Under the pieces are notes generated by a model. The model worked only from the letters and a program-made list of their open reading frames with translations. It ran no database searches and was not told the DNA's origin. Shown here piece by piece: positions 1 to 64,000 of a DNA stretch of 64,000 nt (position 1 is its first letter; every line of letters begins with the position of its first letter). The stretch comes from Rhodamnia argentea (Eukaryota > Streptophyta > Magnoliopsida > Myrtales > Myrtaceae), in contig NC_063150.1 of the NCBI RefSeq assembly GCF_020921035.1, forward strand, positions 30,551,826-30,615,825, read 5' to 3'. A program made the translations under genes and the position numbers.

Positions 1-464
1 CATGAACCAAAGGCAACTTCGTGTGCACTTGTTCTGTGATGAGGATATAGCAATAAGCATGTGGCCCCGGGCAATGCACGGAGTTAGCTTTTATGTTCGA
101 ATTTTATTGCACGTAATTAAATTATCCAAATTCAGTAGTTGTATTTTCATTGTCAAATTCCCTCCAGATTATGGTGAATTCTCCTTAATTTTTTTTATGA
201 TAGGAAAAATCTGAGACTTGTACAATCAACTTAGAGCATCTGCTGTATTCCAAGTAAATGTCTAATCGACGAACATACTTTCATCCCGGACATATCCTCA
301 CATTTGGATGCATTAACGATGAAGTGGAGGGGTAGATTGAAAGTTGAGATATTACTTTATGATCGCTATGATATTACTTCGATTCGAGATAGCATGGAAC
401 GTTTGAGAATCATTTCGTTGTTTGCCTATCCCATTGTCAAATTTCTATTATTTCTGTTTTGCAG
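1..464 (+). other. Intron of the TPR10-like gene, cut by the window edge
   Basis: No exon is visible here. Stretches of this segment match the intron at about 8945-9500 of the next gene copy (shared runs around GTTTGAGAATCATTTC and GGCAATGCAC), so it is read as the intron before the first visible ankyrin exon. The acceptor is the CAG at 462-464. Confidence 0.6.
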
Positions 465-2917
465 CCCGATGCAGAAAATGATTATGGTTTAACTCCGCTC
501 TTTGCATCCGTCATCGACGGTTTGCTTGAATGCTTAAAGCTGTTGATTCAGGTTTGCATGACTTTTAGACGTTTGACAGTTGTTGTGAGATCACTTTGAT
601 TTTCTTCTACTTCATCATACCCATTGCATGGGTTAATTGATACAATATTGCTTTATTCAGGTTTCAGTCAGTCTCCACTGATATGCGTGCCTTCTTAATG
701 CTGTGTGCTATTCTACGAATCATACTCCGATTAATCCCAAAGATTTTCAGAAGGGTTATGTCTGTTTACCTCTATTTGAAAAAAGTAGCGTGGCTGCTTC
801 GGAACCCGACTGATCCCCTTGCTTGCTTTTATGTGCTTGCGTCTAACGTCATGACTCCCACGGGCACTAAATTTTGATGTCCATACAGGGGGGTGCCAAG
901 GTGAATGTCACTTTGCGTGAAGGAGAAACACCTCTGCACATTGCTGCTTCCGAGGGGAAACTTCACATCATAAATTGCTTACTAGAAGCAGGAGCTGATC
1001 CCAATGTCAGAGACGAGGTCGAGCTCTAAAGCTTTTATACTCCTTAAGTTCATATAACTACTTTCTCGCTCAAATCTTGTTTATATGCAAATGCAGTAAT
1101 TTGCGGAGAAAAAGGAACAGTTGTTTTGGATTGCTTTCATATTTTTGCGCGGTCCATGCTCCATCACAAATTATTAACGTGGTACTTGTTTGATCTAAAA
1201 ACAATCACATTATGCTTTCACTTCAGAATCAGAAAATAAAAAAATATTTAAAATCTAATGATTATGAAAAGTTTATATGATTTGAAAAGGTCTTTGGCAT
1301 TGAATGAAGGTACAATTCTAACAATACAAGAGATTAAAAAGAAAAGCCACTCTAAACACAACTTAAATTCCTAATCGCTAATCTCTTTTACGATTTTCTT
1401 CACCTTTATCGAACTAGATTCATCGAAGGTCATTTGGCAGTGGATCATTTACTAAAGATCATGATTTGTTCTGGTCATCACAGAATGGGATGACACCCAT
1501 AGAAGCAGCAGCACGAGAAGGCAATCGTGCAGTCGTGGAGATTCTCTTTCCAAATACTTCAGAAATCAAACCTATTCCATGGAGTGTGGATGGAATCATG
1601 GCATATATGCAGGCTCAGGTAATGATGTCCCTGCCGTGTATGGCTTTTTTCTACCTCCTCTTACTTCCTGCGAATGTTGCTGAAATTATCCAAATTTTGA
1701 TTGATTTTCTAGCCTTTATTTTGCTGGATGATTCAGATGGATTTTCTGATTGGGATGTTATTGGTTAGTGCCTAAGAGCTTTAATGATAAGATTGCCCGA
1801 TGGTTTTCTTTATCTGGGGTCTCATATCTTGAGAGTAGAGGTCGTCAATTGAGGGTAGTTTTCGAAAAGATATGCCAGCTCGACCTGCGAAGGAAAACTA
1901 TATTGAAGCAAATCTTATTACATGATGGCAAAAGTCTCTTTTTTGTATAGAAATTTTATGATTCGTGTAGGCTTGTATATTACTCACTTTACGTGTCATG
2001 TTCGATGTGGACATATCGAGCAGAAAGCTTTAGAAGAAGAAGCAAAACAGAAAGCTGCAGAAGCAAAATCAAGGGGAGATGATGCCTTTCGAAGAAAGGA
2101 CTATGGAGAAGCTGTACATGCTTACGCACAAGTAAATTCTTTTTCTGATTCCACTTCCTTGCGAATGCATTTTCATTTATTCACCTCTTTTCTCCTGTAC
2201 AGCAGAGATAGAAACATTTTCTGGCCACCATATCAGATATGGCTCAAAAGAAAAAATCTACCTATAGATTGCTCTCAATCTGACTCGAATGAACCGCTCT
2301 TTTGGTTTGTTTATCACAGGCATTAGGCTTCGATCCAAATGAAGCGACTCTGCTTTCCAACCGAAGTCTTTGCTGGTTTCACTTGGGACAAGGTGAACGT
2401 GCTCTAGCTGATGCAAAGGCCTGTAGGGAACTCAGACCAGATTGGCCCAAAGCTTGCTATAGGGAAGGTGCAGCTTTGAGTCTTTTGCAGGCATGCGTTC
2501 ACGTATTCTCCAGTCCATTAGTCCATCATCGGCGTTCATGTTTGTGCCTGTATGTACCTTTATATGACTGGGAAATCTACTGCAGAGATTTGACGAAGCA
2601 GCCAATGCTTTCTCCGAGGGTGTCAAGCTTGACCCCGAAAGTAAGGAGCTTGAAAAGGCTTTCAGGTTAGGCTGAGCAGAATTCTCCAATTTGAATTAGG
2701 AACAAGTGTGTCAGGCTTGTGTGTGCCTAAGACTAGCATATCCTGTTTCTTCTGTCCGTGGAGAAGATTTCATGGTCTAGAATGCGGAAGTATCTGTTCC
2801 TGGCAAATGCATTTTCATTGCTGTTTTTAGTTAACTAGAATTTTGCTTGAAATATCAGTTTAGCCTATTGACATGTTTTCTGGTATTTGCAGAGAACATG
2901 TCAGCAATTTTCCCTGA
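465..2917 (+). CDS. TPR10: Ankyrin-repeat + TPR protein, TPR10-like, 3' part
   Basis: This is the 3' portion of a gene like Arabidopsis At3g04710 (TPR10), a soluble ankyrin/TPR protein thought to bind Hsp90/Hsp70 tails. Exons read from splice sites and in-phase translation: 465-551, 889-1017, 1484-1618 (ankyrin; GETPLHIAASEG, GMTPIEAAAREG), 2024-2131, 2320-2490 and 2586-2665 (TPR), then a short terminal exon 2893-2917. All joins are in phase and no stop interrupts them, so this copy looks functional; its first exons lie outside the window. The chaperone-clamp residues expected in the TPR are partly present: Asn in LLSNRSLC, Lys and Arg in WPKACYREG. Two oddities: the intron after 2490 begins GC rather than GT, and the last exon gives REHVSNFP then stop instead of the EAFEAARKF-type end of the later copies. 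The end is therefore less certain than the body. Confidence 0.85.
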
Positions 2918-3649
2918 GGATGACGGCATTAACCTTCTTTTTGGATTTGTTTTTCTTTTGAGCTTGTATGGATTTTGTCCATCATTTGCATATCGTCTCC
3001 TTGGTAATGAAACCTATGCAGTTTTGTTTGAGGCGAGGCTTGCCGTTGTAAGGTTTCGCCATCCACAGAGAATGATTTGCTCGGCCTTGGTCATTGAACT
3101 GTGTGACCGATCTATTTGGTCTTGGCTCGTCGACGGGCTCAAAAGAAAGAAATGATTTCATTTCCAAGTATGATAGTTGAAGTTCTCTCATGGTCTATTG
3201 AGGCAAACCTGATTATCTCGATCAGTTTCCTTTTTCAGCAAAACCATAACTAAATGAGAATGCTCGTCCACTTCAAACTTCTGTGTAGTTTCATAATTCA
3301 TCACGCAACAGAACAAGGAAATTGGAGTCTCCATCTGATGGTATTTCACTATTTAGCCAATTCCATTTCCATCCTCAATATGTTACCTTACAAAAACGCG
3401 GGGAAAATGACCAAAAATGTCTTAAATCTCTTTTACCAATTCAATTGAAAACTTCTTAATCGTGCCAACCGAGTTCTAAACTTTTTCACATTTTATTAAT
3501 TGAATGCATCCGGTCAATTTTTTAACATGGACGCAAATCGTTTTATTTGGCATGGCCGCGTTAACATGGATGCTTTCCTAAAGAAGCTAAGATAAGCTAA
3601 AACCAGATTCCCCTAAAATTAGAATGAATTAAGCCACAAGTCGAAAATT
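2918..3649. other. 3' flank and half of a repeat
   Basis: No gene is seen. Bases 3315-3560 match the repeat found at 10085-10330, 11650-11900, 17740-17990 and 19345-19600 (shared phrases such as GGAAATTGGAGT and AATTGTGCCAA); only the left half is present. Confidence 0.5.
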
Positions 3650-6600
3650 TAGGAAAATTCCAAATAAGGGCATGAAGTGGCCATATTTTCTCAAATAAGG
3701 ATATGTAGCATATCTTATTTTAAATAAAGGCCTAAAGTGCCCATGATTGTTTTAAAGAAGGGTCTGACCTTGTTGAGTGGCTAAATATTTCGGCCAATCA
3801 AGTGCATTTTCCGTGTAAAGAGAAATTTTAATCTGTATTTTAGATAAATTATATTAAAATTTTTAAAAAAACTACAATTTTTTCAAAAGCAAGAAAAGTA
3901 CAGGCGAAAGGGAAGCCCGACCCTCACCGAGGCATCGGCAACCCCGTGGACCATCTCTGACGCCCCACCGGTGATGGGGCGACGACCATAGGTGTCACGC
4001 CCCGACCCTCGGGTACGTAATGTCCCTACCAAATCGCCTCAGGTCATAATGATAACGTCCCGGGTAGGCTATCGACCCACGATAACATATGGCACATGTG
4101 GAAACGAACAAACTCCCAATCATACAAAACAACCGGGATAGTCAAACATAACACCCGTAACTGTAGGATATCAAAATACATATCTATCGGATAATAGCTC
4201 CAAAAAGAATCAATGGCTCCCGACCTACGAACTTCATCACTTCGGACTTGAAAATGTTCCCACGAAAGGGTGAGATAAAAATCCCAGCGAGTCAACGCCT
4301 AAGCCTCGACTAGGGCGATGATTCGTCCGGATACCATATCGGGCAATCACATATTCATATCAATCACATGCAACTTACTTGACATTAAGTCACGCAGATG
4401 TGCACCATGAATATATCGTGAGACCATGCCAACTCGAGACGATCATCGAGGCAATCAAGAACCATGGTACACTCAAACATAAAGCAACATTGGACATCAC
4501 ACGCAGTCCATTTATTAATGATGATTTTCGTGAATGGAATTCTTTGGATCCATACAACGCAATGATGGGGTCCATTAATTCGACCCGCACAACACAATGC
4601 CGGAATCGACTTCTGATAAACGGGCATCGTCCCGACTCCTTTCGGCGATCGCAATCACAAGTGATAACTCAATATCTCAAGTAGGCATTCCCCTAAAGGG
4701 CTTCGGTCCGTCACAAGCTGCAACCGGCAACCGACAATCCATGACTCGACATGGAAGGTCGGGCAACCGACAAGTCGTGTAATCCATACAAAAAGATACG
4801 ATACGAACTTGACGGGCCACGAATCATCATCCATTATGTGATCACTCAATTCATCCATTAGTCATTCCACTTACTTTATTTAAATTATAACCGGATGCTC
4901 AAAACTTGACCACAGGCCATTTTCACGCTACGTGCATCACAACAGACAGTTGAATGCATATCGCTATCTACCGGCTTTTGCAAGTAAATACAAGATGGAT
5001 AGTTATCAAACGATCATGCAATCATGACAGTCAATGGCCTTCTATTTATAGGCAATCCATGCTAATAAGTCAAGTTAAATATAAACCCAATTCGACTATG
5101 TCAACTAAAATCCATTATAACAAAATTATCGGTAATCAATTATTAACTAATCGATCGCTCTTGGCTAATCAATCCTTCACCCACTATCAAGCAAGGCCAA
5201 GCACAAAATAAGCAATCTCAAATCGGACAGCCATAAATATGACTAACCCAACCGATTAGGGCCATTTAACCTAAATCAACTTTCTCGCCTAGCCGGCCCT
5301 AATCGAACTACCTAAACGCCTAATAATATAGGAAGACTAATCCAAACGTAATTAAAGACCTAATCAAAGATTAGAGGTCAACTCACAGTCAAATACTCGA
5401 GTTGAGATCGGCGGCGATCCTCGAAAAATTCTTCGATGCGAGCCTCGAATTCGAACGATCCGCGAACCTTGGTTTCAGTCCAACGAGTCCAATTCTTTAA
5501 TTTCTTTGGCCCACGGGCCCAATTCAAGGCCCAACTTCGAAGGCCAACAAGGTAAGACACGGCCCAAGTCAAAATGGGTTTTGGCCCCACTCGATAGGCC
5601 CAGATAATCTCGACCCAAGCCCAAAACAGGGCACCCAAGCCCAGAAAACAGGGGAGGCCGAGACTGTTTGGGGCTGGAACGGCGACTACGGGCGGCGGCC
5701 GGAGCTGGGGTCGGCGGCCAAAGGTCGGGGAAGGTCAGAGGGTGTCGTCGGTGGTCGGTGGTGGCCGGAGCAGCGACGGCAAGGGCAGAACAGTCCGGTT
5801 TCTCCAAAAACAGGGCAGATTGAGCAGTCCGGACGGCGACGTGTACAGTTTCAATTTCGGGGACTGATCTGGGGGTTTTCTTTAGCTGGTAACATCGTAG
5901 AGAGGTAGAGGAAGGTGTGTACAAAATTTCAGGTGGTTTCGGGTCCGTTTGCTATGCGAACAAGCTTTGTTTCTCCAAGTCAGACTTTAAAACTGCACTG
6001 TACAGCAGCAGGGGAGGGACGGTTTTGGGCTGTCCTGCAAAGTTTCCGGACTTCAGGCGGCTATATGACGGTGCAGGGTGGTCGAGGATAGTCTGGAGGA
6101 TGCTGTGGTGGTCGGAAATGGGCAGAGGAAGGCGGCGGAGCGGTGCACAACGGCTGGAAACAGAACCAGGCAAAACAGGGGCTAAAACAGAGCAGACTGG
6201 AAGTAGCTGCTGTTTCGAGTACTTCGACGGTTCTGTGGTGGCTTCCGGCGGTCGGAGGTGGTGGTTGGAGGTCAAAGGAAGGCTGAGGTAGTTGGAGGAC
6301 GTGGTGGTGGCGGCTGATGATGCGTGAAGGCCGTTGGAACAGCAGCAGACGCAGCAGGACTGAGTAAGGGCTGTTGCGGGACTTCCGGCCTCTCGCGGCT
6401 GTTCAGGGCTCGTTGGACGTCGTTCGCTGGCGTGTGGTGGTCGAGATGGTGCAGGGGAGCTGGCAGGAGGTCTGTGAGGTATGGCGGTGATGAGGGTGAG
6501 AGTAGTGTGGTGGTTTTTACATGAAAACAGAAGAAAAGGAAGAAGAAATGCAGAGTCGGTTGAAGGGGGTAAGTGGCGTGGGGGAAAAGGAGAAGGGGAA

Positions 6601-7235
6601 GAGAGAGAAGAGAGAGAGAAGAATGTAGACCTTTGACTTAGGGGCGGCTTAGGTGATAAGGTGGGTCCCACTCCATTAATCGTTTTGTCTTGACCTCCAT
6701 AAAACCCTAGGGGCAAAATTGTCATTTCAAAAATTGACAGAGGGTGATTTGGTCAAAACGAGGCTCGGGCGCTAGAATTCCCATTTCTACGGCGCAACGA
6801 CCAAATTATCGAACCCTAAACTAATTCGATCGACAAATCGGGAATTTTCCAATTTCCGTCACTAAATCCTTAGAAATTCAATTCGGAGCAATGAACTGGA
6901 ATTCACAGTCTTTCTATAACCGAATTCTACTACTAAATGGAAGTCGAATTTCCAGGGCGTCACAATAGGTGGAGGGGCATCCCTTATTTTATTTTATTTT
7001 GTGTGTGTGTGTTTTTATTTTGTATAAATTTTTAGCCTTCTTTTTTCCTTTTTTGAGTTTGTCTTTTTTTTTGGAAAGATTTTGGAAAAAAAGTAAAAAA
7101 TTGAATGGCGAAAATGTCTTTGACCAGCTGGTAAGGTAGACCATTTTTTGAGATTGACAAGGCCACTTTAGGCCTTTATTTTAAATAAGTTTCACCTCAA
7201 GCTCTTGTTTGAGAATTTCCCCTAGCAAATTTTGT
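3650..7235. repeat. TIR element split by a solo LTR
   Basis: The left arm (about 3650-3800) and the right arm (about 7120-7235) are inverted copies of each other; both contain ATTTTAAATAAAGGCCTAAAG-like sequence when the right arm is reverse-complemented. No coding capacity is seen outside the LTR. The arms without the LTR sum to roughly 600 bp. Related arms occur at about 11525-11640 and 19229-19340. The family is unassigned. Confidence 0.6.
3993..6964. mobile_element. Solo LTR of a retrotransposon (fossil), nested in a TIR element
   Basis: A 2972-bp segment starts TGTCACGCCC and ends GGGCGTCACA, the TG...CA form of an LTR with a matching inverted end. It is flanked by the perfect 5-bp duplication ATAGG (3988-3992 and 6965-6969). 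No internal gag-pol region lies inside or beside it, so it is read as a solo LTR left by recombination between two LTRs. Family assignment is not possible from the sequence alone; a Ty3/gypsy origin is a guess based on length. Long open frames inside it on the minus strand (5.4-6.7 kb) have low-complexity Pro/Ser composition and are not called as genes. The intact duplication suggests a moderately recent insertion, but with one LTR no age can be calculated. Confidence 0.8.
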
Positions 7236-7636
7236 GAGAAATACATTTATGCTTTCAATGGTCAAACAATTTGATTCGCTTAAGTCTTAAATCTTTATCA
7301 AGTCATAAACTTACTGTGGGAAGTGCAATTTGTAGATGTCACGTGCGCGCAGTTTCTGGTATTGTTCCCTAAAAAGAACTCAATTGTACGTATTTTTTTT
7401 TTCAATTGAAAAAAAGAAACAAAGTCAATGTAATTTTTCACCCTGGGATTCATTTAGTAATGAATAAACAAAGTCAACAATATCTAACTGTTAACTGATA
7501 TCACTCAGCGTTAGCCCGGCCCGCTCTCCGCACTGAAATTTTGCGCCGGGTTTGGCCGAAAGAAACCATTAAAAGGCGATGCCCCTCCAAGATTCAATCA
7601 TACTTCATTCTCTTTGAACTCTGTGAAAGCTCGACC
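7236..7636 (+). other. 5' flank of the second ankyrin-TPR copy
   Basis: This stretch precedes the ATG at 7637. It becomes GC-richer from about 7500 and has a weak TATA-like ATTAAAAGG at 7568-7576. Nothing else is recognised. Confidence 0.4.
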
Positions 7637-9617
7637 ATGGCGTCTTCTTCGTCTACTCCCCTCACAGGTCTCTCTCTCTCTCTCTGTATCATCACAGTTT
7701 GAACAGGAAACAGAGAAGTCCTGGGTTTGATGATGATGAAGTGTTCCTAACATTGTTTTCGAACCAAATTTTGCAGTGTCCCCGGAAGTCCTGGCCTTTC
7801 TAAGTGCAGTTCGTGCAGGAAATCTTGGCTTACTCAAGGGTACATCTTGACTTCTTCTTTTTCTTCTTCTTCTTTCTTTCTCTGTTCTTTCAGCCCTTTT
7901 GGTCCGACCTTTGGTTTCTTTGCTTTGGGATTTCTACATAATGTGCTGCATCCGGCAAATGATGTAGGGAAATAGAGTTGGCTTTGCAACTCGATGATGG
8001 GAGGGGGATGGCAAGAACTATTGCGGATGCTAAGGACGATAAGGATGTGGGGCGCTTTATTTTGCCGCTGCAGAGGCCAATATGGAAGTTTGCAAGTACT
8101 TGTTAGAGGAGTTGAAGCTTGATGTGGACCCAAAAGATGTTGATGGTATGCTTGACTTTAGCTGTATCTATTTTGCTCTGTTAGTTTTTCAATATTTGTG
8201 TATAAGAGAAGATGCCTGGTTTTGCGAAATTTTTCTCCCTGGAATTCACTATCGATTATAATTGTGCGAAAACTTGGTTTCTTTTTCAGGTGATACTGCT
8301 CTTCATCATGTTGCTAGATCAGTGCATAATGAAACAGCAAGGTATCTAATAGATCGAGGTGCCGATCCTGCTATAACTGATGATGGTGGTCTGACAGTAG
8401 TGCATTACTCTGCTGGGTCAGGTAGGTCAATTTTCCTAAACTTTGGTAAGCATCTGCGTTTACCTATTGCCACAATTGCTTTCCCAGATATTGCTAACAA
8501 TTATGATTCTTCATGCATGCATGCATGCATGCAAAATCACAAGGACGTGCACAATGCGTCTTGTCATGGCCAACTGAAGATGGACATGCTTATCTGTGAT
8601 TATTTCTTTGCAGGGAACGTCGAATTGATGAACTTTCTACTTTCTAAAGGGGTCGACATTGATTGTCAAAGCTCTTCTGGCAGCCCTTTAATGTTTTCTG
8701 CTGACTGTGTCAGCAAGATGCTGTAAAATTTCTGTTAGATCATAATGCTAACCCAAGCTTGAGAAATACCTAATCTCTTAAATTTTCTCTTTCGCCGCGG
8801 ACTTTTGTGAGCCTTCTGCATGTGCACTTGTCTTCCTGAACAAAAGGCAAGAAATATATTCTTCTGTAATTAAGGACAGAGCGATAGAGAGAGGAAGAAA
8901 GAGAAAGGTGGAAATGGTTGCCTGGTTGTAGGAATTTAGCTGTTCTGTGAGATGCTATAGTAATTAGCATGTGGCACCAGGCAATGCACTGAGTTAGCTT
9001 TTCTGTTCTAATTTTCCTGCATGTGTTAAAACTATCTAAATTAGCTCTCCGTTATATGCACAAGCATGTTACATGCAATACCATTGAATTTATGCTTAGT
9101 CAGTAGTGATTTTAGTGGTTTCTCATTGAGCAGTTGTATTTTCCTTTGTCAAATTCCGTACAGATTACGGTGGATTCTCCTTAATTTGATAGGGAAAAAT
9201 CTGAGACTTGTTGAATCAACTTAGAGCGTACTCTATTCCAAGTAAAAGTCTAATTGACAAGCATATTATCATTGCGGACACATCTTCACCTTTGGATTCA
9301 TTGACGACGAAGAGGATGGGTGGATTGAAAGTTGAGATATTGCATTATGATTGCCATGATGTCACTTCGATTCGAGATGGCAAGGAACAGCTTGCATATA
9401 TTTTTGGCAACAAAAGAGAGAAACCAATGATGGAACGTTTGAGAATCATTTCTTTGTTTGCCTATCACATCGTCAAATCGCTATTACATGTCTCTTCTCC
9501 ATTTACATCGGTGTCGTGCTGAGGTTATTCCTTAGCAGTGACAGAAAACGGGTTTTGGGATGCGGTGGAGCAGTTGTCACTATCAGTTCGCTTGAATGCA
9601 CAAAGCTGTTGATTCAG
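7637..9617 (+). pseudogene. TPR10: Ankyrin half of a TPR10-like gene, frameshifted
   Basis: The exon series matches the N-terminal half of the TPR10-type protein: 7637-7667 (MASSSSTPLT), 7777-7839 (VSPEVLAFLSAVRAGNLG), 7976-8145, 8290-8421 (DTALHHVARS, YLIDRGADP), 8614 to about 8775 (VELMNFLLSKGVDID), and a degraded exon 9539-9617 that corresponds to 465-551 of the first gene. Start codon and most splice sites survive, but the frame changes inside the third exon near 8048 and again in the fifth near 8706, after which the expected QDAVKFLLDHNANP is in another frame. The last exon is 8 bases shorter than its intact counterpart. The next two ankyrin exons (889-1017 and 1484-1618 in gene one) are missing. 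The TPR half of the same ancestral locus is probably the exons at 14.4-15.8 kb, displaced by repeat insertions. Clearly broken as a full-length gene; a short transcript remains possible. Confidence 0.8.
8512..8532. repeat. (CATG)n microsatellite
   Basis: Five tandem CATG units plus one base, inside an intron of the decayed ankyrin gene. It is perfectly palindromic. Confidence 0.9.
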
Positions 9618-10167
9618 GTAAATATCATCCTGAATATACAGTTGTTGTTAGATCACTTTAGTTTTTCTTGCACTCCAAGCTGCCTTCTGTCTCATTCTTC
9701 ATCTTACCCATCGTATCTTTTAAAAATTTGCAGGGGTTAGTTGACACTATATTGCTTTACTCAAGTTTCAGTCGGTCTCAACTGATATGCATTCTTGCTT
9801 ATTCGTATCCCGTAGTCATGCCTCCTTAATGCTATGTGCTATTCTACGAATTATACTCCAATTATAGTAGCGCATAATGGAATCAGCATCCCTTTCTTTC
9901 TAACATTCAAGTTCCATGGAAGACTCAATTTAATCCTGAAGAATTACAGACGGGTTATGCCTGTTTACCTCTTTTTAATGATCAAAAGTACCATTTATAC
10001 TGGATTTAATCCTGAAGATTTACAGAAATGCTCATCCACTTCCATACATACACTTCTATGTTCTTTCATATTTCAATACACAACCCAACAAGGAAATTGG
10101 AGTTTCCATATGATGATATTTCATTATTTGTCCAATTCAATTTTTCCATCCTCAATATGTTATCTTC

Positions 10168-10943
10168 AACAACGCGAAAAAATTATCCGAAATTTTATAA
10201 ACTTATTGCACTTTTGTCAATTCAGTTGTAAATTTTTTAATTGTGCCAATCAATTCTTAAACCTTTTCACGCTCAGCCAATTGGGTGTAGCTGGCAAATT
10301 TTGGCCGAAGACCGACGTGGATGCCAGCCGTGTTGATGTGAATAATTTTTTAATTATTTTTCTAGTAATTTTTGTATTCCTTTTCTTTTCTTTTTTGACC
10401 TTTTTCCCATTTTTTTCATTTTTATCGTGGCTGGCGAGGCTAACCTCACCCACGGCCGAGGTCGGGCAAGGGGCTGACAATGCTCATTGGCCAAAACAAA
10501 AACAAAGTAGAGGGCAAAGAGAAGGAGAAAAAAAGGAACATAAAAATTAAATGATAGGGTGATGTCCAGGGTTCGCGCTTCCGGAGCAGTCAAAAGTTTT
10601 TTGACAAGCTTCAGACTAGTATCCAAGCCCGATCCTTCTTTAACGAATCTGTCAAAACCTTGCCTCTTTCCTCCTGCCGAATCATCGGAGACATATAATC
10701 CCACTATTGCAAAGGGTTGGGTTGTCGCATAAGTCCCACCAAGAACTCAAACTGTCCCTTATAATTAAAAATTGTGCATGTCAACACCGCAACCATGCAA
10801 CATACAACAATCCGCATCCATATCAATAATTTCCAATCAAAATTGATTGGATACAATTAATCGGCAAAATATAAAAATATTTGGTACTCAACTGGTACAA
10901 CTAAAATAGTTTATAGCTGAATTGGTAAAAGTGTATTAATCTT
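10168..10943. repeat. Family-1 TIR element, copy A1
   Basis: The left arm (TATTGCACTTTTGTCAATTC) and the right arm (AATTGGTAAAAGTGTATTAA) are inverted copies, as in the better-preserved copies at 28255 and 35312. The centre holds GC-rich sequence (CGAGGTCGGGCAAGG). No gene is seen. The right end is shortened compared with copy B1. Confidence 0.6.
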
Positions 10944-11729
10944 TGTACACATCATCTCATTTCATTACTAAAATAGGTTGTGCGAGACAATTTGGTATTT
11001 ATCTATTTTTTCTTTTAACTTTCGGCTAAAGGTATGTTATCTACTCTCATTTGTCCTTTTAGCATTTTAATTTTGCATTTTGCTTTTGCGCACACGACAA
11101 CACTTTTACTCTAAAAATCAACTTTCGGTTGGAAAGTGATTTTTCTACTTCTACTTAGGAGAAAAGTTGATTTTTCTACTTCAGGATAAAAGTAAATTTT
11201 TTTTTTATTTCTTCAAGTGGATCTAAAATTATTTTCGAAGTAAAAAACTGCTCCGAAAGTAGAAAAATAAAGATGCATAATCAAAACATTTTTGCTCCAG
11301 AAGTTGCGTTACCAAACATATTTTTATTTCAGAAATGTTGTTCATCCAATTTAATGATAGAAATACAATCATTTGAAGTCTTCTCAAATTTCGAACAAGT
11401 TAAATTCTTTTTTAAGTAGTGAAGATTTAAATGTCGTTTTTAACAAAGTGACTTGTAAGCCAAGATAAGCCAAAATCAAAACCGCCTGAATTTGAATGAA
11501 TTACACGTACTAAATATGAGTGATCCAAATAAAGGCCCGCAGTGCTTTTTTTTTTTTTTTTCCAAATAAGGTCATAAAGTGGCTATGACTATTTCAATAA
11601 GGGCTACACTTTGCTGGCCGGCTAAATATTCCGGCTGATGAAGGGAATAGAAATTGGAGTCTCCATCTGATGATATTTCATTATTTATGCAATTTCATTT
11701 CCATCCCCAATCTATCATCTTCAACCACG

Positions 11730-12208
11730 TGGGGAATATTGTAAAAAAAAAGTTAGAAATTTATTGCACTTTTGTCAATTCAATTATAAACTTTTTAATT
11801 GTGCCAATCAATTCCTAAACATTTTTATGCTTTGGCAATTGAGTTCATTCGGTCAATATTGGCCGGAAATCACTAATGTAGATGCTTACTTAGTTGATGT
11901 GGACATTTTTTTTTCTTTTTGGAAAAAAACGTAAAGATGAAAAAGAGAAGAGAAGAGAAGAAAAAACAAAAAAGGAAATATAAAATAAACAAATAAAAGT
12001 ATCATAAAAAATTATCCATGTTAGGGCCGATCGTGCTAGTTAGGGGAATCATCATCTACTTCAGCTATTTCCAGCCAAAATTGCCCCGATGGAGTAAATT
12101 GTCAAAAACATGAAAAAATTTAGAATTCAATTGGTACAATCAAAAGTTGTATTACCTAATTAGCAAAAGAACATTAGTTTTAAGACTGTTTTGATAATTT
12201 TTTTTGAA
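11730..12208. repeat. Family-1 TIR element, copy A2
   Basis: The left arm (TTATTGCACTTTTGTCAATT) and a right arm near 12120-12208 are inverted copies. This second, diverged member lies about 1.5 kb from A1 in direct orientation, and the same pair recurs in unit B. Confidence 0.55.
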
Positions 12209-12507
12209 ACGTGACCAATTCAACAAGCTAACAACTTTTTATGAGTCATTTCATTTCACTACTAAAACAGGTTGGGTGAGACAATTTGGTGCTTATCTAT
12301 TTTTTATTTTAATTTTTGGCCACAGGTGTCTTCTCCAGTTTGATTTCTTCTTTTTCCATTTTGATTTTGTCTTTTGCTGAGCACGCATGACAACACTTTT
12401 TGGAGTAGAATTTTTACTCTAGAAGTGTTTTTATTGTAGAAATTCGTTTGGTAGCATAATTTTATTTTTCTACTTTCAAAGCATTTTTTCTTCTTCTCGG
12501 GGTTTTT

Positions 12508-13706
12508 TTCCAATTTAATTTTAAAAAAAATATTTAAAAGTTTGGGCCTCACTTGGCGGTTGGGTTGCCGAGCAGCTGGTGCTGCGCCCGGCCCCACTTG
12601 CTCGGCAGCCCAATTGTCAAGCGGGCTGGCCTTTTTTTTTTTTATAAATTTTTTTTAAGTATTTTAATTATTTATACTTATAATATTTAGTTTGTTTTGA
12701 ATTTTTTTAACATTTTATATTTATTTTATTTATAATTTTTTTCTTGTGAAGCTTATCTTTATAACATAATTAGTAATAATTAATATAAAAAATTATTAAG
12801 ATCTATAATTAATAAATAATGTTTTAATTTTGTAATTAATTAAAAATATTCATAAAATAAAATTGGTAAGATATATGAAATTAAGGAGAACGAGGATCCG
12901 TATGTCATTTTGTATTTTTTTTTTTAAATTAAATTGGAAAAAAAACCTTTCTTTTATCCTTTTCTCTACATTTCATCAATGACAAATTTTATCAGCTTAT
13001 CGATGTAAAACAACCGACGTGTGATTTTTTGAAAAAACGTGATCGCCAAAAATCGGGTAAATTTCATTGATTTAGGGCCGACGACCTCGGATTGTGCTCA
13101 AATTTGGTCGATTGAAGCAAAACGGCCTTCTAATCAATAAACACGGCTTTGCCGTGACATATGATGGATCTTCGCGTTTCGGAATCGTTTAGATAGGTTT
13201 TCGAGCGGTTTTCTATTTTGGGCAACTTTGCGATATACCCGATTGCGATATTTGATTTGAATTCTGTTGATTTAGATTTGATTCTTATTTTATTAGGATT
13301 AGATTTGATTCGTATTTAATTTCTTGAGGGGTCTTATCTATATAAAGGACATTTGCCCTATGCAATCATCATTATTTTTCATTTAATTACATAATTACAA
13401 CATTATTTATTAATTATAGATCTTAATAATTTTTTATATTAATTATTACTAATTATGTTATAAAGATAAGCTTCACAAGAAATAAATTATAAATAAAATA
13501 AATATAAACATGTTAAAAAAATTCAAAATAAACTAAATATTATAAGTATAAATAATTAAAACACTTAAAAAATGAAATTAAAAAAAGAAAAAATAGGCTA
13601 GCCCGCTCAGCAACCCAACTACTGAATGAGGCCTAAACTTGTAAATATTTTTTTAAAAAAAATAATTTCGTAAATATTTTTTTTAAATTAAATTAGAAAA
13701 AAAACC
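12508..13706. repeat. Fold-back (long-TIR) element, only in unit A
   Basis: The outer ~330 bp on each side are inverted copies: 12508-12840 and the reverse complement of about 13385-13706 share long runs such as TTATACTTATAATATTTAG and GAAGCTTATCTTTATAACA. The centre (about 12890-13370) includes TATATAAAG and resembles a promoter or LTR-like segment but encodes nothing visible. Unit B has only about 40 bp of unrelated sequence at this place. TCTTCTC occurs at both flanks and may be part of a 9-bp Mutator-type duplication, though a small deletion at the left flank blurs this. Confidence 0.7.
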
Positions 13707-13783
13707 CATCTTCTCAAGAAAATCAACTTCTTTTAAAAAAGTACACTAGAAAAATCAAGTTCAGTTAGCTTTTGAGATTTGCG

Positions 13784-13791
13784 TATAAGAG
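13784..13791 (+). promoter_or_regulatory. TATA-like box of TPR mini-gene A
   Basis: TATAAGAG lies about 130 bp before the ATG at 13922 and is followed by a CT-rich leader. The same box and the following GCCTGGTTTTGCG occur in an intron of the decayed ankyrin gene at 8201-8224, so this promoter-like sequence seems to be recycled intron DNA. Function is inferred. Confidence 0.35.
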
Positions 13792-13821
13792 TGGAAGCCT
13801 GGTTTTGCGGACCTTGAGTCT

Positions 13822-13843
13822 CCTCTCTCTCTCTCTCTCTCTT
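13822..13843. repeat. (CT)n microsatellite
   Basis: A perfect CT run in the putative leader of mini-gene A, shorter in mini-gene B (about 20325-20338). Such CT tracts are common in plant 5' UTRs. Confidence 0.85.
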
Positions 13844-13921
13844 TCCGTCTGTCCTTCACTCGCTCCCGCCTGCCAGCTCTCGACGCGGCTCGCCACTTTG
13901 CCTCTCTTCCCTCGCAGCCCG

Positions 13922-15758
13922 ATGATTTCTGGACTATTCGGTATGCAGGTATTGATGTCCCTGACGTGTTATGGCTTTTTCCTGCCTCCTCTTGCTCCAT
14001 GTGAATGTGGTAGAACATTACCAAATTTAGATGGATTTTCTAATCTTTATTTTGCTAGATGATTCAGACAGTTTTTCTGATTGTGATGTTATTGCCTAGT
14101 GCCTAAGAGCTTTCATGATAAGATTGCCTGATGGGATGAAGGCAGAGGTTTTCTATATCTGGGGTCTCAAATCTTGTGAGCAATGGTTGTCGATTGTGGG
14201 TAATTTTCGATGAGATACAGCAGCCGGTCTTGTGAAGGAAAACTACATTGCAGTGACCCTTATTACGAGATGGTGAAAAGCCTCTTTTTGTATGTAAATC
14301 TTATGACTGCAATAAGGACATGAACTTGGCTGAAGGGAGTCTTCCCGTGGCAATTATTCTTGGTGTAATTCTCTTTTATTTGATATAAAATTGGAATATT
14401 TGTGCGTCATGTATTGTGTTCGAGCTCAAAAGTTAAATTTACAGGAAGACGTTGGGGAAGCAGAGGAAACAAGGAAGGAGAAGGATAACTTTTCTCAGGA
14501 AAGTGGAGAAGCTAAATGGAAAGCTGAAAAAGCCAAATTAAGAGGAGATGCTGCGCTTAAAAGAGCACGCTATGCTGCAGCTTTATCCGCCTATACACAA
14601 GTAAATTCTTCTATCATCATCAGTTGTTCTGGACATTTTTCATGATTAACTTCTCTTTGCCAATGAAGATATCAGGCCTTGTCATGGAAAACCTCTCCAA
14701 TAACACCTGACTTAAAGAAACCAACTATATTGAACTACTCGTCTGGTTCGGAAATTACAGGCAAGGGGCTTTGACCCAAATGACCCAACTTTGCTTTCCA
14801 AAAGAAGTCTCTGCTTTATTCAGTTGGGGGAAGCAAAACATGCTCTAATTGATGCAAGGGACTGTATAGCACTTAGACCAGATTGGTCAAAAGCTTGGTA
14901 TAGGGAGGGTGCAGCTCTGCATTTACTGCAGGTACGCTTTCGCTAATTATTATCCTTTTAGTCTATTAACAGTGTTTGCACATTTTTTTACTATACATGG
15001 CGGTGAAATTTCTGGCAGAGGTTTGAGGAAGCTGCCATTTCTTTCTACGAGGGTGTGAAGCTTGAGCCTGAAAATGAGGAGCTTGTACACGCTTTCAGGT
15101 TAGGCTGAATCAATTTCTCCAACCTTGGAGTAACCTTCTGCTCTGTCCTAGTTGCGAATTTAATTAGAATAACGGCATGATGTCGACGGTGGTCCCATGG
15201 AATCTATATGCCCAATACTGTCGGTGCTAGATTATGTGCAATAAGGAGAGGCTACAGAACAGGAGAGAAGAAGGAATGTACATATCAAATGTGCCTGATT
15301 AATGATGCAGAATGGGGAATAGGAATTAAGCTAACCAGCTGCTTTTGGTAAAATGGCGAAAGCATTGAACAGTGGTCAAAGTTGATTGCGATTCTGTAGT
15401 GTTATGCTCGTCGATTGAGAAGATTTCATGCTCATTATGCATAGGTATCATTTTCCAAGGGCAAAGTCATAGCTAGTCTTTGGTCGAAAGATTTGTTAAG
15501 CAAATGCTAAATTCTGCTGCTCGCTCTTCCGTCAGAGCACATAGAATCTTTTGTCTCAATTCAATGGCTATGTTAGCAAGTGGAAACATTGGAACACCAC
15601 AGCATCTAACGACTTATGCTTCTATAATAAACTGTTGAGCACTCAACTTCTAGAGACTAAATGAATCATGTCATGCATGCAATTTAAAGTTGGGCCTATT
15701 TATTCTTTCTCATCTTCACAGGGAAGCATTTGAAGCTGCAAGGAAGTTCCGCCAGTAA
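13922..15758 (+). CDS. Short TPR protein without ankyrin repeats, copy A
   Basis: Proposed exons: 13922-13948 (MISGLFGMQ), 14445-14600, 14761-14931, 15019-15098 and 15722-15758, giving about 156 residues. Acceptors and GT donors are canonical and every phase agrees (27, 156, 171 and 80+37 bases). The body is a TPR block equivalent to the C-terminal third of TPR10-type proteins: AKLRGDAALKRARY, FDPNDPTLLSKRSLC, RPDWSKAWYREGAAL, ending EAARKFRQ then stop. The first exon is the tail of a lost ankyrin exon (the ...YMQ in 1484-1618) with a new in-frame ATG. The conserved clamp Asn of SNRS is Lys here. It could be a neo-gene or simply the surviving 3' half of a broken locus; open frames and intact splice sites favour some constraint. 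Transcription is not shown by sequence. Confidence 0.55.
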
Positions 15759-16511
15759 GGATCAGATCAGTTAGATTTTGAACGTAATAAGGACTGAAGA
15801 GGTTGATGCCTGAGTGAGGAAGGTGCTCGTGATTATGGTTCTGCTGTGTTTCCCTTTCATCAGAAGTTCTGCTGTGTTTCCCTTTCATCAGAAGATTTGA
15901 GTATACCCAAATTTGTCAAAGATTTCTGAGGTTTGGCATTGATATTCTCTTTGAACATTTGATTTGTCGGGGATGGTTGGCCAGCTCTTCGAATCGTGTC
16001 GTGGAACGATATGGCTTTTGGCCTTGCGTTGGACACAAAAAAAAAAATGGTTTGCTTCAACTAGAATTGAAGATCAACAATGCTTCTTCTCCTGATGATC
16101 CGTAGATCATGTCGACTAAAATGGCAAATTGCATAGGACGAGTCCTGCGTCCGCAAATTCTTTCGAACTACATGGCCCCATCATGATGTAGACTATGACA
16201 GAATCAGGACCTAGTTGTTACATGCATGTTACCTAAGACTGTTCAGATTTTGCTAGGGTATCAACGTAGTTAAAAATTTGCATGGGTTAGTTGACACTAT
16301 ATTGCTTTACTCAAGTTTCAGTCAGTCTCAACTGATATGCATTCTTGCTTATTCGTATCCCGTAGTCATGCCTCCTTAGTGCTTTGTGCTATTCTACGAA
16401 TTATACTCCAATTATAGTAGCGCATAATGGAATCAGCATCCCTTTCTTTCTAACATTCAAGTTCCATGGAAGACTCAATTTAATCCTGAAGAATTACAGA
16501 CAGGTTATGCC

Positions 16512-17611
16512 TAGAGCCGGCAAAATGGGTCATGTACCCATTTTGTAACCCAGTTTTAAGAGGCCCAACGCTATATGGGTAACTCGTATTTTTATAAAAT
16601 GGGCCAAAGTGGATTAAGAAGAAAATGAAAACCTAAAAAACAGGTCAAATATGGGTTTGCTTCTGACCCATATTTGACCCATTTAGCCCAACAAAACAGG
16701 TGAGTCTCTTCATCTCTCTCTCTTTCATCTCTCACGATCGTCCCTCTCTCTTCTCAGTCTGCTCGCTCGTCATGACCATATCTACCGTAGCAAAACCCTA
16801 ACGCCACTCTTTCCACCGTGCCCACATTCGCCCCATCGTCCGCACGATTAACCTCGACCTCCCCATCGAGGATCCCGAGATGAAGATCTTCGCTTCTAGA
16901 GCCGAAGGCGGCGGCCTCATGGTCGATCAACACTCTGCATTATCAAACCACCAGAAGATGGCGGTCGATCCGCCATCGCAGCACTCCAGCCTCTAATCTG
17001 TACTAAATTGTACGCTACTACAAGTGGTAACCTCGGGCACTTGTCGCGGCTCCTCCTTTCGCAGGGCTGCATGAAGATCTGCGTGCTCCGATGGATGAAC
17101 AATGAGATGGTGAGGCGGGTCAAGAGCTGGGAAGCGGATGACTCGGCGTGAGGGACACGGGCACTAGCCACTAAGCACAGGCTTGAGTTCTGCTACTAGC
17201 CATCTTTGAAGAGCTTCTATTTGAACTGGAAGTACAACAAGCTAGGTGTCAAGGGACGAGTTGCAGACGAAGGAGGGCGGAGGGAAAAGGAGAAAATAAA
17301 TAAATAAATAAAAGAAAAAATTAAAATATCTTTAAAAAATTAAAAATTTACTAAATTTGTATTTCATAAAAGTGTTTAGCAATATTATTTTTTTTATCAA
17401 ATTATTAGAACAAGTATTATATTATTTAGTTAAATATAGAAATGTTTAAGAAAAAGGGTTGGGTATAGGTCGGTAATGGGCCGGGTCGGATAAGGGTAAT
17501 TAAATTTGTACTATGTAAAAATGGGTCAAAATGGGTTTAATGGATCAATATGGGTCGGACCATATTCGACCCAACTCAAACCCCACCCGATCCACCCGTT
17601 TGACACATCTA
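16512..17611. mobile_element. Non-autonomous hAT-like element
   Basis: An 1100-bp insertion is flanked by the perfect 8-bp duplication GTTATGCC (16504-16511 and 17612-17619). Its ends are TAGAGCCGGCAAA and the reverse complement TAGATGTGTCAAA, typical of hAT termini. Unit A shows the unfilled site (GTTATGCC once, at about 9954), so it inserted after the tandem duplication. It contains no transposase. Its centre (about 16690-17290) is GC-rich with short readable stretches such as EDPEMKIFASRAEGGGL, so it may have captured host exon sequence that I cannot identify. Confidence 0.85.
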
Positions 17612-17831
17612 GTTATGCCTGTTTACCTCTTTTTAATGATCAAAAGTACCATTTATCTTGGATTTAATACTGAAGATTTACAGAAATGCTCATCCACTTC
17701 CATACATACACTTCTATGTTCTTTCATATTTCAATACACAACCCAACAAGGAAATTGGAGTTTCCATATGATGATATTTCATTATTTGTCCAATTCAATT
17801 TTTCCATTCTCAATATGTTATCTTCAACAAC

Positions 17832-18613
17832 GTGAAAAAATTATCATAAATTTTATAAACCTATTGCACTTTTGTCAATTCGGTTGTAAATTTTTTAATT
17901 GTGCCAATCAATTCTTAAACCTTTTCCCACTCAGCCAGTTGGGTGTAGCTAGCAAATTTTGGCCGAAGACCGACGTGGATGCCGGCCATGTCGATGTAAA
18001 TAATTTTTGAATTATTTTTCTAGTAATTTTTGTATTCCTTTTCTTTTCTTTTTTTACCTTTTTTTTTTTTCATTTTTAGTGTGGCCGGCGAGGCTAACCT
18101 CACCCGTGGCCGAGGTCGGGCAAGGGGCCGACAATGCTCATTGGCCAAAACAAAAACAAAGTAGAGGGCAAAGAGAAGGAAAAAAAAAGGAACATAAAAA
18201 ATAAATGAAAGAGTGATGTCAAGGGCTCGCGCTTCCGGAGCAATCAAAAGCTTTTTGACAAGCTTCAGACTAGTATCCAAGCCTGATCCTTCTTTAACGG
18301 ATCTGTCAAAACCTTGCCTCTTTCCTCCTGCCAAATCATCGGAGACATAATCCCATTATTGCAAAGGGTTGGGTTGTCGCATAAGTCCCACCAAGAACTC
18401 AAAATGTCCCTTATAATTAAAAATTATGCACGTCGGCACCGCAACCATGCAACATACAACAGTCCGCATCCATATTAATAATTTCCAATCAAAATTGATT
18501 GGATACACTTAATCGGCAAAATATAAAAATATTTAGTACTCAACTAGTACAACTAAAAGGTTTCATAGCTGAATTGGTAAAAGTATATTAGTTTTAAGGT
18601 ATTTTTTTTCCCA
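17832..18613. repeat. Family-1 TIR element, copy B1
   Basis: Duplicate of A1 in unit B, with a longer right arm that ends in the TTTTTTTTCCC expected for the family. Confidence 0.55.
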
Positions 18614-19427
18614 AGGACCTGAACAATTCAACAACCTAACAGTCTTTGTACACATCATTTCGTTTCATTACTAAAACAGGTTGTGCGAGACAATTTGGTA
18701 TTTATCTATTTTTTCTTTTAACTTTCGGCGAAAGGTATGTTATCTACTCTGATTTGTCCTTTTAGCATTTTAATTTTGCATTTTGCTTTTGCGCACACGG
18801 CAACACTTTTGCTCTAAAAATCAACTTTCGATTAGAAACTGATTTTTCTAGTTCTACTTCTAAGAAAAGTTGATTTTTCTACTTTAGGATGGAAGTAATT
18901 TTTTTTATTTCTTCAAGTGGATCTAAAATTATTTTCGAAGTAAAAAAATGCTCCAAAAGTAGAAAAATAAAGATGCGTAACCAAAAGATTTTTACTCCAG
19001 AAGTTGCATTACCAAACAGATTTTTACTTCAGAAATGTTGTTTATCCAATTTAATGATAGAAATACAATCATTTGAAGTCTTCTCAAATTTCGAACAAGT
19101 TAAGTACTTTTTTAAGTAGCGAAGATTTAAATGTCGTTTTTGACAAAGTGACTTCGAAGCCACGATAAGCCAAAATAAAAACCCCCTGAATTTGAATGAA
19201 TTACACATACTAAATATGAGTGATCCCAATAAAGGCCCGCGGTGCTTTTTTTTTTTTTTTCAAAAAGGTCATGAAGTGGCTATAACTGTTTCAATAAGGG
19301 CTACACTTTCATGGCCGGCTAAATATTCCGGCTTATAAAGGGCATAAAAATTGGAGTCTCAATCTGATAATATTTCATCATTTATCAAATTTCATTTCCA
19401 TCCCCAATCTGTCATCTTCAACCACAC

Positions 19428-19903
19428 GGGAATATTGTCAAAAAAAAGTTAGAAATTCATTGCACTTTTGTTAATTCAATTGTAAACTTTTTAATTGTGC
19501 CAATCAATTCCTAAACATTTTCACATTTTGGCAATTGAGTTCATTCGGTCAATATTGGCCAGAAATCACCGACATTGATGCTTACTTAGTTGGCGTGGAC
19601 ATTTTTTTTTCTTTTTGGAAAAAAATATAAAGATGAAAAAGAGAAGAGGAGAAAAAAAAACAAAAAAGGAAATATAAAATAAACAAATAAAAGTATTATA
19701 AAAAATTATCTATGTTAGGGTTGGTCGTGCTAGTTAGGGCAATCATCATCTACTTCAGCTATTTCCAGCCGAATTGCCCGGATGGAGTAAATTGTCAAAA
19801 ACGTGAAAAAGTTTAGAATTCAATTGGTACAATCGAAAGTTGTATAACCTAATTAGCAAAAGAACATTAGTTTTAAGACTATTTTGATAATTTTTTTTGA
19901 AAC
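19428..19903. repeat. Family-1 TIR element, copy B2
   Basis: Duplicate of A2 in unit B; same arms and orientation, no coding content. Confidence 0.55.
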
Positions 19904-20287
19904 GCGACCAATTTAACAAAGGAACAACTTTTTATGGGTCATTTCATTTCACTACTAAAACAGGTTGTGTGAGACAATTTGGTGCTTATCTATTTTTTAT
20001 TTTAATTTTTGGCAGGTGTCTTCTCCAGTTTGATTTCTTCTTTTGGCATTTTGATTTTGTCTTTTGCTGGGCACCCATGACAACACTTCTTGGAGTAAAA
20101 TTTTTGCTCTAAAAGTACTTCTATAGCAGAAATTCGTTTGGTAGCATAATTTTATTTTTCTACTTCCAAAGCATTTTCTTTTTTTTCTGTTGGAGAAGTC
20201 ATTTGGAGCCATCTTCGGAAGTAGATCTTCTCAAGAAAATCAACTTATACTAGAAAAATCAAGTTCAGTTAGCTTTTGAGATTTGTG

Positions 20288-20295
20288 TATAAGAG
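20288..20295 (+). promoter_or_regulatory. TATA-like box of TPR mini-gene B
   Basis: TATAAGAG at the place equivalent to 13784-13791, upstream of the ATG at 20414. Function inferred only. Confidence 0.35.
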
Positions 20296-20413
20296 TGGAA
20301 GCCTGGTTTTGCGGACCTTGAGTCTCCTCTCTCTCTTTCCGTCTGTCTTTCCCTCGCTCGCCTGCCGGCTCTGGACGCCGCTCGCCACTTCTCCTCTCTT
20401 CCCTCACAGCCCG

Positions 20414-22251
20414 ATGACGATTTCTGGACTACTCGGTATGCAGGTATTGATGTCCCTGCCGTGTTATGGCTTTTTCCTGCCTCCTCTTGCTCCATGCGAA
20501 TGTGGTAGAACATTACCAAATTTAGGTGGATTTTCTAGTCTTTATTTTGCTCGATGATTCAGACGGTTTTTCTGATTGTGATGTTATTGCCTAGTGCCTA
20601 AGAGCTTTCATGATAAGATTGCCCGATGGGATGAAGGCAGAGGTTTTCTGTGTCTGGGGTCTCAAATCTTGAGAGCAATGGTTGTCGATTGAGGGTAATT
20701 TTCGTTGAGATACGGCAGGGGACTTGTGAAGGAAAACTACATTGCAATGACTCTTATTACGAGATGGTGAAAGGCCTCTTTTTGTATGTAAATCTTATGA
20801 ATGCAATAAAGACATGAACTTGGCTGAAGGGAGTATTCCCGTGGCAATTATTCTTGGTGTAATTCTCTTTTATTTTTATTTGATATAAAATTGGAATATT
20901 TGTGCGTCTTGTATTGTGTTCGAGCTCAAAAGTTAAATTTACAGGAAGACGTTGGGGAAACAGAGGAAACAAGGAAGGAGAAGTATGACTTTTCTCAGGA
21001 AAGTGGAGAAGCTAAACGCTATGCTGCAAAAGCCAAATTAAGAGGAGATGCTGCGCTTAAAAGAAATCGCTATGTTGCAGCTTTATACGCCTATTTAGAA
21101 GTAAATTCTTCTGTCATCAGTTATTCTAGACATTTTTCATGATTAACTTTTCTTTTGCCTTTCTTTGCCAATGAAGATGGAAAATCTCGCCAATAACACC
21201 TGACTTAAAGAAACCGACTATATTGAACTACTCGTCTGGTTCGGAAATTACAGGCAAGCAGCTTTGACCCAAATGACCCAACTTTGCTTTCCCAAAGAAG
21301 TCTCTGCTTTATTCACTTGGGGGAAGCAGATCATGCTCTAATTGATGCAAGGGACTGTATAGCACTTAGACCAGATTGGTCAAAAGCTTGGTATAGGGAG
21401 GGTGCAGCTCTGCATTTACTACAGGTACGCTTTCGCTAATTATTATCCTTTTAGTCTATTAACAGTGTTTGCACATTTTTTTACTATACGTGGGAGTGAA
21501 ATTTCTGGCAGAGGTTTGAGGAAGCTGCCATTTCTTTCTACGAGGGTGTGAAGCTTGAGCCTGAAAATGAGGAGCTTGTACACGCTTTCAGGTTAGGCTG
21601 AATCAATTTCTCCAACCTTGGAGTAACCTTCTGCTCTGTCCTAGTTGCGAATTTAATTAGAATAACGGCATGATGTCGACGGTGGTCCCATGGAATCTAT
21701 ATGCCCAATACTGTCGGCGCTAGATTATGTGCAATAAGGAGCGGCTACAGAACAGGAGAGAAGAAGGAATGTACATATCAAATGTGCCTGATTAATGATG
21801 CAGAATGGGGAATGGGAATTAAGCTAACCAGCTGCTTTTGGTAAAATGGCGAAAGCATTGAACAGTGGTCAAAGTTGATTGCGATTCTGTAGTGTTATGC
21901 TCGTCGATTGAGAAGATTTCATGCTCATTAAGCATAGGTATCATTTTCCAAGGGCAAAGTCATAGCTAGTCTTTGGTCGAAAGATTTGTTAAGCAAATGC
22001 TAAATTCTGCTGCTCGCTCTTCCGTCAGAGCACATAGAATCTTTTGTCTCAATTCAATGGCTATGTTAGCAAATGGAAATATTGGAACACCACAGCATCT
22101 AACGACTTATGCTTTTATAATTAACTGTTGAGCACTCAACTTCTAGAGACTAATTGAATCATGTCATGCATGCAATTTAAAGTTGGGCCTATTTATTCTT
22201 TCTTATCTTCACAGGGAAGCATTTGAAGCAGCAAGGAAGTTCCGCCAGTAA
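20414..22251 (+). CDS. Short TPR protein without ankyrin repeats, copy B
   Basis: Same layout as copy A: 20414-20443 (MTISGLLGMQ), 20945-21100, 21254-21424, 21512-21591 and 22215-22251, all in phase, about 157 residues. Key TPR signatures are AKLRGDAALKRNRY, FDPNDPTLLSQRSLC and RPDWSKAWYREGAAL; the clamp Asn is Gln. Compared with A, exon two differs at 16 of 156 bases and exon three at 6 of 171, all changing amino acids, and the last exon has one silent change, while the fourth exon is identical. The first exon gains one whole codon, which keeps the frame. The pattern suggests that coding sequence has been under diversifying selection, or was patched from another paralogue. Expression is unproven. 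Confidence 0.55.
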
Positions 22252-22768
22252 GGATCAGATCAGTTAGATTTTGAACATAGTAAGGACTGAAGAGGTTGAT
22301 GCCTGAGTGAGGACGGTGCTCGTGATTATGGTTCTGCTGTGTTTCCCTTTCATCAGAAGTTCTGCTAGGTTTCCCTTTCATCAAAAGATTTGAGTATAGC
22401 CAAATTTGTCAAAGATTTCTGAGGTTTGGCATTGATGTTCTCTTTGCTCATTTGATTTGTCGGGGATGGTTGGCCAGCTCTTCGAGTGTCGTGGATTGAT
22501 ATGGCTTTCGGACTTGCTTTGGACCAAAAAAGAAAAAATGGTTTGCTTCAATTAGAATTGACGATCAACAATGCTTCTTCTCCTGATGATCCATCGATCA
22601 TGTCGACTAAAATGGCAAATTGCATGGGATGAGTCCTGCGTCCGCAAATTCTTTCAAACTACATGGCCCCATCATGATGTAGTAGACTATGACAGAATCA
22701 GGACCTAGTTGTTACATGCATGTTACCTAAGACTGCTCAGATTTTGCTAGGATATCAACGTAGTTACA

Positions 22769-23478
22769 TAACCAAGGCTCTGAAAATCGCGTTTTAGAGT
22801 AAAATCGCAGCGGAGCCTGTAAGATGGAATCAGGAACTCACAGGACTTAGTCGGCACGAGACCGTAAGCATCATATACTCTTTCCATGGTTCCGCATATC
22901 TTGTGTACCTATGCAGGCTACGCTTGCCTGTAGCACTTTTTACTCTTGCTATCGTTCCATGGGTCTGCCCTCTTTCAGAAGCTTTGGAACTAGCCAACTT
23001 CGCGGGAAAGGGCTCCTGGGTTTTAGATGTCGACAGCATCGGGTCGCGATAAACTCGTTCTGGAAGATCACATCTGTTGCAAATCCTTTTTCCGATGTTG
23101 TATTCGAGGACTTATCGCTCGATTAGGTTCCATTCCACGTCGACGGTCTCTGAAATTCTCATGGAAAAATTAGCAGGAAACTCGTGGAAGAAATTGACAA
23201 TTACAGGACATTAGCAATGTGAACAGATTGCTTTCCCACAGTCCACATTGGTGAGGTTGCTCTTGCTCCAATTGCAAGCAAAGAAGTTAATAGCCTTCAC
23301 GTTCTTGCGTCGGAGATACACATATATTAAGAAAATATTTACGATTATTTTTTATTGAAAATCTCAAAAAAGTTAAAAGAAAAAAAAAAGGCAAAAAAGA
23401 ACAACTCTCCTCCCCATGTTTCCCTCTCTTTAGATCTGTCAGCTGGGCTTTCCCTTCTGTCTATCCGTGCCAATCACG
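22769..23478. other. Intergenic stretch before the PRA1 gene
   Basis: No gene is supported. Short open frames at 22.8-23.1 kb have no recognisable motif. The last ~100 bases, CT-rich, are probably the 5' UTR of the PRA1 gene. Confidence 0.4.
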
Positions 23479-24075
23479 ATGAAGCCGCCGGCGGTTCCCA
23501 ACTACGGCACCACGACCGCCGCCGCTGCCCCCGCCGTCGCAAGACCGGCCGCCGCGCTCTTCTACACGTCGCGGCCCACCACCCCCTTCCCGGCCCGCCG
23601 CCCCTGGCGGGAATTCCTCGACGTCTCCTCCTTCTCCCTCCCCTACAGCCTCACCGACGCCGCCTCCCGGGTCGCCAAGAACCTCGGCCACTTCCGCCTG
23701 AACTACGCGATCGTGGCGCTCTTCGCCCTCTTCCTTGGCCTCCTGTGGCACCCGATTTCACTGATCGTCTTCACCGTCGCCCTCTTCGCTTGGTACGGCC
23801 TCTACTTCTCCGTCGACCGACCCCTGGTGGTCTTCGGCCGCAGCTTGGACGACAGGGTCGTGCTCGCGGGGCTGAGCTTGGTGACCGCAATTGCGTTGGT
23901 TGTGACTGGTGTGGGGTTGAATGTGTTGATCTCGTTGGCGATTGGCGTGTTTGTGATTGGATTGCATGCTGGGTTCAGGAATTCGGAGGATTTGTATGTG
24001 GATGAAGAAGAGGGCGGGCTCTTCTCAGTTGTTGGCAACCAACCCTTGAGACCCACTTCTTATAATCGGATGTGA
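23479..24075 (+). CDS. PRA1: PRA1-family membrane protein (prenylated Rab acceptor)
   Basis: A single-exon gene of 198 residues, usual for plant PRA1 proteins, which sit in endomembranes and bind prenylated Rab GTPases during vesicle traffic. The start is the ATG at 23479 in CACGATGAAGCCG. The N-terminus (1-40) is Pro/Ala-rich and cytosolic; [15 protein letters not shown] at 41-55 is the family signature before the PRA1 domain. Four hydrophobic segments lie near 75-90, 92-110, 128-145 and 147-164, with [13 protein letters not shown] between the second and third. The acidic tail has [10 protein letters not shown]. It most resembles the PRA1.B group. The first half of the gene is very GC-rich and the second half is not, a gradient common in plant intronless genes. 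It converges on prefoldin subunit 4. Confidence 0.92.
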
Positions 24076-25723
24076 AAGTTTCCATGCAATTCAGATGGTG
24101 AAATTTCGGAATTTGAAGGCTAATTAAAGTAGTCTTATTTTGGTGTTGGAACTTGGAGGTGTTCTTGTTTTTGTTGGTGTGTTCTTGCTCCTTTTTTCTG
24201 ATAGGTTACGAGGTTTCTTGACCATTTTTTTATTTGAGGGGCTTGAATTTTGAAGTGGGCATAGGTGATCTTTGGATCTGATGCTGTTTCGTAGATGGAG
24301 CTTTATGGGATGCTCATTCTTTGAGAAGAGAAGATAGAGGGCAGACTTAATTGCTGGAAGAATGTAATTGGGAAACTCTTGTTTAGATTCGTTGGATTGC
24401 TTCAGACGGGTACGGTTCATCCTGGGAAACGACTCTTTGTTTTGGTATTGACAACAATTTTGGGATAATTTGCCCCGCGCAACACCGGCCGGTGAGAGTA
24501 GATGACCTTGGTCGGATCATTCAGTTTAACCATGGCTGCTAATCGTTTTGATTATGCTGAGATAGTAGTGCATCTTTCTCTGTCTCTCTCTCTGTTGGAC
24601 ATTCTTCTTGCCTGCCGCTGAAGATCTTGCAAACTGGGAGCAATACCTACGTTGGCGACCATACTTGGCAGTTCATGGCATCAGCTAATGCCCATATATA
24701 ACAGCTCTTGGCCACCGTTTCAGAACCAGCCTCCATTGCGGAACTTCAGCTCAATATGATGGACAGATTGCACATCTGGAGAGGGTTAGGCTATGAATTC
24801 AGTTACGTCCTTAAATCCTTTTCTTTGGTCAATCGTTCTTTTGCTTTTCACCTAATGTACTGTAGATACTAATTCCCATTCCTCTCATTACCTGAACATA
24901 TGGAAATTTACGCCTTCGAATAGATGTTTCTATACTCTGTCATGGTTTAATTATGATGGTCTTGAAATGTTAGAAGACAATGCTTGCATATCCTTCTGTC
25001 GGATGTCTTTTAACTTTGAAGAGCCTTCTGCGTGTCCCTTCATCCTTTCACCATTGAGAATTCTTTTCTGCCTTCTACCTGCGAAAAGTGTGTGGTGCCC
25101 GAAGGCGGTTGTTGAACGTGTTCCAGCTAGTACGATCTTGAAAATTTTGCACTATCGAGATGCTTCAATTGAAAAAAGAAAACTTGACCAGCAATTAATA
25201 CACTAGAACTATGAAAGGATAAAAAATCCCAAACAAATCATACAATGACCCTTCTCTCATTTGCACGTTCAAGAGTCATGACCGAACCCTCTCGTACTTC
25301 ACACCTTATACATCGTTCAAGAACTACGATGCCAATTTAACTTAGCATCGAGTTTAGTACTCCCATTCCACAAATTGCGATTCTACCTCAGTGTTGGAGA
25401 TGTGTTTGGAAAAAAGAATTAGGGAATAACATAAGCGAGAAAGAGGAAACCCCAGAAGTAGAGCAAACAGTGTAATAACGCAGCTTGAGACTGAAGGTAG
25501 AATGTCATATTCAAGTGATCGTAACCAAGAAGGAGACCAAAACTGATGGCAACAAAGAGTTCAAGAACATGATAACAGTCACTCATAAGGGCAGTTGGCA
25601 GAGCAAACCAGGCTATTGCATTGATCTTACAGCAGGCATTCCAAATTTCCTGAAGCCGGTAAAGCAAAATGAGATATGATTCAATGAACAGAAACCAAAG
25701 TAAAACCAGCAGCAAGAGCTATG
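24076..25723. other. Space between two convergent genes
   Basis: It holds the 3' UTRs of PRA1 and of prefoldin 4. A (CT)n-like run lies at about 24570-24595. The short frames at 24.97-25.2 kb and 25.4-25.7 kb show no conserved motif. Confidence 0.4.
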
Positions 25724-27509
25724 TTAATCCTCTTCCAAATTGATGGAGTCCCCGAACTTTCCATACAGAACTTTCTTCAACTCGGCCATCTGCGCAAGCA
25801 CAGAATCTTTCTCATCTTCCAACTTCTCCAAGTTTTTCGTAGTTACTTCTTTCATCTCTTCGATTCGGCTCTCTACTTCGTCCTTTGGCACGTGAGCGAA
25901 AACCTCCCCTATCTGGAAGCGCACAACCTCCTCATCAGTAAGAATCAACTCATTGCTCGCATCCTCAAGATTGTCGTTTGTTTCCTGAAAAGGTTGAGAA
26001 TTGAGAGGAGATAAGCAAGTGATTTTGGCTAGATGGATACAGGGTGAGAAGAACGAGTTTTAACTTCTTCAATCCTTTCAGTACAATCTTAGATCTAAAT
26101 CAGCTCACAGAAAGATAGAAGAACACTGGTAAGACCTTTCCACAAAATGGGTGTTCTAAAGAAGCTAAGTATATACCAAAGAGCAAGATAGTTGAGTACT
26201 TGTGCGGGGTCACAAACTTAAGCGCCCACAAGGTCACCAGAATGTACCAGCACAGAAATATATGTTGGCTGCTCATAGAAGATAGATCGATATGCTACCA
26301 TGACTGTAGCATGATTTTTACCGGCATGGAAATAGCCCACGTTCTAAACTATGTCTAGGATCTGTTTGTATTTTTTAAGTTCAAAAACTTCAAATCAGAG
26401 CCTCCCATTCATCCAGTAGTGCCATTGACTGTGTATATATACCAACTGATAAGATATCCATCCATCTATGGGATTTGCTAGTTAATTTATTTGCCCAATT
26501 AAATGCAAAGTCATTCCAAACAGCAAAGTCGTTTCACTAATCCCAGTGCATGAAAGGGTCAAAGGCCAAATATGCTCACTCAGTTGACCTTCTACCAACG
26601 TCGATAAGGATGAAGGAGCTTGAGAATTTGAAGCCAACAATTTTGGAGTTTCCAGACATAAAGATTCACCAACTCCATTTCCTAAGGGTCTATCCAAAAA
26701 CCACTTCTTATTGCACATTGCTGTAAACAGGTAGAGGTTGAGCAGAACTCACATAGAAATCATCAAAATGGTTTCTTGATCAAGCATTTTCGACATACTA
26801 ACAAAATGTTTGTGAAAAAAAATGCTCTCCGATGAATTATCTAATCCCATTAGTAACAGGTTTAATCCTGTCCAAAATCCCAATACGGATATCTCACACT
26901 ATTTACTTCAAGAAAGCTGCTTTTCAAACTCTGTCTTCAGCAATATAGCAATATTTTATGCTGGATTTTACTTTAGACTGGAACAATATCACTATCTGAA
27001 GAAGCTGAAGCTGACAAAAAGCACATCAAGAAACAAAAGGACACAGACTTAAGCTGAGCATCGAATCCAACCCAGTAACCTTACCAGCTGCTATCAATCT
27101 CTACTTAAGATTAACCCCCTGCTGATCAACAACTACCGCCAGTTTTCAGTTGTAAATCATCCCCCGGAAGGGAAACGAGCCAGAACCCACAGAAATTACT
27201 CCTTCGCACATCCCCTTCTTTTACACACGCCCCTTTCATCAGATGCAACAAACCCAAGTAATCCACTGAAGACCTAGCTTCATCGACAGCGGAAAAACGG
27301 GATACCTTGGCGATTCGGATCTCATCCTCCAGCTCGTGGAACCGATTGTTGAGCTTGGAGAACTTGTTGATGTTCTGCTGATCCTCCCAAGTGACCTCCG
27401 TCTCCGATCCCCCGCCCTCCATGAAACAAAAGTTTCGAGCATCGTTAGAAATGGGGAATTAGGGTTTTCGAAATCGATCGATTTCCGGGGGCAATCTTAC
27501 CTGTTGCAT
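25724..27509 (-). CDS. PFD4: Prefoldin subunit 4
   Basis: The beta-type prefoldin subunit 4 is part of the six-subunit cytosolic chaperone that delivers nascent actin and tubulin to the CCT chaperonin. Three coding exons on the minus strand: 27501-27509 (MQQ), 27306-27416 ([20 protein letters not shown]) and 25724-25984, 126 residues in all, close to the ~129 of Arabidopsis. Signatures are [21 protein letters not shown] and the terminal INLEED. Coiled-coil heptads flank the central beta hairpin, as in the family. The first exon is only nine bases; an ATG in the second exon region (27420-27422) would give [10 protein letters not shown], but the canonical MQQ start fits splice signals and homologues better. 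The second intron is about 1.3 kb and without visible genes. Confidence 0.93.
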
Positions 27510-27883
27510 GATTGATTGGCAATCGCAGCAGAAAACAGGGGCTTCTCAAGGCGTTTAGGGCTCACCGGAGGATTCATTTCCTTTCGTGCTTTGAAAGAGG
27601 CCCCTTTTCTTTTTTATTTTTTTATTAAATATCTTATTATACTAATACACCAATACATTAAATTATACGGTTATATAGCACATTATGTATGTTCGATTTC
27701 TAAATCAACGTCGCACTCTTTAGTCTCAAAATTTGGTAATTTGCACCGTCCCATTTCAAAAGAAGTCAAAATTTCGCGTCCTTTACTTTTTAGGACAAAA
27801 AACATCAAAAAAAGAATCTCAAATTACACATGCTGTAACACATCTGCTCTATTTTTTCTTTGGTTGTACAAAATAAATTCAAA
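27510..27883. other. 5' flank of prefoldin 4
   Basis: Likely promoter and 5' UTR for the minus-strand gene, then AT-rich DNA. The phrase GCACTCTTTAGTCTC with its neighbours recurs at about 32216-32260, so part of it is a dispersed repeat. Confidence 0.35.
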
Positions 27884-28090
27884 TTTATACCTACATGATA
27901 TATTTATCCTCTGTCAAGGTTCCATTAATAAACGTTATTAAAAGTCTGTTTATATGGACGCCGTAAAAGCAAACAATCTTGACATGGCACCTATGTGGCT
28001 CAAGTGAAATAAACGGCATTTTTTTAGCTGAAAAACCATTTACGGAACCTTGACAGAAGAGGGTAAATGTATCACATAGGTACAAATTTT
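27884..28090. repeat. MITE-like inverted repeat (~205 bp)
   Basis: The left end TACCTACATGATATATTTA and the reverse complement of the right end TACCTATGTGATACATTTA match; both arms continue into CTGTCAAGGTTCC. No coding content. Confidence 0.6.
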
Positions 28091-28254
28091 AAGTTTTTTA
28101 TGTCACAAAATTTTTTTATGGTAAATGTATCACAATGAGCATAGTTTAGTGTTTTGATGTCACAAAACAAAATTAGAGTAAATGTGTCACAGTAGGCAAA
28201 GTTTGAGATTTTTTGTGACTTTGTCTCTACTATTTATTATCTTTCACACTCCAT

Positions 28255-28830
28255 GGGAGAACCATAAAAAAAGCCTTAAACACATTACGGTTGTGTCAAA
28301 TTCAGTTCTAAACATTTTAATTTGGCCAATTTTATTCTAAAACTTTTGACGATTCGCTAATTCTGATTGAAAATAGGCGACGTGGACACCGGCATTGCCC
28401 CATTAAACGGTCATCACTGGCATAGATAATTTTTTAATTTTTTAATTTTCTCTAAATTTTTATTTTAACTTTATATTTTCTCCATGAAGTCTACACGAGG
28501 GCTGGGCAATCCTCTCCGACCACCGAACGAGGGTCATGATCCTCGCCCGCGGTCGGGGTCCCTAGAACACAAAAAGAAAAAGAATGACAAAAAGAAAATC
28601 ATAAAAAAGAAATTGATTGCTTTATTAAAATTATAAAAATTATTCACGTCGGTCCGGCTATGCCATATAAGAAAACCAACGTTCGGGTCAACTATTTCCA
28701 ATCAAAATTGGTCTAAAAGACTAAATTAACAAATCGTAAAAAAGTTTAGGACTATATTGGCAAATTTGAAAGGTTAAGAACTCCATTGACACAAGTGCAT
28801 TAAGTTTAAAACTTTTTTGGTAATTTTCCC
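28255..28830. repeat. Family-1 TIR element (Mutator-like)
   Basis: About 575 bp with inverted arms of roughly 200 bp; the left arm reads TTGTGTCAAATTCAGTTCTA and the right is its complement (AACTCCATTGACACAAG). Flanks share ACTCCA within an imperfect 9-bp match. The centre is a short GC-rich segment (CGAGGGTCATGATCCTCG). No protein is encoded. Confidence 0.7.
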
Positions 28831-28863
28831 TATACTCCAAGTTCATGTTTTAGGGATGTGTTC

Positions 28864-29779
28864 ACTAGAACTCCTAAAATTTACCACTAAGATGCAATTG
28901 AGTCCTAAAACATTCACAAAATACAATCAAGTCCTAAAACTTGATAAATTGCCGTAATCGATTCCTTTCATTAACTTCGTCTAATTCGACTAATGGAAAA
29001 TAGTGACGTGACATTTTTTATTACTTTCTCTTCCATACGTGGTGCTAACGTGGCTGAAACAAGAAAGATAAGTTCAAAATGATGTTGTTTTGATGCAAAT
29101 TTGGTTTTTATATAAATATTAGTTAAATTAAATTAAAAAATAAACGAAATTATATATATGTATATATATTAAAAAAAGGCAAAAGCAACGATGGCCTTGT
29201 AGGGGCCCTCGTCGCCACCGCCCTCACCATCGTGGAAAGGGCCGACAATGGTGGAGGGAGGGTTGGCCAAGGTTGTTGGGCCCCGGCCAATGGCCACCTT
29301 AGTTGACAGCAAGCAAGGGCCCAACCCCACTCGAGCTAGTGGTGACCCTTGGCCAGGTTTGGGTGAGGGTCGATGACCCTTGCCCCACCATCACCGGCCT
29401 TTTCAGCGATGGTGGGGGTGGCGGCGGCAAGGGCCCTACAGGGGCTCTCGTTGCTTTTGTTTTGTTTTGTTTTGTTTTTTTTTTTTAGTTTATATAGTTT
29501 AATTTTTAATTTAATTTAACTAATATTTATATAAAAAAATAAATTTTGACCAAAATGATGTCGTGTTAAACTTATTTTTCTTATTTCAACTTCATCGGCG
29601 CCATGTGAGAGAGAAAATAATAAAAAAAATACCATGTTAGCCTTTTTCATTATTCGAATTGGACGGAGTTAATGGAAGGACTCGATTTCATCAATTTATC
29701 AAGTTTTAGGACTTGATTTTATTTTCTAAAAGTTTTAAGGCTCAATTACATTTTGAGGACAAGTTTTAAAACTTCTAGC
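28864..29779. repeat. Second-family TIR element with GC-rich core
   Basis: Arms of about 300 bp are inverted copies (GATGCAATTGAGTCCTAAAA against the complement of TTTTAAGGCTCAATTACATT). The core at about 29180-29450 is strikingly GC-rich and itself partly inverted (GGGGCCCTCGTCGCC against GGCAAGGGCCCTACAGGGG). No transposase. It lies directly beside the preceding element. Confidence 0.65.
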
Positions 29780-29929
29780 CAAATTGGACGTAGTTAACCG
29801 GATACTGTAAAATGTATATTTAGAGAGTGGAGGTTGCCAAAGTATAAAGAGAAGAGGTAATAATATCCGTTAGATACGATTTCATGTGGTGCACGTACGA
29901 CAGAGAACTTTTGAGATGGTTGCATTTTC

Positions 29930-31381
29930 TTAACAAGTGACAATCTTAGAGTTCACAAAAAGATGGCCCCGAGCGTTGACATTTCCGTCCTTGTCCAACC
30001 TGCGAAACGTGCCGGCGGCATCCACATCCAACCCTCCGTTGCTACACTGGTCAGTGGCTCAATGATCCTCACCGTCGCCTGAGCTCCGGTCCTCGTGCTG
30101 GTCACCTGCACATGCCAAAGGCGCGGACCCTCACATAACAAGCCTGTTAAACATGGTTCTGTAGGCTATTAAGTCTAGAAAAAAGCTTATCTGGCCGCCG
30201 TACCAAGTCAGACGGTGAGACAGTCAACTAAGGACCATAAATCAAGTTTGTTGAAACCGGATCACTTGTTGATCCCGGTTTCATCATTTTGATTGCCCAT
30301 TTTTTTATGTGTTTTTATTGTAAGTTAAAATTAGAAAAGAAAGTATACAAGGTAATTACGATTTTTTTTTTTTTTTGAGTTATTAAAAATTGAAAAAAGC
30401 TAAAACGATAGCCCGTGAGAGTGATGGAACCACGTGAACCACGTATTCGCGTGATGTGCTTTTCGGTTGAAAGTCTACGTCTGACATCTGCGCACCACAT
30501 ATCCGCGAGATATGAAGTCTGACTTGTACGCACCACATATTCGCGTGATATGCTTGTTAGCCAAAAATTCACGTCTGAGATGTACATTTCAATTTGCACC
30601 ATTGATCGACGGTACTGTCATTCAAGCAAAGTCCTTAAGAATTTTTTTTGTAATTGTAGGAGCAATATCCACCGTAATCTTTTCATTTTGCCGGAGAATA
30701 ATATCTACTATTTTACAAGTTGCAATTTATTATTTGAATATTATCTGTTGGATATATTTAATTAGAATTTTGATTGTGTCAGCTCTCTTATAATTTTGTC
30801 TTCTAATTTTCGCTTACAAAAAGAACACATAAAGGTATGAAAAAAAAGAATTGAGCAGTCAAAATGTCGAAACCGGATTAGCAAGTTACTCGGTTTCAAC
30901 AAATTTGATTTGTGATCCTTAGATGATCGGCCCACCATCTGATTTAGTGGGATGGTCATCTTAGCCGGACCCTTAAGCTTATATAAACATATGGATCATA
31001 GACTAAGAAGTCGTACATGTGCATATGGTCACACTATCCTCATGCATCTCCAAGGGCTTCTTGGTTCTTACCCTTAAGCACCACCCGCAAGAGGACTGCC
31101 AGCGAGACCCGGCCGGGCCACAGAAGGAGGTCCAACCGTACCTCCTGCACCACTTGAGGGGCTAACTCGCGTCCCAGACAGAGCAATAGGCACGGGGCCG
31201 CGTTCGAGTCCCACCGGATCCGCTTGGGGTTGTAGTAATTGTATGTCGCCCTGGAGTTCGAAAGCGCTCTGAGCAAGTGCGGCGGCCACGACAGAAACCA
31301 GAACGGCCATGAAAAGGCTACTAAGCGTTCGCAATTTCGTAATGCCTTTGATGGGGTTTCTTGTGCAAAGATTGTGCTCAC
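29930..31381 (-). pseudogene. PR4: PR-4/barwin gene copy, decayed
   Basis: Minus-strand remains of a two-exon PR-4 gene. Exon-one remains (about 31074-31381) show a signal peptide (MAVLVSVVAAALAQSA) and the mature start (ATYNYYNPKRIRWDSNAA), but these are in different frames. Exon two (29930-30105) begins [14 protein letters not shown] after a proper CAG acceptor. It is broken by a few frame disruptions and cannot make the whole domain. The intron is enlarged by a TIR element at 30181-30978. Family role where intact: secreted, disulfide-bonded defence protein reported to bind chitin or degrade RNA. Confidence 0.75.
30181..30978. repeat. TIR element in the intron of the decayed PR-4 copy
   Basis: The left arm (AAAGCTTATCTGGCC... 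AATCAAGTTTGTTGAAACC) and the right arm, read in complement (AAGCTTAAGGGTCCGG... AATCAAATTTGTTGAAACC), are inverted copies over about 120 bp. The interior has three copies of a 21-base near-palindrome at 30438-30458, 30494-30514 and 30532-30552. No coding content. Confidence 0.65.
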
Positions 31382-32690
31382 AAGAGGGGGAGGAGGAGTG
31401 TTGACTCATAGGGGGTGTTGACTCATAGGGGAAACTACCAACTAGCCCAGCGACAAGGAACAAATTAAAGAATCTGGAAACTCAGTTGTGTAATGTCCAT
31501 CATTTTGGTACTTACATTGCTTAAATGTGTCAATGTCAGCACCACCAGCCTAATGATCCCTTATAACGCTTTGCAAAAATGAAAGGACGAAAATTACTTT
31601 CATCATTTACGAAAATATTTTGATATAAGTTTTTATCGATGAAGACATCTTTCATTAACGAATTATTTTAAACGATACATATGATCAAATTTAGAAAAAT
31701 ATTTTTCAAATCTCACTCATTCTCCACGAAATAAGCGGAGCCTAAAGCTCAGCTCAAACTTATTGTGCTGCTGCAATGCTGAGCTATGAAAAGTTGGCCC
31801 TGGTCAACAACTATAGCATGTTCCACAACATAGACCGACGTTGACATTTTCTTATCGACGAGCGCTCGCTTTCTATCATGTGTATGCTATCCAACAGAAG
31901 CCTCAGTCCACTTGTTAACAAGATCCTGATATGCTACACATCATAAGAAAAATAATTGTCATGTGAAAGTCGTTCTCGTTTATTTTTCAGAACATATTAA
32001 TCAAGATTCAGCAAGAAGGTTTAGGACTGAATTGGCTAAATTGAAATGTAATAAACGACTAGATGATCAAACAAAAGGATTGAATATTTAAAAGTGTCAA
32101 TCAACCAGTCATCGAGCAACTAACTGAGAAAATTGTTGGAGTTGCAAAAATCATGGAAACCATTATCAACGTTCTCTCAATTACTCTATGTATCTTCGAC
32201 TTTTGAACCTATATTACACTCTTTAGTCTCGACATTTGGTATTTTGCACCGTCTATTTGAAGAACACCTTAATTTATTGCTGATCACCTTTTCTCTATTT
32301 CTTACACTTGAAGTACATGTTTAGAAAACCCTATACTGTAAGATGTATAGTATTAGGGTGCAGGCTGCAAAGTATGTAAGAAAACTAAAGAAGAATTCTT
32401 ATATTTCTGTGAAACTGTAACTTTTACGAAAGATTCTTTTGAGATCAATTCCACTCTTCGACAAATGAGTTGCAGCATCTATTCCAATGGAAGCTTTCGC
32501 TTGTTTTGTCCAAGGAACACACGACAACATGAACAAAACTGTTGGTCTCGCTAAACGAGAGCCGCCATTTGGAACTTCGTATTGGGTCATTGCCATTAAC
32601 ACAGAGGAACACGATAACAAGGCAAAAAGAGATTAAAGAAGAGATTAGGAATAAGTTTTGCTGATTAATAAAAAGAAAATGCTTACTGTT
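31382..32690. other. Inter-gene DNA of the PR-4 cluster
   Basis: Bases about 31530-31930 are homologous to about 36820-37080 (shared CAATGTCAGCACCAC, and AGCTATGAAAA against AGCTACGAAAA), showing that a larger unit than the gene was duplicated. A 73-residue minus-strand frame at 32399-32620 matches no family I know. Confidence 0.45.
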
Positions 32691-35227
32691 TGTCGCGACC
32701 TAAAAATCAAAAAAATTTCAGGCTAATGGATTATTAGGTTAATTAAATTAACTAGCCTAATTTGGACTCTCCCAAGTCCATATCAAATCATAACTTAAGG
32801 TTCAAATAATTAACATGCAATGTATTTTAAATTTGGAGTCGTCACTAATCATTTTTTGTAGGTCGATTAGAAACCTAAGTAAATTAGTAAAAGAACTAAA
32901 TTATTTCTACGAACCGGAGATTAAGAGTCCAGGGACTTGATTACACTAGATTACTCTAACGCCTTTTCGGTATCATTTTATTTCATAAAAAAAATTATTT
33001 AAGAAGGCAACATTAATTGATTTTAACCTAAGTTATTAACAAAGGTTATCATGTGGGTGCACAATCAATTAATGAACATCCGGAAGTCAATATAATCAAG
33101 GGAGCATGCGCCACGCAAGATAGTTCTTTTTTAAAATTTTTGATTTTTTAGATGAATCCATGAAATCTACCCTAAATGATGCACTGTCATGGTTTAAATG
33201 CAAAGCTAGGCTAAATGACATGCAAATATATGAATAAGACTAAGGTTTAATTAAATAAGTTACGTGCAAATTAATTAAAACCTAAATATGCAATTCTATA
33301 TGAAGTCTAAGCTAAAATGCAAACTAATATGACGACATGGCAACGATGACATGGCAAGGATAAATGATTTTTTTTATTTTATTTTCGGATGAATTTATTC
33401 CCTAAAATAGAATTATGTCAATACAACTTTTATCTTGTATATTTCAGAGTTTAAATTGACCTAAATCCTGATATATTAAAGATAAATTATTTTTAACATG
33501 AGATTCTATTTAAACATGTAATTCATATCCTAAAATGAAATCTAACCTAATTATTTACAAAAAGGATTAGATATGCAATTATCTACAAGATACTGTTTTT
33601 TGAAAAGATATGCAATTTTCAACTATAGAAAGTGAATGAATGCAAGTCTTTTAGAATTTTCGAGATTACATCATACAACGGATATATTCTAAAGAAAATA
33701 TGACAATGAAGCAAATCGGAACAAATGATAAAAATGAATATGCCAATCAATATCAATCAAGTTTTGAAATATTTCGTGAATTATTTGAGTCAATCTTTAA
33801 TTCATAATCTCATATTTAACGATTAAACTCAAATCCTTGCCTAATCGAGTATTCCATCAATAATCCTAAAAATAAACTTTTTCGATTATACGGTAAGTTG
33901 CGGATTAGGAAAACAAATTTTCCTAATCAACTTGTATTTTGAAAAATATCCACTTTTATGCAATGTAAAATATAACAAGATATGCTAATATATTCAAATA
34001 GGCAAGTGAATATACTAAAGTGCGAGATAGGAAATTTACCTTTTCTTGCGAAGTTTACACTTTCCTAATTTGAATTTTACCAAAAATTGCAGCTCAAGCC
34101 CGTATTCCTTGGACCGGTTCGGTGAGGTCATTTTGGCTCGAACGGAACTGGACTTCTCGGAAGACCCAAGTAGCTTGCGGCAACGGCACGCTATGCAACA
34201 CACCGGACCAGGGCTCACGGATCAGCTCCACACACGACGGCAACTGAAGCTAACCCAACGACGAAATAGCAGCTAGTGCGTCGATATGATGGTGCGGCAA
34301 GACAAGCTAGATGGCAGTGTATAATCTGTAGATTTCAAACCCACCAAGGATGATGGGCAGCTCAGGTGGATCAAAAGCAGCTTGCACAATGATGGTGATG
34401 CAGCTCGCGTGGACACGGTTGGTGTTGGGTTTAGCCGTCGACTGGGATAGCACCACCTCCAAAGGGACGACGAGCAAGAGCAGGAGCAGCTTCAGGCGCA
34501 CGTCATCAGGGGTAGAAAAAGGTACTGTTGGTGTAGGAGCTTCGGCTGAGGAGGAACCGAATTTACACCTCTTTTTCTCTCACTTTTCACTTGCGTATTC
34601 TCTGAATTTTTCTGAGATTGCCGACCTCTCCCAAACCTCTTGTTAGGACCTTGTATTTATAGAGAGAATTGGCCTAGCTTGATGGGCAAGAACGCGATAT
34701 TCACATATCCTTTTGGGATGTGTATCTTAAAAAATTTGAATATTTGATAAATATCCCCCATCTTGGAGTGCAATTATTGGCCAAAGGGTCATGCAAATGA
34801 GCTAGCCGAATTGTACAATTTCTTTTCTATTTTCGAAAAAAATATTCAGCTATAAGGAATATATATGTGTGTGTGTGGGCTTGCGGAATCTTTCGTGTGT
34901 ATGGGCTTTTTGTGCAATCTTGAGCTCGAATAATTAATTAATAGTCTGCTTGGGCTGAATTAATTAATTAACATTTAAAAGAAAGTCCAACACTTCCTCA
35001 AATTCGGCACACCCATTTCAAATGCCTTGTTCGACAATGCCCTGTTGCTCCCGCCCGTCAAATTTAAGTTCAAATTTTTGCCGCCGATGGTCCAATGCAA
35101 GATGCAATGCATGAGTAAAAATTAAATATGCTAAAGATGATTTTGTTATTTTTATTAGAACTAAAATTAGTTCTATTTTTTTATGCATAAATGATTAAAA
35201 AGATTAATAAAAAATTAGGTGTCAACA
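32691..35227. mobile_element. Solo LTR of a retrotransposon (fossil)
   Basis: A 2537-bp segment begins TGTCGCGACC and ends GGTGTCAACA, with CTGTT before it and TTGTT after it (four of five target bases agree). There is no internal region, so it is a solo LTR. Its AT-rich outer parts enclose a GC-richer part near 34.1-34.6 kb. Its 3' end matches the end of the LTR piece at 48.9-50.1 kb, so both belong to one family; a Tat/Ogre-like gypsy origin is possible but not shown. Older than the first solo LTR if the target mismatch is a guide. Confidence 0.7.
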
Positions 35228-35311
35228 TTGTTAAAAATGGTACAATCTTAACAGTAGATTCACACACCATCACCGCATATTTTGCATAAAACACTCATCG
35301 ATTGAAAAATC

Positions 35312-35950
35312 GGAAAAAGTATAAAAAAAAGTCTTAAACCTATTGCATTAGTGCCAATTAAGTCCTAAACTTTTTTTAGTGTCAATTCAGTCCTAAACCT
35401 TTTTCATGGATGTCAATTCAGTCCTAAACCTTTTATTGGTGTCAATTCGGTCCGAAACATTTTGTATTTATGCCAATTAAGTCAATTTAATCATTTTTAA
35501 CGAGAAATTGCTGGCGTGAACATCAATTGTCCTATGTGGCATGGTTGTCGCTAACGTGAATATTTTATAATATTTTTTATATTTTAAATAATTTTAAAAA
35601 ATTATTTTAAAAAAAACCAAAAAAATGCTTAACAAATTATTTAAAATATTAGAATAATATGGAAAAATGTCCAAGTCGGCGTCAGCCGTGCCACATAGGA
35701 CAATCGACATCCACATGACCTATTTTCGATCAAAATTGATCGGATTAACTCAATTGGCATAAATACAAAAGATTTAGGACTGAATTGGCACAAATGCAAA
35801 AGTTTTAGGACTAAATTGATACCAATGAAAGCTTTATGACTTAATTGGTACCAATGCAAAAAGTTTATGACTAAATTTGCACCAAAAAAAGGTTTATGAC
35901 TTAATTGGTACTAATACAAAAGGTTTAGAACTTTTTTTGACACTTCTCCC
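35312..35950. repeat. Family-1 TIR element (Mutator-like), with clear target duplication
   Basis: This 639-bp element is flanked by the perfect 10-bp duplication TTGAAAAATC (35302-35311 and 35951-35960). Its arms are inverted and each holds short internal repeats of a TCAATTCAGTCCTAAACC-like unit. A 9-11 bp duplication with long arms fits a non-autonomous Mutator-like element. It sits in the 3' flank of a PR-4 fragment. Confidence 0.8.
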
Positions 35951-36116
35951 TTGAAAAATCTTATGGTTAGAAATAACGAATAATACTTGTCGATTGTCGG
36001 TCTATCGGCTTCCATAATAAAAGCACTTGTAATGATCATTATGTTTGCTATTATGATCGTCATGCTGTACACATACTATGGAGAACTCCCGAAATGATTG
36101 CATTTTGCATTAGCTT

Positions 36117-36268
36117 TTAGCAAGTGACAAACTCAGAGTTCACAGTAAGATGGCCTAGATCTTTGCCATTTCGGTTGGAGTCTGACCTGCAAAACGCGCT
36201 GCTGTCCAAATCTGACCCTCCCTTGCTGCACTGGTCGATAATCCGAGCTCCGATCCTCGTGCTCGTCA
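36117..36268 (-). pseudogene. PR4: PR-4 second-exon fragment
   Basis: The minus strand reads the C-terminal half of a barwin domain (RIIDQCSKGGSDLD, then HLTVNSEFVTC and a stop). It is shorter than the intact exon at 47401-47565 near its start. No first exon follows at 36.3-36.8 kb, where only unrelated sequence is seen, so this is an orphan fragment. Confidence 0.7.
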
Positions 36269-38283
36269 ACTGCTTATGCCATAGACATAGACTTTTACAT
36301 AAGAAGCCTATTAAATATGGCTTGCTCGAGCTCGAATATGGTGCTGCTGATCACGATGATTGGAACTCCAGTAGCTGCACCGATACTATAACGGCATTCA
36401 TAAAAAAAAAAAAAAGCCGTGCAAATAACACAACGATTAAGTGCTTCAGATTCTCCATTTGTTTCCGCTCCCATCAAATTCCTTAATTTTAATCAGAGGA
36501 TCGTTTTTAAATTGATTCTTTTTTATCACACTGTGATATTTTCCAGCGTCAAACGAGCCCATTTGGAAACAATTACATGATGATAAAATTATCAAAGATG
36601 GGCGTTCCTTGTCCTTATTTAACAACGCGAGAATACTTCCTTCATTTTGGCTAAGTGATTGTCGAATTCGTCGGTTACTTGCCAAACAAAGCAAACTAGG
36701 TTTTTGTCCATTGTACCTGGATTGTACTCTAGACAATGCTCGTACAGACAAATTCTTTCAAAGTTCGTTAGGATTGATAATAATCGCCCCCGCATGAAAT
36801 TGCATACGAGCCTCACCGGGTCAATGTCAGCACCACTAGACACCCAAGTCATTTTAAAATCGACATGATAGCCTAATGTTCTTGTGTTGCTGCAACATTG
36901 AGCTACGAAAATTTTGGTTCCGGGCGAACTTTCTATCCACTAGCGCCTTGAGAAAAATCGATAATCAATTAAATACGGTAAATTTGCAGCTTTTAATACA
37001 CTAATTTGAAAATCGAAACATCTTCTATTGTGTGTATGCGACTAACTGGTGTCCTGAAACACTTATTAACGACATAATGAGAGAGCTAGACACATGTGAG
37101 CCACGTGGATGCCTACATGGTAAATCTAACGTCAAGTTAACAAAAACTATGGCCACGTCAGCTAACAATGTTGGAATTTTTATGTGAAGGATTATATTGA
37201 TTGGAAATGGAAAAAGATCCGGCCAGCATGACAGTGTGATATTATCACGGTAAAAATTCAGGCATAAAATCAGAGGTGGATCCCGCCATCATTGCTATGT
37301 ATATATATTTTTTCTATTCATAATACTTGTGGGTGAGATTGCATCATTGTACTATTACACTATCGCCTTCTCAAATTCCATTAAAAAGTTTCAAGATATT
37401 AGATTGAATGAGAAAAGTTCAAAGGTTACGTTCATCATTGAAGGGAAGTTCAAGGATTACCCCCATATCATTATCCCTTCTTGGAAAGTGAGCCGCTAAT
37501 CTAATAGTCTAACAATCTTGTCGGTTATTTCTCACCACACGATCTCTCAATCAATGAGTACCTTACGATTGAAATTGTACCGTCCCCGACGGTATTGTCA
37601 AAAAAGCATTTCCCTACTGAAAATAAGAAAGTGTTTCTAAGAGTAGTGGGAGGGGAATCGACAACAGATTTTTACAAAGATTAGATGTGGAAGTGGTCTT
37701 CGACTCCTTGAGGAATTAATCCGATGTTAAAACAAATCGTAAGCAAGTGTATTTAGCCATAAGTTTCATACCAAATGTTTCTGCACACATATAATTAACT
37801 GGTTTTCAACAAATGGGTAAGATATGTTAATTGGCAAACTAGCCATTAATAATTTCCCTAGTTACCGATTTTCTGTGGAAGGTCCCTCGATGCTAACAAG
37901 TTTTGTGGCATCTTGTGGTTACATCTGACCGTAAAGCTGGCCCATCACAAATTACTGACTACTCGAGTAAAAAGAAATCCAAGTAATTTTAAGTTTCATG
38001 TCGAAAGATCAAATGTTTCACCAAGAATATGACTCGTCGTTTCCGTGGAACAGAACACAAATTATTCCTAGGATATTTCCCTTGGCATCATATAATAACC
38101 AACATCAAAATCTTTTTTTTTTTTTTTTGCACATGATGTAGTAGTTGGAAGTATTCTTCAAGGGAAGAGATTAGAAATAGGTTTTCGCCGATTGAAAGCA
38201 CTTATTGTTGCTATTATTATTGCAATCTTCATGCGGTACACACGGTAAGGAGAACTCACGAAATGGTTGCATTCTGCATGTGA
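36269..38283. other. PR-4 cluster spacer
   Basis: No gene is supported. About 36820-37080 matches 31530-31930, and about 37930-38160 matches 45950-46130 (shared CTGGCCCATCAC and ATTCCTAGGA), marking duplicated flanks of PR-4 units. The frames at 36.1-36.9 kb carry no motif. Confidence 0.45.
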
Positions 38284-38451
38284 TTATAGCAAATCGATAA
38301 ACAGATAGTCCACGATACGATGGCCCTGAGCGTAGCCACTTCCGTCTGTGTCCAACCTTTGAAGCACGCCGGTGTCCAAATCCAACCCTCCGTCGCAGCC
38401 CTGGTCGATGATCCTCACCGTCGCCTGAGCTCCGGTCCCCGTGCTGGTCAC
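38284..38451 (-). pseudogene. PR4: PR-4 second-exon remnant beside an En/Spm-like element
   Basis: The minus strand reads [17 protein letters not shown], then GGLDLDTGV and [17 protein letters not shown], after a canonical acceptor. It is the closest of the broken copies to standard PR-4 sequence but lacks the final Cys of the family, and no first exon is found. The expected position of its intron and first exon is occupied by the element that starts near 38556. Confidence 0.75.
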
Positions 38452-38469
38452 CTGCGCGTGCCAAACCAC

Positions 38470-38537
38470 ACAATTTAATTGTTGTTATCATTATTATTGT
38501 TGTTGTTGTTGTTGTCGTCGTTGTCAATTATTATTAT
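38470..38537. repeat. ATT/GTT trinucleotide repeat
   Basis: Interrupted GTT and ATT units run up to the left boundary of the large DNA transposon. Confidence 0.75.
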
Positions 38538-38569
38538 TTGTCTATATGTTTTTTTTTTTTTCCTTTTCC

Positions 38570-39245
38570 GCGACAAGTGTCGTGGCTAATTTCATTGCTA
38601 ATTGAACTTTTGTCGTTAAATTCGTCGCTAATTAGCAACATAAAAAACAAATTGTCGCAAAATTAGCGACGAATATAGACGCGAGTCGTCGCTAATTAGC
38701 GACAAAAGATAAATCGTCGAAAATTAGTGATGATTTTAGTAATTGGCGACGAAAAATGTTCGGTGCAAAAACCATTCGTCGCAAAATTCGTCGCTAATTA
38801 GCGACAAAACAAGTTCGCCGCAAAATTAGAGGCGAAAAACTCAATCGTCGCTAATTGGCAACGGAAAATGTTCGCCGCTAAATTCATAGCAAATTAAAAT
38901 AGTTCGTTGCTAATTAGCAACGGAAAATGTTCGTAGCAAATCCTTTCGTCGCTAAATTCATTGCAAATTAAATTTCATCGGTGAGATTGTTAAAGTAGCT
39001 ACTCGTCTCTAATTTCGTCGCTAATTAGAGACAAAACAATTTCGTCGCAAAATTAGCAACGAAATGTAAAGGAAAATGTTCGTCGCAAAAATTTTCGTCG
39101 CTAAATACGTCGCAACATCATTAAAGCAATAGCTCGTCGCTAATTAACAACAAAAATCGCACATCGGAAATCAGCGACAATCGTCGCTAATTGGCGATAG
39201 AAAGCGTACGTCGCTAAGTTCGTCGCAAATTTATCCGCAGATTTG
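38570..39245. repeat. Left subterminal repeat array
   Basis: Many copies of TTCGTCGCTAATTAGCGAC and variants, in both orientations, spaced tens of bases apart. Arrays like this serve as transposase-binding regions in En/Spm elements; that role is inferred here. Confidence 0.8.
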
Positions 39246-40712
39246 TCAATAATAGCTACGAAAAAGCTGTCGTCGCAAAACAGAGCTCCAGACCAACTTA
39301 TTGCCTCGTGCCATGTTACTTCTCAGTCTTTGATCATCTTCGTCGCTTCTGCTTCTCCTTCATTTCCCCTTTCCTTCTTGTTCTTGCTTTCTTTTACCGG
39401 TTCAGCTGAGCGACCCACCTCCACCGACCACTACAGCCTCCGCCACCACCCTCCGTCCACTCCCATCGCCGGCCAAGCTTCACCGCCAACCGGCCTCGCG
39501 CGAGCCGCAACCAGCTGAGTCGCTTGCTGCAACCACCCGCTAGCGTCGTCGCCTGGTCGCCGGAAACCCGGGACCTTCGCCCCACGACCTGCCCGGTGCT
39601 ACCCAGCTACTTCCGGCCGCCTGAGCTGGCCGAGACCCACAGATCTGAGGCCGAGCCCGCCGCGATGACGATCTGAGCTCTCTGCTCGTGAACCCGACGC
39701 CCACCCGAACCACCAAACCATCGTGTTCGTCTCTTCCCTGCTCCCACTTCCTTCCACAAACCCTAGATTTCGGATTCAATCAGGCTCTCACCTTCGCAAC
39801 AGCATCAACAGCAACTCCGGGAAGAGAAGACCCACAACCCCGATTCTCGATTCGACTAGACTCTCCGCAGCGTTCAAGGGTACGTGCTCTTCGCTTCCAC
39901 TTCGGCCACCACCGCGCTTTTGAGCAAGCCAAGAAATCGTTCGTCCCCGCTTCCCATTTTCACTTTCTGATCGCCCTTTTTGCTTCAGATTGTCGATTTC
40001 GTTAGATGGGTCTCTTCGTTCTCTTCGCTATCTGTGTTTGTCGCGCTTTTGATTTGATGTTCGATTCGCGCCTCGTGGCTTGATTCATCGACGCTTTCCG
40101 TTGGGTCCCCATTTTGCGTTTAAGTCCATTAATTTTCAAAACTCGCTCACCTTCTAAAGTTCCCATCTTGCCTGGTTTTGAAGCCTGGAGAGAATTGGGG
40201 GTTTTCTGGATTAATTCGTTTAAGCAAGTTTCGGGCGATTGATTCATATTGGGAAGTTGGAGATAGGTGCAGAATTTCCTTTTGTTTTACTTCTGGTGTT
40301 GCTGTCAAGTACGAGGATGTCTGATGTGTGGCATTGTGAGAGGATGAAAATGAATCCGCCATTATTCTAGATTGAACCAGTGCAGATGTAGTTTGACGTT
40401 AGAATGTCAAAATCCGGATAAGCACTTTCATTTGAGCCAAAGACATCCTTCACTGCTGAGCTTCTTTTGCTGAAGTAGCTCTTCGTGTGGATCATTCCAT
40501 TTCCTCTGTGTGGTGAAACTTCCGTGTATTTATTGCTTTTGAGTTGCAAAATTAATACTAATGGAGTATATATCTATTGGGTTTTTTATATGGTTTGTAA
40601 CTTGATTTTTATGTGATGCATGTGACTAGCCAAATTAAATTAGAGTCCTCCGCAAAACAACTGGTACCCTTGCCTTTGCAATAAAATGATCTTTTATCTG
40701 ATGTTGTCTCAG

Positions 40713-41407
40713 ATCTGCCGATTATAAAGAAGATCTTGGAGGATGCTGACATAGTCAATAGCAAGTGGAAGGTAAAATTATATATTCACCTGTGTGCCAA
40801 CTCATGTACTAACTTGAATTTCTTCTAATAATATGATCATGAGAAAATTTAGAGTCATTTTTGAATCAGTCCATTAGTTGTTTTTGCCAATGTACTTAGT
40901 TATTGTTGTTTTGAAATCCATTAGTTATTTTTTTCTAACATAGTTAATTATTTTTGTTTTGAAATATTCAAATTTGATTAAATAGGTTGCAGTTCCACTT
41001 TTCACTAGACTATAGTATCAGAAGAATAATGCTAGATATACTTAGACTAATTTACTGAATGGGCTTACTAAATGTTATGGAAGATTTCTGTCGGGTGCTT
41101 AAATGGGTCCAATAACTTAAATAACTACTTATCTTAGCCACATCACTAAGGGAACTCGATAGTAAATGAGTCTTAATATTTAGTATTACTTGTTAGAAGA
41201 ATTTTGTCTAGGCACTTTAGAATTTATACAAAGAATGTCTCTTGCCATGGTTTTTTTGATGTGGGAAGTTGGTTTTGTTAGGACCTACCTTTCCAGCTTA
41301 TCCAGCTATTGTTTATAATTTGGCTCGCCCTATGTTCTCTACTTTTGCTATTGCAGAGAAAAGAAGACTTGCTTTTCATAGTGACGTACGACGTTCTCTT
41401 TGGTCGG
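40713..41407 (+). pseudogene. NSUN5-like RNA methyltransferase exon fragments
   Basis: Two spliced-looking exons, 40713-40771 (LPIIKKILEDADIVNSKWK) and 41357-41407 (RKEDLLFIVTYDVLFGR), have proper acceptors and donors and meet in phase. The joined text resembles the N-terminal region of plant NSUN5-type rRNA cytosine-5 methyltransferases, where LLNSKWKRQEEL and YDILFGQ are typical. No catalytic SAM-binding exons follow. A GC-rich leader at 39.4-39.9 kb may be a first exon or promoter taken with them. Best read as a captured gene fragment inside the transposon; identification is from memory of the family and not certain. Confidence 0.5.
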
Positions 41408-42718
41408 GTAGGCAATTAACTTTCCCTAGACTCAAGATTGCATAGTGCTCTCACTACATTGGGCTAGCTCATACTTATTTGGTATCCTGGACAATAGTTC
41501 ATGTTTTTCTCCTTTGTCCATATGGTGAATGAAATGATAGGGCTTTTCCAGTGTGAAATTGCCGCTATTTACAAATGGTTTTGAGACTTCAATCTTTTTT
41601 GTTTGATTTTGTATGATGGCAGTGCATATCTATGTCTAGGCTGTATAATGATATATAGAGTAATGGTTTAGACCCATTAGGTTTTGAATGGGAGGTCTAT
41701 CTCGGTTTATTGTGTGGTGCTATAGAGGCTTCAAAGGGAGAGTTAGTGACAACGCTGTACGTGTTTGCAATGGAAAATCAATTGCAAATTTCCACTATTT
41801 TATGTTCAGTAGGTTGTGAGACTTTATATTTAGTTGCTAACAGTTAAGGTGAAGATGTTGTCGCATGTGCTTAATTAATGGGAAGGTAGGATTTCAATTG
41901 GGTTATCTTGGTTTTGTTTTGTTCTTTGAACAAGTCGTTGATATGCTGATGGCATGTTTTTTTTTTTTTCCTTTTTCGATTTGAGGCTTGAATTTTATGT
42001 ATAATCGTGTTCATCATGGTTTCGATTAGTTGCTTACTATCTAGTATCTAGAGCTTGGTTGGATTGTTTTTAGCCATTTTTTAATTTTTGTGAAGGTAGA
42101 ATTTGCAAGTAGTCTTGCCTCTGGGTTCGTTTGTTCTATTGTCTGGATTCTGAATTATTAAAAGAATAAAAAAAATTTATGATGTTTCAAGTATTTTTCT
42201 GGGAATATGTGAGGTCTTTCCAGCTCCATTTTTTTGGGTTTCTGTTGTGCAAAACATATGAGATCGTGAATCCATGTTCGCCAACGCGACGGTTGCTGAA
42301 TTTCGTAATTGCCATCCTCAGCAGCTGAATTGGGTTTCAATGTAATATAGTTTCTTCCTTTAGTTTAGGACTCTCTAGATTCTATTGCCCAATGTGCTAT
42401 TTTCTTGAGATGTTCCTCATGTTCCAATGAAGACAATCTCTATCCGTGATGCTTTATAATGTGTGGCGGTAATTTGATCTGTCATGTAATATGCTCCCCT
42501 TTATTTTTCGTGGAATCTAATGTGGGCAAGATTTCAATAGGTTCCTTCGGTGCCAGAGATTGCTATTTATCAGAGGCGATAGCAAGTTTCTGTCAATTTC
42601 TCAAGTTTCTCACTTGCTCTCCGAAATAAAATGGTAAGCTTCATGATGTACGTCATTATGTGTCCCTAATACATGTTCTTATTTTGCTAATATTTGCCTA
42701 ACCTTCCTACTTGTCAAG

Positions 42719-44455
42719 ATAAACATGAAGGTCACAAGCGTGGTGCGGTTTCACAAAAAAGACCAGCCCCTTCCCCTTCCCCTTCCTCGTCCTCGTCCTC
42801 GTCCCTTTCCTCTTCCCCTTCCCTATCATCTCACCCTCAACCACCACATGTTGATGGACAACATGGACACATTGGCCCTTCCTCCAACCCTCAAGAACAT
42901 TTTAGGGGACAACTTGGACACATCCAAACTAAATCTACTTCGGGTCCATCTGCTTCGGTTCCACCTTCTTCGGTGGAACACTCGAATGATGAGGGAGACA
43001 TAGCTGAAGAAGATAGCCGGTTCGTGATATGCCCATATGGAGATTCGTAAGTACTTCATTTTTTTAAGTAAATCTAATATTTAGGGTCATCCCTTCATTT
43101 GGGTTTTAAATATGGATGTGAACCGAATTGTCCATGTTGCAAATTATCCATATGCATTTACTTAGATCTCCTTTTCATGTCACCGTTTTATTGTCCATGT
43201 CGTTCAAACCTGTTTTGCGATTCACGGATGCTACGTACGTTGTGCGGCAACTTAATAAAATAGTGAATAACTATTGGAGGGGGCCTTGGATTAGTTACAA
43301 CAGTACTCCAAAACAAGTAAAGGATTTGTGGTGGAATGAGTTCAAGGTAAGTTTTGTCATTCTATTTTCTCACAAACTAAGTTCGGTGTAAATAAAATCG
43401 CTTGTTTTTCTATTGATCACGGCGGAAGTTCAGCTGGGATGAATCGGAAGAGAATGAAGTTAGAAGAATTTTTAAGAAGAAAACCGGTGATCACATACAA
43501 AATGTGATGACTAAAGCAAAGAGAAGTCAAATGAAGCCCGATTTTATTGCTGGTGACGATTGGACAAAAATAAAGAGAATTTGGGAAAGTGAAAAGAATA
43601 AGAAAAGGAATGAATGTACCAAGAAGAATCGAGCTTCTAGTTCTAGTGAAGGGTCTGCGACATATGCTAGGGGCTCTATCAACATTAGGGAGCACGAAAA
43701 AGAATGGTAAGTCTCGTTAAATATGTTGTAAGTTAATTTAATTCAATTATTCATTTATGTTTAAATTTTGTAGGCAAATGAATTGCAGACGGAACCGACA
43801 TATACAGCTACATTTGGTCGTACATTTCAAAAGAAAAATAAGACATGGATTGGCGACCGAGCAAAATCTATTAAGGTATGTAAGGTTATACTTTGGACTT
43901 TGTGGAAACTAGAATGAAAACCATAAATGCTTTTAATATTTATGGTAGTTATATATATGAAGTTATTTTATTTTCATATCTATTTTGTTGATTTAGGAAA
44001 AATATGATGAGCTTTTAATGAGTACGGCTAGTGGAGGTTGTGGTCGGGATGCGTCTCGGCCACGAAGTGACGATATGGCATTATGGGTGGAGGCATCGGG
44101 TGTGATGAAAAGAGGAAAAATATTTGGGATGGGATCCTTGTCAAGGGTATACACTGCAAAGGCTGTTGCAAGTTCATCCTCTTATGCGGCTGTTTCAAGG
44201 ATGACACGACTTGAGGAGCAAATGACCCAAGAATTGACTCAACCGAGATATTTACTTGTAAAGATGGATGAAGAAATAAAAGTGATCAAACAACAAATGT
44301 CGCAAAAGGATGAGGAAATCAGAGAGATCAATGAGCGATATAAATCTCTGGAGTCTCAAATGCAATTGATCTTGCGACATCTTAACCTAAATCAAGATCA
44401 AGTTCCTTCTGTATCTCCCACTAATCAAATAGGTGATGGGCACAATGATGGGTGA
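42719..44455 (+). CDS. Transposase_24 (Ptta/En/Spm) type protein
   Basis: Exons inferred at about 42719-43046 (Pro/Ser-rich, DKHEGHKRGAVSQKRP), about 43197-43348 (RQLNKIVNNYWRGPW, DLWWNEFK), 43429-43704 (FSWDESEENEVRRIFKKK, DDWTKIKRIWESE), about 43775-43875 (TFGRTFQKKNKTW) and 43997-44455 (EKYDELLMSTASGG, a C-terminal coiled coil MDEEIKVIKQQ). This order, with RGSINIREHEKEW in the middle, is that of the plant transposase family annotated as Ptta/En/Spm. The joint between the third and fourth exon is one base out of phase with canonical sites, so the gene may be damaged there or spliced differently. The true start is not identified. These proteins are DNA-binding accessory factors; no DDE catalytic domain is seen. 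Confidence 0.65.
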
Positions 44456-44816
44456 CACAATGAGGATGAGATTGCTGCTGCTGCTGATGATTTTGTTAGA
44501 CATCTTATTGGTTAAATAGCATGCTTGAAGACATCATAGCTTCTTTTTGTTTGGCAGTCAGGTTAGTTATTGCCTCCCTCCATGTTCTTGTGTGATTTTA
44601 GTGGATACACCATTTGCCTAAAAGGTGCCATTTATGACAGTATTCTGCTTTGTTATGTGATGGTGGCTAATTCTACGTGGGATCTTAAGGTATTTTTTTT
44701 TATAATGGTATTCTAGCTTTTTATTTCATGACACAACGTGCTAATCATGACAAAGATGGAAACATTCCAAATCCCTTTTCATCTCCTATGAATTGTTCGA
44801 CAGTTTCAGAAGTATG

Positions 44817-45415
44817 GCAAATTAGCGACGAACCCCCTGAATTTTCATCGCAATTTAGCCACAAAAGTTACAACTTGTTGTGGCTAAATTTTTCAGGTCG
44901 AAGTAGCGGCGAAAATACTTTCGTCGCTGTTTTCGTGTCAACTAGATTTAGCATTGAAAAATTTCGTGGCAAATGTCGTTGCTAAACCAAAATTCGTCGC
45001 TAATTAGCGACAAAATTGGCATCGAAATTATTTGTTGCTAATTGGCGACGACTTTTTTCCACGACAACTTTCGTGGCACATTAGGGACGAACTAATTTTC
45101 GTCGCAATTTAGGGACAAAAGCTAAAACTTTGCCTCGCTAATTTTTGTGACTAAAGTTGGCGACGAAAATATTTTCGTTGCTATTTTCATCCCAAATTTC
45201 ATGGCAAATGTCATTGCTAGACTGTCGGCGCTAATTAGCAATGAATTTGCCACGAATATATTAGTGACGAATTGTGCCACGAAAATTGTTCGTCGCTAAA
45301 TCTTGCGACACCGATTTAGCCGCGAATTTTTCTTTTTTCGTTGCAATTTTTGTCGCAACATCAATTAGCGACGAGTTTTGCAAAAAATTTCGTGGCAAAT
45401 CTCGTGGCTAAAGGA
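44817..45415. repeat. Right subterminal repeat array
   Basis: Counterpart of the left array: ATTAGCGACGAA and TCGTCGCTAATTAGCGAC recur many times, with many decayed variants. Confidence 0.8.
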
Positions 45416-45425
45416 TGTCTGATTC

Positions 45426-47400
45426 TAGTAACAACAATTTCTATCGAAGTCGAGACCCTGAAATGAGACCAGTGAACTTGATCCAAAACGACGACCGTAT
45501 CACCACAGCCAAAGCATAGCCAGACGCGAGCGGAACATAACATTCAACAAAGCATCTGGTTCACGAGGACAACAATCATCCATAGCATATTCCGAGCTCG
45601 CGAATGCTGCAGAAAAAGAGGGATGACGCTCTCGATCCTTAAACGACTTAGGCTGATCTGTAGTTTGAAAATTGCTCGCAGAAGGTGCTAGCACTCGAAG
45701 AAAAAGGGTGTTACCATTTGCTCATCCACATGGTCATAAGGTTAAATTGGATGATTGATCGCCAGTCGCCACGTAGCAATTACGACTATAATTATAACTC
45801 CAAGTTTTTCATAAGATAGAGATTTCATGTGGGGGATGGGCACGAAGTCGGCACGTAATTATGTACGCAGGCTGCGGGACAGTTTTTAGCGACAAATAAG
45901 GATGGGGGCATGAATGGAATCCTGCTAAGTCTGAGCGGACAAGAAGTGCAAGATGACATAAAGCTGGCCCATCACGAGTTAATATCGTCTTTCCAATCAT
46001 AACTTTGGAAAGGGGGAGGGTGTATTTCGTGGAAAATGGACCGAATATTCCTAGGACTTATCCCCATGGCATCACATCAGAACCAGCATCTACATTTTTC
46101 CGTACGATATGAAAGATGGGAAGTGTCGGGAATACCAAAAAGCTCAATTCGGAGTTCAAAGTTTTGAGAGGAGTAGTAAATCGAATGGAACTAATTCTTT
46201 ACTAGAAAAAATGTGAGTTCATGAACGGAGAACAAGGTGCCAGGAGCCGAGAAAACTATTAGCAAGAGTTTGCTTGTCCCATTTTCAATGTTGAAAATGT
46301 TCAAGTAAGTAAGAGAACGTAAACAACGAAAAATATAATCTTATATGACGGCAAATAATCGATTAAAAAAAGAGAAGGCCAACAATCGATTAAAGAAAGA
46401 GATCGTAAAAATACCAAACTTTACTTGGAAAAAAATATCGAACTTTACGGGCGACCATCCCAGCCTGGTGTCATTGGAGAGGCAATCATATTTGACGATC
46501 GCCGCCACCAAAGAGACTACCTCTCGCTAAAGATGTAGCCTGGCACCACCGAGAGGCGGCCGGACGCTAAGAAGAGGAGGGCCAAACACGAAAAAGAGAA
46601 CAATCTCTTAATATTTGCTCTTTTAAGAAATCACATCTTAATCTATCCGGTCTCCTCTTCCAGAAACCCTAATTCTTGATAATTCAGCAGACTTGGCGAA
46701 AGCTAGCATAATTTTAAATAACGAATCATGCCGGCATGTAAATTTTAATAACATCGTTAGAATAGAATCACTAATATCATAGGAAGGGAAAATGTGTGTA
46801 TATACATGCGTGAGCATTATCATAATGGACCACAGGGGCAAGTTCTCTGACAAATCGCTTTCCAATGAATGAATAGTGCAATTTCCTCACAGACGTCGAC
46901 CGACTGCACCAATTGGCAGAATGGTACGACAGCTCTGTTTAATCACCCCTTGCCTGCTTTCCAGAAAAGGAAAAAAAAAACTTTATCTTTTGACACCATC
47001 AATAATGCACTTGTACCCACAATTTGACTGGCACCTTTAGTGACTGTAATGCACCTTGCTACAATCATCCAGACCCTCGCGAATGAAAATTCTTCCGATG
47101 AATTCGTGCAGAAAGACCAATTTCTTGCCTAGGATATGAAAATTTCTCATGTAAAACTACATAAACATAACACCATCAGACACGGCTTAAATGGCAAAGA
47201 GACAGAATAGGAGAGTGGACACATCACACTTGATGTTTTCTTTACATAGAGTTCCCTAGAAGATGCGAAGAAAAGCAGCACACATGTATCTTTTATTATA
47301 AGATCGGCCACACGATTGTGATTAAGCACCCGTAGGCATAGGAACTAGGACTCTCGATCGACCCGGCACTGATTCTGATTACGAACATCCCCAGGGAGAT
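45426..47400. other. Spacer downstream of the intact PR-4 gene
   Basis: About 45950-46130 is duplicated from 37930-38160. A 64-residue minus-strand frame at 45500-45694 (with YAMDDCCPREPDALLN) looks somewhat protein-like but is unrecognised. The rest shows nothing. Confidence 0.4.
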
Positions 47401-47979
47401 TTAACAGCTCACGAACACGTAGTTAACCGTAATATAGCCCGCATGATATCCTTCCTTCGTCGTGTCCAGCATCCGGAAAACCTGGGCGTCCAGTTTCAGC
47501 CCTCCACTGCTACAGGTGTCGACGATCCTCACCGTCGCTTTAGCTCCTGTTTTCGCATTTGTCACCTGCGTATGATATAGAACACGATGAACGATCGTAG
47601 TTCAAAGAGGAACTTCCATTTGGCATGAGGGTCTATGAACGGACTAAGCAACTAGAAAAAGGGGGAAAGGGGGGAAAGGGGGGGGGAGATTGTTTCTCAC
47701 GTTCAAGCATTTTCCGCAAGCCGCTTGCCCGGTCGGCCCGGCCGGGCCGCAGAACCCGGTCCAACCCCACTTCTTGAGCCACTCCTTCGACTGGCTCGCG
47801 TACCACGGCGCGCAGTAGGCGTGCGCGGCGTTCAGGTCCCAGTTGTTCTCCACGGGGTTGTAGTAATGGTACCTCGCCTTGACGTTGGAGGCGCTCTGCG
47901 CACTAGAGACTCCGACAACGCATGCCAAAACCACCGAGAAGAGCCTCAGCCTCAGCCTCAACTTTTGATCACCCTCCAT
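47401..47979 (-). CDS. PR4: PR-4 (barwin-domain) secreted defence protein
   Basis: The only intact member of the cluster. Two exons, 47701-47979 and 47401-47565, encode 147 residues. The start is the ATG at 47977-47979 (MEGDQK); a signal peptide ends at about residue 27 ([12 protein letters not shown]), so the mature protein begins like class II PR-4. The barwin domain shows [40 protein letters not shown], then [28 protein letters not shown] and VNYVFVSC: all six cysteines for three disulfides are present. There is no hevein chitin-binding domain. The intron is short and contains a G-rich tract (RC of C-run). Family members are induced by pathogens and salicylate or jasmonate, and show RNase or antifungal action; none of that is visible here. 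Confidence 0.92.
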
Positions 47980-48032
47980 TTCTCGCACTTTGATAACTTC
48001 TGTGAGATTTCGCGAGGAGGGTGGTGCAGATC

Positions 48033-48038
48033 TATATA
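48033..48038 (-). promoter_or_regulatory. TATA box of PR-4
   Basis: CCTATATAGA on the minus strand, about 54-60 bases before the ATG, is a standard plant TATA position for a short 5' UTR. Confidence 0.65.
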
Positions 48039-48044
48039 GGAGAG

Positions 48045-48899
48045 GGATGAGAAGTGGAAGATCGCCGGATTGCCCTCGTGGTCCCGGAACGTTTTAGGGC
48101 CACTCAACGTGGGGTACCTTTTGAATAGTGATGGAGACCACCTTGGTTTCTTTCTGTTAGGGTTTTACACCGCTTTATTAAAAGGAAATAGCTCAGGACT
48201 CTTTACTTTCCCAGGACACGACGTTCGGACATGGCTATAAGGAAGGCAGGGACACGTGCTCGAGTAGTGGGCACGATTCATTGGATCGGACGGCGGTTCG
48301 TGTCGATCCTTCATTTTGCATTACGTGGCTCAGTTGATCTTCGAGCACGGATGTCTCGAACGTAGTAGTGGAAGGATGTGGGAAGCTATCAATTAGGGAG
48401 GAAGCGATTATTTCTTTGAATTATCCACCTTACGCAAGCAATGATATGGCGAGGTGGAGAAGTCAAAAGAAGATGTGTAGAGTTTCGTCACGCCTGTCTT
48501 CGACTCTTCAGGGAAAGGAATGCACACGAGGTAGGAAATATATTAACACATCAAGCGACATTCTCGTTGAAAATAATCATTCCCATCTGCATGACCCTAT
48601 TAGAAGTTAAAGCCTGCCCCACCTTCCAAGACATTTGCATGAAATCTTAGTTAGCGACCAACTTAGGTGGGCGTTGATTGTAGCATCAATGTAATTAAGT
48701 TCCGGACCCATTTATCTGATTTTCGCGGAATTGAACGAAATCTCTCAACTGCTCAATGGGATTCCCAATTACATGTTACCCAACCACACGGTCGACCCCA
48801 TTTTAAAGTTCCTTCCCGTCATGATTTGGGTATGGGCCTTGGATGGCCCACGTCAAAAATCCTTCCATTGAGAGTTGGACGACAACAATCCATCAGCCT
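48045..48899. other. PR-4 promoter region and spacer
   Basis: Upstream sequence of the intact PR-4 gene. I see no reliable further cis-element and no gene. Confidence 0.35.
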
Positions 48900-50124
48900 T
48901 TGAGATCGAGAGGGTCGCGACACATGAATAGGCCACAGTGGTGATAGGACTCCACGGCTCATGACCCGGCGGCTTGCTAGATCGATACAGCGGATCATGG
49001 ACCGGCAGCACACGGCTGGTAATGGTAGGGCAGTGACTGCGCATGGTGGCTGGACAGCAGCAACAGAGACGATGGCTAGCGGTAGGGTCGATGGAAACTT
49101 GCAGGCGCAGGGACGTGAGCTCCCAACTTAAAGCGTCCAGTCTGGATCGTTAGGGACGTCGGCTTCTCAATAAGAACTCAGGGGTCAACTGTCGAGGATG
49201 GCAACGGCAGGACTCGTGAGGAACATCGCGGCAATGTCGACAGGTGCACCTAGCTGTGGTCACGAGACTTCACAGCAACACTAGCAGGACCCTTGCGTGT
49301 CCGACATTGGCTTAGACGGACAACGGCGTCGGGGCTGCGATTTGGTCGATGCAGTGGGGATAGTAGCAGCAGCGTAGACTGGATGAGGAGCAGTAGACTC
49401 TCATCAGATCAAGGATACGTCGCGGGGCAGCAGGCATACCGGTGCTAGGTGATACGGCGGTGAGGAGATCTCGGCAGTCGTGAATCTTTAAGCCGGGGTT
49501 CCTCTCTTTTGTGTTTTCTCCCTTGTATTTTCTTAAAAAAATTTCAACCTCTAATTATGAGGCTTAAGCACGTTTAAATAGAAAATCTTAGGGTTTCGCG
49601 CTATTTATGATTAATTACGAAATAGTCCCATAACTTTTGGATATTTGTCATTTGATCCCTGGGAAGTAATTTCTTTTTCAATTTGGTCCATGAGTGGCGA
49701 GCCAACCCGTTGGATGGGTTTGGATAGCATGTGGCCTCCTTTGCGAGCTAATCTGCTCTTTTTGGGCTTAATTTATGTTTTTTTTTTCCAATAAATAAAG
49801 CTTTAATTAAGTGCCCTTTTGATTAATTAAAGTTTAATGGGCTAAATTAAACTCAAATTACGCCTAAAGCCTTCATCAATTTCAGCTTGGTCCCCCTCTC
49901 GAGCTGGTTGAAAATCGCAATAAGTTCTAGCCCAGTCTATGTGTTAGTTTCAAGTCCGTTTTCGCAGCCGCTCCGATTGCATGCAAATGAAGAGAATTAA
50001 ACTAACCTATATGCAAACAATATGAAAAGATTATTTATATATTTTTGCTAGGAACTAAGGTTAGTCCTGAATTTCTTTTATGCAATGAATGACTCAATAA
50101 ATAACAAAAATTTAGGTGTCAACA
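48900..50124. mobile_element. Partial LTR, same family as 32691-35227 (fossil)
   Basis: The segment ends TTTAGGTGTCAACA, matching the end of the solo LTR at 35227, and shares the AT-rich sequence before it (ATGCAAT, AGGAACTAAGGTTAGTCC against AGAACTAAAATTAGTTC). A GC-rich inner part lies at 48.9-49.5 kb. The 5' end is not clear, so the start given is approximate. Broken and old. Confidence 0.5.
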
Positions 50125-50582
50125 AAGCACACTGTACTAATTCATATAACATGTTCCTACATATGTTAACTCACTACTTTTATGCTTATTTCAAACTTGA
50201 TCCTTTAAATTCCAAATTACTTAGTCAAGTTCCTTAAAACCATCTATTCACACCACTTTGCAACTGATATTGTTAACCAACATCAATTTGGAATATAATT
50301 CAATTCATACTTGCCCTCTTCACCATCTTAGGAGCCTGCTATGATGTCTTAGTTCTCTCGCTCTACGAATCATTTCCCCCTCATTGGATCGGATTGCTAC
50401 GCAATTATTTAATTTTCTTTTTACTCCCTCTCGAAATATGAAAGAACCGTAAAGAATGCCTTAGGGATGGGCGTATTAATCGTGCTTAATGCTCTCATTT
50501 TATTTTATAGTTTTTAATGGGCCGTCAAAAAGAGTGCTTGGTCAAAGCATTTGTGTATAGTTCGGGAAAATCGTGGTGGAAT

Positions 50583-50975
50583 GATACGACATTGAATTTG
50601 AAGTGTAGTGTGCAACCCATTATGTTAAAAGATTAAATTGTTATAACCGACAAACTCAATTCTTTGTTTCCAATGATAGTTTTAATTTTTTTAATATAGG
50701 TACAACTAATGTATGCCTTTTCTTTGTTTTAGTTTGCTTGGTCCAATCATTGATCCCGAATTATCCAAGGATAACAAGAAATCATCATGGTAAGGGATGG
50801 CGTCACAAAATCTGCCTCGCATGACATACATGCTAGTACATGTGGGTGAAAACGGAGGTGTCCATTCCAAATTACATATAAGTTTAACTAGTGAAATTAA
50901 ACAAAACATAGTGAAAAAAGATGAGGTCACCGGAGTCGTCATCCTACATATCATATAGATTGCCGATATTCCTTT
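50583..50975. repeat. Diverged tandem repeat, first copy
   Basis: Matches 51333-51800 over its length: GATACGACATTGAATTTGAA against GATACCACATTGGAATTGAA, TCAATTCTTTGTTT in both, AATTAAACAAAACATAG in both. The period is about 750 bp. No gene recognised. Confidence 0.65.
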
Positions 50976-51332
50976 GCACCTATGAGAAAAACCTCTTCTA
51001 TTTATAGATATTTCACTATAACATCAAATGAAGGGAACAAAGAAATTAAGGAGGAAAGTGACGATAGAGAACAGTACATCATCACCACTTTACCACGTAT
51101 TTGTCAATGTCATTCCCATAGGGCAATTTTGTGCTTGCAATTTCATCAATATGCTCCTGATACAATCCAACTTTATCATTTAGGCATTCTGGAAAAAGTA
51201 TCAACCATGGAATACTTATGTCACTTCTGGAGGTGTCGTCACGGGAGCCGTTTTGGGATTCACTCTCCCCTCATTGTATCATAGCGTTTTTCAGGTGATC
51301 GTCTCCTATACTCCCTCGCCAAATGTAAAATG

Positions 51333-51800
51333 ATACCACATTGGAATTGAAGAGTAATGTGGAACTAATTCAATTCTTTGTTTGTGAGAAGAATTTTAAT
51401 TTTCGAATATAGTAACAACTAACGAATGTCTCTTCTTGGCGCACTAATCTCAGGTTCAATTCCCTAACCGAGCACTATGATTTAAGTAGGGGGCTATGGA
51501 GGTAGATTGCTGTGTTAATCTCCTCCGAGGAATAGTCGAGGTGCGCGCAAGCCATCCCGGACACCTCGGTTATAAAAAATAAAAAAAAAGAAATGAATGT
51601 CTCTTCTTTAATACAAGGATAACAAGAAACAATTAAGCTAAGGGATCACGTCACGAAATCTTCTTGCAAGATGTGTATGTGAGTACACTCGAGTTGAAGA
51701 GAGATGCTCATTCCAACTTATTTACAAGATTAATAAGTATAATTAAACAAAACATAGGGGGTAAAAGATTATGCCACTAAATTCCTTGTCCTACATATCC
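51333..51800. repeat. Diverged tandem repeat, second copy, with SINE insertion
   Basis: Second copy of the repeat at 50583-50975, lengthened by the SINE at 51438-51594. Confidence 0.65.
51438..51594 (+). mobile_element. SINE with perfect target duplication
   Basis: A 157-bp element with a pol III B-box match (GGTTCAATTCC at 51453-51463) and an A-rich tail (ATAAAAAATAAAAAAAAAG) is flanked by the perfect 14-bp duplication GAATGTCTCTTCTT (51424-51437 and 51595-51608). No clear A-box precedes the B-box, so it may be 5'-truncated. The first copy of the host repeat lacks it. Confidence 0.8.
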
Positions 51801-52979
51801 TATTGATTACTGAAACTCCTTAAAATGATGAGAGGATAATTGACAACATGCAAGTTGCAAACATTATTGCTTTCGATTGTAAAAATGGAAGTACAAGCAT
51901 CAACCCTAGATCTCTGGTTGCGTAGAAAGCAATTTCTAGCTGACCCCAAAAGGCTTGTGGCAACTTTTTCACATGATGGAATTTTCAAAAGGTATTCATT
52001 CTAAATGAATCTTCTAGCTGTCGCGTAAGTTAAGGGTATGGGAGAACCCGCACTGATTGAGGACCGTTGTCCCCAACTCGACTTTACCTCTAAACCCTGC
52101 CCTTCCCCGCACCCCCATCCTAGAGGGTCGCGATATCGGTGCTAGTCCATCTCTAGATCTGCAGCCATGACCACGGCAGTCCGACCAGAGCTTCCTTGTA
52201 AACTCAATTTCCCCCACCACAGCGCAACTAATGGGAATGGAATGTGGCAAACAGTAGGAGAACGGAAAGACACAAAACGAAACATAAAGTGGAAAACAAA
52301 TCAGGAAGGAATTGGAGTCTATGGAGAGTCCAGCCACCTCATAGTCCACGTTGGACTTGTAATTTAATAAATCTAAGGCACATATGAATAATCATTTATT
52401 TAAAAAAGGCACGTAATATTTTTGATCGGAATTTGTCGCCGCAGACACTTAAGCGATTGTTTTTTTCTCTGATTGCGCACTTTAGTGATCCGACGAAAAG
52501 TTTTGACAATAAAGCGAGCATTGTGCCAAAGTTATATCGTTTCCAATGTGATTTTCCCCATTTTAGTTTATTCTTTGTTGGATAGGTTTCGCCTTCATTA
52601 TAAGCTGAACAGATTTTGCTGATTTAGATAAATATTATCCTTTAAAGAAACCATAATATTCGCTCTTTTACTAATGTTATAATAAAAGTGTTATTAATGG
52701 AATTGTCGCAAATCATTTTATCGGTTTCGGTTTTTTTTATTCAGTGTTTCGATTTTGATTTCAAAATATTTAATTTAATTGATTGTATCCTTAGTTAGAT
52801 AATTCATATCGAATTAAGAATTGTGCATCACTCAAGCTCTATCGCTTTTCATTTTTAGATAAATAAAATTGATTTTTTTTTCAGATAATCTGCATCATTT
52901 GATTGAATCGTCCATATTAAAAATCATATGGTTGTCCACTTCTTAATTTAGATTTAACAAGAAACTGAAGTTTAACGAG
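51801..52979. other. AT-rich intergenic DNA
   Basis: No gene or recognised repeat. Short frames near 52.0-52.4 kb have no motif. Confidence 0.4.
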
Positions 52980-55900
52980 GACCGATCAATTAACCAATCA
53001 TAATCGTTCTTCTTCGTGTCTTTGTTGTCCTCCTGGTCGTCTTCATCGCCAAGCTCTTCCTACTGACTCTGCACTTCATCTTCGTCCTCGCCACCATCCT
53101 GTTGCTCACCATGGTCTCCTGCAAGTCGCCGTGCTCGTTGCCGTCGTCTGGCTGAGGAGAGGGAGGCAAGACTTACGCAAGTTGGGACAAAACGAAGGAA
53201 ATCTGGTTTGCGGAGACAAAAGATCAATTTTTGTGAGGATCGAGCACCGGTATGTTAGGTAATGGCTAAGTAGCACCAATATCGACACCCGACATGCCAT
53301 GATGTGATGTAATATGCCAATAAGTTATTTTAAAAAAAAATAAAGAATTTCGACATATTGAGACATGTTGTGTATCCAATATTTATTTTTATATGCGCAT
53401 AGTAAATTTTGATTTTTATGATTATTTAAAACAAAAGAATCTTTAGAGTCCTACAATCGCATGAACACTTAGGAGATTATATTTGACAAACAGAAAAGAG
53501 ATTATTGAACTAACAGTAGAGCATTGCGATAACAGCTCCATACCAGACCAGAGATTGCTTCGTTGCATTCAAAACGCCATGTCACTTCAACTTCCCCTTC
53601 CCAAGAGCCTTTGCAGCTTCCAGCAAACACCCATCATCTCATCTCCCTCGTTTCCCTTCGCCGACAGAAAACCAAATTCCCAGAACGGAAAAACATCCTT
53701 AAAAGTCACCTCCTTTTACGAACCTTTGAAGCTGCTGAGAGGAAGCCACCAGGAGAAGTTGCTGAAAAGAAACGATGCGAAGAATGGTGAATCCCTATGC
53801 TCTCCCTCCTCTTCTTCGACCACCATCTGGTAATCTCAGTCTCTCTCCTCCTGTCTTTGCATCGGCTCTTCTTCTTCTGCTTCTTCCTCGGAATGTCGAT
53901 TCTTCTCTCTCCCGTCACTTTCGCGCTTCACCCTCCGCTTCTGAACTGAGCGATTCCATGAATCGCTCCCAAGTTTTGGAATATGTGATGAAGCGATGCA
54001 AAAATTGTGGTTTCGCAAGAGCCGGCGATGCTTTGCATTATTTCAAGGTTATGATTCGGCTGAACCCTTTGCCTTCACCTCCCTGTTTCGTCCAACTCTT
54101 GGGAGCTGCAGCGAGGATGAAGCATTATGCTGCCACCATCCACATGATCGAGCGAATGGATTCCATGGGGATATCTCGCAACGCTTGCGTTCTCAACATT
54201 CTGATAAATTGCCTCTGCCATTTGAAAAGGTCTGATCTTGGATTTTCCGTTTTGACCAAAATGTTCAAGCTTGGGCTTGAACCGGATGTGGTGACATTGA
54301 CCACTTTGCTCAACGGGCTCTGTGAAGAGGATAAAACCTCGCAAGCCTTGACCTTGGTGGAAGAAATGCAGGGCAAAGAATTTATGGCCAACGTATTTAC
54401 GTATTGCGTCATTGTGAAGGGATTGTGTAGAGCAGGTAATACTTCGAACGCCGTCCGGTTAATAAGGAATTTAGAGGAAAGGGGTTGCGAGCTAAATGTG
54501 GTCACGTATACCACTATGATCGATGGTTATTGCAAGGAAGGACTGGTGGCGGAGGCATTGGGCTTCTTTAACTGTATGAGTCACCGAGGAATTCAGCCAA
54601 ATATCTTCACTTACACTACCTTGGTACATGGCTTATCCTGCATAGGCGAATGGAAACAAGCAAAGGCCTTGTTAGAGAAAATGATTGATGATGGAATCCA
54701 CCCAAATGTTTTCACTTATAATTCCTTCTTCCTTGGTCTTTGCCGTTGTGGCCAGTGGGAAGAGGCTCGAGTCCTGTTGAGCGAGATGTTGCGGGGAGGA
54801 ACAAAGCCAGATAATCGAACCTTCAGTATTGTCTTGGATGCACTCTGCAAACAGGGCATGACTGATGAGGCGAGGTGCATATTTGATTCGCTGATTGAGA
54901 TGGATATTGAGCTGAATGTAGTTACTTATAGCTCATTGATCAATGGCTACTGCCTTCAAAATCGAATGGATGATGCTGCGACTATATTTTGTTTGATGAC
55001 TGCAAGGAAATGCGACCCTGATGTCGTCACCTATAGCACATTGATTAATGGGTATTTTGGGGTTAAAAGAGTCGATAAGGCAATGAATCTCCTTCGGGAA
55101 ATGTTGGAGAAGGGATTAGTCCCTGACGTTGCCACCTATCATTGTCTCATGGATGGTTTTTTCCTTGCTGGAAACCCCAGGGTTGCACATCAGCTGTTTT
55201 ACAAAATGTTGGCTTGCAATCATATAAATCGACGAACTTATGCCATCATGTTAGAAGGCCTTTGCAAATATCAGCAAGTCGACAAGGCAATGGCATTCTT
55301 TCAACAAATGAAAAATGGCATGGGCAATGTTAATATCATCCACTGCAACATCCTTATTAATGGCTTGTGTGAGGCGGGGGAACTTGAACCTGCAAGGAAC
55401 CTTTTCAATTCATTGGATGCCAAAGGGTTGCGACCTGATATCGTGACATTTATTGCAATGATAAAAGGACTTTGTAAAGCTGGCCAAATACGTGAAGCTT
55501 GCGAGCTACTTGATAATATGAACGAGAAGGGATGCTCTCCTAATGATTTAGTGTATACTATTATTGTACTAGCACTGCTTGAAGATGGTCAGAAAGCGAG
55601 GGCAATGCTTACCCTAGGGGAGATGATTGAGAAAGGCTTCTCACCAAATGCTGCATCCACAGCTAAAATGTTGAGCGCATCAGCTAACAATACATCATAA
55701 TCCCGAAATTCTGCATAAACTTTTGTGTGTGCATGTAGGAAGTAGCCAACCTTTTATCTCGATGAAAGAAGATTGGGCTTGCATCATCAAATGCCAGTTA
55801 CTTCAGTATATTTTCAGATTAGTTTGTTACAAGGAAGAAAACATGGCGATGTACAGAAAATAAAGTGAAATGGATGACCTTCTGCTACGTCAGCCATACC

Positions 55901-56640
55901 AAGGTATCCCCTCCCTTACTGAGTCTTCGTGAAAATCGTTGTCCCGATGCTATAGTCTGTCGCATGAAAATGAAAGATTGAGGAAACTCGGTTGGTTGAA
56001 ATTTAAGGGGCTGCTAGAGAATAGTTTCTTAATGTTAGCCTAGAGATTGTGTTCTGTCTTAAAAACTATAGTCAAACTGAGAGATTAATGTCTTACAACC
56101 TAGACATGATCATTACTGGATATGAGAAGGAAGTGAGATTTTATTGGACTCGTTATCTGGAATTACAAGTACTCGTTCAGTTTCTTCCTTTCCCGTTCCC
56201 TTTTCTCTTTTCAACTTTGCTTTTCTCAAATGATGAAGTACCATTGAAGTTTCTGGCTCGAGGTCAGGCACTCATGTGATTTTGTGTTGTCTTTTGAAAT
56301 CTACAAATTCCAAAGCTTGAAATGCGGCGTTGAAGGTTATGACTTGATTTGATTCTGCGTAATTCTAAGACTCAAGTTAGGTAGTAATGTGATTGATGAG
56401 AGAAAAAAGGCGGCGGCGGCTAGTCCTAATAACCATGTTGTGCCTCATCTTAGATCCATGGGAGCACAACCTGCTTGCTACATGATGTCGATTACGTTGA
56501 TTAGTGTTGAAGTCTCTCGCCCAGGTAACGAGGGAATTCCATGTATCGACAGTATGTGGAGACAATTAAGACAGAGCATCACCTGGTTTCTTAAGCACAA
56601 AGATGGGACTGTGCTTTCTCAACATTGATTGAAATGTATC
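52980..56640. repeat. PPR tandem duplication, first unit
   Basis: The unit (about 3.9-kb period) includes upstream DNA (TCGTCTTCATC tract at 53037), the PPR gene and about 900 bp of 3' flank. All of it recurs at about 56880-60555. Confidence 0.8.
53775..55700 (+). CDS. P-class PPR protein, restorer-of-fertility-like, copy 1
   Basis: An intact intronless 641-residue gene; ATG at 53775 (MRRMVNPYAL). Residues 1-55 are Arg/Ser-rich and hydrophobic without acids near the start, fitting mitochondrial import. From about 102 to 625 there are some 15 consecutive PPR motifs, nearly all exactly 35 residues, such as VVTYTTMIDGYCKEGLVAEA from 242. ALHYFKVMIRLNPLP with LLGAAARMKHYAATI, and LNILINCLCHLKRSDLGFSVL, are hallmarks of the restorer-of-fertility-like (RFL) clade, whose members bind specific mitochondrial RNAs and direct their cleavage or stability. 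No E/DYW or SMR domain is present. Positions 5 and 35 of each motif (for example T246/N276, N316/D346, S351/N381, S386/D416, S421/D451) predict the RNA bases contacted. The RNA target is unknown. Confidence 0.93.
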   Translation: MRRMVNPYALPPLLRPPSGNLSLSPPVFASALLLLLLPRNVDSSLSRHFRASPSASELSDSMNRSQVLEYVMKRCKNCGFARAGDALHYFKVMIRLNPLPSPPCFVQLLGAAARMKHYAATIHMIERMDSMGISRNACVLNILINCLCHLKRSDLGFSVLTKMFKLGLEPDVVTLTTLLNGLCEEDKTSQALTLVEEMQGKEFMANVFTYCVIVKGLCRAGNTSNAVRLIRNLEERGCELNVVTYTTMIDGYCKEGLVAEALGFFNCMSHRGIQPNIFTYTTLVHGLSCIGEWKQAKALLEKMIDDGIHPNVFTYNSFFLGLCRCGQWEEARVLLSEMLRGGTKPDNRTFSIVLDALCKQGMTDEARCIFDSLIEMDIELNVVTYSSLINGYCLQNRMDDAATIFCLMTARKCDPDVVTYSTLINGYFGVKRVDKAMNLLREMLEKGLVPDVATYHCLMDGFFLAGNPRVAHQLFYKMLACNHINRRTYAIMLEGLCKYQQVDKAMAFFQQMKNGMGNVNIIHCNILINGLCEAGELEPARNLFNSLDAKGLRPDIVTFIAMIKGLCKAGQIREACELLDNMNEKGCSPNDLVYTIIVLALLEDGQKARAMLTLGEMIEKGFSPNAASTAKMLSASANNTS

Positions 56641-56879
56641 TATGTAGTAAGCAAGAAGATAGCTTGGTGATTTGGCTCGGTCTCAAAATTTCTGAAACCA
56701 AATATATAGGGCGCTATTATGTTGGGGTGTGGAGCTTCTGAACCATTTTAAAAAATGACACTTCACAATCTGAACCAAAATCGTTTTTTGGTTCGATTCA
56801 ATCTGACGGTTTGAACTTTGTGGTGCTCACCCCTACCAAGAAGTGTTCTTTTGCTCATTTTAAAGGTGTCCGACATTAG
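56641..56879. other. hAT-like remnant between the PPR units
   Basis: About 56660-56835 ends in GTGGTGCTCACCCCTACC, complementary to a TAGGGGTGAGCA-type hAT end, and resembles 60715-61090. No transposase. Confidence 0.35.
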
Positions 56880-59800
56880 CAAACTACAAATCGGTGTTGC
56901 CCTCCTTGTCGTCTTCATCAACATTCTCTTCCTGTTGACCCTACACTCCATCTTCCTCCTCCTCGTCATCGTATTCATGGCCACGATCTCCTGCGCGTCG
57001 TCGTCGTTGTCAACATCATCTTGTGGAGGAGAGGGAGGCTCGAAAATATCATATCCAAGGTGGACTGAACATCTTGAAGTAGAAAACGTCAGAAAATCCC
57101 GAGTATCACATGAGACTAATCTACAATTTGAACACCAAATGCAAGCACCTAGCAAGAAACCAACACGAAGGATTTCCCTCACACTTAATCACCTTAGAAT
57201 TGAGCAGCATTCACAAATTAGAACAGAGCAACTCTTTAACCTTTGATCTAGAGACAAAGTAGGACTTTTTTAAAGAATCAAGTACCGGTATTATAGTTGT
57301 CTCGGAATTGTAGCTTGCCTAACTAGCCCTTAACAAATATGGTAACCAAATTTATAAGCTTTAAGATTTGATTACAATTTTCTTATAAAAAAAAATTGGG
57401 ACGTAACTGCACTATCTCCCTAAGATCCAGGACTTCCTGTTGCACTTATGGAATCAGATGTGTGGCATAAACAGAAACCTTGAGACCATTGAAATAACAA
57501 CACAGTATCGCAGCAACAGCACCAGCCCAGAGATGCTTTGTTGCATTCAAAAACACCATGTCCCATTGCAGATTCCAGCAAATACCCATCGTCCTCCTCC
57601 TCCTCCGCTTCGATTCTTTCAACTTTCTCCCCATTGCAGATTCCAACAAATACCCATCACCGAGATGTTGCTGAAAAGAAATCATGCGAAGAATGGTGAA
57701 TCCCTCTGCTCTTCCTCCTCTTCTTCGATCACCATCTGGTATTCTCACTCACTCTCCTCCTGTCTTTGCATCGGCTCTTCTTCTTCTTCTTCTTCCTCGC
57801 AATGTCGATTCTTCTCTCTCCCGTCACTTTCGTGCTTCACCCTCCACTTCTGGACTGAGCGATTCCACGAATCGCTCCCAAGTTTTGGAATATGTGATGA
57901 AACTATGCAAAAATGGCGGATTGGCAAAAGCCGACGATGCTTTGCATTATTTCAAGGTCATGATTCGGCTGAACCCTTTGCCTTCACCTCCCTGTTTCGT
58001 CCAACTCTTGGGAGCTGCAGCGAGGATGAAGCATTATGCTGCCACCATCCACATGATCGAGCGAATGGATTCCATGGGGATATCTCGCAACGCTTACGTT
58101 CTCAACATTCTGATAAATTGCCTCTGCCATTTGAAAAGGTCTGATCTTGGATTTTCAGTTTTGACCAAAATGTTCAAGCTTGGGCTTGAACCGGATGTGG
58201 TGACATTGACCACTTTGCTCAACGGGCTCTGTGAAGAGGACAAAACCTCGCAAGCCTTGACCTTGGTGGAAGAAATGCAGGGCAAAGAATTTATGGCCAA
58301 CGTATTTACGTATTGCGTCATCGTGAAGGGATTGTGCGGATCTGGTAATACTTCGAAAGCTGTCTGGTTAGTAAGGAATTTGGAAGAAAGGGGTTGCGAG
58401 CTAAATGTGGTCACGTACAACACGATCATCAATGGTTATTGCAAGGAAGGACTGATGGTGGAGGCATTTGGCTTCTTTGACTGTATGATTCACCAGGGAA
58501 TTCAGCCAGATATCTTCGCTTACACTACCTTGGTACATGGCTTATCCTGCATAGGCGAATGGAAACAAGCAAAGGCCTTGTTAGAGAAAATGATTGATGA
58601 TGGAATCCACCCAAATGTTTTCACTTATAATTCCTTCTTCCTTGGTCTGTGCCGTTGTAGCCAGTGGGAAGAGGCTCGAGTCTTGTTGAGCGAGATGTTG
58701 CGGGGAGGAACAAAGCCAAATAATCAAACCTGCAATATTATCTTGGATGCACTCTGCAAACAGGGCATGACTGATGAGGCGAGGTGCATATTTGATTCGC
58801 TGATCGAGATGGATATTGAGCTGAATGTAGTTACTTATAACTCATTGATCAATGGCTACTGCCTTCAAAATCGAATGGATGATGCTGCAACTATATTTTG
58901 TTTGATGACTGCAAGGAAATGCAATCCTAATGTCGTCACCTATAACACATTGATTAATGGGTATTTTGGGGTTAAAAGAGTCGATAAGGCAATGAATCTC
59001 CTTCGGGAAATGTTGGAGAAGGGATTAGTTCCTGACGTTGCCACCTATCATTGTCTCATGGATGGTTTTTTCCTTGCTGGAAACCCCAGGGTTGCACATC
59101 GGCTGTTTTACAAAATGCTGGCTTGCAATCATATAAATCAACAAACTTATGCCATCATGTTAGAAGGCCTTTGCAAATATCAGCAAGTCGACAAGGCAAT
59201 GGCATTCTTTCAACAAATGAAAAATGGCATGGGCAATGTTAATATCATCCACTGCAACATCCTTATTAATGGCTTGTGTGAGGCAGGGGAACTTGAACCT
59301 GCAAGGAACCTTTTCAATTCATTGGATGCCAAAGGGTTGCGACCTGATATCGTGACATTTATTGCAATGATAAAAGGACTTTGTAAAGCTGGCCAAATAC
59401 GTGAAGGTTGCGAGCTACTTGATAATATGAACGAGAAGGGATGCTCTCCTAATGATTTAGTGTATACTATTATTGTACTAGCACTGCTTGAAGATGGTCA
59501 GAAAGCGAGGGCAATGCTTACCCTAGGGGAGATGATTGGGAAAGGCTTCTCACCAAATGCCGCATCCACAGCCAAAATGTTGAGCGCGTCAGCTAACAAT
59601 GCATCATAATCCCGAAATTCTGCATAAACTTTCGTGTGTGCATGTAGGAAGTAGCCAACCTTTTATCTCGATGAAAGAAGGTTGGGCTTGCATCATCAAA
59701 TGCCAGTTACTTCAGTATATTTTCAGATTAGTTTGTTACGAGGAAGAAAACATGGCGGTGTACAGAAAATAAAGTGCAATGGATGACCTTCTGCTACGTC

Positions 59801-60555
59801 AGCCATACCAAGGTATCCCCTCCCTTACTGAGTCTTCGTGAAATCGTTGTCCCGATGCTATGGTCTGCGGCATGAAAATGAAAGAATTTAGGAAACTCGG
59901 TTGGTTGAAATTTAAGGGGCTGCTAGAGAATAGTTTCTTAATGCTAGCCTAGAGATTATGTTCTGTCTTCAAAACTGTAGTCAAACCGAGAGATTAATGT
60001 CTTACAACCTAGTCATGATCATCACTGGATACGAGGATGTGAGATTTCATTGGACTCAGTTTTCTGGGATTAACAAGTACTCGTTCAGTTTCTTCCTTCC
60101 CTCTTCCTTTTTCTCGTCTCAACTTTGCCTTTTTCGGATGATAAAGAAACATTGAATGCCTGGCTCGAGGTCAGGCATTCATGAATGATTTTTTGTTATC
60201 TTTTGAAATCTACAAATTCTGAAGCTTGAAATGTGGTGTTGAAGGTTATGACTTGAAGTGATTCTGTGTGATTCCAAGACTCAAGTTAGGTAATAATGTG
60301 ATTGATGAGAAAACAAAAAAGTCGGGGGCTAGTCCTAATAACCATGTTTTCGCATCATAACGGATCCACGGGGACCGCAACAGTCAACCCGATTTTGCTC
60401 GTTTACGTGATGTCGATCACCAACATTTGCTTGTCGAAAGTCTCTTACGCAGGTAATGAGGGAATTCGATGTATCGACGTTACGTTGAGACAATTAAGAC
60501 AGAGCCTCATCCGGTTCCTTAAGTATAAGGAAAGGACTCTGTTTTCTTAACATTG
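56880..60555. repeat. PPR tandem duplication, second unit
   Basis: Head-to-tail copy of 52980-56640. Coding DNA and 3' flank are highly similar; the upstream flanks are more diverged. Confidence 0.8.
57684..59609 (+). CDS. P-class PPR protein, restorer-of-fertility-like, copy 2
   Basis: An intact intronless 641-residue paralogue of the gene at 53775, same length and motif layout, ATG at 57684 (MRRMVNPSAL). I count 46 amino-acid differences (about 93% identity): thirteen lie in the first 83 residues (targeting region), and the rest cluster between residues 219 and 421. Seven changes fall on base-specifying positions: T246N, N276D, D346N, S351N, S386N, D416N and S421N. Long stretches are unchanged, including residues 139-218 and 422-472. 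It is expected to be mitochondrial and RNA-binding like its neighbour, but with a different preferred RNA. No stop or frameshift. Confidence 0.93.
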   Translation: MRRMVNPSALPPLLRSPSGILTHSPPVFASALLLLLLPRNVDSSLSRHFRASPSTSGLSDSTNRSQVLEYVMKLCKNGGLAKADDALHYFKVMIRLNPLPSPPCFVQLLGAAARMKHYAATIHMIERMDSMGISRNAYVLNILINCLCHLKRSDLGFSVLTKMFKLGLEPDVVTLTTLLNGLCEEDKTSQALTLVEEMQGKEFMANVFTYCVIVKGLCGSGNTSKAVWLVRNLEERGCELNVVTYNTIINGYCKEGLMVEAFGFFDCMIHQGIQPDIFAYTTLVHGLSCIGEWKQAKALLEKMIDDGIHPNVFTYNSFFLGLCRCSQWEEARVLLSEMLRGGTKPNNQTCNIILDALCKQGMTDEARCIFDSLIEMDIELNVVTYNSLINGYCLQNRMDDAATIFCLMTARKCNPNVVTYNTLINGYFGVKRVDKAMNLLREMLEKGLVPDVATYHCLMDGFFLAGNPRVAHRLFYKMLACNHINQQTYAIMLEGLCKYQQVDKAMAFFQQMKNGMGNVNIIHCNILINGLCEAGELEPARNLFNSLDAKGLRPDIVTFIAMIKGLCKAGQIREGCELLDNMNEKGCSPNDLVYTIIVLALLEDGQKARAMLTLGEMIGKGFSPNAASTAKMLSASANNAS

Positions 60556-62662
60556 ATTGAAATGTCTCTATCTCTTAAGCTACAAGGCTAATGACAGGTT
60601 TGATTCTACTATTAGGAAGTGGGTTCCTCAAAATTGGGGACCTTAACAAAGCATCCATCATAAGCCAAGATGGGAATGTTGTGAATTCACTTACGCACGA
60701 CGATCGCGAGAGCCGAAAATAGTGGTGAGCACGACGCGGCTGGAAGGCCAAACCAAGCCGAGACCGCATAGGTATGGTTTCACAAAAATAGGGTCCGGAA
60801 CCAATTCGTTGTACATATCGAAATCAAATCGAACCAAACAGTAACAATCGGTACGGTTCAATTTGACCCGCACCAAATCGGACCAAGAAAGAGATTTCGT
60901 CCACTTCAAACAACACCACAAGAGAAGAGTGGATCGTAGTTTTAATCCTGTGGTTCAAATTGAATTAACATGTGTACTTATATAGATAGATTGGCGATTT
61001 GGTTTGGTTTCAAAAATTCTCAAGCCAAACATAAACCGCACTATTGCTCTGTGTTGTGGAGTTTCTGAACCATTTTTGGAAATAACACTCAGAAGTATTT
61101 TTTGCTCATTGTAAGGGTATCCAACATGGCAAACTGAAAATCGCCAGTAGGAGATTGTTTAATTTAAGGCCGTAAACCTTGCCATGCATCATTACTCATT
61201 GGGGGTGTCAAAAATACCCGACCGGATTGATCGATCCGAAAAATTTCGAGTTTCTTCGGATCAAGTCTCGTTTCGATTTGGGTTATGGTTAAGGAAAATA
61301 GATAACCGTCGGTTCGAGTCATATATTAGGACCGACCCGAAGCACATTAAACAGAAAGAATTCTGTTTCATGATCCGTCCATACCCATGTGTTCGACTCT
61401 AGAACAAGTTACTAGGACTGAGATGTGGAGAGGATGAGGAGGAAATAAAAATAAAATAAGCCGAAAACATTCTCGAAAACCCGAACGAGCACTCCGGTTC
61501 GGATTCTGTACAAGTCGAGTCTCAAAATATGTCATTCGTGTCTGGATCAATTTAGTTCTGGTAGAAACCGGACCAAACCGGCCCGTTGATACTCGTGCTA
61601 CCTACTAGGTAAGCCTATCACTCCAACCCATCACAATACAAGTGGGAAGTCAAAACCGACGACAACACCCAAACTCGTGCCCGACTTTTACAGACTAAAC
61701 TAGGTTTTTTTTCGGGATCTAGGATTGAAATAGATTGTTGAACTTGTGATCCTCAACTTGAAGTCCTAGGTCGCCTCGATCAATCTTTGGAGTGGTACCT
61801 GAAGGCGTAACATAGCTTTTGGTTCCATTTTACCCATCAAGTCACACCACATTCCAAGAGGGGCAAAAAGGGAAAAACAACAGGAAATGAGAATCATAAT
61901 AAAATAGTCTTCATCCTCCATAATTGAGTCGGATTGGTCCCCAATTTCCCATCTTGTCGCTGAGTTGCGGCCTGCTGTTTTTTTTTTTTTTTTTTTGGGT
62001 GGTGGCCCACGTTCTCTTTCAATTATGGAGGCTGAGCTGTTTATTTTATTATTATTTTTTAAAAAAATCTTTTTAGGTGGAGCAAAGTGTTGAAAAGTCA
62101 TGACAAAATTATATGAAATGGGTCCCACTAGATGGTCCAATCCACATGGACTTGCCTCCCCACTGTTCATGGATCTTGTCCAATTGTCAGATCATAGTAA
62201 GTAATAAAAAATAAATAATAAAGAAATTTACAAAATAAGAACAATAATTAAAAAAAAATATTGACAGGCAGGTACAATACACAAGACTCTCATAGTTTCA
62301 TCATTAGTACAAAAATACATGGCATTACAAAATGGAAGGAACAAAAAACACCAAAGAGGTTAACACTTACGCATGAACATGTCTTATAAACATATTACCA
62401 ATTTCACAGGTTCTCTTTTCTTCCTTTCCCTTGACAGATCATTCAGTTCTTTCTTCTCAGACTTAATTGAGATTTAAGGAGGAAAAAGAAAAAGAGAGAA
62501 TAAGGTGTTAACCAAAAAAAAAAAGGGGCGCGATAAGAAGAAGCGTCCAAACTGCGTGCTCGATCCCCCTCTCAAGCCGGTCTGATTTCCCGGTTTCGGC
62601 GACGATCGTGAGCACGAGGGGGGACTTCAGCGCAACCGAGACACGTCGGAGCTCGGCGCCCT
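60556..62662. other. Intergenic DNA with hAT-like remnants
   Basis: About 60715-61090 and 61195-61610 have hAT-like ends (GTGGTGAGCAC; GGGTGTCAAAAATACCCG against complement of CGGCCCGTTGATACTC) and no coding capacity. A poly-T run is at 61978-61997. From about 62200 onward lies the probable 3' region of the Aux/IAA gene. Confidence 0.4.
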
Positions 62663-64000
62663 TCAGCTTCTGTTCTTGCATTTCTCTACCGCTCTTGGTG
62701 CTGCAACCGATAGCAAGTCGAAACAAATGTAAGCAAAACTCAACCGGGTTAGCCACGAAATAAAATAAAAAAAAAGAGTGCGAAATCTCGAGTACAAAGC
62801 GTAACAGCGGGTTACTAACCAAGTCCGATCGCCTCGGATCCTTTCATGATCCTCAGACGCTTGCACGAATCGACAAACATACTGCAAATTAAACAGGAAA
62901 ACTTATGTCAATCGTCATCATATATCCACATATGGTTTTGAGATTATGCAAAACTTTTGTCTCAATTATTACAAGCATAGGATGAAGAGGCACTCACTCC
63001 CAAGGCACGTCTCCCACAAGCATCCAATCACCATCCTTATCCTCATAAGTGGGGACATACTCAGACCCATTCAAGAGGTCTATCAACTTGCTCTCATTCA
63101 TGAAGTCCTTCATTCCTCCAGACCCACAATTACCTTCCCAACAACAACAACAACAACAAAATCAGAAAAATACCCAACTGAATTTCTTGAAAAATCAGTG
63201 AAAATTTTAGATTATTCTGATTTTTTTCCCCCCCAAAACAAGGAGAGAATGATTACCAATGGTGAAAGAGCTGAACATCTTGGCCAAGGCATCAGAGAGG
63301 TCTTGATAGCTCTTGTACAGCTTGAGGTCCACCTTGCGCAGATACGGCGCGCCGTCCATGCTCACTTTCACGAACGCCGCTCCGCCGGTCGCGGCGGCAG
63401 AGGCGGCGGCGCCCTTGTCCGCCTCATCGGAGCCGCTCTTCTGGACGGCCATGATGTTCTTCCGGAACGACCGCACGGGTGGCCAACCCACCACTTGCGC
63501 CCTGGCGGAAAAGTCAAAAGTGCCACGTCATGCGGTTGCAAACATAAGTACCTCCACCTCTATATTCGAACAAAAAAATAAAAATCCAAACTTTGAGCGG
63601 AAAATTCTGAAAATTTCGGACGGAATAAAATTATGGGCATTGGGTAATTTTGATGGTGGTGGTGTTCATGTTCTCTCTCTCTCTGCTTTTTTTTTATATC
63701 GAGTCATTTGGCCTTTTTCTTTGGATTATTGTTTGGTGGTCGACGGGGGGTCGAAAAAGAAGTAGATAAAGCAAAGATTCCAAATGTTTTGTACTTTTCC
63801 CATGTCTCCCCGACAATCGGCCAAAGCCACAGATGTCAATTCTATCAGGACTGCTTTGTGAGGCTTGGAATTGATGCCAAACTGCAAAAAACTCTTTTTT
63901 TTTTCCTAAAGATCCCTGGAAAAAAGATGTTCAATGGATGAGGAATAGTAACTCAAACTTACCCAGAAAGAGAAATTTTCTTGGCCGAGGAAGACCCATT
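62663..64000 (-). CDS. Aux/IAA auxin-response repressor, 3' part
   Basis: Minus-strand gene running off the right edge. Exons: 63963 to beyond 64000 (end of exon one), 63257-63501, 62998-63133, 62820-62881 and 62663-62700; all phases fit, giving 172 visible residues. Domain II, the auxin-dependent degron bound by TIR1/AFB, is [15 protein letters not shown]. Domains III/IV (PB1) show [52 protein letters not shown] and [17 protein letters not shown], ending EKCKNRS. Domain I (LxLxL, TOPLESS binding) is outside the window. The end resembles the IAA7/14/16/17 group. The protein is nuclear, binds ARF factors and represses auxin genes until degraded. The degron is unmutated. Confidence 0.95.

Follow-up and report, generated by a model that had tools for sequence, protein, structure and literature searches.

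Two intact P-class PPR genes, each of 641 codons, lie in tandem in the 64 kb window (the whole stretch of DNA analysed), and the residues with which their products are predicted to read RNA differ in the middle of the repeat array. We consider it likely that they form a pair of flowering-plant restorer-of-fertility-like (RFL) genes descended from an older duplication and since partly homogenised, in which the code residues of motifs 5 and 7-10 have diverged such that the two proteins are predicted to recognise different RNAs. The copies start 3909 nt apart. The span of 54510-59036 originally assigned to the feature in a first-pass annotation begins at codon 246 of copy 1 and ends with codon 451 of copy 2, but the genes themselves are longer (Table 1). 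Beyond these two, no PPR copy was found in the window, and scans of its whole length for tRNAs and for Rfam families at the gathering threshold returned no matches.

Each array is composed of 15 motifs, 14 of them 35 residues in length and one of 34, and Pfam matches PPR_2 to 13 stretches of the genes. This register is backed by the predicted structure, in which helix starts coincide with the 15 motif starts, as well as by Foldseek hits and by an alignment to designer PPRs bound to RNA (PDB 5i9d, 5i9f, 5i9g and 5i9h); these share the 35-residue register in the aligned part, but are synthetic consensus repeats and not natural restorers. Both genes are of the P class, having tandem 35-residue helical motifs with neither PLS triplets nor a C-terminal editing domain, and the DYW domain is absent among the Pfam matches at E values up to 0.001. 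The N-terminal 40 residues of each copy include four K/R and no D/E, a composition that is compatible with mitochondrial import.

Table 1. Coordinates of the two PPR genes and of the features discussed in the text; nucleotide positions are those of the window, and residue and codon numbers those of the encoded proteins.
Feature	Copy 1	Copy 2	Strand	Remarks
Gene	53775..55700	57684..59609	+	Intact single-ORF P-class PPR gene, 641 aa, 15 motifs, in each case
PPR array (residues 102-625)	54078..55649	57987..59558	+	Predicted helices of copy 1 begin at the same 15 residues; register of copy 2 identical
Motif starts (residues)	102,137,172,207,242,277,312,347,382,417,452,486,521,556,591	as copy 1		Same register in both copies
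Divergent island (residues 219-280)	54429..54614	58338-58523	+	dS 0.185; 23/186 nt differ
Motifs 5-10 (residues 242-451)	54498..55127	58407..59036	+	Predicted A-A-U-A-G-G (copy 1), U-A-Y-Y-Y-U (copy 2)
Codon 246, motif 5 position 5	54510..54512	58419-58421	+	T vs N
Codon 276, motif 5 position 35	54600..54602	58509-58511	+	N vs D
Codon 346, motif 7 position 35	54810..54812	58719-58721	+	D vs N
Codon 351, motif 8 position 5	54825..54827	58734-58736	+	S vs N
Codon 386, motif 9 position 5	54930..54932	58839-58841	+	S vs N
Codon 416, motif 9 position 35	55020..55022	58929-58931	+	D vs N
Codon 421, motif 10 position 5	55035..55037	58944-58946	+	S vs N
Shared 3' flank	55701..56643	ending at 60571	.	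2-5 differences/100 nt beside the stop codon, 10-31 farther out

The coding sequences align without gaps and differ at 76 of 1926 nt; the encoded proteins differ at 46 of 641 residues. The first-pass annotation had counted 32 replacements downstream of residue 136, which is the number inside the array (residues 138-619), but a further difference at residue 640 brings the count to the C terminus to 33. It had also put seven of the 32 on position 5 or 35 of a motif against about two expected by chance, and this excess is present in the full alignment: with 30 of the 524 array sites eligible, 1.83 would be expected (hypergeometric P = 0.0012). Weighting the null by codon mutability gives P values of 0.0016-0.0032, whilst circular shifts that preserve the clustering of the differences produce at least seven hits to these positions in 11 of 524 cases (about 0.02), and match or exceed the observation for positions 2, 5 and 35 in 7 of 524, both being of modest significance. 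Among N, S, T and D residues, those of copy 1 are changed at 7 of 25 code sites, compared to 6 of 80 other array sites (P = 0.012), and those of copy 2 at 7 of 25 compared to 5 of 79 (P = 0.007). Position 2, which taken alone has three differences (residues 138, 348 and 487, in motifs 2, 8 and 12; P = 0.057), raises the total to 10 of 32 when combined with positions 5 and 35 (P = 0.00013). The six positions at which barley RFL clusters are described as diversifying (5, 35, 2, 7, 8 and 29; PMC7380019) account for 13 of the 32 differences on 90 of the 524 sites (P = 0.001), with respective tallies of four, three, three, two, zero and one; positions 7, 8 and 29 contribute no signal of their own.

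Of the six motifs between residues 242 and 451, five (5 and 7-10) change their predicted base, each switching between recognised code pairs, whilst motif 6 has the pair T+N in either gene. The prediction made for copy 1 stands, but the U-A-C-C-C-U proposed for copy 2 is better written with Y in the third to fifth places, because N+N reads C in preference to U. The flanking motifs do retain their predicted specificity, as claimed: motifs 1-4 and 11-15 are identical at positions 5 and 35, motifs 2 and 12 differing at position 2. With the flanking motifs included, the footprint predicted for copy 1 is 5'-..UA.AAUAGG..U.A, and that for copy 2 is 5'-..UA.UAYYYU..U.A. If only letters that have a listed code are scored, an estimated 0.8 and 6.1 exact matches respectively would arise by chance in a mitochondrial genome assumed to be 400 kb long, both strands included, hence the PPR code alone is insufficient to identify a target.

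These middle motifs do not represent a single recoding, as had been supposed, but divide into two parts. Residues 219-280 form an island that is divergent at silent sites as well, the dS of which is about three times the 0.056 found over the array, and which has no significant excess at positions 5 and 35 (2 of 16 replacements); the excess is instead concentrated in residues 326-430, where five of ten differences fall on these positions. Divergence also varies along the 3' flank, from 14 of 399 sites near the stop codon (3.5%) to 82 of 439 farther away (19%; P = 7e-13). This climb in divergence away from the stop codon suggests that the duplication is older and that the coding sequence and its surroundings were later homogenised in part, for which gene conversion or unequal exchange would be the agent. 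Within the coding sequence, the longest stretch of identity does not exceed chance expectation (P = 0.20), hence the case for conversion depends on the flank gradient and the regional dS.

Diversifying selection may have contributed to the differences at the code sites. The ratio of replacement to silent changes is 10:0 at positions 2, 5 and 35, compared to 22:19 in the rest of the array (one-sided P = 0.005). When dN/dS at code sites was examined on this pair, change in residues 242-451, a block picked after seeing the data, was above the neutral rate (P = 0.005-0.009), with seven changes at positions 5 and 35 where 2.0 were expected, approximately 3.5 times the synonymous rate (P = 0.005). 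However, across the whole array it was not significantly higher than neutral (P = 0.12 for positions 5 and 35, 0.077 with position 2 included). Of the interpretation first put forward, the analysis supports the code-site excess, the P-class array in register and a collinear similarity to an apparent RFL protein; a change in the RNA bound is a prediction from the code. The comparison is of two sequences only, and the pair does not itself give which copy changed.

The array-wide result and, in a second pair of genes introduced below, one piece (p2) in which change at positions 5 and 35 does not exceed neutral (6 against 6.9 expected) both fit with relaxed constraint, whereby redundancy of one or both copies after duplication would let code positions, having little role in folding, change by drift and not under selection for a new target. 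We nevertheless think this unlikely: both ORFs are intact, the remaining array residues are constrained (dN/dS 0.33), and both the elevated rate in the post hoc block of residues 242-451 and the passage of all five altered motifs from one recognised pair to another speak against it. Far less probable still is that a one-sided G/A bias generated S/N and D/N changes which landed on code sites by chance. All ten G/A differences in residues 326-430 place the G in copy 1, as do 22 in the whole coding sequence compared to 12 in the reverse orientation; yet six of those ten are at positions 2, 5 and 35, far above chance given 8 of 89 available G (P = 9e-6) or, with the polarity reversed, 14 of 92 available A (P = 6e-4), and the 3' flank is unbiased (12 against 15). 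Mutation bias is therefore disfavoured as the cause.

It is possible, and compatible with the preferred reading of a partly homogenised pair with diverged code residues, that the changes were copied in as short tracts, by conversion from a third RFL paralogue that is not in view, instead of arising by stepwise point mutation, although we would not favour this. The differences are clustered at residues 219-279, 346-353 and 414-421, and position 35 is only 15 nt from position 5 of the next motif, so that one short tract could change both; the raised dS of the island is in keeping with such a donor, and recombination among RFL genes has been published for rice (PMC5075784). Against this, neither coding sequence contains elsewhere an exact match of at least 14 nt including a variant base, no further PPR copy was found in the window, and third codon positions account for just 3 of the 12 nt differences in residues 346-421, whereas a tract copied from a diverged paralogue should carry more.

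RFL proteins are described as having 15 to 20 PPR motifs (PMC5075784), and both copies have 15. They are likewise clustered close paralogues, with two in 64 kb, and the diversification expected of the family at positions 5, 35, 2, 7, 8 and 29 is seen here, carried by the first three. The purine-reading pairs, of which SN and SD are the commonest in the published RFL average over many proteins, give a mixed picture that slightly lowers the odds of the RFL reading: copy 1 has one SN, two SD and four TN, and copy 2 no SN, no SD and three TN. The NS and NT pairs that are rare in RFLs are absent from both copies.

The comparator protein is encoded by CP036489.1, a record found in a plasmid collection, and is presumably a member of a Brassicaceae RFL cluster, given its own clustering and synteny with Arabidopsis. 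Its alignment to the pair is collinear motif by motif: across 557 columns in register the identity is 36%, compared to 27-28% out of register. Taken with the tandem arrangement, the motif number and the lack of NS and NT, this makes it improbable that the genes are P-class PPRs from outside the RFL clade, unrelated to fertility restorers, despite the purine pairs being unlike the RFL average. The comparator and its own paralogue show this excess too, with 14 of their 67 differences falling on code sites, which make up 32 of 589 sites (P = 1.5e-6). The comparator, which matches copy 1 at 8 of the 32 differences and copy 2 at 6, could not polarise the changes, and none of the 11 pattern matches in viral contigs or 24 in genome contigs was a relative. 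The plasmid collection also yielded a Legionella plasmid record, with 23% identity over 43%.

The preferred reading is thus that an ancestral gene would have duplicated in tandem long ago and its copies later been partly homogenised, whilst motifs 5 and 7-10 came to differ in their base-reading residues, such that the two proteins would read different RNA mid-stretch inside an otherwise common footprint. By analogy with known RFL and Rf proteins, both would enter mitochondria, where each may bind a specific transcript, one motif per base, which would then be cleaved or have its translation blocked. A more elaborate version, which we regard as doubtful, is that conversion keeps the scaffolds alike whilst selection holds the five middle motifs apart, maintaining purine- and pyrimidine-reading versions of a single restorer to serve two mitochondrial transcripts present side by side. 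If the proteins do read different RNAs, then the pair offers a natural experiment in compact form, with 32 array differences on one scaffold, seven of them in the code, in which it could be tested directly how many code changes it takes for an RFL protein to shift to another mitochondrial transcript.

Similar changes are known between forms of single restorers. Radish Rfo, which acts on orf138, and rfo (ORF687) differ at position 5 of two motifs, from ND to TD and from TN to NN (PMC8144145), which likewise alters predicted bases between two forms of one PPR restorer; however, these are alleles linked to a fertility phenotype by crosses, whereas the genes described here are tandem paralogues known from their sequence, and five motifs are affected instead of two. 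The Brassica napus RFN and rfn proteins differ in nine code combinations, proposed to alter the RNA recognised (PMC5853434), but again are alleles, at a mapped restorer locus and with mitochondrial targeting stated. The closest parallels are the RFL clusters of barley (PMC7380019) and rice (PMC5075784), which share the tandem intact P-class genes, the 15 motifs, the focus of differences on positions 5, 35 and 2 and the signs of exchange between copies; here only two copies are in view, and we found no difference of kind. Code-position divergence being already documented for the RFL family, this pair is an ordinary but clean further case of it, and introduces no new idea.

Two P-class PPR genes of 641 codons, copy 1 and copy 2, stand in tandem in the window with their starts 3909 nt apart, and a tblastn search of the 64 kb (E up to 1e-3) found no third PPR copy. 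Together with reading frames matching the Pfam families PRA1, barwin, prefoldin and ankyrin, these genes mark the stretch as apparently nuclear DNA of a flowering plant. Aligned without gaps, the two 1926-nt frames differ at 76 nt and their 641-residue products at 46 positions, with a further 26 codons having a silent change only. Elsewhere, a barwin-domain (PR-4 type) frame at 47647-48093 (-) resembles by eye the frame 31040-31405 (-); the overlapping frame 31077-31481 had no Pfam match. By eye in the ORF list, the frames at 9816-10550 and 17519-18010, and those at 13769-14645 and 20273-21142, are also closely similar; these repeats, spaced about 6.5 to 7.7 kb apart, suggest that the left-hand part of the window holds a further duplication.

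Tandem PPR genes of the window and the motif register of their array
Feature	Position	Strand	Basis
Copy 1, P-class PPR, 641 codons	53775-55700	+	reading frame and PPR matches
Copy 2, P-class PPR, 641 codons	57684-59609	+	reading frame and PPR matches
Starts of the 15 motifs (residues)	102, 137, 172, 207, 242, 277, 312, 347, 382, 417, 452, 486, 521, 556, 591		

Over residues 206-461, which align without gaps to the designer protein dPPR-U8A2, the motif register is that of this protein. AlphaFold2 modelling of copy 1 from a two-sequence alignment (mean pLDDT 68.7, pTM 0.43) gave a model with a helix starting at all 15 motif-start residues. Its best seven Foldseek matches were six designer-PPR chains, five of which carry RNA or ssDNA, and unbound PPR10. 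As the best 20 rows have modest TM-scores (0.27-0.57 of query) and large rmsd (5.8 to 24 A), the model backs the repeat register, not the precise superhelix.

The excess of differences at the base-selecting positions, proposed in the first-pass annotation, was borne out: seven of the 32 differences in the array are at motif position 5 or 35, against 1.83 expected (P = 0.0012), rising to ten against 2.75 when position 2 is included (P = 0.00013), although position 2 considered alone gave P = 0.057. Positions 5 (four changes), 2 (three) and 35 (three) are those most often changed. Weighting by codon mutability gave P = 0.0016-0.0032 for 5/35 and 0.00005-0.0002 for 2/5/35, and circular shifts over 524 offsets, which preserve the clustering of differences, reached the observed counts in 11/524 and 7/524 cases. 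The six positions known from barley restorer-of-fertility-like (RFL) genes (2, 5, 7, 8, 29 and 35) hold 13/32 differences on 90/524 sites (P = 0.001), with 7, 8 and 29 supplying only 2, 0 and 1.

The excess is concentrated in one part of the array. Residues 219-280 have 16 differences, two at positions 5 or 35 (P = 0.16), and are divergent at silent sites too (dS 0.185), hence nothing particular has to be invoked for the two motif 5 code changes. Residues 326-430, a region picked after seeing the data, have ten, five of them at these positions (P = 1.5e-5), with a dS of only 0.059, hence the code changes of motifs 7-10 do need explaining. Residues 102-218, 281-325 and 431-625 have 1, 0 and 5 differences, none at 5 or 35. 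Within residues 326-430 (54750-55064 vs 58659-58973), copy 1 carries G and copy 2 carries A at all ten G/A differences; the 3' flank has no such one-sided pattern (12 vs 15).

Across the whole array, pN at positions 5 and 35 is 0.092 against a pS of 0.054, with seven changes where 4.1 are expected under neutrality (P = 0.12); including position 2, there are ten against 5.9 (P = 0.077). Within residues 242-451 it is seven against 2.0 (P = 0.005), a block chosen by the finding itself. Replacements outnumber silent changes 10:0 at positions 2, 5 and 35, a higher ratio than the 22:19 of the remaining array (one-sided P = 0.005). On these neutral-rate tests and ratios, code sites vary much more freely than the rest of the array; positive selection is suggested, not proven.

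Divergence around the genes is mosaic. The array has a dS of 0.056, and the 3' flank goes from 14/399 sites adjoining the stop codon to 82/439 farther out (P = 7e-13). Upstream, alignment of the two 150-nt bins of 53501-53800 (the final 26 nt being coding) has large gaps and gives identities of 77.5% and 71.3%. This would best be accounted for if the duplication took place earlier than the coding sequences would indicate and homogenisation in and around them followed, as judged from sequence divergence. Part of the pattern could reflect a constrained 3' untranslated region. Within the coding sequence, the longest stretch of identity is of ordinary length (P = 0.20), and a search inside the two genes found no donor. 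For rice RFL clusters, PMC5075784 names recombination as a major driver.

Using the code pairs listed in PMC8144145, motifs 5-10 are predicted to read A-A-U-A-G-G in copy 1, as first proposed, and U-A-Y-Y-Y-U in copy 2; the earlier C-C-C gives way to Y-Y-Y, as N+N there reads C>U. The predicted base is altered in five of these six motifs, motif 6 being the same in both. All seven changes at positions 5 and 35 swap N with S, T or D, and the nine remaining motifs are unaltered at both positions. Counting the firm letters, an estimated 0.8 (copy 1) and 6.1 (copy 2) exact matches would arise by chance in a mitochondrial genome assumed to be 400 kb.

PPR matches also occur at several places on CP036489.1 (1-49310), a record from the plasmid collection labelled Rahnella aquatilis plasmid pMEM40-2. 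It carries an F-type replicon (repE/sopA), a chloramphenicol marker (cat) and one perfect loxP site (23922-23955), with frames annotated TIR and DUF3458 beside plant-like PPR genes. Its vector-like stretch of 6.5 kb is covered to 80% or more by five of the matches listed (the record itself included), three being E. coli records of 7.6-8.9 kb. CP036489.1 is probably a mislabelled or contaminating BAC clone of plant DNA, which Arabidopsis synteny suggests to be probably of Brassicaceae. NZ_CP104070.1:10819-17358, labelled Alicyclobacillus fastidiosus, is 99.8% identical to the whole vector-like stretch, and may likewise represent contamination or a cloned construct.

Copy 1 and the intact PPR protein of this clone are collinear, identity being 36% with the motifs in register and 27-28% with them shifted out of it. 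A second copy is split across two frames, and its pieces, p1 and p2, were each compared separately with the intact one. Together, 14/67 differences are at positions 5 or 35 (32/589 sites; expected 3.64, P = 1.5e-6), 9/40 in p1 (P = 5.8e-5) and 5/27 in p2 (P = 0.009). Hence another pair, only distantly related, shows the code-site excess as well, in line with the literature. Neutral-rate tests gave P = 0.049 (5/35) and 0.14 (2/5/35) for p1, and 0.69 and 0.90 for p2, so that moving from this excess to positive selection is again a weak step.

RFL genes are described in PMC7380019, PMC5075784 and PMC5138203 as clustered, rapidly evolving P-class PPRs with diversifying selection on RNA-contacting residues. 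The tandem pair resembles them in its arrangement, motif number and position of differences. However, SD and SN are the commonest purine-reading pairs in RFLs, whereas those here are mixed (SN 1, SD 2 and TN 4 in copy 1; 0, 0 and 3 in copy 2). Position 5 of two motifs distinguishes radish Rfo from rfo (PMC8144145), and nine code combinations distinguish B. napus RFN from rfn (PMC5853434). The tandem pair is thus a real, statistically supported and well-formed further case of an already documented phenomenon.
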